Of a DNA stretch of 39,260 bases, positions 1 to 39,260 are shown piece after piece. How positions within the stretch are numbered: the first letter of the stretch is position 1; the number at the start of each line of letters is the position of its first letter. This stretch comes from Nostoc sp. TH1S01 (GTDB taxonomy: Bacteria > Cyanobacteriota > Cyanobacteriia > Cyanobacteriales > Nostocaceae). The notes beneath the pieces were generated by a model, which had not been told where the DNA came from, searched no databases, and was given only the letters and a program-made list of their open reading frames with translations. The stretch lies in the NCBI GenBank assembly GCA_018993265.1, contig JAGKSW010000119.1, positions 1-39,260 of the forward strand, in the 5' to 3' direction. The translations under genes were made by a program, and so were the position numbers.

Positions 1-227
1 GAGGCAGCGCCGTGGGCGGGTTTCCCGACTTGAGGCGACTGCCGTTTAAGGATGTTGTTTTTGATGAAGACTCTGCCCAAATGATTGATGGCTATGCTGC
101 TGCTAACTTCTCGATTATTCGTAGTTTTGTGATTAACCTCTTGCGTCACAATGGTTTTGATTCCTTAACCAGAGCCATAAGACAGTGCGCCCATGATATC
201 AAATTACTTTTTTCCTTTTTAGAATGA
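1..227 (+). pseudogene. ISAs1 family transposase, C-terminal fragment
   Basis: About 75 residues of the C-terminus of an ISAs1-type DDE transposase are open from the window edge to TGA at 225-227. The conserved tail helix with ALN/VINLLR-like spacing is visible (IIRSFVINLLRHNG). No start can be assigned because the 5' part is outside the window. It may be the end of an intact gene. Confidence 0.6.
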
Positions 228-237
228 AACAGCCCTG
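1..237 (+). mobile_element. ISAs1-type insertion sequence, right-end fragment
   Basis: The first 227 bases encode the C-terminal part of a DDE transposase of the ISAs1 (H-repeat) type. Its closing residues, NFSIIRSFVINLLRHNGF and then a short tail ending FLE, fit that family. The stop codon is at 225-227. Ten bases later the sequence CAGCCCTG (230-237), read on the minus strand as CAGGGCTG, fits an ISAs1-type terminal inverted repeat, so I place the element's right end at 237. The rest of the element lies upstream of the window. The boundary is inferred from family knowledge and from the abrupt change to an unrelated reading frame that begins in mid-gene. Confidence 0.65.
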
Positions 238-884
238 CTTCCCATACAGGCACACCAGGCGCAACAGGTGGACGACGCGCCGCTCCTGGTGGAGTCACGG
301 TATTTCACGGTCATGGTGCTGGTGATAAGGATGAGAAGGAAAATCTCAGCATCTACTTCCATCGGGTAAATGAAGCCTTGCAGGAGTTACTCAAAGCAGA
401 ACACGCTCCCTTAGTGTTAGCTGGGGTAGAGTATCTTTTGCCGATTTACCGAGAAGCAAATACTTATTCTTATCTTGTGGATGCTGGTATAACAGGTAAT
501 CCAGAACTACTATCGCCAGAAGAATTACATACCCAAGCTTGGGAAATAGTAGAACCATTATTTTTGCAAGCACAGCAAGACGCAATCAATCACTACAGGG
601 AACTGCTAGGAACTGGAAAAGCCTCTAGCCAAATTACGGAAACTATTCCGGCTGCTTGTCAGGGACGAGTTGACAAGTTAATTGTCGCCCTCGGTCAGCA
701 GCAGTGGGGTACTTTTGACTCAGATACCCAAACGGTTCAGGTGCATTCCAACGCAGAACCCAACGACGAAGAATTATTAGATTTCGCTGCAACTCAAACT
801 ATTTTGAATGGCGGTATCGTCTATGCAGTTGAGTCGGCAAAGATGCCAGATGAGACACCATTAGCTGCGGTATTTCGCTATTGA
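238..884 (+). pseudogene. baeRF-like (bacterial release-factor-fold) protein, 5'-truncated by an IS
   Basis: The frame is open from the IS end to TGA at 882-884, but there is no credible start. Coding similarity begins in the middle of a domain (VFHGHGAGDKDEKENLS) and runs through RVNEALQELLKAEHAPLVLA, VEYLLPIYREANTY and a C-terminal ILNGGIVYAVESAKMP. This pattern fits the bacterial archaeo-eukaryotic release factor-like family, eRF1-fold proteins of poorly known function often annotated as hypothetical. The N-terminal half is missing because the ISAs1-type element ends at 237. A downstream TTG at 378 could give a 168-residue product, but I think this is a dead fragment. It is followed after 10 bp by the broken UPF0182 gene, so the two were probably neighbours before the damage. 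Confidence 0.6.
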
Positions 885-894
885 TAGGTAAATT

Positions 895-1602
895 ATGAAC
901 CTTAAGCACAGAGGCATTCTAATAATCATCTTGATTGTGATTGTTGGTTTGTCTCTATCCAAAACACTAGTGCATATTTTGACCGAAGCATGGTGGTTTG
1001 ATACTGTTGGTTTTTCCGAAGTCTTTTGGATATGATTGACTTGGCAAATTCTGCTCTGGATTGTCACCTTTGCGTTCTACACCCTGTTTCTCTGGAGAAA
1101 CTATCAGATTGCGATGCACCATACGTGGCATAGTTCCTTTCGCTTGTTTGAAGACAGCGCATTGGCAGACTATACCGATAAATTTATCAATTTCCTGGCT
1201 TTAGCGTTGATTTTATTTATTGGGTTTGGTGCAGCGAGTGCTAGTACCCTAATGTGGGAAACTATTCTTAAATATCTGCATCCTACTAGTTTTGGTAATA
1301 GCGATCCCATCTTTCAAAAGGACATCGGCTTTTATGTCTTCCAGTTACTTTTTTACGAAGCGATTTGGAACTGGTTGTTATTTGCTTTTCTCTGGGGACT
1401 CATAGTATCTATTCTGGTTTATTTCCTCAAAGAAAGTTTTACACTAAGGCGACGTAACGGACGGAATACCCTAAATGGCAAAGCGAAAAGCCATTTAAGT
1501 TGGCTATTTGCAGCTATCGCCGGATTAGTAGCTGTTGATTTCTGGCTGAAACGTTTCAGCCTACTTTACTCAACTAACGGCGTTGTGTATGGTGCTGGTT
1601 AA
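895..1602 (+). pseudogene. UPF0182 (COG1615) membrane protein, N-terminal fragment with a nonsense codon
   Basis: From ATG 895 the frame encodes the start of a UPF0182 family polytopic membrane protein. These are normally 900 or more residues long, with several N-terminal transmembrane helices and a large extracytoplasmic domain; their function is unknown. The visible part has hydrophobic segments, the motif DPIFQKDIGFYVFQLLFYE, and the lead-in to the next helix (GVVYGAG). TGA at 1033-1035 interrupts the frame. The family suggests Arg (CGA) there, so a single C-to-T change explains it. The gene then ends abruptly at about 1600, where an ISAs1-like terminal repeat begins at 1606. Both lesions argue for a dead gene. 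A restart at 1036 giving about 188 residues is possible but unlikely to matter. Confidence 0.75.
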
Positions 1603-1605
1603 ACC

Positions 1606-2271
1606 AGGGCAAACGCATCTAAATAGAGAAAAGTGCTAAGTAGAGGTGTGTTTTGAGTAGTACAAGAGAACTATATGTAACTGGTGAAGAGAGAGATCGC
1701 TAAAAATGATATTGTCATTCTCAAAGTATAACGAAGCCAGAGCCTGTGAAACTCAAGCCCAAAATCACGATTGCTGACCACTTGAGTGTAATAGAAGATC
1801 CACGCATAGATCGTACTAAATGTTAAAAATATTAGAACTGTCTGGGTGTATCGTGACAATTGATGCAATCGGTTGTCAAAAAGAGATTATCAAGTTAATT
1901 ACACAACAAAATGCAGATTATGTAATTACATTAAAAAAGAACCAAGGAAATCTTTATGATGAGGTAGAAAAACTATTTAAGTCAGGGATAAGTACAGGGT
2001 TTGAAGGGATTGAGCATAGCACATATAAAACAGAAGAAGCAGGGCATGGTTGCAAAATCTCCCTTTGACTCTAGATAAACATACTTTTATCAACTCGAAT
2101 ATTGAGTTTGGTTATTATCAATAAATAATTATTCGGCTTCAGATAAGCTAATTCAGTTTTTTCAGAAACACCTTATTTATTTTATTTATCATTGCCAGAA
2201 TTTTTACGATTATCTATGTTATTTTGAAATCTCTCTTAGTTTTTATTAGGAAATAAGATGCGTTTCCCTAA
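1606..2271 (+). mobile_element. ISAs1-like deletion derivative bounded by inverted repeats
   Basis: The left end reads CAGGGCAAACGCATCTAA from 1606. On the minus strand from 2271 the sequence reads TTAGGGAAACGCATCTTA. The shared core AAACGCATCT, with AGGG just outside it, marks an inverted-repeat pair about 666 bp apart. Between them are two pieces of an ISAs1-type transposase joined by an internal deletion. The left flank is a truncated UPF0182 gene and the right flank a truncated second transposase. There is no clear target-site duplication, so the flanks were probably rearranged after insertion. Confidence 0.6.
1746..2068 (+). pseudogene. ISAs1 family transposase, internally deleted
   Basis: The N-terminus is recognisable from GTG 1746: VKLKPKITIADHLSVIEDPR, then IDRTK, before a stop at 1824. 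In another frame from 1820 the catalytic-core segment follows: LELSGCIVTIDAIGCQKEI and ITQQNADYVITLKKNQGNLY, which matches the ISAs1 DDE core around the TIDAxGCQ motif. Some 100 or more residues that should lie between the two parts are missing. The second part stops at 2068 after HSTYKTEEAGHG, well before the family C-terminus. It cannot encode an active transposase. Confidence 0.7.
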
Positions 2272-2452
2272 CATAAGGCGTATATGATAACCAAATGCAA
2301 GCTACCCATCCCCAATCAAGTCCTTCCTGTTTCCAGTGACGCGGCATATATTGATTAAGGATTTCTGGCAGTTCCATCTTTTTCATCACCTCTAGCAGCA
2401 GAACAACATCATCGATTCGTTCTGAGATTATTTTTTGAGGTAAATGTGCCAT
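2246..2452 (-). pseudogene. IS1634/IS4-like transposase, N-terminal fragment
   Basis: The minus-strand ATG at 2452 opens a frame of about 55 residues typical of the start of a cyanobacterial DUF4277/IS1634-like transposase: LPQKIISERIDDVVLLLEVM, NQYMPRHWKQEGLDWGWVA, IWLSY. Similarity stops at WLSY, where the inverted repeat of the ISAs1-like remnant begins (2271), and the last 13 or so residues are read out of that element. One IS remnant therefore interrupts another. Only the family-level name is secure. Confidence 0.55.
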
Positions 2453-2780
2453 TTCTCACACTTACCCTTAAACCGTTACACCCTACACAACTTTCTTTCT
2501 GGCACAAGGACTGCTGGAAACGATCGCCTGCTTGCATTCTCTTCCTTATTTCATCTATTTCACCAAACTCATCCTCGATTGCGCGAACGGTGAGTAATTT
2601 TGTATATAAAAGTTGAATTAAACTCTGATAAAGAATTTGCAAGGTTTATTTCGTATAAACTTTGTATTGTAAAATTAACAATCTATAATGTAAAACCTGC
2701 CGTAATTAGCATTGACTGAACAGCGAATTACTAGTTAATTGTTGAAAACACTCCAGATATACCGAGAGACACGCAACCTC
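2453..2780. other. Gene-free stretch upstream of merR
   Basis: This stretch holds the presumed outer end of the IS1634-like remnant (a GC-skewed tract around 2460-2500) and AT-rich spacer. A 77-codon minus-strand frame at 2409-2642 overlaps the transposase start and has no recognisable features. I see no RNA gene or CRISPR-like repeat here. Confidence 0.4.
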
Positions 2781-2812
2781 TTGACTCTCCAGTTAAATGG
2801 AGAGTTTAGAAT
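2781..2812 (+). promoter_or_regulatory. MerR-type promoter/operator with a 20-bp spacer
   Basis: A -35 box TTGACT (2781-2786) and a -10 box TAGAAT (2807-2812) are separated by 20 bp instead of 17. The spacer carries a perfect dyad, ACTCTCC (2784-2790) and GGAGAGT (2799-2805), around an 8-bp centre. An overlong spacer with a centred dyad is the known architecture of MerR-family activated promoters, where the regulator untwists DNA to realign the boxes. It points at the merR gene starting 39 bp downstream, so autoregulation is the natural reading. Confidence 0.85.
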
Positions 2813-2850
2813 AAGATCAGTAATTATATCTCACTGAGAGTTTGGTAATT

Positions 2851-3264
2851 ATGTTAACCCAAGCAGAACCAAAACAAATTGGTGTAGTTGCCAAAGAAAG
2901 CGGTGTACCAATTAAAACTATTCGCTACTATGAAGAAATTGGTCTACTCAAATCATCAGGTAGAAGCGAAGGCGGGTTTAGATTATTCAACTCTGATGTG
3001 TTGGAACGACTGCACTTTATTAAACGCGCTCAAAGCTTAGGCTTAAGTTTGTCAGAAATTAAGGAATTTTTAAATGTTCATGATAGCGGCAAATTACCTT
3101 GCGAACATATCAAAGTGAAATTAGAAGACAAGGTAAAAGCTATTGATGAACAAATTCAGCAATTACTGATTTTGCGACAAGAATTATCAGGATTGTTATC
3201 TGGTTGGGAAATCAAGCCTGATAGTTGTCATTCAACCATTTGCCCTATTATTGAAAATGAATAA
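2851..3264 (+). CDS. MerR family heavy-metal-responsive regulator (CadR/ZntR/PbrR-like)
   Basis: This is a DNA-binding metal sensor that activates a metal-resistance promoter when its effector binds. At 137 residues it has the family's length. Residues 10-32 form the MerR winged helix-turn-helix (IGVVAKESGVPIKTIRYYEE), followed by GLLKSSGR and a long dimerisation helix. The metal-site residues are present: C84 (in LPCEHIK) and a C-terminal loop C126-x4-C131 (CHSTIC), the arrangement of Zn/Cd/Pb sensors and not of drug sensors. I chose ATG 2851, with GAGAG 10 bp upstream, over TTG 2842. The promoter has a MerR operator. No efflux pump or metallothionein lies beside it, so its usual partner is elsewhere or lost. 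The metal cannot be told from sequence alone. Confidence 0.85.
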   Translation: MLTQAEPKQIGVVAKESGVPIKTIRYYEEIGLLKSSGRSEGGFRLFNSDVLERLHFIKRAQSLGLSLSEIKEFLNVHDSGKLPCEHIKVKLEDKVKAIDEQIQQLLILRQELSGLLSGWEIKPDSCHSTICPIIENE

Positions 3265-3271
3265 TATTGTT

Positions 3272-3370
3272 TATATAGCGTTTCCTAATCTTGTGAGATA
3301 CAGAGTATTGTAGGGGCGAACGGCCGTTTGCCCCTACGATGTACTTTATTTGGCTAAGAAATGCTATATA
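3272..3370. repeat. Small inverted-repeat element (MITE-like) with a nested palindrome
   Basis: Left arm TATATAGCGTTTCCTAATC (3272-3290) pairs with right arm GGCTAAGAAATGCTATATA (3352-3370) with about four mismatches in 19. Inside sits a near-perfect 28-bp palindrome at 3310-3337 (arms GTAGGGGCGAACGG and its complement). The size, terminal inverted repeats and lack of a gene suggest a non-autonomous mobile element or folded dispersed repeat. It may also terminate merR and cobB transcription, since it lies between the two converging genes. Confidence 0.6.
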
Positions 3371-3454
3371 AAAATCAAATATAGTAGTCGAAGCATAGTT
3401 TAGGACTATGTTTGTGGCTGAAAATCTTGAAAATACGGAGTCCCTACTCAGTAT

Positions 3455-4852
3455 TCAGCACCTTGCTATACATTGACATTGTTGAATAAATCGCTGGGGA
3501 ATTTCCGGGCTATTTCCCCAGTGTAAATGTATATAAGAAGCATGAAGATTTACAGGTAAATTCCAGCCTTCAAAGCCCATATTTTCATCACAATCATAGC
3601 GGTAGGTTTCAAACAAAGGTTGATGCGAATTTGCTCTTAAACTTGAGCGATGAAACTCATGTCCGTAAACAGTTGTGCCGACATTTACTAACAAACTATC
3701 TTGTAAAGCAACGGCTCGACGATAACCTAAAGTTAAACGTTTATCCATACAAGCAGATGTGGGTATAACTCCCACCATTGGGTAAGATTTCCCTTCAAAA
3801 TCAATAATTTCTGCACATAAATACATCAACCCGCCACACTCGGCAATTGTGGGTATTCCTTGAAGAATAGCTGTTTTTACTGCCTGAAGAATATTGGTAT
3901 TTTGAGTTAATTGTTGAGCAAAAACTTCTGGGAAACCACCACCAAAATACATTCCCTGGATATTTGCAGGTAATTCTGAGTCTTCTAAAGGACTCCAAAA
4001 AACCAACTCAGCACCTAATTGTTGGAGTAAATCAAGATTATCTTGATAATAAAAATTAAAAGCGCGATCGCACGCAACGGCAATCCTCAAAGAAGCTGGG
4101 GGTAGTGAAACTGGTGGCGGAGGGGGAAAAGATTGTGATTTTAATAGAGGTAGCAGACGTTGCCAGTCAAAGCAAGTATCACCTAAATCAGCTAGGCGTT
4201 CTATAACTGCATCGAGTTCGCTGAGTTCGCCTGTGGGGACTAAACCAAGATGACGATCAGGAATTGTAATATTATCTTGACGACGCAGTACACCGAGAAT
4301 CGGTAATTGTAAAAATTTTAGAGCATCTTTAAGTAAAGAGAGATGGCGATCGCTCCCGACGCGATTGAGTACTAAACCAGCTATTTTAATTTTGGGGTCA
4401 AAGCTGCAATAACCGTGAGCGATCGCGGCCACAGAACCCGACAACCGACTACAATCAATTACCAACACCACAGGTAAATCAAGTAACCGTGCAATATGCG
4501 CCGTACTAGCAAAAGTGAATGGGTGTAGAGTATTTTCTTTCCCACTCCCTACTCCCCACTCCCTACTCCCTATTCCATCAAACAACCCCATCACCCCTTC
4601 CACCAAAGCATATTCACTGGCTTGGCTATGATGGGTAAAACATTGCTGAACGTAAGCTTCCGAAGTCAGCACTGGATCTAAATTGCGACAAGCAAGACCA
4701 GTAACATACTGATGAAACATTGGGTCAATATAGTCCGGGCCGACCTTGAAAGATTGCACCAAGCCACCGCGACGGCATAATGATGCTAAAAGGGTAAGTG
4801 TGACTGTTGTCTTACCCACCCCGCTACGTTCACCTGCAATTACTAAAGCCAT
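3455..4852 (-). CDS. cobB: Cobyrinic acid a,c-diamide synthase (CobB/CbiA)
   Basis: This enzyme amidates the a and c side chains of (hydrogeno)cobyrinic acid using glutamine and ATP, a committed step of cobalamin synthesis. At 465 residues it has the two expected domains. An N-terminal dethiobiotin-synthetase-like ATPase has a P-loop GERSGVGKTT (7-16), VEGVMGLFDG (84-93) and DCSRLSGS (133-140). A C-terminal class I-type glutaminase has GGGFPEVFA (304-312), nucleophile C339 in AECGGLMYL, and GHEFHRS (397-403). A Pro-rich linker (243-252) joins them. Residues 94-111 are an unusual insert encoded by a Nostoc-type short tandem repeat, within the surface segment before the STAHIARLL motif. The gene stands alone between a MITE and an exported protein gene 18 bp upstream. 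The window also encodes a B12-dependent reductase (NrdJ). Confidence 0.9.
   Translation of the reverse strand: MALVIAGERSGVGKTTVTLTLLASLCRRGGLVQSFKVGPDYIDPMFHQYVTGLACRNLDPVLTSEAYVQQCFTHHSQASEYALVEGVMGLFDGIGSREWGVGSGKENTLHPFTFASTAHIARLLDLPVVLVIDCSRLSGSVAAIAHGYCSFDPKIKIAGLVLNRVGSDRHLSLLKDALKFLQLPILGVLRRQDNITIPDRHLGLVPTGELSELDAVIERLADLGDTCFDWQRLLPLLKSQSFPPPPPVSLPPASLRIAVACDRAFNFYYQDNLDLLQQLGAELVFWSPLEDSELPANIQGMYFGGGFPEVFAQQLTQNTNILQAVKTAILQGIPTIAECGGLMYLCAEIIDFEGKSYPMVGVIPTSACMDKRLTLGYRRAVALQDSLLVNVGTTVYGHEFHRSSLRANSHQPLFETYRYDCDENMGFEGWNLPVNLHASYIHLHWGNSPEIPQRFIQQCQCIARC
4541..4575. repeat. Heptamer STRR inside the cobB coding region
   Basis: The plus strand carries iterated CACTCCCTACTCCC units within cobB. 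The same motif occurs between genes at 20431-20453 and, inverted, at 21488-21504. It is translated in frame into Gly/Ser-rich residues (IGSREWGVGSGKEN). The run preserves the reading frame. Confidence 0.8.
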
Positions 4853-4870
4853 AATCAGGATTGAAAGAAA

Positions 4871-5563
4871 TTACTCATATTTTTTTGCAGGGACTCTAAA
4901 AGCTGCGTATTTCCATTCATCGCCTTCTAAATATTCGATTTTAAATTCTCCCTTAGTCAATAATGTCATATCTTGAAGTTTGATTATCCCATTTTCTCCT
5001 AAAATAACGCATTCTGAATTAACAGCAGTGTTTGGACTGGAATTTGTACCTATTTGATTGATGATTTTGCGCTGTAATTCTTGATATTGTTGCTCTGTTA
5101 GTAATTGAGAATCATATAGTCTTTTAATTTCTCTTAATTGGTTTTCTATATTTGAACCCCCAGGTTTTTGTGCATTATCTATTTGACAAGAATCTGGCTT
5201 AAAGGCTATTTTTCTAACAGGATGATCCCACCATTTAGAAAATTGAGTCAACCAATTAGTGGTTCTAGTTGTATGTATTACTCTTACTTGATTATCACTG
5301 ATTTCTAAACGAATCCAATCAGTCGATCTTTTTTGAATCAAGCCACCAAATCCCCAGGTGATTACGCTACCAACTGAAACACCGCTATCAGCTAAACGCA
5401 GTTTAATAACTCTAGGCTGTATAGCTTGTGCTATTTTTTGTGTCTGATTTATAGGCACAATCTCATGAGCAACCAAACTATTATTTGTTTCTGCCGCTGA
5501 TGACAAAGGTATCCCTATAGCATTAGTTAACAATGTTGCTGCTATCAAAATCTTCAAATTCAT
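4871..5563 (-). CDS. Exported protein with a SHOCT-like segment, unknown function
   Basis: This 230-residue protein has an N-terminal signal peptide (MNLKILIAATLLTNAIGIPL, likely cut near residue 24). Residues 50-125 look like a small beta-rich domain (ITWGFGGLIQKRSTDWIRLE). Residues 139-171 read IENQLREIKRLYDSQLLTEQ and onward, which fits a SHOCT (short C-terminal) oligomerisation-type helix pair with its LYD..LLTEQQY signature. A beta-rich C-terminal tail follows. Three cysteines are dispersed. The function is not recognised. It lies 18 bp upstream of cobB on the same strand and could be co-transcribed, but no functional link is apparent. Confidence 0.7.
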   Translation of the reverse strand: MNLKILIAATLLTNAIGIPLSSAAETNNSLVAHEIVPINQTQKIAQAIQPRVIKLRLADSGVSVGSVITWGFGGLIQKRSTDWIRLEISDNQVRVIHTTRTTNWLTQFSKWWDHPVRKIAFKPDSCQIDNAQKPGGSNIENQLREIKRLYDSQLLTEQQYQELQRKIINQIGTNSSPNTAVNSECVILGENGIIKLQDMTLLTKGEFKIEYLEGDEWKYAAFRVPAKKYE

Positions 5564-5664
5564 GATTTATGAAAGTATTTTATTTCGACTGATTCATACT
5601 TTTAAAGAGAGTACAATATCTTAGGTAAATTAGCAATAATCAGTGTTTTTTTCTTTATTAAAAT

Positions 5665-5833
5665 AGAATTCAGGAGTCAAGAGCCAGAATTCTCTAATTG
5701 AATTCTGGTCAAATTGCGGATGAATAAATGGTGAAACACCACACTAAATCGAAGATTTAGTAGTCTACAATTATTTGCGATTTTTTTACCCCACTAATTG
5801 ATTCTGACTCTTGAATTCTGACTTCTGAATTCT
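5665..5833. repeat. Inverted-repeat element, about 169 bp
   Basis: The left arm AGAATTCAGGAGTCAAGAGC (5665-5684, continuing to 5692) and the right arm GACTCTTGAATTCTGACTTC (5805-5824, continuing to 5833) are imperfect complements built from AGAATTC/GAGTCA units. The interior holds a small perfect hairpin ACTAAATC-GAA-GATTTAGT near 5742-5760 and no gene. It resembles heterocystous-cyanobacterial repetitive elements. Together with the 92-bp element at 5912-6003 and the opcA terminator, it accounts for most of the 580-bp gap between two diverging minus-strand units. Confidence 0.5.
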
Positions 5834-5901
5834 TCTTCAATCGCAGTAAATATTTATAGTAGAACAAGGCTAGAGTGGTAGAACTTGTTAAATAAAAAGT
5901 G

Positions 5902-6013
5902 CCATCTGAGCCAATACGGTTCAGTTAAGAAAGTTTCTCTGTGGAGGCAAGGGAACAGGGAACGGGGAACAGCAAAAGAAAAAGGCTTATCTGAACTGTA
6001 TTGCCATCTGAGC
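5902..6013. mobile_element. 92-bp MITE with 10-bp target-site duplication
   Basis: The element at 5912-6003 begins CAATACGGTTCAGTTAAG and ends with its near complement CTTATCTGAACTGTATTG. The 10-bp direct repeat CCATCTGAGC flanks it on both sides (5902-5911 and 6004-6013) with no mismatch. The interior carries GGGAACA-type repeats (about 5950-5972). Terminal inverted repeats plus an exact duplication are direct evidence of transposition. The parent IS is not in the window; a 10-bp duplication suggests an IS4/IS701-type transposase, which is inference. Confidence 0.75.
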
Positions 6014-6056
6014 GAAGTAATTTTCAGGATTAATCTAAACCAGATGAAATTCAAAA

Positions 6057-6083
6057 ACCCCGGTTTTTTCACAAAACCGGGGT
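6057..6083 (-). terminator. Rho-independent terminator of the fbp-tal-zwf-opcA operon
   Basis: A perfect 11-bp stem (ACCCCGGTTTT paired with AAAACCGGGGT) encloses a 5-nt loop. On the minus strand the stem is followed by a T run (GGGGTTTTTG). It lies about 60 bp beyond the opcA stop. The A/T tracts on both sides mean it could act in both directions. Confidence 0.85.
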
Positions 6084-6144
6084 AAACTTAATTGGCACAA
6101 GCTGAGATGAAAACTACTGAAATCTTCCTTGTTTTCAGGATGAC

Positions 6145-7515
6145 TTAACTCTTCACTGCCAATTTCAAAATTTGGGCGATAACTCCCAAGCTGTCTTCAA
6201 ATAAATTCTCACGTCCCCAACGTTGTACTTGCTGACTCAGCAGTATTTCGGCTTTTTGTTCTGACAGTGAACTAACTTGTTGGAACAAACCAGAAGTTTG
6301 AGCGCCGCCGTGGGTTTCCATCCGCATACAACCGCCGGTTTCTGTACAAATTAAAGTGCTACAGTCGGCTTTGGGATTGGTGGAACTGAGACGTAAAGCA
6401 ATTAAGTCTCCAGCAATTTCGCCCACATCAGCAACAGGAACTCCGGCTAATTCGGCTTCTATTTGTTTTTGGTCTTGAGCTACAAAGCGAATCCGCAGAA
6501 TATCATAGTCATCGCTTTGTTTTTCGCAGGAAATTGGCATCCATTCTAAGCGACTAGCCAGCCAACCCAAAAACAATAGTGCTTGGGCAGAGTTGCCTTT
6601 TTCATAATCCAGCATTACGCGGTCAATATCTTTTAATGCTGCACGACGGTGTGGTGGGTCGTAAGCTTCCGCAGTCAACTCTTGCCATGCTGAGATCCGC
6701 CGCCAATTCAGGTCAGCTAATGGTACGTTGGTTTCGACCAATTCTTGTAAGCTGAGTAAATCATGTTCTGGCTCGTTAAAGTTGCAAGAATCAACAATGA
6801 CGTTGTTGCAAACTGCTGCCAGTCGCTTAAATAAGGCGTTGTTGGGGTCGGGAGTAGCTTTCCACCACAAAAACTTCGGCAAACCACCGATGAGTAATGC
6901 GGGAATCATCCCACCAATTCTTTCTAAAGCTGAGGTGGTACCAGAGAGGGTAATGTATTCGCAACAAACCAAGGTACTGGAAGATTGCTTCTGAATCGGA
7001 CAGTAAGCCGAAACTTGGGCTTTTACACCTTCATCTTCGCCTGCGATCGGGCAGAGGGCAATAATCCGGCAAGGGTTACGCAAAGCAATTTCATCAGCAA
7101 TTCTGGGGCTGGTGACACTGAAGTTATAGGAACCGTTACCATTTTCTGTAACGACTCCATTACCTTGACGTTTGCCGTATTCTTCCCGCAGTTTGGCTAA
7201 AGTTTCTGGTGTAGCAGTGCCGGTTTCGAGCAGTTCATATTTTTGTTGCGCTAACCGCAGGGCGATGTCAGTTTGTGGCCCTAAAATTCCATCAATGGGG
7301 CCATTATAAAATCCCAGAGATGCCAAGAGATATTGAGTTTCTTCTGGTTCGTAAACCACTAAGGTAAAAGTTGTGGCACGAGTAGCAGCAGGTAATGCGC
7401 CATCTTCACCAGTGATGCCGTAACTTTGCCAAATTTGATTTAATTCCGCTTCGATTTCTGTCAGCGAAATGTCTTTAGGGGCTTGGAGTGAAAAAATGGT
7501 AGGAGCTTGGGTCAT
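6145..7515 (-). CDS. opcA: Glucose-6-phosphate dehydrogenase assembly protein OpcA
   Basis: OpcA is the cyanobacterial allosteric partner that assembles and activates G6PDH and carries thioredoxin-linked redox control to it. The 456-residue product has the family pattern. Residues 60-110 form a peptidoglycan-binding-like helical module (LASLGFYNGPIDGILGPQTD). The OpcA domain follows with several cysteines (C149, C155, C172, C184, C185 and more C-terminal ones such as SCNF and CTETGGCMRM), consistent with a redox-responsive protein. The motif GGLPKFLWWKATPDP is characteristic. It is the last gene of fbp-tal-zwf-opcA, 101 bp after zwf, with an STRR in the gap and a terminator downstream. Start ATG 7515 gives the conserved MTQAPTIFSLQAPKDISL. 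Confidence 0.93.
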   Translation of the reverse strand: MTQAPTIFSLQAPKDISLTEIEAELNQIWQSYGITGEDGALPAATRATTFTLVVYEPEETQYLLASLGFYNGPIDGILGPQTDIALRLAQQKYELLETGTATPETLAKLREEYGKRQGNGVVTENGNGSYNFSVTSPRIADEIALRNPCRIIALCPIAGEDEGVKAQVSAYCPIQKQSSSTLVCCEYITLSGTTSALERIGGMIPALLIGGLPKFLWWKATPDPNNALFKRLAAVCNNVIVDSCNFNEPEHDLLSLQELVETNVPLADLNWRRISAWQELTAEAYDPPHRRAALKDIDRVMLDYEKGNSAQALLFLGWLASRLEWMPISCEKQSDDYDILRIRFVAQDQKQIEAELAGVPVADVGEIAGDLIALRLSSTNPKADCSTLICTETGGCMRMETHGGAQTSGLFQQVSSLSEQKAEILLSQQVQRWGRENLFEDSLGVIAQILKLAVKS

Positions 7516-7520
7516 AGCCT

Positions 7521-7616
7521 TTGAAGTATGAAGTGTGAAGTATGAAGTATGAAGTATGAAGTTTGAAGTTTGAAGTTTGAAAAAATTTCAGACTTTAGCC
7601 TTCAGACTTCAGACTT
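7521..7616. repeat. STRR between zwf and opcA
   Basis: Nine or so heptamers of the type GAAGTATGAAGTTT run from 7521 to 7583. They are followed at 7586-7616 by complementary units (CAGACTTCAGACTT). The two halves can fold into an imperfect hairpin in the operon mRNA. Confidence 0.8.
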
Positions 7617-9146
7617 TTACAGTCTGCGCCAGCGGCGGCCGTCTTGGTTAATCAACAATTCGGCTTCTGCGGGTTCCCAAGTACCTGCTTCGTACTGAGG
7701 AATGGTGGCGGGGTCTGCGGGCGCATCCCAAACGGAAAGTGCAGGAGTAACTATTTGCCAAGCTGCTTCCACTTCATCAGCCCTGGTGAATAATGTTTGG
7801 TCGCCCATCATACAATCTAAGAAGAGGCGATCGTAGGCATCTGAAGTGCCGGAAATCCCGAAGGAACCATAGCTAAAGTCCATATCTACGGAACGGGTGC
7901 GGAATTCTGCCCCTGGCATTTTCACATCAAAACGCAAAGAAATTCCTTCGTTGGGTTGAATCCGCATAGCCAAAATGTTGGCGTTTCTTTGTTGGGCGGC
8001 GGACTGGAACATTCTTGAAGGAACTTCGCGGAAATGGATGGAAATTTCGCTGACTTTTTTCGGCATCCGTTTGCCAGTCCGCAGGTAGAAGGGTACACCT
8101 TGCCAACGCCAGTTATCCACCATGAACTTCATAGCTACATAAGTAGGTGTGCTGGAGTTGGGGTCAACACCAGGTTCTTCTCGATACCCCGGCACTGGTT
8201 GTCCTTTCATCCAACCGGCACTGTATTGACCACGAATAGCAGAACGGGACAAGTTGTGGATATCGGCTAAACGGGTAGCTTGGAGTACTTTAACTTTTTC
8301 TGTCCGAATACTGTTAGCATCCATTGAGTTGGGTGCTTCCATTGCTGTTAAGCAGTAAAGTTGCATCAAGTGGTTTTGCAACATATCGCGGAGTGCGCCG
8401 GCTTTTTCATAGTAACCAGCCCGGTCTTCTACACCCACGGTTTCCGCAACGGTGATTTGTACGTGGTCAACAAATTGACGGTTCCACAGTGGTTCAAAAA
8501 TCGCATTGGCGAAGCGGAACACTAGCAGGTTTTGAACAGTTTCTTTACCTAAGTAGTGGTCAATGCGATAGACTTGGTTTTCTTTACAATACTTCTGCAC
8601 AACAACGTTGAGGCTTTGAGCAGAAGCTAAGTCTCGACCAAAGGGCTTTTCAATCACTAAGCGGTGTTTTTCTGGGTTGTCTAGCATTCCGCCTTCCCCT
8701 AGTTGTCTGATAGCTTCAGGGAAGAAGTTGGGAGCAACCGAGAGGTAGAACATCCGATTCCCGCGTGTGCCGCGTTTATCGTCTAATTCGCTCAATAAGT
8801 TTTTCAGTTTTTGGTAACTGTCTGGGTTATCTATATCACCAGAACAGTAGAACAAACCTTGAGAAAAGTCTTGCCAAAGTTCTTCTTGTTCCACGCCACC
8901 GTGCGCTTCTTCCATGCCTTTCCGCATTTGCTCACGGAAGTAATCGTGGCTCCATTCCCGACGTGCGACACCGACAATGGTAGTTTCTGGTGGAATGCGC
9001 CGTTCCCGACGTAATTTGTATAATGCTGGAACTAATTTGCGCCAGGTAAGATCACCAGAAGCGCCAAAGATAACTATAATTTGGGGTTCGGGCATCCCTT
9101 GCTGTTGTAAGCCAACGCGCAAGGGATTTTCTAGCAGACTGACCAT
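7617..9146 (-). CDS. zwf: Glucose-6-phosphate 1-dehydrogenase
   Basis: This enzyme oxidises glucose-6-phosphate to 6-phosphogluconolactone with NADP+, the entry to the oxidative pentose phosphate route that supplies reductant in the dark and in heterocysts. The 509 residues contain the Rossmann motif GASGDL (28-33), EKPFG (166-170) and the active-site RIDHYLGKE (194-202, catalytic His). Cys187 (KYCKEN) and Cys445 (LDCMMG) sit where cyanobacterial G6PDH has its thioredoxin-sensitive pair. It is third in the fbp-tal-zwf-opcA operon. The closing motif [20 protein letters not shown] is intact. The start at ATG 9146 keeps the family N-terminus. Confidence 0.96.
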
Positions 9147-9184
9147 AACAATTTTTGGATCTTGGAGTTGAGATTTGGAATGGG

Positions 9185-9270
9185 ATGAAGTATGAAGTAT
9201 GAATTATGAAGTATGAAATTGCTTTTTTATGTTTATCTTTCAGACTTCAGACTTCAGACTTCATACTTTT
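9185..9270. repeat. STRR hairpin between tal and zwf
   Basis: GAAGTATGAAGTATGAA units (9187-9217) face complementary CAGACTTCAGACTTCATAC units (9238-9267) across a 20-bp spacer. This can form a long imperfect stem-loop in the tal-zwf message. Confidence 0.8.
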
Positions 9271-9276
9271 TACCCC

Positions 9277-10422
9277 CTACACAGGTGACAATAGCTTGAC
9301 TTTGTTTTCTAAAGAGTTCATCAAGGACTTGAAAGGTTGAACAAATTTATCAATACCTTCAACTAACAGTTCATCCATTACGGTATTGATATCAATGTTT
9401 ATGTCTGGATCTTTCAAGCTTTCGATGAGTTGATAAGCTTCTGAGACTTTGGTTTCCACGCGATCGCCTACATCGCAGTGGTCAGCACAAGCTGCTATTG
9501 TCGAAGGTGGTAAGGTGTTAACAGTATCGCGGCCAATTAACTCATCAACATACATCACGTCGCTATAGTGCGGGTCTTTGGTACTAGTACTAGCCCAAAG
9601 TAACCGTTGTACTTTCGCTCCTTTGGCTGCAAGAGCTTGCCACTGTTCGCTTTCAATAATTTTTTTGTATTCTTGATAAGCTATCTTGGCATTAGCGATC
9701 GCTACTTTGCCTTTTACGGCTGTGAGTTTGGCCTCTAGGTTAATATCATCAACGCCACGCTGCAATTTTGCATCGATTTTTGCGTCAATGTTACTATCAA
9801 TGCGACTGAGGAAAAAGCTGGCGACAGAAGCAATTTTGCTAATGTCTTTACCCTCAGCTACACGTTTTTCTAAGCCTCGAATATATGCCCAAGCTGTATT
9901 GATATAGCTTTGTACAGAAAATAACAAAGTAATATTGACGTTGATCCCGTCGGCTATTACCTGTTCTACGGCTGGTAAACCTGATTCTGTACCGGGAATT
10001 TTAATCATGATATTTTCCCGGCCAATTTCTTGAAAATAACGGCGGGCTTCGTTAATGGTGGCTTGAGTATCATGAGCAATGGTTGGTGGTACTTCGATAC
10101 TCACATAACCATCAAGTCCATTCGAGGCTTGATATACAGGTCGCAGAATATCAGCGGCGTTACGGATATCTGCAAAAACTAAAGATTCGTAAATTTTATA
10201 GGTGGGTAATTGAGCGCGAACACCTGCTTCTATGTCCGCATCATATATTGCATTATTGGCGATCGCTTTTTCAAAAATCGCTGGGTTTGAGGTGATCCCG
10301 GAAATTCCTTGATTTTCTACCAGGTCTTGCAATTCCCCTGATTGAATAATGTCCCGCGTCAAATTATCCATCCAGATACTTTGACCGTATTCTTGAATCT
10401 CCTGTAGATGATTGGTGGCCAT
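9277..10422 (-). CDS. tal: Transaldolase
   Basis: Transaldolase moves a dihydroxyacetone unit between sugar phosphates in the pentose phosphate pathway. The 381-residue length fits the longer bacterial Tal class often seen in cyanobacteria. SNPAIFEKAI (45-54) is the conserved N-terminal motif and the Schiff-base lysine is K141 in IMIKIPGTESG. LWASTSTKDP is conserved near the C-terminal third. It lies second in fbp-tal-zwf-opcA. A purine-rich GGAGGGAA-type sequence precedes ATG 10422 (seen inverted at about 10432-10438). Confidence 0.95.
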   Translation of the reverse strand: MATNHLQEIQEYGQSIWMDNLTRDIIQSGELQDLVENQGISGITSNPAIFEKAIANNAIYDADIEAGVRAQLPTYKIYESLVFADIRNAADILRPVYQASNGLDGYVSIEVPPTIAHDTQATINEARRYFQEIGRENIMIKIPGTESGLPAVEQVIADGINVNITLLFSVQSYINTAWAYIRGLEKRVAEGKDISKIASVASFFLSRIDSNIDAKIDAKLQRGVDDINLEAKLTAVKGKVAIANAKIAYQEYKKIIESEQWQALAAKGAKVQRLLWASTSTKDPHYSDVMYVDELIGRDTVNTLPPSTIAACADHCDVGDRVETKVSEAYQLIESLKDPDINIDINTVMDELLVEGIDKFVQPFKSLMNSLENKVKLLSPV

Positions 10423-10727
10423 AGCTATAGTTCCCTCCGTTTAATGATGTCTCCAAGTGAACTTGGCAATCCATCCGAATGATGGTGACTTTTGCATTTT
10501 GGCTTTGCCAACCACTTATTGCATCGACCAGCTGAAATAATCCCTACTTCTGTTTTTAGTAGCGATATTTTCTCTTCCTCATCCCAAGCAGACACTAGTA
10601 AACCAGAACAAAAATAACTACAAAGTAAGAAACAGTTAAAAGTGAATGGTCAATGGTCAATAGTCAATGGTTATCTGTAAATAAAATTTATTTTTGACTT
10701 TTGACTTTTGACTTTTGACTTTTAAAA
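10423..10727. other. fbp-tal spacer with two STRRs
   Basis: This 305-bp spacer has no gene. It carries two heptamer runs: AATGGTCAATGGTCAATAG-type at 10645-10670 and TTTTGAC-type at 10691-10723, the latter ending four bases before the fbp stop codon. The repeats could influence mRNA processing between fbp and tal. A separate tal promoter inside the spacer is possible but I cannot identify one with confidence. Confidence 0.6.
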
Positions 10728-11777
10728 CTAGTGACCGTTTTGAATAAAAGACTCGACTTTTGCTACCGACTCTTTGCTACCAATAATTAGAGGTGTGCGT
10801 TGGTGTAGTTTTTTCGGCACTATGTCTAGAATGTCTACTAATCCTGTAGTTGCACGACCACCTGCTTGCTCAATCAAAAAAGCCAGAGGTGCCGATTCAT
10901 ACAGTAAGCGTAATTTGCCTTCTGGCTTTTGAATTGTACCTGGGTAGAGAAATACACCGCCTTGAACTAATATCCGATGAATATCACTCACCATCGCCCC
11001 GCTATAACGAGCAGAGTAACCCTCTGTACGATGTACATAGCGCACATACTCTCGAATCGACTCTTCCCACTGCCAGAAATTGCCTTCGTTGACACTGTAA
11101 ACAGAGCCGTGGTTAGGAATCCGAATATTTTCTTCGGTGAGGATAAACTCTCCCAAGCTGGGATCGAGAGTAAATGAATGCACCCCTTTACCTATACTAT
11201 AAACCAGCATAGTGCTTGGCCCATATAGTATGTAGCCGGCAGCAATTTGCTTGCGGCCATTCGTGAGTAAATCGGTGGCTAAACCATCATCGTCGGTTCC
11301 TTCTTGTTGGCGGATCGCAAAAATCGAACCTAAACTGAGATTGGTATCAGTGTTAGAAGAACCATCTATTGGGTCATACAACAAGGTATAACGACCAATA
11401 GGACAGTTTTCTGGTATGTAATAGGGTTTTTCCATTTCCTCGGAAGCTAGGCGACAAACTAAGCCACTTTGCTTAAACACCGAGATAAATACATCGTTGG
11501 CATAAACATCCATCTTTTTGACGGACTCACCTTGGACATTCACATCTCCGGTAAATCCGAGAACGCCCTCCATTAAGCCTGCACGGCTGAGGTGGCGGGC
11601 AATTAACTTACCTGCAAGGGCGATGCGATTCATCAGCGCACTCAAATCCTGAGCATCAGGCGAAAAACTTTGAAGTTGCTGAAGAACATGACGAGATAAG
11701 GTCGTACAATCACGATCTAAGCTTTTATCTGTAGGATCGTTGACTGGCAACTCTAGAGATTCTGGCGCTTTAGCCAT
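10728..11777 (-). CDS. fbp: Fructose-1,6-bisphosphatase, class I
   Basis: This enzyme hydrolyses fructose-1,6-bisphosphate to fructose-6-phosphate. In this operon it helps recycle triose phosphates into hexose for the oxidative pentose phosphate cycle. The 349 residues include the metal and phosphate signature DPIDGSSN (135-142), TGDVNVQGE (76-84) and the C-terminal substrate segment [15 protein letters not shown] with LIEQAGG. The class I fold, as opposed to the cyanobacterial bifunctional class II GlpX type, is clear. First gene of the operon; GGGAGA lies 8 bp before ATG 11777. Confidence 0.95.
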
Positions 11778-12090
11778 TTTGGCATTCTCCCTAGCGACTG
11801 GTTAATAGTTGGGTAGGTAAAGTCATGCGTAGCAACTTATAGCTGCTGCTTCTATCTTAGAAAGGTAATTTGATAACCTTGATGTGGCTTTAGACAAACT
11901 AAAGAAATGGGTCAATCTTTGCTGAATGTTTCAAGACAGAAAAGTGTCGTTGGCTATTGAAGTGCTTGCCCTGACAAAGACTAAACAAGGTAAATTTACT
12001 TAATCTGCACAATCATCTTAAACTCAGTCACGCCAAGTTTTTGCTATCTACCAACGTTGGCAATATCACTCCAAAACCTACTTGAATCGT
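11778..12090. promoter_or_regulatory. Upstream region of the fbp operon
   Basis: There is no gene between the fbp start and the rbp terminator. The stretch must hold the promoter of fbp-tal-zwf-opcA (minus strand). I see no unambiguous NtcA box (GTAN8TAC) or strong -10/-35 pair, so the promoter is placed by position only. Confidence 0.35.
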
Positions 12091-12136
12091 AAAAAAACGA
12101 CTGTGTGTGAGCTTGATTTTTAACTCACAACAGTCG
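12091..12136 (-). terminator. Rho-independent terminator of the RRM gene
   Basis: CGACTGTGTGTGAG and CTCACAACAGTCG pair (one bulge) around an AT-rich loop (12098-12136). On the minus strand the stem is followed by seven T residues (A run at 12091-12097). It is the natural end of the transcript from 12618. Confidence 0.85.
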
Positions 12137-12318
12137 GGCAGGGTTTTCTTTGAAGGGTTAATAGTTAAAACAACTTTTAACTAAATGAGCCACAGCATTA
12201 ATATTTCCCAGCCAGATATCTATCCTATGGGACTTCTGGCTGTCCACTTCTGCAATTGCTCCTAGTCAAATTCTTGCTTAACTGCAAAACAATTTGCTAT
12301 TATGGTTTCCCGCCTAAT

Positions 12319-12618
12319 TTAGATTTCCTGTTTTTTCGCCCAACCACCTCGTCGGTTGTCATCTCTTCGGTTGTCTTCTCGCGGTTTTGCTTTGTTGACT
12401 CTGAGTTGCCGACCCATCCATTCGGCACCATCTAACTCAGTAATAGCTGCATCTTCTTGAGCATCTTCTTCCATTTCAACAAAAGCAAAGCCTCGCATCC
12501 GCCCTGTTTCTCGATCAGTAGGCAAGACAACTCTTTTGACCTCGCCATAGTCTGCAAATACTGCTTTTAAATCTGCTTCAGTAGCGCGGTAGGAGAGATT
12601 TCCAACGTAAATAGTCAT
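12319..12618 (-). CDS. RNA-binding protein, RbpA-like single RRM
   Basis: This is a 99-residue cyanobacterial Rbp-type protein with one RNA recognition motif, a family often cold-induced and linked to mRNA handling and localisation. RNP2 is IYVGNL (3-8) and RNP1 is RGFAFVEM (42-49). A short Arg/Asp/Gly tail (REDNRRDDNRRGGW) follows in place of a long Gly-rich domain. It has its own terminator about 190 bp downstream and a long leader upstream. Rbp genes of this group can be cold regulated through their 5' leader, but no specific element is visible here. Confidence 0.92.
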   Translation of the reverse strand: MTIYVGNLSYRATEADLKAVFADYGEVKRVVLPTDRETGRMRGFAFVEMEEDAQEDAAITELDGAEWMGRQLRVNKAKPREDNRRDDNRRGGWAKKQEI

Positions 12619-13040
12619 GTGGGATCACGTAATTGTCAACAAACAGCGATTAGTTCAGCGAGAAAACAGAGATCAACAAACTACAAATTTTGCGTCGTGG
12701 CTTCTGATTCATTTTCATTGATGGCGAACGTTGTGGCGCAGCAATCATGGTGCTAGCGTGACTTCAACTAAACTGTCCATACGGCTGAACTTACGCTTAC
12801 GCTCATAATAATAACTGATTGTGACATTTTTCAAAGTATGGGATATTACAATCCCAGATAACATAAAATAAGCCAAACTTATATATTTTTTAGATAAAAA
12901 CTTCTTGTGTTAGGATAGTTTGATGCTTTCTAGAATTTTTCTAGTAGTTTTTACTGGGAAATAGTAATTATTTATACGATAAAATTACCAATCTTTACAT
13001 TATTGCCAGCTTGACAATCGCTGCTAAAAACAAAAAATTT
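12619..13040. other. Long AT-rich leader upstream of the RRM gene
   Basis: No gene is supported here. The stretch probably contains the promoter and 5' UTR of the minus-strand RRM gene. A short T/A-rich run precedes the terminator of the 13120 gene. I see no tRNA, riboswitch or CRISPR pattern. Confidence 0.35.
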
Positions 13041-13082
13041 ACCTGCAACTTTCCTCAAGCTGCGAGAGTCGGAGTTGCAGGT
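13041..13082 (-). terminator. Terminator of the 72-residue gene
   Basis: ACCTGCAACT (13041-13050) pairs perfectly with AGTTGCAGGT (13073-13082). On the minus strand the stem is followed by AAATTTTTTGTTTTT. It lies 38 bp beyond the stop of the small gene. Confidence 0.8.
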
Positions 13083-13119
13083 ATAAAGTGGTTAATTTAA
13101 TTAGAAATTGGCAGCTAAT

Positions 13120-13338
13120 TTATTCAATTGAAATTGTCTGTGGCCCTGTGGCTTTGCCATTATTAGCTTCGGTTGTAGATGGGGTGTAGCTAGTTACGCC
13201 TCTTTGTTGATCTAGCCAGCTTTTCACAGGATCATCTTTCAGGTTAAGTCGTAGCACTCCAGAGACAAAACCACCGAGAAATGAGACTGGGTGCTGAGTT
13301 AACTCTTTAAATATTGGTGACAATTCATCAAGAAACAT
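13120..13338 (-). CDS. Small conserved cyanobacterial protein, unknown function
   Basis: This 72-residue protein has a hydrophobic, Gly-containing stretch (PVSFLGGFVSGVLRLNL, 17-33) followed by DDPVKSWLDQQ and a Thr/Asn-rich tail. I recognise the pattern FLDELSPIFKELTQHPV followed by DPVKSWLD as a conserved cyanobacterial hypothetical, without known role. ATG 13338 is preceded by CAGGAGAT at a normal spacing. A strong terminator follows, so it is a monocistronic gene. One short membrane-associated helix is plausible. Confidence 0.7.
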   Translation of the reverse strand: MFLDELSPIFKELTQHPVSFLGGFVSGVLRLNLKDDPVKSWLDQQRGVTSYTPSTTEANNGKATGPQTISIE

Positions 13339-13399
13339 TAAAAATCTCCTGGCACTGCCATAAAAATTATTACTTTTTTATCAATCGTAACGTAGAGAA

Positions 13400-13456
13400 A
13401 AGTATGAAGTATGAAGTGTGAAGTATAAATTTCAGACTTCATACTTCATCCTTCAG
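13400..13456. repeat. STRR downstream of nrdJ
   Basis: GAAGTATGAAGTGTGAAG-type heptamers (13400-13427) face CAGACTTCATACTTCAT-type complements (13432-13449). This is the same family as at 7521 and 9185. It could form the 3' hairpin of the nrdJ message, whose stop is at 13463. Confidence 0.75.
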
Positions 13457-13462
13457 GATTTC

Positions 13463-16400
13463 CTAGTTGGGTTGTTGATCTGGGAACATACACTTATCAG
13501 AATCGCAACCACTAGGGCCTGCTTCTGATAATTCGCCGGAGTCGTAGCGGCTGAGAACAGCGCAGAAGTCATCGGTTTTGCGTCGCGCTAACACTTCTTG
13601 AGATAAACGCTCATAGGTTGCTTTGTCTATGGGTTCAAATGGTAAGCGGGGGAATGATTGTAAATCGTCAAATCTTGCCAAAAGGGCGGCGGAGATATAG
13701 CCTTCATCATTTTGGATGGCTTCGTAAATTCGCGTTCCTAAAGGTTCAACTTCATCAGCACGAAGTTCTAGGGTAGCGGATGTGTTGTGGGTAACGTAAT
13801 GGCGCTGCACTTGCATGACAAAATCAAATTGGGCTAAGACAGGGAATCGAGAAACATCAATTTGATCAGCACCGGGTAAATCAGCCCAAGGTACAGCAAC
13901 AGGAATTTCTACTAGCCATTCACTGACGCGGGGATCGAAGGGATCGTTTAATAAGTTACCTTGTTCATCCTTGTCAGATTGGGAGGGAATGACATTATAG
14001 CCGTAGTCAATACAAGCTAAGGCTACGGGATCATTTTTGCGGAAAGTGATCCGGCGAATAAATCTTTGGGCTTTGGGTGGGTGCCATCCGGAACTAGCGC
14101 CAGATAACAGAGATTTAGTGCCGCTGGGTTGGACTGTAGTACAGCGATTAGGACGTTTGAGATTATGGCGATCGCAATAATCCCACACTGCCTTATGTAC
14201 TACTTCTCTCCAAAAGCTGAGATATTTTTCCTCTTGGTGCTTAAATGCTAACCCTTGGGGAGTAGCTGGTCTACCTTCTGCCCACCAGCGCAACCAGTCC
14301 ACACCAAAAGCATAAACAAAGAAATCAAATAAGCCAGTAAAAGAAACCCCTACAATTGGGTCTAATTCTCGACTGTATTGATAGCGCGGTTCCAAAAATT
14401 TATGGTTCAAAAGTGTGGCTACAGATAACGCCCCAGCAGTGAAAGCTTCCTCTTGTTCTTTGTAATTAAATGGGTCAATTTGGTTGAGATGAATCTCAGA
14501 CAAGTTGCAGTTACCAGTTAGAGTATTACCGAAAACACCCTTATGGTACTCCGGCTCATTAAAGCAATAAGTGTCATGTAATCCTGGTAATTGTTCAACA
14601 CTTTTCACAACTTGCCATTTACCTTTATATTTGGCATTTGTGCCTTTGCTCACATCCAAACGCTGACAAGGAATTTCGCCACAATCAGTTATTTGCAAGT
14701 AGTATAAATCTCTACTTCTGTGTCCATAATTAGTAACTGCTCCAGCGTGAGCGCAAAGATTTACAGATGAACGAATACCACATTTAGTTAGTAATAACTG
14801 AACTCGGTAAGCTCGTTCATAGTCAGAGATATATATTCTGATGCCGTTACTATTGGTATTTGAGCCATCTGTATCTGCTAAACCAGCAATAAAATGCAAT
14901 ATGGCTCGTCGGTTCCAACTAGCAATCACATTCAGTGCTTCTGGGGTAGTTTTTAGGCTTTTTAAGAATTCTCCAGAAAAACCTAAATCTGTGACATCTG
15001 TAAACGCAGGTGAATAACCATAATCCCTGATAGGAGATTTATTTCCTGCGAGATTCAAAGCGACTTTCTCTTTATACAACCTAATCTTGGGATGATTTTT
15101 TTGATCTGTTGTGCCATCTCCTACTGCTAACCCTAAAGTGTAGGCATAATTTAGATCGATATCTAATCCACCTTCATACTTAATTTTGAATGGTTCAGTG
15201 TGGATAGCATATCGACTGGTATCCATCAAATCTTTAGTTTGAACTTCTTGATAACTTTTGCTGAATCTATCTTTGACAAAGAAGCGATGATACTCAGTTG
15301 CATCTAAATATGAACCATCTCCAAAGCGCACACGATAGAGAATGCGAGAACTACCAGTTTTAAATGGTTGCACTTGACTCCAGTTTTTACCGTTCCAAAT
15401 GCTAATTTGACATCCCACAACATCCTGAATTTTGTGCATTCCATCTTGAGTAATCAGTAAGGTATCACCACTTACGCAGTGAAAATTTGCACCTATGATT
15501 TCTCCACATGGGTTTAAGCCGTATCTACCTAAACGATGTTCTAATTCTTTAGTATCAATTTCTGGGTAGCGTTGTTGTAACCAATCTTTAGCTTTTCCTT
15601 GATCATAAGCCTTTAAGAAATCAACTTTTAAAGCTTGTGTTGTTAGCAAATCGCAGTTAGCTCTAGCTACAGCTTCCCCAGCCCATTGAATTGCACCTTC
15701 TCCACTGTAATATTGTTTACGGACGGCTTCAATTGACTCTTGTAAAGTTGGTTTATGGTGAAATACTCTACTATGGTTCGCCATCCGTAAAGCATCACGC
15801 TCAGGGTCAATGCGCCAGTTACCGTTTTCGTCTTGTTGCCAGAGATTATCTTTGGCATTTGCCCCTAGTTCATCGTCAGAAACAAATTGGCGAATCCCCG
15901 CACTTCTTCGGATATTGCCCGCAACAATTGTTACAGCAGCTTCATCGATTAATAGGCAACATTCAACAGAATTTAATTGTCTGCCTAGAGCTTTATTTAA
16001 GATATCGGCACAACGTTGATACAATCCAGGCAATTTTACAGGATTGGCAACACCGCCAAAACCGTTGAGTGTTTCCCCTGCTTGACGGACATCGCTGATA
16101 TCAACAAATACTGCTACTTCATCTGTAAATCTTTCGTCTGTGGAAAGTTCCAACAGAGTTTGATAAGATGCAACCCAACCTTCGCGGCTATCACCAACAT
16201 GAATGGTAACGCGATCGCCTTCTATATCGGTTTGTGTAAATTCACGACGTAAGTTTTTTGGAGTGCTGCCAATTTCGCCTTGTACTGTGACATTGAGGCG
16301 ATTGCGGATAGGAGGCAGTTGATTAATATACTGCGGTTCGATGATGGCTCCTGTACCGCAGCCCATCATGGCCAAGTCCATCATTAAACCGAAGGCTTTC

Positions 16401-16729
16401 CAGTCTTGGAGATTGGTGGAGGTGCAATTGTACCCGCCGGAGAAGTTTTTGGGTTTATTTATCCAATCTGTACCGCCTACCCACAGCCAGCGGCCGCTAG
16501 GTAAAGCTTTGAGTTGGTGTTGGGTTTTTTCTAGGAGGGCGATTTCTTCTGGGTTGAGCTTACCTAATTCGATTAAGCCTTTGATGGTGCGATCGCACAC
16601 TTCATCCCACGATTCCCGTAATCCTACTCCAGTGCGGCGGCTATAAGTCCTAAAAAATACAGGATTGGCTGCTGGCGCGGTTTCGGGAAACGTAACACCC
16701 TGACGTTTTCTTTCAAGCTCTCGAACCAT
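13463..16729 (-). CDS. nrdJ: Adenosylcobalamin-dependent ribonucleoside-triphosphate reductase (class II) with an intein
   Basis: NrdJ reduces ribonucleotides to deoxyribonucleotides using a B12-derived radical. From ATG 16729 the precursor has 1088 residues: about 765 of extein plus a 323-residue intein. The radical-site cysteine is in NPCGEIIGANFHC. A partner cysteine is in GGYNCTSTNL near residue 108. The C-terminal redox pair is CDSDKC, just before the end, as in monomeric Lactobacillus-type RTPR. The intein interrupts the gene ten residues after the radical cysteine. I prefer ATG 16729 to TTG 16735 because MVRELERK is repeated after the same ATG in two partial copies upstream. The enzyme's B12 need matches the cobB gene in this window. 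Confidence 0.95.
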   Translation of the reverse strand: MVRELERKRQGVTFPETAPAANPVFFRTYSRRTGVGLRESWDEVCDRTIKGLIELGKLNPEEIALLEKTQHQLKALPSGRWLWVGGTDWINKPKNFSGGYNCTSTNLQDWKAFGLMMDLAMMGCGTGAIIEPQYINQLPPIRNRLNVTVQGEIGSTPKNLRREFTQTDIEGDRVTIHVGDSREGWVASYQTLLELSTDERFTDEVAVFVDISDVRQAGETLNGFGGVANPVKLPGLYQRCADILNKALGRQLNSVECCLLIDEAAVTIVAGNIRRSAGIRQFVSDDELGANAKDNLWQQDENGNWRIDPERDALRMANHSRVFHHKPTLQESIEAVRKQYYSGEGAIQWAGEAVARANCDLLTTQALKVDFLKAYDQGKAKDWLQQRYPEIDTKELEHRLGRYGLNPCGEIIGANFHCVSGDTLLITQDGMHKIQDVVGCQISIWNGKNWSQVQPFKTGSSRILYRVRFGDGSYLDATEYHRFFVKDRFSKSYQEVQTKDLMDTSRYAIHTEPFKIKYEGGLDIDLNYAYTLGLAVGDGTTDQKNHPKIRLYKEKVALNLAGNKSPIRDYGYSPAFTDVTDLGFSGEFLKSLKTTPEALNVIASWNRRAILHFIAGLADTDGSNTNSNGIRIYISDYERAYRVQLLLTKCGIRSSVNLCAHAGAVTNYGHRSRDLYYLQITDCGEIPCQRLDVSKGTNAKYKGKWQVVKSVEQLPGLHDTYCFNEPEYHKGVFGNTLTGNCNLSEIHLNQIDPFNYKEQEEAFTAGALSVATLLNHKFLEPRYQYSRELDPIVGVSFTGLFDFFVYAFGVDWLRWWAEGRPATPQGLAFKHQEEKYLSFWREVVHKAVWDYCDRHNLKRPNRCTTVQPSGTKSLLSGASSGWHPPKAQRFIRRITFRKNDPVALACIDYGYNVIPSQSDKDEQGNLLNDPFDPRVSEWLVEIPVAVPWADLPGADQIDVSRFPVLAQFDFVMQVQRHYVTHNTSATLELRADEVEPLGTRIYEAIQNDEGYISAALLARFDDLQSFPRLPFEPIDKATYERLSQEVLARRKTDDFCAVLSRYDSGELSEAGPSGCDSDKCMFPDQQPN
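14510..15478 (-). other. In-frame intein with LAGLIDADG homing endonuclease in NrdJ
   Basis: The insert runs from Cys418 to Asn740 of the precursor (323 residues) between extein ...GANFH and CNLSEIHL. Block A is CVSGDTLLITQDG. Block B has TEYH (intein residues 61-64). Dodecapeptide motifs are YTLGLAVGDG (113-122) and FIAGLADTDG (196-205), each keeping an acidic residue. Block F is TYCFNEPEYHKGVFGN and block G is TLTGN before the +1 Cys. The penultimate residue is Gly where His is usual; known functional inteins tolerate this. The frame is uninterrupted, so splicing and endonuclease activity both look possible. RIR1 inteins are well known in cyanobacteria. Confidence 0.93.
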
Positions 16730-16777
16730 AATCAAGTCTTGTTGGTTTTGAACAGATTATGAATATACGCCAAATGC

Positions 16778-16917
16778 TAAGTGACTTACAAACTGAGTAC
16801 TGACGCACGCGAAGCCAGAAATGCTGTTTTTTCGTTGAGATAAGATTTTAGAAACCAACGATTTTTCCTAGAAATCAGGTTTCTTTGCGTCAGTCTTCAA
16901 ACGTTGTAAGTCACTTA
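16778..16917. mobile_element. 136-bp MITE with TA duplication upstream of nrdJ
   Basis: Element 16780-16915 starts AGTGACTTACAA and ends TTGTAAGTCACT. The inverted repeat extends with gaps to about 31 bp on each side (the two arms share ACTGACGCA), and TA flanks both ends. A TA duplication and short perfect tips suggest mobilisation by an IS630/Tc1-type transposase, which is inference. It sits between the nrdJ start and the chimeric partial copy. A second, right-truncated copy lies at 17722-17834. Confidence 0.75.
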
Positions 16918-16938
16918 ATTATTCCGAACTCAGGTTAT

Positions 16939-17673
16939 TTAGAAAAACAGCAATTTTATTAAAGAAGCGATCGCAACAGCAACGCCTAAGATGGGATGCC
17001 AGAATCTACATTTCTGTCGAAGCCACCAAAAAAACTTTCTCTGCTGCTTTGACTTATACTTTGCTTGCTGGATCCGTTCTTGGGCAATACTCAACTCCAC
17101 GGCTGAAGAATTTGTGATGCAACTACCGGAAGTAGATGCGTTTTCATCCTCAGAGCCTCGATGATTTGGTAACATATAGTTTCTTGCTTCTAAATTGAGT
17201 GAAGTTAATTTAGGAGAAATGTTTGAGTGCTGGTCTGGTATTGCAACTACCAGATCAGCATTTATTTTTTGATATTGCGGTTCGATGATGGCTTCTGTGC
17301 CGCAGCCCATCATAGCCAAGTCCATCATTAAACCGAAGGCTTTCCAGTCTTGGAGATTAGTGGAAGTGCAGTTGTACCCGCCGGAGAAGTTTTTGGGTTT
17401 GTTTATCCAATCTGTACCGCCTACCCACAGCCAGCGGCCGCTAGGTAAAGCTTTGAGTTGGCATTGGGTTTTTTCTAGGAGGGCAATTTCTTCTGGGTTG
17501 AGCTTACCTAATTCGATTAAGCCTTGGATGGTGTGATCGCACACTTCATCATAAGATTCTCTTAATCCTATTCCCGTCCGGCGGCTGTAAATCCTGAAAA
17601 ATACAGGATTGGCTGCTGGCGCGGTTTCGGGAAACGTAACACCCTGACGTTTTCTTTCAAGCTCTCGAACCAT
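16939..17673 (-). CDS. Chimeric ORF: NrdJ N-terminus fused to an unrelated membrane-anchored tail
   Basis: Residues 1 to about 136 repeat the NrdJ N-terminus almost exactly, ending in IIEPQY. Conservative changes include RIYSRRTGIG for RTYSRRTGVG and CGTEAI for CGTGAI. After that Tyr codon the sequence becomes unrelated: about 110 residues starting QKINADLVVAIPDQHSN, a Ser/Asn-rich stretch, a basic segment (QQAKYKSKQQRKFFWWLRQK) and a final hydrophobic helix (PILGVAVAIASLIKLLFF). It lacks the radical cysteine and cannot be a reductase. The region from 17274 to about 17834 duplicates the nrdJ start plus its upstream DNA, with roughly 20-25 differences in 395 bp by hand count. It could be an expressed fusion or a stable pseudogene. 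Confidence 0.55.
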   Translation of the reverse strand: MVRELERKRQGVTFPETAPAANPVFFRIYSRRTGIGLRESYDEVCDHTIQGLIELGKLNPEEIALLEKTQCQLKALPSGRWLWVGGTDWINKPKNFSGGYNCTSTNLQDWKAFGLMMDLAMMGCGTEAIIEPQYQKINADLVVAIPDQHSNISPKLTSLNLEARNYMLPNHRGSEDENASTSGSCITNSSAVELSIAQERIQQAKYKSKQQRKFFWWLRQKCRFWHPILGVAVAIASLIKLLFF

Positions 17674-17706
17674 AATCAAGTCTTGTTACTTTTGAATAGA
17701 TGATGA

Positions 17707-18054
17707 CTATACGCCAAATGCTAAGTGACTTACAAACTGAGTACTGACGCACGCGAAGCCAGAAATGCTGTTTTTTCGTTGAGATAAGATTTTTGAAACC
17801 AACGATTTTTCGTAGAAATCAGGTTTCTTTACGCCGACATGAATGGTAACGCGGTTGCCTTCTATATCGGTTTGTGTAAATTCACGACGTAAGTTTTTTG
17901 GAGTGCTGCCAATTTCGCCTTGTACTGTGACATTGAGGCGATTGCGTATGGGAGGAAGTTGATTAATGTAAGTCCTGAAAAATACAGGATTGGCTGCTGG
18001 TGCAGTTTCGGGAAACGTAACACCCTGACGTTTTCTTTCAAGCTCTCGAACCAT
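17707..18054 (-). pseudogene. Second partial nrdJ copy with an internal deletion
   Basis: The frame begins MVRELERKRQGVTFPETAPA and reaches FFRTY, then jumps directly to INQLPPIRNRLNVTVQGEIG and onward to TIHVG. In full-length NrdJ these segments are separated by about 108 residues (SRRTG...EPQY). Homology ends near 17838, after which the frame runs into the truncated MITE and stops at 17707. The deletion joint is a shared TA within a Tyr codon. It contains no catalytic residues. It is the outermost of three tandem nrdJ 5' segments. Confidence 0.75.
17722..17834. repeat. Right-truncated copy of the nrdJ-upstream MITE
   Basis: This repeats 16778 to about 16890 with a few mismatches (TAAGTGACTTACAAACTGAG at the start), then breaks at TTCTTTACG and continues as nrdJ-like coding sequence. 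The MITE was therefore present before the duplication and was cut by it. Confidence 0.8.
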
Positions 18055-18174
18055 AATCCAGTCTTGTTGCTTTTGAACAGATTACGACTATACGCCAAGT
18101 GAGTTGAGGATAAAAGATTGCAAAATTTTCCACTTTGCGCTAAGTCTGTAGCTGTACCAATTGCAACGCACACA

Positions 18175-18753
18175 ATGTCCCTTGCTCCTTGGCGAGGTGC
18201 GCTCGCTCGCGCCTTGCATCGCAACCGTAGTCTTATATACGCTCGTTACCTACAACTGGCTACAGTACGGGCAGATCATCGCCCTGCTAATCGGACTGTG
18301 GTATTTCGTGACTTTCTCAACGATACCAATCAGCTAAAATTTATTACTGATACCCGTAGCGATAAAATTGACCAGATAAAATCTCAACCTTGGGCGGAAG
18401 CCTGTTGGTATTTCCCCAACTCGCGCGAACAGTTTCGCATTGCAGGCCGTTTGACGTTGGTGGACAGTAATAATGCTTTACTACAATCTGCCCGCCTGAG
18501 TACTTGGCAAGCACTCAGCGATGCAGCTCGCTTACAATTTGCTTGGCCTCATCCTGGTAAACCAAGAGACGCAGCGCCAGAGGCGTTTACACCTCCAGCG
18601 CCCGACCCTTTACAACCAGTTGCCAATTTTTGCTTACTATTGCTTGATCCCGTGCAGGTTGATCATTTAGAGTTGCGGGGCGAACCACAAAATAGAAGTC
18701 TTTATCAGCTTGATGAAAATCAACAGTGGTTTTGTGAGGAAGTTAATCCTTAA
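18175..18753 (+). CDS. PPOX-class FMN-binding flavoprotein (Alr4036 family)
   Basis: This is a pyridoxamine 5'-phosphate oxidase-like split-barrel protein of the cyanobacterial and plant Alr4036 type, about 192 residues from ATG 18175. The start is set by the conserved opening MSLAPWRGALARALHRNRS. Next come YLQLATVRADHRPANRTVVF (FMN/phosphate-binding strand), ITDTRSDKIDQI and PWAEACWYFPNSREQFRI, then the C-terminal NFCLLLLDPVQVDHLELRG. The family binds FMN; the substrate is not established and most members probably are not true PNP oxidases. It stands divergent from the nrdJ copies and convergent with cynS. Confidence 0.85.
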   Translation: MSLAPWRGALARALHRNRSLIYARYLQLATVRADHRPANRTVVFRDFLNDTNQLKFITDTRSDKIDQIKSQPWAEACWYFPNSREQFRIAGRLTLVDSNNALLQSARLSTWQALSDAARLQFAWPHPGKPRDAAPEAFTPPAPDPLQPVANFCLLLLDPVQVDHLELRGEPQNRSLYQLDENQQWFCEEVNP

Positions 18754-18756
18754 AAA

Positions 18757-18800
18757 GGGGCTAGGGGCTAGAGGTTAGAGGTTAGGGACTAGGGGCTAGT
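18757..18800. repeat. STRR between the PPOX gene and cynS
   Basis: GGGGCTAGGGGCTAGAGG-type heptamers lie in the short gap between two convergent genes. The same unit recurs at 20341-20369. Confidence 0.75.
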
Positions 18801-18815
18801 ATTTTTACCCAGCAC

Positions 18816-19256
18816 TCACCATTTTTTGTAGGGTAAGAATTTGCCATTCATTGTGAGCTTAACGCGATCGCCTTTGGGGTCTTCTACTTTTTCAATATCT
18901 AAAGTAAAATCTATTGCACTCATAATCCCATCACCGAATTTCTCTTGAATAACTTCTTTGATGGGCATTCCATAAACTTGCATGATTTCGTAGAAGCGGT
19001 AAATCAAGGGATCGGTTGGGACAACAGGGCCTAAGCCTTTTGTGGGATAACTAATCAGTTCTGCAATGTCTTCGGAATCAAGCCCTAACAAATCAGCAAG
19101 TTTCTGTGCTTCGTCCAAAGAAGCGGTTGCTTGACGATAAAACAAAGCAGCAATCCAGACTTCATCACGCCCCAAAACTTTTTCTAAATCTGCAAAGCTC
19201 AATCCTTTAACTTTTTTGGCAGCAAGCAGCTTTTTAGTTAATGCTGGAATTGACAT
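18816..19256 (-). CDS. cynS: Cyanate hydratase (cyanase)
   Basis: Cyanase converts cyanate and bicarbonate to ammonia and CO2, a detoxification and nitrogen-salvage step. The start at ATG 19256 gives [14 protein letters not shown] and a 146-residue protein, the family size. Catalytic residues R87 and E90 ([12 protein letters not shown]) and S113 (GIMSAIDF) keep the spacing of the E. coli R96, E99 and S122 triad. The N-terminal HTH-like fold and the [11 protein letters not shown] motif are intact. No cynABD cyanate transporter is adjacent, so here it is a single gene. An upstream in-frame start at 19331 is possible but lacks conservation. Confidence 0.95.
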
Positions 19257-19487
19257 AGTACACTCTGATATCAATTTTGGATTTTGGATTGAAAGTCTTG
19301 ATTCATAGACTGTTGCAAAATTCTGAAGCAAGACTAGCTATTTCAATTTAGTATGATTCAGCCTGCTAGGCAAAAAGCAAATAGAGTAAAGAGCCACTGC
19401 TCAGAATCTTCAGAATCATGAATATTTTCTGACGATGCTGAGAAATTGTTTTCAGAGGCTCTTGCTTCATTACTTTAGTTTGCTCAT

Positions 19488-20252
19488 TTAAATCCCTGCG
19501 CCATCGAGAAATTCTTGAATTGCTTTGTCTCGGAGGCTACATAAAGGAGCTTCTGGTTTTGGTTCAGGTTCTTGAACAGCTACCGCACCCACTAATACGG
19601 GAGTTTTAGCAGCAGGTTGTAGTTGCTGTAGATTTTGGATTTGTTGTTCTAATGCTTCAATGCGATCTACTAAAGCGCGAATTACTTCCGCTTCCGAGTC
19701 TGGTAAGTTGTTGTGTTCTAGAGGTGCAACCCGAACTCCCGAACGATAAACAATCCGCCCAGGAATGCCCACAACAGTACAATCAGAAGGCACATCCCTG
19801 AGAACAACTGACCCAGCACCAATGCGGACATTATTACCAATGTGAATATTGCCCAGTACCTTTGCACCAGCACCGACTACGACATTTTCCCCGACTGTAG
19901 GATGGCGCTTACCACTTTGTTTACCAGTTCCGCCCAAAGTGACACCTTGATAAATTAGAGCATAATCACCTATGATTGCCGTCTCACCAATCACCACACC
20001 CATACCGTGGTCAATAAATACTCCTTGTCCAATGGTTGCACCTGGGTGAATTTCGATACCAGTCAAAAATCGAGATAGGTGAGAAATGAAGCGGGGAACA
20101 AAGGGAAGACCAAAATGGTGTAGCCAGTGAGCCAGTCGGTGAAAAAGCAGGGCTTGCAAGCCAGGGTAACAAACCAAAACCTCTAACCAGTTACGGGCGG
20201 CTGGGTCACGTTCAAAAATAATGCGAAAATCGGCACGTAGAGTAGATAGCAC
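19488..20252 (-). CDS. cysE: Serine O-acetyltransferase
   Basis: CysE acetylates serine with acetyl-CoA, the first step of cysteine synthesis. The 254-residue protein begins with the short bacterial-type N-terminal helices ([20 protein letters not shown]), then the left-handed beta-helix with hexapeptide repeats. Catalytic and binding motifs include [28 protein letters not shown] and [11 protein letters not shown]. After about residue 185 it carries a cyanobacterial extension with a short coiled coil ([18 protein letters not shown]) and a Pro/Glu-rich stretch. The usual C-terminal cysteine-feedback region is replaced by this extension. Confidence 0.93.
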
Positions 20253-20340
20253 GCAATAGTACCCTCGGAAAGCAAACGAGCTACCATACCATATTATCTT
20301 TTTCAGTGCTTGGTTGATGAAGTGCTGAGTGCGGGGTGGG

Positions 20341-20453
20341 GATTAGGAACTAGGGGCTAGGGACTAGGAATAATATTTCTGAGAGCAACTTAAGTATAAG
20401 TGCTGGGTGATCAGCAAGATATTCTTCCTTCCACTCCCTACTCCCCACTCCCC
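20341..20453. repeat. Two STRR runs between cysE and the dehydrogenase gene
   Basis: GGGGCTAGGGACTAGG units (20341-20369) and CACTCCCTACTCCCC units (20431-20453) lie in the spacer. The second set matches the run inside cobB. Confidence 0.75.
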
Positions 20454-20461
20454 ATAATTAT

Positions 20462-21340
20462 TTACTCAGCGCTAGAATCTCCCCATTCTTTAATAGCGGA
20501 AAAGATTGATGAATAATCATCATTAGCAAATGACATTTTCATGGCTGTAGACAAAATATGTCGCACAGACTCAATGCTACTGAGGTCTAAACCTAAAGCT
20601 TTGGCTTCTGAGATAAATAAGTCTGTATCTTTGAGTAAATGTTTTGTCGGAAAATTGGGGTTTGCATAGTCTTCCTCTAACATTCTTTGCAGCTTTTTAT
20701 CAAAAGTAGGTGCATAAAGAGAGCTTTCGCGTAAAACTTGCATAAAAGATTCGATATTTACGCCTTGACGCTGCAAAAAAGCTAGACTCAGGGCAAAGCT
20801 AGTTGTTAGAGAAGCAATTAATTGATTGAGGGCTAATTTCAAGGCAGATGCTGTTCCCACAGGCCCAATTAGTAAAGGTTCTGGGCCAAAATTTTGGAGT
20901 AATTGTAAATGTCTTTGATATTGTGATGGGGTTGCGCCTACCATGACAATTAATTTACCGCTTTTGGCTTCGGGAATGCTGCCTAATACGGGTGCTTCTA
21001 TATATTCACCCCCACCACCAACTATGGCATCTCGAATTTCTTGGCTTTCGGTGGGTGTAATTGTACCCATTTGAATAATAGTGCGTCCTTCTAAGGTGCG
21101 CCAAGCCGTATCTGAAAGTAATACTTGATAAATGGCTGCGGCGTTAGTCAGCATCAAAATAATGCAATCAGCAGCACGAATGGCCTGACGGGGTTGTGTG
21201 GCAATTTCTGCGCCAGCGGCTTGTAATGGTGCTAATTTTTCTGGGGTGCGATTGTAAGCAACTACTTGTATATTAGCTGCTAACAACCTTTGAGCCATTG
21301 GTTGTCCCATCAGTCCAGTTCCCAGAAATGCCACCTTCAT
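20462..21340 (-). CDS. Beta-hydroxyacid dehydrogenase family oxidoreductase (GLYR-like)
   Basis: This NAD(P)-dependent enzyme of the 3-hydroxyisobutyrate/6-phosphogluconate dehydrogenase superfamily has 292 residues. The Rossmann motif is FLGTGLMGQPMA (5-16) and the substrate-binding loop EAPVLGSIPEAKSG (115-128). The catalytic Lys is K168 in GTASALKLALNQ. The loop pattern resembles glyoxylate/succinic-semialdehyde reductases more than true 3-hydroxyisobutyrate dehydrogenase, but the substrate is not decided. It is a single gene flanked by STRRs. Confidence 0.88.
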   Translation of the reverse strand: MKVAFLGTGLMGQPMAQRLLAANIQVVAYNRTPEKLAPLQAAGAEIATQPRQAIRAADCIILMLTNAAAIYQVLLSDTAWRTLEGRTIIQMGTITPTESQEIRDAIVGGGGEYIEAPVLGSIPEAKSGKLIVMVGATPSQYQRHLQLLQNFGPEPLLIGPVGTASALKLALNQLIASLTTSFALSLAFLQRQGVNIESFMQVLRESSLYAPTFDKKLQRMLEEDYANPNFPTKHLLKDTDLFISEAKALGLDLSSIESVRHILSTAMKMSFANDDYSSIFSAIKEWGDSSAE

Positions 21341-21487
21341 TGTTCACGTTCCTTTGATAAAGCTGAGGCGAAGTCTGTCTTAGACATCGCGTGTTCATCG
21401 TTTGATTGTAATTGCCTGACGAGTTGTAATTTGAGACTTAAGATGCCATCCTAAATCTCAAATTCACCCAATACTGCTGAATAAATA

Positions 21488-21551
21488 GAGAGTGGGGAGT
21501 AGGGAAACAAGGGAAGAATGATAACTCAACACTCAGTACTCAGTACTCAGC
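21488..21551. repeat. STRR runs downstream of the 31-residue peptide gene
   Basis: GAGTGGGGAGTAGGG (21488-21504) and CAACACTCAGTACTCAGTAC-type units (21524-21551) lie just past the 31-residue ORF on its 3' side. Confidence 0.65.
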
Positions 21552-21560
21552 AGTTTAAAT

Positions 21561-21656
21561 TCAACCGCCAGCGGCAAAAGTCGCCATAATGACAACAGAC
21601 AGTAAGATACCGGGTGTAAGTAGCATTACTAGCATCAACAAGTCATGAGTATTCAT
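21561..21656 (-). CDS. 31-residue single-pass membrane peptide
   Basis: ATG 21656 opens a 31-codon frame: MNTHDLLMLVMLLTPGILLS followed by VVIMATFAAGG and TGA. It is almost all one hydrophobic helix with a short polar N-terminus, the form of the low-molecular-mass subunits of cyanobacterial photosystems and NDH-1. It does not match any subunit I can recall (PsaM, PsbM, PsbX, Psb30, PetL and PetN all differ). It sits alone in a 427-bp gap between two minus-strand genes. There is no strong Shine-Dalgarno. Function unknown. Confidence 0.55.
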   Translation of the reverse strand: MNTHDLLMLVMLLTPGILLSVVIMATFAAGG

Positions 21657-21767
21657 AGTTTTGTTGCTTTTTTAAACACAGGATTTCGCAGTAATCAATA
21701 GTAATGCTAGTCCATATAACAATGATGCTGCCGACTTACAGAGAGTTTTAACTTTTTTCCCTTACTT

Positions 21768-22964
21768 TTACTTTGGCACAATTAATCCTTTCAGGGGTTG
21801 AGCAATTTCATGATCTTGGAGTCCTTTACTTTGGACTAGTACTCCAAAGCCACCTAATCCTGTGGGATCGATAAGTTGGTGGAGTGATTCACGGCGTTGC
21901 AACAACTGAGCGATCGCTATATCTTGATGAGAAAGTGAGGCTATTCTGTCTCCCAAATCCAACGCCATCAAAAATAAACCTTGTTGGGTAAAGCCAATTT
22001 TGGTTAAACCACATTGCTCTCCCCACAGTTCTAAGGCGGTAAAGTCAACATGAGCGGTGATATCTTGTCGCCCAATATTAATGTAGGGGTTGTTATGGTA
22101 GCGATGCTGGTAGTAGCACTGTAGGGTTCCTTGCGATCGCCTGGGGTTATAGTAGCGATGGGCAGGATAGCCATAATCAATTGTTACCACATAGCCGCGC
22201 TGCAAGCGGTCTGCTACTATACTCAACCAGTCTAAAGCCGCTAAATTAATTTCACTGCGGTAGCCATCGGGGTAGACTTTTGCAGATAAATCGATACCTA
22301 TCAAATCAAAATATTTTGTCAACTGCGGTGTAGAAATTTCCCCGATGATTTCTTGAAACTCCCCTTCTAACAGCAGATAATTTTCATCTTGCTCTTCATC
22401 AGATGGTAAGGTGACATAAATTTCTTGCAGTTCCCCTGTTTGTAAAATAAATTGATGCACTGAAAAAGCATCGACTAGTTCGTTAGAAAAAAAGCAGCCA
22501 GTTATCGAATTGCTAGGTATATCTGCTAAATTACACCACCGCACAGGGTAATTTTGTAAACGTTGTTTTTGTTCCTGCTGCAATTCGGGAGACTTTTCGA
22601 CAATGAGATAATCTAATACTGATAAAAAATCAGGATAATGCAGTTGATAATAATTGAGAATATGCAACCCTAGTAATCCTTGACCCGCTCCCATTTCTAC
22701 CAAAGAATAAGGTCGGGGTTGTCCTAAAATTTCCCACATTTGCACAAATTGTTCTGCTAGTAACTCGCCAAAATCAGCACCGAGACTAACAGATGTGAAA
22801 AAATCACCGCCTTTAAACCCAATGTTGACTGCTTTGCTGGCATAGTAGCCGTGTTCAGGATGATATAACACCATATCCATATATTCGGCAAAGGTAATTC
22901 GCTTTTGCGGACTAGTAGCAATGCGATCGCTGATGGCCGCACACAACGCTGGGTTAGAATTCAT
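21768..22964 (-). CDS. SAM-dependent methyltransferase, MidA/NDUFAF7 (DUF185) family
   Basis: This protein of about 398 residues is homologous to mitochondrial NDUFAF7, which methylates an arginine of a complex I subunit. The cyanobacterial role is unproven, though an NDH-1 link is reasonable. The opening motif is ITFAEYMDMVLYHPEHGYYA. The SAM-binding loop is VEMGAGQGLLGLHIL. Further family motifs are FFSNELVDAFSVHQF, TIDYGYPAHRYYNPRRSQGT and DITAHVDFTAL. I start at ATG 22964 (MNSNPALCAAI), not TTG 22970. Confidence 0.88.
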   Translation of the reverse strand: MNSNPALCAAISDRIATSPQKRITFAEYMDMVLYHPEHGYYASKAVNIGFKGGDFFTSVSLGADFGELLAEQFVQMWEILGQPRPYSLVEMGAGQGLLGLHILNYYQLHYPDFLSVLDYLIVEKSPELQQEQKQRLQNYPVRWCNLADIPSNSITGCFFSNELVDAFSVHQFILQTGELQEIYVTLPSDEEQDENYLLLEGEFQEIIGEISTPQLTKYFDLIGIDLSAKVYPDGYRSEINLAALDWLSIVADRLQRGYVVTIDYGYPAHRYYNPRRSQGTLQCYYQHRYHNNPYINIGRQDITAHVDFTALELWGEQCGLTKIGFTQQGLFLMALDLGDRIASLSHQDIAIAQLLQRRESLHQLIDPTGLGGFGVLVQSKGLQDHEIAQPLKGLIVPK

Positions 22965-22988
22965 AAACAAGTTAGATCAGTGGGCTTC

Positions 22989-23021
22989 AGATCCCCGACT
23001 TCTTTGAGAAGTCGGGGATCT
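22989..23021. terminator. Perfect 14-bp stem hairpin between divergent genes
   Basis: AGATCCCCGACTTC pairs perfectly with GAAGTCGGGGATCT around a 5-nt loop. It lies upstream of both flanking genes, so it is more likely a dispersed palindromic repeat than a true terminator. A second small hairpin, CCCATAG/CTATGGG, is at 23065-23086. Confidence 0.55.
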
Positions 23022-23176
23022 ATATATTTTATTTATTTAGGGCTTTTATTTAATCCAGGACTTACCCATAGGTTCGTCACTATGGGACAAAACTAGCAAT
23101 CTGAAGTTGAGCAAAACACCAGAATTTTGGGAATACTCATAGTGTTTTGCAGCATTGGCTTGGTTAGGCTCACGCT

Positions 23177-24355
23177 ATGAGAGCATTAAAAATCATTTTT
23201 CTGGGATTTGCTTATATTTTGTGTGTTGGTTTGGTATTAATTTCCGTATCGGCGGGATATGCAACAACATCAGCCTCCGTTGATACCTTGCGACAACAAC
23301 AGCAACAAATTAATCAAGAACGCCAGAATGTAATTCAGGAACGCGATCGCTTGACGAATTTGCAAAATGCTGCTCAAAAACGTTTAACTGGAATTAACCA
23401 AAATATCAACACCACAAATAATCAAATTCAAGATAGTGAATCGCGGTTAGCACAAGCAAGCCTTCGCCTACAGAAGTTAGAAGCTGATTTAGCTGTGGCG
23501 CAACGTACTTATGAAGAACGACAAGTCGCCACAGTAGCAAGATTGCGTTATCTCCAGCGATCGCACGCTAGTCAAGGCTGGGCGGTTTTAATGCAAAGCC
23601 AAAATATCAGTGACTTTATCAGCCGTCGTCATCAATTAAAGTTAGTCTATCAGGCAGACCAGAAAATTTTAGCTAAACTCAATGTTCAAGCATTGCAAAT
23701 CAATCAGCAAAAAACTGACGTAGAACAGCAAAAAAATGAAATTGCGTTAATTCGTCAGCAATTACTCTTACAAAAATCAGATTATCAAGCTCAAGCACAG
23801 TCACAAGCAGAATTAATTCAACGCTTAAATAGCGATCGCCTCGCCTTAGAAGCAGCCGAAAATCAATTAGAAAGAGACTCGCATAATTTAGACAACTTAA
23901 TTCAAGAAAAAGTCGCCGCCTTAGAAGGACGCAGCAAAACCAACAGCCGCAATAGCATTATCATTCGCGGTACAGGACTGTTTACTTATCCGAGTAATGC
24001 ACCTACTAGCAGTCCCTTTGGCTGGCGGATACATCCGATTCTCGGCTATCGTCGCTTCCATGCAGGTTTAGATTTTGCAGCTAGCTATGGTAGTACAATT
24101 CGCGCCGCCGATTCGGGAACTGTAATTTTTGCGGGGTGGTATGGTGGCTATGGTAGAGCCGTAATTATCGACCACGGTAACGGACTAACCACACTCTACG
24201 GACACACCAGTGAATTATTTGTTTCTGAAGGACAAGGAGTACAACGCGGACAAGCGATCGCGGCTGTTGGTTCCACAGGTTTTTCTACCGGGCCACACCT
24301 ACATTTTGAGGTGCGTCGTCATGGTACTCCAGTCAATCCGGCTGATTTTCTTTAA
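23177..24355 (+). CDS. M23 family metallopeptidase with coiled coil (EnvC/NlpD-like)
   Basis: This 392-residue protein is predicted to be secreted to the cell wall. An N-terminal signal or anchor (FLGFAYILCVGLVLISVSA) is followed by a long coiled coil (about 35-255, Gln-rich) and a C-terminal LytM domain. Zinc ligands are H295 and D299 (FHAGLDFA) and H376 in PHLHFEV, with H374 alongside. All ligands are present, so it may be an active glycyl endopeptidase or an amidase activator of the EnvC type. Such proteins act at septa. The tRNA gene follows 59 bp downstream. Confidence 0.93.
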   Translation: MRALKIIFLGFAYILCVGLVLISVSAGYATTSASVDTLRQQQQQINQERQNVIQERDRLTNLQNAAQKRLTGINQNINTTNNQIQDSESRLAQASLRLQKLEADLAVAQRTYEERQVATVARLRYLQRSHASQGWAVLMQSQNISDFISRRHQLKLVYQADQKILAKLNVQALQINQQKTDVEQQKNEIALIRQQLLLQKSDYQAQAQSQAELIQRLNSDRLALEAAENQLERDSHNLDNLIQEKVAALEGRSKTNSRNSIIIRGTGLFTYPSNAPTSSPFGWRIHPILGYRRFHAGLDFAASYGSTIRAADSGTVIFAGWYGGYGRAVIIDHGNGLTTLYGHTSELFVSEGQGVQRGQAIAAVGSTGFSTGPHLHFEVRRHGTPVNPADFL

Positions 24356-24393
24356 GGTTGATGCTAAATTGCCTACAAACTTGATCACAACCA

Positions 24394-24402
24394 TGCTATA
24401 AT
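24394..24402 (+). promoter_or_regulatory. Extended -10 promoter of tRNA-Arg
   Basis: TGCTATAAT is a consensus extended -10 element, 12 bp before the tRNA. No good -35 box is seen at the standard spacing, which an extended -10 can compensate. Confidence 0.6.
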
Positions 24403-24414
24403 GCAGGAGACTAA

Positions 24415-24487
24415 GGGCGCGTGGCTCAGTGGATAGAGCAACAGATTCCGGTTCTGTGGGTCGGGGGTTCAAATCCCTCCGCGCTCG
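24415..24487 (+). tRNA. tRNA-Arg (anticodon CCG)
   Basis: A 73-nt cloverleaf folds by hand. The acceptor stem is GGGCGCG/CGCGCTC with one G-U pair, the D-arm GCTC...GAGC, the anticodon stem ACAGA/TCTGT with loop TTCCGGT (anticodon CCG), and the T-arm GGGGG-TTCAAAT-CCCTC. The discriminator base is G and CCA is not encoded. It reads CGG codons. A transposon-like end begins three bases after its last nucleotide. Confidence 0.97.
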
Positions 24488-24490
24488 TTT

Positions 24491-24590
24491 TGTACATTAA
24501 CTAATTACTTGTCCGCGTTGACAAAATTAATTTCCAGATTGCCAAGTTAATGTCGGCGTTGACAAATTGTGTGTCATGATAGCATTCTGC
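24491..24590. mobile_element. Orphan end resembling a type V-K CAST (Tn7-like) left end
   Basis: The sequence after tRNA-Arg begins TGTACA (24491-24496), the terminal hexamer of type V-K CRISPR-associated transposons, and continues with spaced TnsB-site-like repeats. TTGTCCGCGTTGACAAAATT is at 24509-24528 and TGTCGGCGTTGACAAATT at 24551-24568, with a partial TGTGTCATGAT at 24570-24580. The arrangement of TGTC/TGACA motifs separated by AATTAA tracts resembles the left ends of Scytonema and Anabaena CAST elements. V-K elements insert about 60-66 bp from a GTN PAM, with the left end facing the target, often a tRNA gene; a GTG at 24429-24431 lies about 60 bp before 24491. No tnsB, tnsC, tniQ, cas12k or opposite end is visible, so this would be a relic. 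Confidence 0.6.
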
Positions 24591-24640
24591 CATATATAAA
24601 GTATGGCAAAATTCTTATTTTATAGTGTAACTAATCAGTT

Positions 24641-24828
24641 TTTATTAGGACTTACGCACTGTACAAAATAACTATCTTGTGTATCAACGTAAATACGTTG
24701 TTTCAGGCTTTTATCAATCATCTTTAATTGAGTGCGATCGCTAAAATCTCATTGAAAAATCTAGCTATCAGCCTTGAAAACTCTACCTGTTATTTTGGCT
24801 TTTCTGTCAATGCGTAAGTCCTATTTAT
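24641..24828. mobile_element. 178-bp MITE with TTTAT duplication
   Basis: Element 24646-24823 starts TAGGACTTACGCA and ends TGCGTAAGTCCTA, a perfect 13-bp inverted repeat. The direct repeat TTTAT flanks it (24641-24645 and 24824-24828). It carries a HIP1 octamer in its interior and no ORF. It lies just downstream of the CAST-like end. Confidence 0.75.
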
Positions 24829-25359
24829 ATTAAAGCTAAAATCAAGCTCTTCAAACAAAGAATCTGTTGCTCTATCCTTTCAAACCGCCTCTAGTTGAGA
24901 GGGGTAGATTTTACATAATTATGTGTGATTGTTGTCACATTTTGCTTATGACGATAATCATTTACTTAAAAACTTTTCAAGATGTACTATCCCTTTACAA
25001 CGGCTTAGGGTAGTAAAAATCCAGATAAAAACTTGATAAAAGCATCGAGCTTCACTCCAACTTGCAGTAAAAGTTCCCTATTCTCTGTTAAGCGTTAATG
25101 TCATTTCATAATCTGGAAATAGCATTGAGTCTATCAGATAGCCCACTGGTAAAACATGGTGTAAATCAAGCACCAATTTCAAATCTATGAAACCCCAACT
25201 GTGTAGTAATTACAAATTATGCACAGTTAAAGTGAGGCTAAAACAAGGACTAAATCATTGAAATGACACAAATAAGATTTTGGAAATTCTTTTGAGAGAA
25301 TGTTACTTCCAATTGAGCCAACTGATTGTATTAAGCGACATTGATGAGGATGTTGAATC
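24829..25359. other. Gene-free region upstream of the Gly-rich repeat gene
   Basis: This is AT-rich DNA of about 530 bp with no convincing ORF, presumably the promoter and leader of the 25360 gene. No regulatory box could be assigned with confidence. I see no RNA gene in it. Confidence 0.4.
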
Positions 25360-26898
25360 ATGGTTAGATTGACCGTACCACCCAATTTCATCGGCACTGC
25401 GGGTGCTGACACTTTAATCGGAGAAGAGCTACAGACATTGACGGCAATTGGTATTAATGTTTCAACTGGAGGTGTGATTAGTACACTATCAGGAAACGAC
25501 AGCGTTCAAGGCAGAGCTACAGGCTCCCAGAGTGCTGGTGCTGGGCAAGGTGTTGGGATTGGGACAGGGATCGCCAACAGTGGCAGTATAGATACTAGGG
25601 ATGGAGAAGACACGATCACAGGCACAGGTACAGGTGGGGGTGGCTTTGACTCTTTTGGTGCTGGCAGTCCTGGGGGCGCGGGTGGTACTGGGACTGGCAT
25701 TAGCAACAGTAGTAGCGGTAGCAGCATTGCCACTATTAAGACAGGTATAGGAAAAGATACGATCATCGGCACAGGTACAGGCGGTATTGGCGGCCAGGCA
25801 GGCAGAGGCCGAAGTGGCGATGGTGGTAACGGAACAGGTATCAGTAACAGTGGCAGTATCAATACAGCAGATGGAGACGATGCGATCGCTGGTTATGGTA
25901 CTGGCGGGAACGCGGGTTCTACTGGTGGCACTGGTGGCAATGGTGGTACTGGAATTGGGATCAGCAACAGCAGCAGTATTTATACTGAAATCGGGAATGA
26001 TACCATTACAGGTAACGGTACAGGCGGTAACGGTGGCATAGGTGGCCCAGATAACGGCGGCAACGGTGGCAATGGTATCGGGATTAGCAACAGTAGCACT
26101 CTAGATACTGGAAATCAACAGGACACCATAACAGCCAATGGTACAGGTGGCAACGGTGGTAACAGTAGCATATTCGGCTTCGGAAATGGCGGTAATGGTG
26201 GTACTGGTATTGGTATCAGTAACACTGGCACAATTAATACAGGAGGCGGAGATGATACTATCACTAGCACCGGAAACGGTGGCACTGGCGGTGCTGGCAA
26301 TATGTATTTTGGTGTTGTTGGTAGTGGTGGTACGGGAATCGGCATTGAGAATGCACAAAATGCTACCCTTGCTACAGGAGCAGGCAACGACAAGATTACA
26401 GCTTCAGGCAACAGTTCAGGTGTAAATGCCACTGCTTACGGCATCTCCAACAATGGAGTAATTAATACAGGTGGGGGTTATGACATGCTCACCGGATCTG
26501 CTGTAGTGACAACTGGCGGTACTGCCTACGGTATTTATGGACAAGGAACTATCAATACTGGTGATGGCAATGATCAAGTTATTGCCACTAGCACCATAAA
26601 TCAAGTGGAGCAGAAAGTAACTGTTGGTGGTGGTATCAAAATCAATTTAGGTACTGGAAATGACTCCTTTAAAGGGTTTGGTACTGCAACTGTTGATGGC
26701 GGATCAAATTTTGACATCCTTGATCTAAGTGCTTTCAATCGCTCTGAACTCATCATATCCGGTGTCATTTCTGGCAATATATCTAATCCTGCCAACTTCA
26801 CCTTTAATAATAATGGAAATGCTATTACTCTTACTACGACTGGTTTTGAGAGTTTTGTCTTTGCAGATGGTTCTTTTTCTTACAACACTTTGACTTGA
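25360..26898 (+). CDS. Gly/Asn/Thr-rich RTX-like repeat protein
   Basis: This 512-residue protein is built of nine to ten imperfect repeats of about 30-45 residues. The consensus is close to GIGISNSGSINTGDGDDTIT, followed by GNGTGGNGG-type spacers of variable length. The GxGxD-like cores (GDGDD, GGGDD, GAGND, GTGND) recall hemolysin-type calcium-binding nonapeptides, but one per repeat, not in arrays. The spacers shrink towards the C-terminus, where a cap follows (SNFDILDLSAFNRSELIISG ... TTTGFESFVFADGS). There is no signal peptide, consistent with type I secretion as in other RTX proteins; that is inference. A terminator lies downstream. ATG 25360 is followed by the conserved-looking IGTAGADTLIGEE. 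Confidence 0.8.
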   Translation: MVRLTVPPNFIGTAGADTLIGEELQTLTAIGINVSTGGVISTLSGNDSVQGRATGSQSAGAGQGVGIGTGIANSGSIDTRDGEDTITGTGTGGGGFDSFGAGSPGGAGGTGTGISNSSSGSSIATIKTGIGKDTIIGTGTGGIGGQAGRGRSGDGGNGTGISNSGSINTADGDDAIAGYGTGGNAGSTGGTGGNGGTGIGISNSSSIYTEIGNDTITGNGTGGNGGIGGPDNGGNGGNGIGISNSSTLDTGNQQDTITANGTGGNGGNSSIFGFGNGGNGGTGIGISNTGTINTGGGDDTITSTGNGGTGGAGNMYFGVVGSGGTGIGIENAQNATLATGAGNDKITASGNSSGVNATAYGISNNGVINTGGGYDMLTGSAVVTTGGTAYGIYGQGTINTGDGNDQVIATSTINQVEQKVTVGGGIKINLGTGNDSFKGFGTATVDGGSNFDILDLSAFNRSELIISGVISGNISNPANFTFNNNGNAITLTTTGFESFVFADGSFSYNTLT

Positions 26899-26968
26899 AA
26901 GCAGATAGTCAGTAGAACTCTTGCATAAATATTTCTAGTTCTATTATTCCAGTGATCGATAGGCTCAT

Positions 26969-27003
26969 ATCCCCGAATTTTTCAACAAATTGGGGATATT
27001 TTT
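26969..27003 (+). terminator. Rho-independent terminator of the RTX-like gene
   Basis: ATCCCC-G-AATTT pairs with AAATT-GGGGAT around a TTCAAC-type loop and is followed by ATTTTTG. It lies about 70 bp after the stop codon. Confidence 0.75.
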
Positions 27004-27168
27004 GTTTATAAAAACTACAATAGATTCAAGTATGACAACAGAGTAAAATTCTGCTAATGTTGCATTAGAGTTAGGATAAAATTAACCGCAGATGAACGCA
27101 GATAGACGCGGATAGAATTTTGATTATTGCACAAATTTAGCTGTCTCAATCCAATCTCTTAGGCACTT
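27004..27168. other. Spacer after the RTX-like gene
   Basis: This is an AT-rich spacer with a short GATGAACGCAGATAGACGCGG-like dispersed repeat near 27091-27112, seen commonly between cyanobacterial genes. No gene is seen. Confidence 0.35.
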
Positions 27169-27318
27169 ATAGCAATCCTATCTGAATTGTGAAAAAATAT
27201 TCTTTTTAATGAACCGCAAAGAACGCATAGACGCGATAGCGGCTTCCCGCAGGGTAGGACACAAAGAACGAGAATAAAGAGAAGAAAAAGAATTTCACGA
27301 ATGATTTAGGATTGCTAT
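27169..27318. repeat. 150-bp MITE-like element
   Basis: ATAGCAATCCTA (27169-27180) and TAGGATTGCTAT (27307-27318) are perfect 12-bp terminal inverted repeats. Weaker pairing continues inward (AATTGTGAAA with TTTCACGAAT). The interior holds a GCGATAGCGGCTTCCCGCAGGG-type dispersed motif near 27232-27254. No ORF and no certain target duplication. Confidence 0.65.
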
Positions 27319-27420
27319 TTTAAATAAGAGCAGCAGAATATAGCGGTTTAAATTCAAGATTTGGATATACAAACTCTTGAATTATTCTGCTACGTTATGC
27401 ATATCTTCCCTATAAAAATG

Positions 27421-27864
27421 TTATTTACCAGAGCAATAGGTATTAATTTCATTCACTATTGCACCTTCATCACTACCACTCTTTTTCAAAGATGCTAAAG
27501 AAGCATTTGCTGCTTTGAGATTTTTTTTATCAATAGCAGCAGCGGTATCACGTAAACCCTTACTTGTATCTTGATATAACTTAATAAATCGTCCTTGAAA
27601 GCCTTGTAATTTTTCATCTTTAATTTCTAACGCTTTCATTTCATTAGCAAAAGTATCTATTTTACCTGCGACTTCTGTTAATGATTTAGAACCTTTTTCT
27701 CGTTGCGGATTTTTGCTAAATTCTTGACTTAATGTGACTGCTTGATTAGCAACTTTGATAATTTTATTGCATTGAGCTACTTTGCTTTCGCCGCAACCTG
27801 TAAATATAACTGCGATCGCTGCCGTGGCTGAAAGCATAACAGTTTTTTTAACAATACTTTGCAT
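27421..27864 (-). CDS. Predicted lipoprotein, unknown function
   Basis: This 147-residue protein has a lipoprotein signal peptide and lipobox IFTGC (lipidated Cys24). The mature part is mostly helical with charged, Lys-rich segments (EVAGKIDTFANEMKALEI, FIKLYQDTSKGLRDTAAAID). A second pair of cysteines (C32 near the mature N-terminus and one in TYCSGK at the end) could form a disulfide linking the two ends. I recognise the general type from cyanobacterial hypotheticals, without a function. It is a single gene with its own leader. Confidence 0.75.
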   Translation of the reverse strand: MQSIVKKTVMLSATAAIAVIFTGCGESKVAQCNKIIKVANQAVTLSQEFSKNPQREKGSKSLTEVAGKIDTFANEMKALEIKDEKLQGFQGRFIKLYQDTSKGLRDTAAAIDKKNLKAANASLASLKKSGSDEGAIVNEINTYCSGK

Positions 27865-28146
27865 TTTTTGGGTATCTCCTACATATATATATTTCCGGCA
27901 ATAAGCAGATAAAGCAAATTAGCCACAGCAAACATACTTCTTCCAGCTATGAATTTGAAATAATAATTTAACTTTTGTTTCTAACTTACTTTTCGCCCTG
28001 CTAAGTTATACTGCATGATTCCTACGATGCGTATTAAACGTTACTAATTTAAAAAACTTAAAGTTGTAGATAGGTAAGTTTTTTCTGTGAGTGGGAATGC
28101 CGAATTATGTAAAATGCACAAAGTATAAGATATGGAGAGATAAAAA

Positions 28147-28887
28147 ATGGCATTGACTGGGGTCAGGATTGTGTTGGTAGAACCAGCTGGCCCAATTAAT
28201 GTGGGTGCGATCGCTCGTGTGATGAAAAATTTTGGTTTGTATAACCTAATATTAGTTAACCCCCAATGTGACCCGCGCTCGCCAGAAGCCATGAAAATGG
28301 CAGTCCATGCCAAGGATATTTTAGAATCTGCCCTAGAGGTAGCAACTTTGCCAGAGGCTTTGCAAGGATGTGTCAGAGCGATCGCTACTACTGCGCGTGT
28401 GCGTGATTGGGGAACGCCGTTAGAAACACCCCGCACCGCCTTACCTTGGTTACTGGAAGAACCAGACAAACCCTCTGCCTTGATTTTTGGCAGAGAAGAC
28501 CGAGGATTAAGTAATGAAGAATTAAATTATGCCCAGCGATTTGTTCGCATTCCTACCAGTGAGATATATCCCTCGTTAAATTTAGCTACGTCCGTTGGGA
28601 TTTGTTGTTATGAACTGGCGCAACAAGTAGAAATCGCGCCACCTCAGATTAGCCAAGAGACAGAATTAGCACCTTTTGAGCTTGTGGAATCCTACTACCA
28701 ACAATTAGAATCTCTACTGTTAGATATTGGCTATCTGTATCCCCATACAGCAGCTAGTCGGATGGAGAAATTTCGCCAACTTTTTAATCGCTCTCGACTG
28801 ACAACTAATGAAGTGGCGATGTTGCGCGGGATTTTTCGGCAAGTAGAATGGGCGCTCAACAATCGTAATGATGATGAAAACTTATGA
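28147..28887 (+). CDS. trmJ: tRNA (cytidine/uridine-2'-O-)-methyltransferase TrmJ
   Basis: TrmJ is a SPOUT-class enzyme that 2'-O-methylates position 32 of tRNA anticodon loops using SAM. The 246-residue protein has the family's N-terminal LVEPAGPINVGAIARVMKNF, the knot motifs LIFGREDRGLSNEEL and IPTSEIYPSLNLATSV, and a C-terminal helical tail (ASRMEKFRQLFNRSRLT) typical of TrmJ. GGAGAG 8 bp before ATG 28147 supports the start. Single gene. Confidence 0.93.
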   Translation: MALTGVRIVLVEPAGPINVGAIARVMKNFGLYNLILVNPQCDPRSPEAMKMAVHAKDILESALEVATLPEALQGCVRAIATTARVRDWGTPLETPRTALPWLLEEPDKPSALIFGREDRGLSNEELNYAQRFVRIPTSEIYPSLNLATSVGICCYELAQQVEIAPPQISQETELAPFELVESYYQQLESLLLDIGYLYPHTAASRMEKFRQLFNRSRLTTNEVAMLRGIFRQVEWALNNRNDDENL

Positions 28888-29052
28888 TGTATCGATTAAT
28901 ATATACGGAATCTCCCTCAAAATAGATAATATGGCTTAAACTAAACACACTACTGAGTAGTAAAAGTTGATTTCAGCATCAAGCTGTATGAACATTCAGT
29001 TTTAGGCCGGGAGTCTGCAAGAAAAAATTCGAGTGAGTCACAAGGAGTAGCA

Positions 29053-30603
29053 GTGACAGAATCAAGTGACAAACTAAGAGCTTTCTCGCGGCGACAACCC
29101 GTAAATGGCCGCCCGCGATCGCGCAAAGCTCAAAAAGAAAAAGTGCAACCAAAAAAAGCGAAAGTTCCTCAACCACAGCAACGACCTGTGACGAGAGAAG
29201 CTATGCTGGCACCAGGTGCGATCGCAGTTAACGGAGTTCCCCGGCCAAGACAAGGGCTAGTTATGCCAACGGCTGTCAAACCCATCCCCAGAAAATTAGT
29301 GAATGTTCCACCCGCACAGGCCAGCACGGTGAAGGTAAAAACAGTGCGGGTGCAAAAGCCACCACAGCCCAAAGTAACCAGAAGAGTGTCGAAAAAGACA
29401 CGGCTAAAGCCAATGGCGAGAACGATGTTATATATCCTGCGGTTGTTAATTGTGGGAGTCGGTATGGGTGCGATCGTTGGTACAGTATTATCAGTTCTCG
29501 ACCCGGCTAATCGCATCAATTCAAATTCGTCCGTGTCATCGAATACAAATAATTCTGGTCAAGTTCAGCCACAAAGCACCCCTAATCCCGCCGTTCCAAC
29601 ATCAGGTTTATACCTATCCCAAGAAATTACCTCCTTGAAAAATGCTGTCCAAAATTTGGCAGCCGCCACTCCAGACCTAACACCCGGCATTTTCGTAGTA
29701 GATTTAGATAATGGTGGCTATGTAGATATCAATGCCTCTGTTGGTTTTCCTGCTGCTAGCACTATTAAAGTCCCAATTTTGGTAGCGTTTTTCCAAGATG
29801 TCGATGCAGGTAAAATCCGTCTGGATGAAATGCTAACCATGCAACAGGATATGGTAGCAGGCGGTTCTGGAAATTTCCAATTCAAACCAGTTGGCACCCA
29901 GTATAGTGCATTAGAAGTTGCCACCAAAATGATTACCATCAGCGACAATACAGCCACAAATATGCTGATTGCGCGACTGGGAGGCATAGAAGCATTAAAT
30001 CAGCGTTTTCGCGGTTGGGGATTAACCACAACAGTAATTAAAAATCAACTGCCAGATTTACAAGGGACAAACATCACCAGTCCCAGAGAATTAGGTAATT
30101 TGATGGCAATGGTGAATCAAGGTAACTTTGTGAGTCTGCGATCGCGCGATATCATGCTGGATATTATGCGTCGTACCGAAAGAGATCATCTACTACCATC
30201 TGGTTTAGGCACAGGTGCAAGAATCTACCATAAAACAGGCGATATTGGCACAATGCTCGCAGATACGGGTTTAGTTGATATTCCCAATGGCAAACGCTAC
30301 ATCATTTCTGCGATGGTAAAACGTCCAAATAATGACCCCCGCGCCGAAAAATTAATTAGTTCCATTTCTCGGATTACTTACGAAAATCTCAGTCAAAGTA
30401 GCCCAGCTAACACCACTAATAACAATATCCCGACAACTACTTATCCATCTCCAGCTATTAGTTCTCCCGCACCTAATACTACTGGTGTGATGCCGATGAA
30501 TGGTTATCAATCACCTATAATGAATCCTGCTATACCTAACAGCATACCCATGACTGGTTATCAATCGCCAGTCATTAACCCCCAATATTATCCCCCAAGA
30601 TAA
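29053..30603 (+). CDS. Membrane-anchored class A beta-lactamase-like serine hydrolase
   Basis: This 516-residue protein starts at GTG 29053, with AAGGAG five bases upstream. Residues 1-122 are a basic, Pro-rich cytoplasmic segment, residues about 124-147 a transmembrane helix (LYILRLLIVGVGMGAIVGTV). After a Ser/Asn linker comes a penicillin-binding fold with S236-x-x-K239 (ASTIK), S297-D-N (TISDNTATNM) and K394-T-G (HKTGD). All three beta-lactamase/transpeptidase motifs are present. The tail repeats MNGYQSPIMNP / MTGYQSPVINP. It could be a beta-lactamase, a DD-peptidase or an unrelated hydrolase. It lies 21 bp upstream of the psb28-like gene. Confidence 0.85.
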   Translation: MTESSDKLRAFSRRQPVNGRPRSRKAQKEKVQPKKAKVPQPQQRPVTREAMLAPGAIAVNGVPRPRQGLVMPTAVKPIPRKLVNVPPAQASTVKVKTVRVQKPPQPKVTRRVSKKTRLKPMARTMLYILRLLIVGVGMGAIVGTVLSVLDPANRINSNSSVSSNTNNSGQVQPQSTPNPAVPTSGLYLSQEITSLKNAVQNLAAATPDLTPGIFVVDLDNGGYVDINASVGFPAASTIKVPILVAFFQDVDAGKIRLDEMLTMQQDMVAGGSGNFQFKPVGTQYSALEVATKMITISDNTATNMLIARLGGIEALNQRFRGWGLTTTVIKNQLPDLQGTNITSPRELGNLMAMVNQGNFVSLRSRDIMLDIMRRTERDHLLPSGLGTGARIYHKTGDIGTMLADTGLVDIPNGKRYIISAMVKRPNNDPRAEKLISSISRITYENLSQSSPANTTNNNIPTTTYPSPAISSPAPNTTGVMPMNGYQSPIMNPAIPNSIPMTGYQSPVINPQYYPPR

Positions 30604-30624
30604 ATTTTCAACTTGGCATTGCTC

Positions 30625-30990
30625 ATGACATCTACCACACCCTCAATTCAGTTTTTTGCAGGCATTTTTGAAGAACTCAGTAATGTGAGTTTGCGACGTG
30701 GCAAAGTTTCAGGTAAACGCATCGTCGCTATGACTTTTAATAAATTACAAGCTTTAGAAGGATTTAATAGTTTTACAAAACCATCTTTAAATTCCTTACT
30801 GTTGACGGATGAAGAAGGAGAGATTAGTGTGACCCCTTCTTCAACTCGATTTATTTTTGGTGGTGATGAGGGTGATGAATTACAACGGGTAGAATGCCAA
30901 TTTGAAATCGAACGAGATGATCATTGGGAACGCTTCATGCGCTTTATGCAGCGTTACGCTGAAGCTAATGGTATGGAATATCAAGGTTGA
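30625..30990 (+). CDS. psb28: Photosystem II assembly protein Psb28-like (Psb28-2 type)
   Basis: Psb28 proteins bind assembly intermediates of photosystem II around CP47. This 121-residue product begins IQFFAGIFEELSNVSLRRGK and ends with the family signature WERFMRFMQRYAEANGM. The body (LLLTDEEGEISVTPSSTRFI, VECQFEIERDDHW) has the antiparallel fold pattern. It is more divergent from the classic MAKIQFSRG opening, so it looks like the second, Psb28-2-type paralogue. ATG 30625 is preferred over an upstream TTG. It follows the serine hydrolase gene closely and may share its transcript. Confidence 0.85.
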   Translation: MTSTTPSIQFFAGIFEELSNVSLRRGKVSGKRIVAMTFNKLQALEGFNSFTKPSLNSLLLTDEEGEISVTPSSTRFIFGGDEGDELQRVECQFEIERDDHWERFMRFMQRYAEANGMEYQG

Positions 30991-31097
30991 TTGCAAATTT
31001 TAATTATGATGAATAATAGGGAGCCACAAGACTATAAGTAGTTTTCCCATACAGACAACAGTAAAAATTCATCAAAATTAACAGGCCAAGACAATTC

Positions 31098-31292
31098 ATG
31101 CGACGAAATCAAATTATTATTGCAAGTACTATAGGCACATTAGCAGCAATATCCATAGGGTATTTCGGAGTTCAAATTTTTGGGCGAGATACAATGTACG
31201 GAGTGAGTGCTGGTATGTTTGGCATCGGTGCAGGTGACTATCTTGGCCAGGTTGTTTCTAAAAGAAAGCAGCGGCGAATGGTAATGATCTAA
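31098..31292 (+). CDS. Small membrane protein, unknown function
   Basis: This 64-residue product has two short hydrophobic stretches (IIIASTIGTLAAISIGYFGV and SAGMFGIGAGDYLG) and a basic tail (SKRKQRRMVMI). One or two membrane spans are likely. It shares the strand of the Psb28-like gene 107 bp upstream. I do not recognise the family. The Shine-Dalgarno is weak. Confidence 0.5.
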   Translation: MRRNQIIIASTIGTLAAISIGYFGVQIFGRDTMYGVSAGMFGIGAGDYLGQVVSKRKQRRMVMI

Positions 31293-31371
31293 GTGAATTA
31301 GGAAACCCTGTGATAGATACTGGCTGAGTTGGAATGGGAATAATACCTAAAACCGTTACGGAGTAATACCG

Positions 31372-31566
31372 ATGGAACAATACCTCAGAGAAGCAATAGG
31401 TCTAGGTAGTCCTCAAATTGTACCCGAACCATTACCAAAACCTGAAGTAGAACCACAACCACAAGTTACAATCTACGATTTGGCAGACTTACTTGTCAAA
31501 AACGAACCATCGAAAATTGAACATTACCCAACTAGTAATATATTGATCACTATTCGGTTACTGTAA
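31372..31566 (+). CDS. Small acidic Pro-rich protein, unknown function
   Basis: GGAG (31360-31363) precedes ATG 31372 by 8 bp. The 64-residue product has a Pro/Glu segment (VPEPLPKPEVEPQPQV) followed by TIYDLADLLVKNEP, a possible short amphipathic helix. No family is recognised. It might be an authentic small protein or an accidental frame; the ribosome site favours the former. Confidence 0.4.
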   Translation: MEQYLREAIGLGSPQIVPEPLPKPEVEPQPQVTIYDLADLLVKNEPSKIEHYPTSNILITIRLL

Positions 31567-31675
31567 GTAAGTCATCATTGCGGAGACTCGTCTACAGTTT
31601 TAGTCTTGTAAAAAAAATTTGCTCACTATTAAATAGATTAGGGGCGCAAAGCCTTGCACCCCTCAATTAATATAA

Positions 31676-32749
31676 TTATTTTTTCTTCATATCTTGGCGC
31701 TTTTGTTCCAGATAATTCAGTAATGTAAGTACGTGAACTTCAAATTCTGCATTTCTTCGGGTGACAGATTCAATTGGTGGAACAGAAAAAGTATCTGGAA
31801 AATTAATCACTAAATTTCCTAGACGTATTCCTAAAGGTCTTAAATGTCCACCTTTGAGTTTGGCACGAAAATCTTCTGGTGGCTTTTTCAATTTATTGAA
31901 GAACCATTCCCGTGTAGATTTGCCTATATTATCTAAAGGAAAATAAACTAAACCCAACAAATTAAATAAATTGCTGTTTTCGATTAAAGCCTCGGTTTCT
32001 TGGGGAGTTGGTTTAACGTTAAAACCAAGCCTGATAATAAAATCTGCTAAAGCTTTAGGTTTAATGGCGCTGTCGAGTCCAGTATTGACTGGTGCTAATA
32101 GTAGAGATGCTTGGCTTTTAATAAAGATGCTGTTAATCTTAACATTTGATTCGTCAAAATCAGTTTGCTCTTGCGCTTCATCTTGATTGACATAATAGGA
32201 AGTCAATTTTTTTGCATCTGCGCTTTTATTTTCTAAGTCACGAATGAGGTTTTCTAAATCATTGACAATACTTTGAACTTTTTTGGCTTGTTTTTCTGGA
32301 GATAAATTACCAGAAGTTTGTTTGACTATTTGCCAAACAAAACATTCTATTTGGTCTCGTTTTTTAGGTAAGGCACTAAAAGCTTCTAAAAGAGCAATAT
32401 ATTTGCAACCAATACTATGACCTATCCAAGAAAAATTAGAATCGTCTAGATAAACTTTGTATTCATAATCTGCTAATTCTGCCATTCTCACTAATTCTGG
32501 CATGAGTTTATATTGTTCTCTGATGAGAAAACCTGCCTCTGCATAATGGTCAAAAGTAAAGTTAAATGGCAAGAGAATGATTGTATAGCCTTGCTGAAAT
32601 AAACATTCCAGCAGATAGCGATAAAAAAACATCGGGCCAAATGTACCAAAAAAAGCCCCACCAATAAATTGAATTACCCCTTTAGGTTGCGGATGTAACG
32701 CTACCCAACTAAAAGAAACAGGTTTAAATCTCAACTTTAAATTAGTCAT
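31676..32749 (-). CDS. DUF1350 family alpha/beta-hydrolase-like protein
   Basis: This 357-residue protein belongs to DUF1350, found in cyanobacteria and chloroplasts, with an alpha/beta-hydrolase-like fold and unknown activity. It opens with FSWVALHPQPKGVIQFIGGA, then FGPMFFYRYLLECLFQQGYT and the nucleophile elbow GHSIG (110-114, Ser112). Coiled or Lys/Glu-rich residues follow at about 140-200. An acid/His partner for the Ser is not obvious by eye. Single gene between a small plus-strand frame and a 320-bp spacer. Confidence 0.82.
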   Translation of the reverse strand: MTNLKLRFKPVSFSWVALHPQPKGVIQFIGGAFFGTFGPMFFYRYLLECLFQQGYTIILLPFNFTFDHYAEAGFLIREQYKLMPELVRMAELADYEYKVYLDDSNFSWIGHSIGCKYIALLEAFSALPKKRDQIECFVWQIVKQTSGNLSPEKQAKKVQSIVNDLENLIRDLENKSADAKKLTSYYVNQDEAQEQTDFDESNVKINSIFIKSQASLLLAPVNTGLDSAIKPKALADFIIRLGFNVKPTPQETEALIENSNLFNLLGLVYFPLDNIGKSTREWFFNKLKKPPEDFRAKLKGGHLRPLGIRLGNLVINFPDTFSVPPIESVTRRNAEFEVHVLTLLNYLEQKRQDMKKK

Positions 32750-33069
32750 GTTTGTGATTGATTAACAGTACAAATTGAGGGTGTTCTGATTATTAAAAAC
32801 ACGCCCTAGCAAAATAAAATTAGATAACTTCTCAGAATCTTATTTGATTCAGAAGTTGCAGTAATTATGTTTGTGGTTTGTCTTTAGATACTTCACGTTA
32901 ATTGTTAATTACGTTATCTGTAACTTTTATTTACAATTGACGGCGTGGTCTTGTAGGGTGTGAATCGGCGATCGCCTCAACATCCAATTCATGATTGTGG
33001 CAGATAGGTTGATAAAATCGAGACGCAGACAGCAATTATCAATTAAAAATAGTAGAATCTGGAGACTTT
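32750..33069. other. Divergent spacer
   Basis: This is a 320-bp AT-rich spacer between two divergent genes. It contains one HIP1-like GGCGATCGCC and presumably both promoters. No further feature is visible. Confidence 0.35.
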
Positions 33070-33618
33070 ATGCCCAAGCTCAACGTTAAGCAGAAAAACT
33101 GGCTACTTTCGGCTCATGTGGCTTTTGGTAGCATTTGGTTTGGTACAGCTTTAAGTATAGTAGCGATCGCCTTAAAAAATGCTCACACTACTAATGGTGA
33201 TGAATTGTATGCGGTTAATGCCGCTTTGAAACTGCTGGATGATTTCGTGATTATTCCCTCAGCAAATTTGTCTTTACTCACTGGTGGACTGCTTTGCTGG
33301 TTAACAATTTGGGGATTTTTTAAACACTACTGGGTAATCTTCAAATGGATTGCGACAGTTACTTTGATTACTACAGGAACCGTTTGGCTAGGGCCTTGGT
33401 TAAACGCCGCTACCAGTATTTCCGATGTCGAGCGATCGCAAGCCTTGAGTAATCCCCTGTACAACTTTGATATTAAAGGTGTTCTCATAGGTGGTACAAT
33501 TCAAGCTGTCTGTATACTTGTTATTATTGCTATTTCCGTGCTGAAACCTTGGGGTAGAAGAATAGCCAAATCTTCAGAACCATCTACAGCATTAAATACT
33601 GAGACAAAAGTAAATTAA
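33070..33618 (+). CDS. DUF2269-like four-helix membrane protein
   Basis: This 182-residue integral membrane protein has four hydrophobic helices (about 12-33, 60-80, 86-107 and 138-160). His15 (LLSAHVAFGSIWFG) and the general pattern fit DUF2269/YwiC-like predicted membrane proteins, sometimes suspected of binding haem. ATG 33070 follows GGAGAC by 5 bp. Its last four bases overlap the dprA stop on the opposite strand, so the two genes converge. Confidence 0.65.
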   Translation: MPKLNVKQKNWLLSAHVAFGSIWFGTALSIVAIALKNAHTTNGDELYAVNAALKLLDDFVIIPSANLSLLTGGLLCWLTIWGFFKHYWVIFKWIATVTLITTGTVWLGPWLNAATSISDVERSQALSNPLYNFDIKGVLIGGTIQAVCILVIIAISVLKPWGRRIAKSSEPSTALNTETKVN

Positions 33619-34790
33619 CTTTTTTGATAACGCATTCCTGGGAGTTGGGAGACTAAACCCATTAGTTCTAGTTGTAATAAAAGACCAGAAACAGAACTAG
33701 CGGGAATACCTGTTGTTTGGACGATCGCATCAAAGGGTACAGTATTACAAGCGATCGCTTCAATTATCTGTTGCATTTGCGGTGATAAATTCGGCAAACT
33801 TAACTGTTCTGCGCTTGGGGGAGGTGTGACTGTATCTAATTTGGGTACAGCACCCAACAAAGTTAAGAGTTCATCTAATTCTCGAACAATCATCGAAGCG
33901 CCTTGTGAAATTAACTTTAAACAGCCTTGGGATGGGTAATCATCTAATCTTCCAGGTAGTGCATAGACATCTCTGCCAAAATCGTTGGCGTAGGTAGCAG
34001 TAATCAACGCACCAGATTTTAAAGGCGCTTCCATCACCAAAATTGCCCGACTTAAGCCTGCAATAATTCGATTGCGTCGGGGAAAATGAGCGCGGTCAGG
34101 TGGAGTTTTGGCGGGATATTCACTTAAAACTAAACCTGCATCTAAAATCTGTTTGTATAAATCTCGGTTTTTGTGGGGATAAATTACATCTACACCCGTT
34201 CCTAAAACTGCAAGTGTGCGTCCGCCAGCTTTGATTGTGGCGCTATGACTCTCGGTGTCAATTCCCTCCGCCATCCCCGAAACCACAGTAAAGCCATTTT
34301 TAGCCAAAGCCGTGCTGATTTGGCGAGTCCAACGAATCCCATACTCCGAAGGTTGGCGAGTACCAACAATTCCCACTAAAGGTTTTTGTCCGAGATTTTC
34401 GGCTAAATCAACTTCACCCCGATAGTACAAAACAGGCGGCGGACTGGGTGTTTCTAATAGCAAGCGGGGATATTCAGCATCGGCTGGTGTCCAAAAATGC
34501 GGGTTGTCTTGTTGGTGTTGGCTAAGTAATTGTTCTGGATGTAACTGCGATCGCATTTTGATTACTTTGCCCAAAGTTTGGGAACCAAAACCTTCAACTT
34601 CACCCAATTCAGCCTTAGTTGCTTCCCAAGCTGTAGATAAACTACCAAAATGCTGTTTTAACCGTTGCAATAAAACTGGGCCAATTCCCGAAATTTGCCC
34701 CCAAGCTAACCAATATGCCCTTTCTTCTACCACTTGCTGAACCTCGCACCCACTCTCGTTGAGTATTCCCAAATCATCCGCAGTAGGCAC
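33615..34790 (-). CDS. dprA: DNA-processing protein DprA
   Basis: DprA loads RecA on incoming single-stranded DNA during natural transformation. The 391-residue protein has an N-terminal helix-hairpin-helix region (GIGPVLLQRLKQHFG, FGSQTLGKVI). The Rossmann-like core has GTRQPSEYG, SGMAEGIDTESH, VLGTGVDVIYP and RNRIIAGLSRAILV, with SGALITATYANDFGRDVYA after it. A C-terminal winged-helix segment follows (VPFDAIVQTTGIPASSVSGL). All the core motifs are intact. It is followed by a convergent membrane-protein gene. Confidence 0.95.
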   Translation of the reverse strand: MPTADDLGILNESGCEVQQVVEERAYWLAWGQISGIGPVLLQRLKQHFGSLSTAWEATKAELGEVEGFGSQTLGKVIKMRSQLHPEQLLSQHQQDNPHFWTPADAEYPRLLLETPSPPPVLYYRGEVDLAENLGQKPLVGIVGTRQPSEYGIRWTRQISTALAKNGFTVVSGMAEGIDTESHSATIKAGGRTLAVLGTGVDVIYPHKNRDLYKQILDAGLVLSEYPAKTPPDRAHFPRRNRIIAGLSRAILVMEAPLKSGALITATYANDFGRDVYALPGRLDDYPSQGCLKLISQGASMIVRELDELLTLLGAVPKLDTVTPPPSAEQLSLPNLSPQMQQIIEAIACNTVPFDAIVQTTGIPASSVSGLLLQLELMGLVSQLPGMRYQKS

Positions 34791-34827
34791 AGTTTTTTCA
34801 TTTCAACTTTTTTTATGCGTCAGCACC

Positions 34828-36282
34828 TTAATTTTTAACTACTTTTAAAGTTCGCAGACTTGGATCTGCACATCCGCTAATTATTCCACCCATTGCTGGA
34901 ATTTGTTGGAGATATGCTATAGCTGCTTTAGTAATCACTTCTCCTGGCATTAAAACCGGGATTCCGGGAGGATAGGGACAGACAATTTCGGCACAAATGC
35001 GATCGCTTGTTTGTTCTATTGGTAAAGTTTCATGAGGCGCAAAAAACGCTGCACGGGGAGATATCTGCACAGTATACTCAGTAAAATTCTGTTCAACTAG
35101 AGTATGGGAAATTACTTTGTTACGGTGATACTTTTTGGCAAGAATTTGGCAACCTTGAATTAATTGTTCAATATCACTAATGGTGTTTCCCAAACTAATA
35201 ATAAAAGTTAGATTTTGTAAGGACGAAAATTCCGCAGTTACACCCAACTGCTCATCTAAAATTTCCTCCGCTTCAAACCCCGTTAAACCTAAGTTAGTGA
35301 CGTTAATTGTTAACCGAGTTTTATCTAATTCTCTAAAGCCAGGGGATGATTTTGGCGGCAAAATTGATAAACCAGGAATTTGGCTGATTTGACTGATGGC
35401 GAAATCTGCAAGTTGCAAAGTACGAGACATGAGTTGTTCGCCATTCAGCGCCATTTGTTGACGTGCTGCATCTAAGGAGGCTAACAGTATATAACTCGGA
35501 CTGGTAGACTGAACAAGTTGCAAAGCTTTACTGATGCGATCGCTATCGATTCTCTCTCCTAGAATATGCAGCATCGATGCTTGCGTCATCGCACCGAGAA
35601 CTTTGTGAATTGACTGGACAGTTAAATCTGCCCCTGCGGCTAAAGCTGGGGTGGGTAATTCGGAATGAAAGGCGAAGTGTGCGCCGTGGGCTTCGTCTAC
35701 CAACAAAGGAATATTATATTGATGGGTGATGTTGGCGATCGCAGCTAAATCTCCACAGACACCGTAATATGTGGGATAAACTGTCAACACGGCTTTTGCA
35801 TCGAGATGCTGTTTTAGGGCAATTGCTACAGCATCAGGTGTGATACTGTGGGCGATATCAAAAACTGGGTCATATTCGGGATTGATAAAAATTGGCATCG
35901 CACCAGAAAGAATTAAACCAGCGATCGCTGAAGAATGCACATTGCGCGGCAAAATAATTTTATCGCCAGCACCGCAGGTAGCAAGAATTGCCGCCTCGAT
36001 GCCACAGGTAGAACCATTGACAAGAAACCATGTTTGTGCAGCGCCAAATGCCTCTGCTGCTAATATTTGTGCTGTCTGAATTACACCTTGAGAAGAGAAC
36101 AGGCTATCTAACTCAGCTAATTCCGTTAAATCTGCCCGAAATACCATTTCGCCCAGTAAATCAGCCAATACTGGCGAAATTCCTTGACCCCGCTTATGTC
36201 CTGGTGTGTAAAACGGGGCGTGAGGCTTGACTGTACAAGCTTTGAGCGCATCTAATAAAGGTGTTTCGTGTTGCTTAGGCAT
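34828..36282 (-). CDS. Orn/Lys/Arg decarboxylase-family PLP enzyme
   Basis: This fold-type I PLP-dependent enzyme of the lysine/arginine/ornithine decarboxylase family is 484 residues, the short cyanobacterial form without the N-terminal wing domain. Motifs include PFYTPGHKRG (23-32), VNGSTCGIEAAI (88-99), VDEAHGAHF (195-203) and the PLP lysine K227 in SIHKVLGAMTQAS. The C-terminal part has CPYPPGIPVLMPGE, a family signature. The substrate is uncertain; such genes are often called lysine or arginine decarboxylase. It lies 37 bp upstream of dprA on the same strand, so co-transcription is possible. Confidence 0.9.
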   Translation of the reverse strand: MPKQHETPLLDALKACTVKPHAPFYTPGHKRGQGISPVLADLLGEMVFRADLTELAELDSLFSSQGVIQTAQILAAEAFGAAQTWFLVNGSTCGIEAAILATCGAGDKIILPRNVHSSAIAGLILSGAMPIFINPEYDPVFDIAHSITPDAVAIALKQHLDAKAVLTVYPTYYGVCGDLAAIANITHQYNIPLLVDEAHGAHFAFHSELPTPALAAGADLTVQSIHKVLGAMTQASMLHILGERIDSDRISKALQLVQSTSPSYILLASLDAARQQMALNGEQLMSRTLQLADFAISQISQIPGLSILPPKSSPGFRELDKTRLTINVTNLGLTGFEAEEILDEQLGVTAEFSSLQNLTFIISLGNTISDIEQLIQGCQILAKKYHRNKVISHTLVEQNFTEYTVQISPRAAFFAPHETLPIEQTSDRICAEIVCPYPPGIPVLMPGEVITKAAIAYLQQIPAMGGIISGCADPSLRTLKVVKN

Positions 36283-36404
36283 TAATATAGCGGTTCCTGC
36301 TGGCTAAAGTTTCAGACTTCATACTTTTAATATTTTCTTAATCTCTGGTTGATTGTCGGTTGATAAGTTCATCGCATTTGTGCGGAAACTGACTAAGAAC
36401 GGAT

Positions 36405-37979
36405 ATGGATTTTATCAATTGCGATCGCCTATTATCAAATCGTTATAAACGGCGGAGTGTTTTACTGGGTGCCGGCTTTTTTACAGGTTTAGCATTAACA
36501 AGCCAATGGCAGCCCGCATTAGCAACATCCAGATTTTCTAGGTATCCCTTTACCTTGGGTGTAGCTTCTGGCGACCCATTACCAGATAGTGTGGTGTTAT
36601 GGACAAGGTTAGCACCAGACCCCCTGAATGGTGGTGGAATGCCACCAAGAAACGTGGTGGTACACTGGGAAGTCGCCTTAGATGAGAATATGCGAAAAGT
36701 TGTCCGACGTGGTAAAACTTTAGCGATCGCAGATTTAGCCCATTCTGTACATGTTGATGTCCAAGGGTTAGAACCTCATCGTTGGTATTGGTATCAGTTC
36801 CGCGTCGGGAATGAACTTAGCCCCATCGGTCGGACTCGGACAGCGCCAGCATTCCACAGTTCTATTCAACAACTAAACTATGCCTTTGTTTCTTGCCAAG
36901 ATTGGCAAAATGGCTTTTACACCGCCTACCGCCATCTGGCTGAAGAAGATATTGAATTAGTTGTACATCTGGGTGATTACATTTACGAATACGGGCCGCA
37001 AACTGGAGGGCCGCGTCAGCATAATAGTCCCGAAATTATGACTCTGACAGACTACCGCAACCGTCACGCACTTTATAAAACTGACCCAAATCTGCAAGCG
37101 GTTCACGCAGCCTTTCCTTGGATAGTCACCTGGGATGACCATGAAGTAGAAAACAACTACGCCAACTTAATTTCTGAAGATAACGTTAACCCAGAAATAT
37201 TTATCCAACGTCGCGCCAATGCCTACAAAGCATACTACGAACACATGCCATTGCGTTTGTTTTCATTTCCTAATGGTGCTAACGCCCAGCTTTATCGGCG
37301 TTTGAGTTATGGGAACTTAGCCCAATTTCACGTTTTAGATACTCGTCAATACCGCACAAACCAGCCTTGTAATGATGGAATCAAGCCCCGTTGTGTGCAA
37401 GCTTTTGACGAAAATGCCACAATGACAGGCTCACTGCAAGAACGCTGGCTATTCAACGGCTTAGACCAATCTCGCGCCCGTTGGAATATTATTGCCCAAC
37501 AGACAATGTTTGCTCAATTTGATTTTGACCCTCGTCCAGAAATCGGATTATTCAACTTAGATCAATGGGATGGTTATGTAGCCGCACGTCAGCGAATTGT
37601 GAATTATCTCAACTATCGCCGACCTTCTAACCCTGTGGTGATTACAGGCGATATCCATTCTAGTTGGGTACACGATGTCAAACTTGACTTTAATAATCCC
37701 GCTTCCCCAACGGTAGCGACTGAGTTCGTCGGTACTTCCATTTCCTGCGACTTCCCCACATCATTTATTGCACCAGTGCAAGCGGCCTTGAGAAGTAATC
37801 CTCATACCAAGTTTTTCGATGGTGCATTCCGGGGTTACGTCCGTTGCCAAGTTACTCCTAAACAGTGGCAAAGTGATTATCGGGCAGTTTCTAGCATTGT
37901 TGACCCCAATGCTTCTATCAGCACCCTAGCTTCCTTCGTTGTCCAAGATGAACAACCAGGAGCATATCGACAAGCTTGA
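36405..37979 (+). CDS. phoD: PhoD-type alkaline phosphatase / phosphodiesterase
   Basis: This 524-residue secreted metallophosphatase of the PhoD family hydrolyses phosphate esters, usually under phosphate limitation. A Tat-type signal is present (KRRSVLLGAGFFTGLALT, twin Arg 16-17, likely cut near 40). PhoD_N follows (FTLGVASGDPLPDSVVLWTR), then the metal-binding core FVSCQDW, HLGDYIYEYG, TWDDHEVENNY and GDIHSSWVHD. All ligand motifs are intact. I do not see a clear Pho box upstream. Single gene, with a palindromic repeat downstream. Confidence 0.92.
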   Translation: MDFINCDRLLSNRYKRRSVLLGAGFFTGLALTSQWQPALATSRFSRYPFTLGVASGDPLPDSVVLWTRLAPDPLNGGGMPPRNVVVHWEVALDENMRKVVRRGKTLAIADLAHSVHVDVQGLEPHRWYWYQFRVGNELSPIGRTRTAPAFHSSIQQLNYAFVSCQDWQNGFYTAYRHLAEEDIELVVHLGDYIYEYGPQTGGPRQHNSPEIMTLTDYRNRHALYKTDPNLQAVHAAFPWIVTWDDHEVENNYANLISEDNVNPEIFIQRRANAYKAYYEHMPLRLFSFPNGANAQLYRRLSYGNLAQFHVLDTRQYRTNQPCNDGIKPRCVQAFDENATMTGSLQERWLFNGLDQSRARWNIIAQQTMFAQFDFDPRPEIGLFNLDQWDGYVAARQRIVNYLNYRRPSNPVVITGDIHSSWVHDVKLDFNNPASPTVATEFVGTSISCDFPTSFIAPVQAALRSNPHTKFFDGAFRGYVRCQVTPKQWQSDYRAVSSIVDPNASISTLASFVVQDEQPGAYRQA

Positions 37980-38270
37980 TTCATATCCTGCACAATTCTC
38001 AACCGTAGGGTGGGCAATACTAAAAATTCGCTGACTTGCTGATTTTTAGGTTGTGAGCATTGCCCACCCTACTGGCTATTACCCTAAACAACTTTTTATC
38101 TTCAAACAACTGGTAGAAACCCGCAGTTTTACGTACATTTGGGTAATTTCGCAGTAAAAACATGAACTTTTGTTAACTCGTGCGTAATTCTTAGGAGCTA
38201 CGCTGAAGTTATTATTAGCACGACAAAACAATTCGTTCATACAATCAACAAAGCAAGGGAGTAAGTTATC
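37980..38270. other. Spacer after phoD
   Basis: The spacer contains the nested hairpin described separately and then the presumed promoter and leader of the 38271 gene. A 71-codon minus-strand frame (38079-38294) overlaps the start of that gene and shows nothing coding-like. Confidence 0.35.
38005..38072. repeat. Nested palindromic hairpin
   Basis: The outer arms GTAGGGTGGGCAAT (38005-38018) and ATTGCCCACCCTAC (38059-38072) are perfect complements. An inner pair, CTAAAAAT and ATTTTTAG, lies inside. It looks like a dispersed palindromic element doubling as the phoD transcription end. Confidence 0.65.
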
Positions 38271-38525
38271 ATGGAACCTCAAAACGTAGAGCAATTACAA
38301 ACTGAAGAAAGCTTGAATAACTCTGACTTAGATGTTGTAACTGAAAATGATGTAGTGTCAGAAGTTAGTGGTTTTGAATTAGACGGCAGCACCAACACCA
38401 ATGAATTTGGAATTAGTGGGGATGCTAGTGAGCAAGAAGTTACAGAAAATGACCTAGAACTGCCACTAGGTAAGCAACTTGAGGGTGTTTGTATGCGTGA
38501 TGGCAAATGGGTTCCTTGCTCATAG
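38271..38525 (+). CDS. Small acidic protein ending in VCMRDGKWVPC
   Basis: ATG 38271 has AAGGGAG about 9 bp upstream. The 84-residue product has a strongly acidic, Asn/Ser-rich N-terminal part (SLNNSDLDVVTENDVVSEVS) without a hydrophobic signal, then LELPLGKQLEGVCMRDGKWV and PCS at the end. Its only cysteines are the C-terminal pair. The layout of long acidic leader and short Cys-containing core resembles a modified-peptide (RiPP) precursor, but no maturation enzyme is nearby. The next gene ends in nearly the same motif. Not recognised as any known family. Confidence 0.65.
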   Translation: MEPQNVEQLQTEESLNNSDLDVVTENDVVSEVSGFELDGSTNTNEFGISGDASEQEVTENDLELPLGKQLEGVCMRDGKWVPCS

Positions 38526-38574
38526 AATTTAGGTCAGTTATAGAAAAGGAAAAAAGTAACCTATAAGTGATAAC

Positions 38575-38781
38575 ATGATAAAAGCTAAAGCTTTAGTAGT
38601 TACGGTTAGTGGTGCCATAGCTTTCTATGGAAATGTGGCTATTGCTAATATCAACCAAGATATTAACTTACCTAATAGTGCTACTGTTAATCAGGAGCAA
38701 GTTACAGAAACTACACCAAAATTTCCCAGTAAGTATGTATCAGAGGTTTGTCTAATTAATGGCAAATGGGTTGCTTGCTAG
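38575..38781 (+). CDS. Small exported protein ending in VCLINGKWVAC
   Basis: This 68-residue product begins with a classical signal peptide (MIKAKALVVTVSGAIAFYGN, likely cut after VAIAN). The mature peptide of about 43 residues is polar and ends VSEVCLINGKWVAC. The two cysteines are the only ones and match the spacing of the preceding protein (C-x7-C). It lies 49 bp after that gene and is probably in the same operon. Unlike its neighbour it is clearly routed through Sec. Function unknown. Confidence 0.65.
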   Translation: MIKAKALVVTVSGAIAFYGNVAIANINQDINLPNSATVNQEQVTETTPKFPSKYVSEVCLINGKWVAC

Positions 38782-38964
38782 GTTAAGTCTTAGTAGTCCA
38801 GTAGACTTGTCCGAAAACTTCAAAGCCAGACTGTTCAAAGCTTTGAGGCAAAACTTTGATATTTGCGTAAAAACGTAATAATCAGGGTATGAGATAGTTA
38901 CTGTTAGTTTAGAGGCATAAAAGTTAACTTCTCCTTTTTAAAATTTTCTGACTACTCGTAGTAG
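38782..38964. other. Spacer, probable 3' flank of the IS5-type element
   Basis: No gene. The IS end should lie here; a sequence GTAGACTTGTCCGAAAAC (38801-38818) is a candidate terminal repeat, but its partner is outside the window so I cannot test it. Confidence 0.3.
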
Positions 38965-39260
38965 CTAAGTTGGCAGGATTAAGCTACCAATTCTCAGCCT
39001 AACTAACCCGCAAACTGTTCAGATAATCTGTTCATAGGTCTCAAGCTTTAAGCGAAATCTTTGTGAGGCTATGCGGAATATTTTAAGCAATCGAATCAAA
39101 TGTTCAATGAATATCCGATTACTGGACAAAGCTTTGTTTTCATCTTTTTGCTGTTGAGTTAATTCTCGTTTTGGTTTCCTTTTGTGAGGAGTAATGATAT
39201 TTTCGCCACCTTGAAAGCCTTTATCACCCGAAAAAGGTTGACTCTCAAGAAACACATTGC
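38965..39260 (-). pseudogene. IS5 family (DDE_Tnp_4) transposase, C-terminal part with a premature stop
   Basis: The frame runs in from the right edge: FSGDKGFQGGENIITPHKRK, then ELTQQQKDENKALSSNR, FIEHLIRLLKIFRIASQRFR and YEQII. This is the C-terminal third of an IS5-group transposase; the E of FIEHLIR fits the DDE glutamate. TGA (39019-39021) replaces what the family suggests is Leu or Met. The same frame continues past it with TVCGLVRLRIGSLILPT to TAG at 38965-38967, the expected natural tail. The element is therefore probably dead, through a single change such as TTA to TGA. Confidence 0.7.

Follow-up and report, generated by a model that had tools for sequence, protein, structure and literature searches.

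A very probable relic of a type V-K CRISPR-associated transposon, with its anchor guide, behind tRNA-Arg(CCG) in Nostoc sp. TH1S01

The tRNA-Arg(CCG) locus and its flanking features

The DNA analysed here (the window, 39,260 nt), taken from a draft genome of 247 contigs, holds a complete tRNA-Arg(CCG) gene followed by the left end (LE) of a type V-K CRISPR-associated transposon (CAST), a MITE and a short spacer with its CRISPR repeat (Table 1). A TGTACA terminus (nt 24491–24496) lies 3 nt past the end of the tRNA gene and precedes two LE repeats, starting at nt 24510 and 24551; a degenerate third one, recognised by eye between them (nt 24531–24546), lies at the 20-bp spacing known from relatives. 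By analogy with published V-K ends, these repeats presumably bind TnsB, and an LE with repeated putative transposase sites, downstream of a tRNA gene pointing toward it, is a feature of V-K CASTs that the window shows. A first-pass annotation had reported the TGTACA with two close repeats just 3′ of a complete tRNA gene, and a GTG inside this gene about 60 bp from the LE. Coordinates and ARAGORN agree with the former, the gap between the GTG and the LE measures 59 nt, and the two repeats stand, at a spacing of 41 bp instead of about 42 bp. Exact matches to the LE repeat pattern in the window are indeed limited to these two copies. When up to 3 mismatches are admitted, 21 matches occur against 16 expected (18 of 100 shuffles reach 21) and TGTACA itself shows no excess (9 against 9.9 expected); motif counts alone are thus at chance level in the window, and the case for the LE rests on comparison.

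Table 1. Features of the putative CAST relic and of its attachment gene (positions in the window).
Feature	Position (nt)	Strand	Basis
tRNA-Arg(CCG), attachment (homing) gene	24415–24487	+	ARAGORN
GTG, GTN PAM of the anchor protospacer	24429–24431	+	Sequence; PAM type after PMC9938897
Anchor protospacer, 17 nt, within the tRNA gene	24432–24448	+	Identical to the spacer at nt 24860–24876
V-K CAST left end (LE)	24491–24645	+	Sequence; homologous block at the same tRNA gene in relatives
Palindrome TGCCATA...TATGGCA, inner LE region	24588–24608		By eye; present in relatives too
178-bp MITE inside the putative relic	24646–24823		Missing in relatives; ends and flanks; copy in the genome
Anchor (homing) spacer, 17 nt	24860–24876	-	Perfect tRNA match; same place and sequence in relatives
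Array-type CRISPR repeat without its first 8 nt; recognisable right border of the putative relic	24877–24905	-	Repeats of G114 and G160

In a repeat search of the window, 18 nt of the tRNA gene matched nt 24860–24877 perfectly in inverted orientation; of these, the spacer proper corresponds to the protospacer at 17/17 nt, directly behind the GTG PAM. With up to 3 mismatches the spacer sequence occurs in these two places only, against 0.10 chance matches expected, and none of 100 shuffles reaches two. The first-pass annotation had proposed to look in such CASTs for a short delocalised spacer matching nt 24432–24455; a spacer of this kind, corresponding to nt 24432–24448, is found in the window itself. 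It had escaped that annotation and is the decisive evidence for the CAST. The CRISPR repeat beside it, recognisable over 29 of 37 nt, is identical at 26/29 nt to the array repeat of the CAST in genome G114; with the array repeat of the same-genus genome G160, one base longer than that of G114, 23 of the last 29 nt match without gaps. Among the 22 guides compared at tRNA-Arg(CCG), 21 carry a short truncated repeat or its remnant, those of G157 and G166 diverging soon after it, and the array type is found only in the window, where the truncated repeat R* (about 12 nt) is absent beside the anchor spacer and replaced by the array-type repeat.

The MITE is flanked on both sides by TTTAT (nt 24641–24645 and 24824–24828) and has a 98% copy elsewhere in the same genome. 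Several relatives align to nt 24222–24641 and resume at nt 24827–24890, and G160 is uninterrupted where the window has the MITE; with the MITE removed, the order from LE to guide is that of the CASTs of relatives. The MITE into which the DNA had been said to run on is thus real, not beyond the element as proposed but between LE and guide.

On the right side of the guide (nt 24905–39260), tblastn with Cas12k, CvkR, TnsB, TnsC and TniQ gave no match better than E 0.26, in agreement with the earlier statement that neither a transposition gene nor cas12k follows the LE, and no CAST right end was found within 4 mismatches from the tRNA gene to the contig end. The idea that nt 24905–25360 are leftover CAST DNA gained no support: matches of this stretch lie mostly near the start of the Gly-rich gene or are short and scattered over genomes, and none is to a CAST protein. 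Elsewhere in the genome, cas12k is represented by three fragments, one of them at a contig edge, and tnsB by two fragments, one with a stop, plus a 912-aa frame that holds one distant TnsB relative at 26% identity; a complete Cas12k was not found. The edge fragment, a C-terminal part of cas12k, belongs to a second V-K CAST end on contig C62 (nt 1–1900), where it is accompanied by a CRISPR array, an anchor-like spacer (by eye) and an LE beside tRNA-Val(GAC). Further to the left in the window (nt 13463–18054), a long ORF that resembles ribonucleotide reductases and is interrupted by an intein-like insert is followed by partial duplicates of its own start (by eye).

CASTs and left-end tips at the same tRNA gene in relatives

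The block formed by the tRNA gene and the LE served as query against 217 genomes from the same family, and homologous elements of this family were used for the comparison of the LE in place of the ShCAST and AcCAST ends. All 217 genomes match the block, mostly with the tRNA alone among the matches listed; 10 other genomes matched over the entire 226 nt at 79–89% identity and a further one over 225 nt, with shorter matches in many. Behind the guide, several relatives carry a CRISPR array and then cas12k with a MerR-type regulator; the Cas12k of G135 was identified by both PADLOC and NCBIfam. By tblastn, cas12k sequence lies beside 10 of the 22 guide-bearing loci (G014, G019, G075, G112, G114, G117, G129, G135, G142 and G160), being only a piece in G075 and containing a stop in G142. 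G208 is the eleventh genome with such a gene, which coordinates place about 2.2 kb from the tRNA gene; at the other 11 guide-bearing loci no cas12k was found within the 0.5–19.7 kb searched.

The right end was located about 10.4 kb from the tRNA gene in G142 and about 14 kb in G129, the elements being flanked by repeated bases (GTTACC and TTTTT, respectively). The DNA beyond the right end of G129 corresponds to the tRNA flank of G119 (95% over 1.47 kb), and that beyond the right end of G142, over about 100 nt, to the flanks of G149 (87%) and G118 (79%). The unoccupied site of G129 is represented by the flanks of G119 and G131, with 8 mismatches to the LE consensus (10 in G133), so that an older decayed LE is possible there. 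Flanks free of LE occur in G158, G159, G162, G164 and at one G161 locus, and LE-bearing flanks run into cas12k in several genomes; the block is therefore not the ordinary conserved flank which the first-pass annotation had named as the finding that would speak against it. The full CASTs it had suggested looking for at this tRNA gene in close relatives do occur, as V-K CASTs with this LE, and both of its central proposals, a CAST left end behind tRNA-Arg(CCG) and this gene as a homing target, are borne out by the homologous LE with cas12k at the same tRNA gene and by a spacer identical to it.

Three loci deserve separate description. In G113 the LE, guide, array and right end are all contained within about 1.3 kb after the tRNA gene, with ACTTT on both sides; this locus is a short two-ended CAST derivative, and G113 is absent among the matched genomes listed for cas12k. 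G014 carries two copies of the tRNA on the minus strand (nt 19728–19800 and 3995–4067): one, next to an old LE, shows 9 differences and is called tRNA-Trp(CCA) by ARAGORN, and a perfect tRNA-Arg(CCG) lies 15.7 kb further, directly before LE, guide and cas12k. The attachment tRNA seems to have been duplicated, with the old copy decaying. G161, where one contig has an incomplete tRNA-Arg with a perfect LE tip and a second contig an LE-free tRNA-Arg(CCG), perhaps reflects the same kind of duplication.

A census then covered 106 tRNA-Arg(CCG) flanks in 105 genomes out of the 217; most are among the best tRNA and LE matches, and the sample is hence not random. An LE tip (6 or fewer mismatches in 23) was present in 65/106 flanks and in 0/2080 control windows, the 65 being a lower bound of LE-bearing loci and not a frequency. 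Among the remaining flanks, 33 have at least 9 mismatches and 8, with 7–8, were assigned to neither the LE nor the LE-free class. The guide is present in 22 of the 65 LE loci and absent in 43. All 65 were searched for genes over the longest stretch each offered (0.2–20 kb): scraps of cas12k, cvkR or tniQ were found in 7 of the 43 guide-free loci and none in 36, of which 13 were searched over 11.7–19.7 kb and 23 over 0.2–1.6 kb, so that genes farther out would escape. By shared right flanks, about 35 junction types are distinguished among the 43, a maximum, because older events common to several loci may go unnoticed. The LE length kept in these loci has a median of 51 bp when the six failed LE-length alignments are counted as zero or less, or of 59 bp without them.

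An essential tRNA gene is a barrier that deletions cannot enter, and the simplest reading of the bare LE tips is erosion against such a wall. It is improbable that some of them are one-ended insertion scars and not only products of erosion; the transposase would in that case have joined the tRNA-proximal end only, the rest being lost during repair. In G114 a cas12k-bearing CAST sits between the tRNA gene and an older LE tip; the flank of this tip has its match in G107 and G132 (97% over 1.16 kb). This re-insertion indicates that the site was used more than once and that an old tip is no absolute barrier; full immunity conferred by a leftover LE is contradicted by the same locus.

Proposed history of the relic and alternative readings

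The element in the window is very probably the deletion relic of a V-K CAST at tRNA-Arg(CCG), consisting of LE and anchor guide with a nested MITE. By analogy with its homologues, the element would once have been complete here. A V-K CAST guided by its own 17-nt anchor spacer would have inserted 59 nt downstream of the GTG PAM in the tRNA gene; deletions would then have taken the array, the tracrRNA, cas12k, the regulator, the cargo, tnsB-tnsC-tniQ and the right end. The MITE entered between LE and guide at some point. The array-type repeat found at the guide in place of the truncated one suggests a deletion inside the CRISPR array, which may have fused the truncated with the array repeat by recombination between the two; another breakpoint would lie inside the array-type repeat, at about nt 24905. 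What is left cannot move by itself.

The surroundings of the tRNA gene have been rearranged as well. In relatives, the counterpart of the window block that starts at nt 28092 is remote from tRNA-Arg, the distance by coordinates being about 485 kb in G158 and about 350 kb in G157. The MerR-type gene that comes next after tRNA-Arg(CCG) in G158, G159 and G164 corresponds to nt 2781–3264 of the window, which places it 21 kb left of the tRNA gene. The displaced gene and the distant block point to a rearrangement that parted the tRNA gene from its former neighbour, and this may have been the event that cut the CAST. An inversion, with the remainder of the CAST between the displaced MerR gene and the gene next to it, was considered and rejected: nt 3264–3455 contain neither a CRISPR repeat nor a right end (by eye), and in G158 and G159 the sequence to the left of the matching segment shows no match to the right side of the window.

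The first-pass annotation had left open whether the LE marks a relic left by deletion of a CAST or a mini-element. The LE and guide of the window would suit a non-autonomous mini-CAST, still movable by enzymes supplied in trans, and short two-ended derivatives do exist, such as that of G113. No right end within 4 mismatches was found, however, between the tRNA gene and the contig end, and the matches to cas12k and tnsB in the same genome are fragmentary, save for the one TnsB relative at 26% identity, so that a mini-CAST is very unlikely. The deletion relic fits better and is the half of the proposal that we retain, since no right end was found on the rest of the contig. A type I-D or other Tn7-like CAST, homing by a TniQ/TnsD protein, was discarded, the anchor guide being present and the homologues carrying cas12k.

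It might also be asked whether the remnant was kept for a use, with the LE shielding the tRNA site from insertions or the guide RNA acting in trans. LE tips are common here, the window spacer is still perfect and target immunity is ascribed to V-K CASTs (PMC11406308). Against this, the G114 CAST lies between the tRNA gene and an older tip, the similar relic of G166 has two spacer changes, no complete Cas12k was found in the genome and the guide strand folds no better than its shuffles (z −0.08); we regard such a use as very improbable. There is similarly little likelihood of a misassembly at the CRISPR repeat (about nt 24905) hiding an intact CAST in the real genome. Indeed, the assembly is a draft, one contig edge carries a piece of cas12k and the join falls within a repeat, but the edge piece belongs to the other CAST, beside tRNA-Val and with a different repeat, and the window repeat would appear too diverged and too short for a misjoin. 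That the block is ordinary tRNA flank without any relation to CASTs, as its presence behind this tRNA gene in many genomes might suggest, can practically be dismissed, given the LE-free flanks, the LE flanks running to cas12k and the homologous elements with right ends and repeated flanks.

Comparison with known V-K CASTs

V-K CASTs, their tRNA sites and their anchor guides are already known (PMC9938897, PMC11406308). They are reported only in cyanobacteria (PMC11406308), and the cyanobacterial survey includes 12 Cas12k proteins that are degenerate, besides many partial CASTs detected via the regulator (PMC9938897). Papers on bare left ends at a tRNA gene were sought by the starts of abstracts, in a library lacking most subscription papers, and none was found. 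What is new here is the fossil record at the tRNA-Arg(CCG) site and the hybrid repeat. The locus shows a CAST fossil to be recognisable from end and guide alone, without any gene, and tRNA-Arg(CCG) in this family becomes a record of insertion, decay and re-insertion of an RNA-guided transposon, open to questions on the rate at which such elements arrive, on the way they perish and on any protection of the site by an end left behind.

The CAST end on contig C62 shows the V-K order of cas12k piece, array, anchor-like spacer, LE and tRNA gene; it differs from the relic in attachment gene and in repeat, and it is not its source. The eroded relics of G157 and G166, from the same genus, resemble the window in having an LE-like block with an anchor guide and no cas12k (19.7 and 0.5 kb searched, respectively), and differ from it in the lack of a MITE, in the truncated-type repeat remnant and in a more decayed LE. 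The CASTs of G129, G142 and G135 have the attachment gene, the spacer and a homologous LE in common with the window and, unlike it, carry an array, cas12k, the regulator and TnsB, TnsC and TniQ sequence.

According to the survey of cyanobacterial V-K CASTs (PMC9938897), these elements have a GTN PAM and a 17-nt anchor spacer that reads in the direction of the LE; PAM and LE are 46–82 nt apart in all but one case, and the tRNA gene is directed toward the element. Compared with the AnCAST-type elements described there, the window is without cas12k, tracrRNA, tnsB-tnsC-tniQ and right end, has its spacer on an array-type instead of a truncated repeat and received a MITE; it shares with them the tRNA gene and the 17-nt spacer directed toward the LE, the GTN PAM and a distance within the 46–82 nt range.
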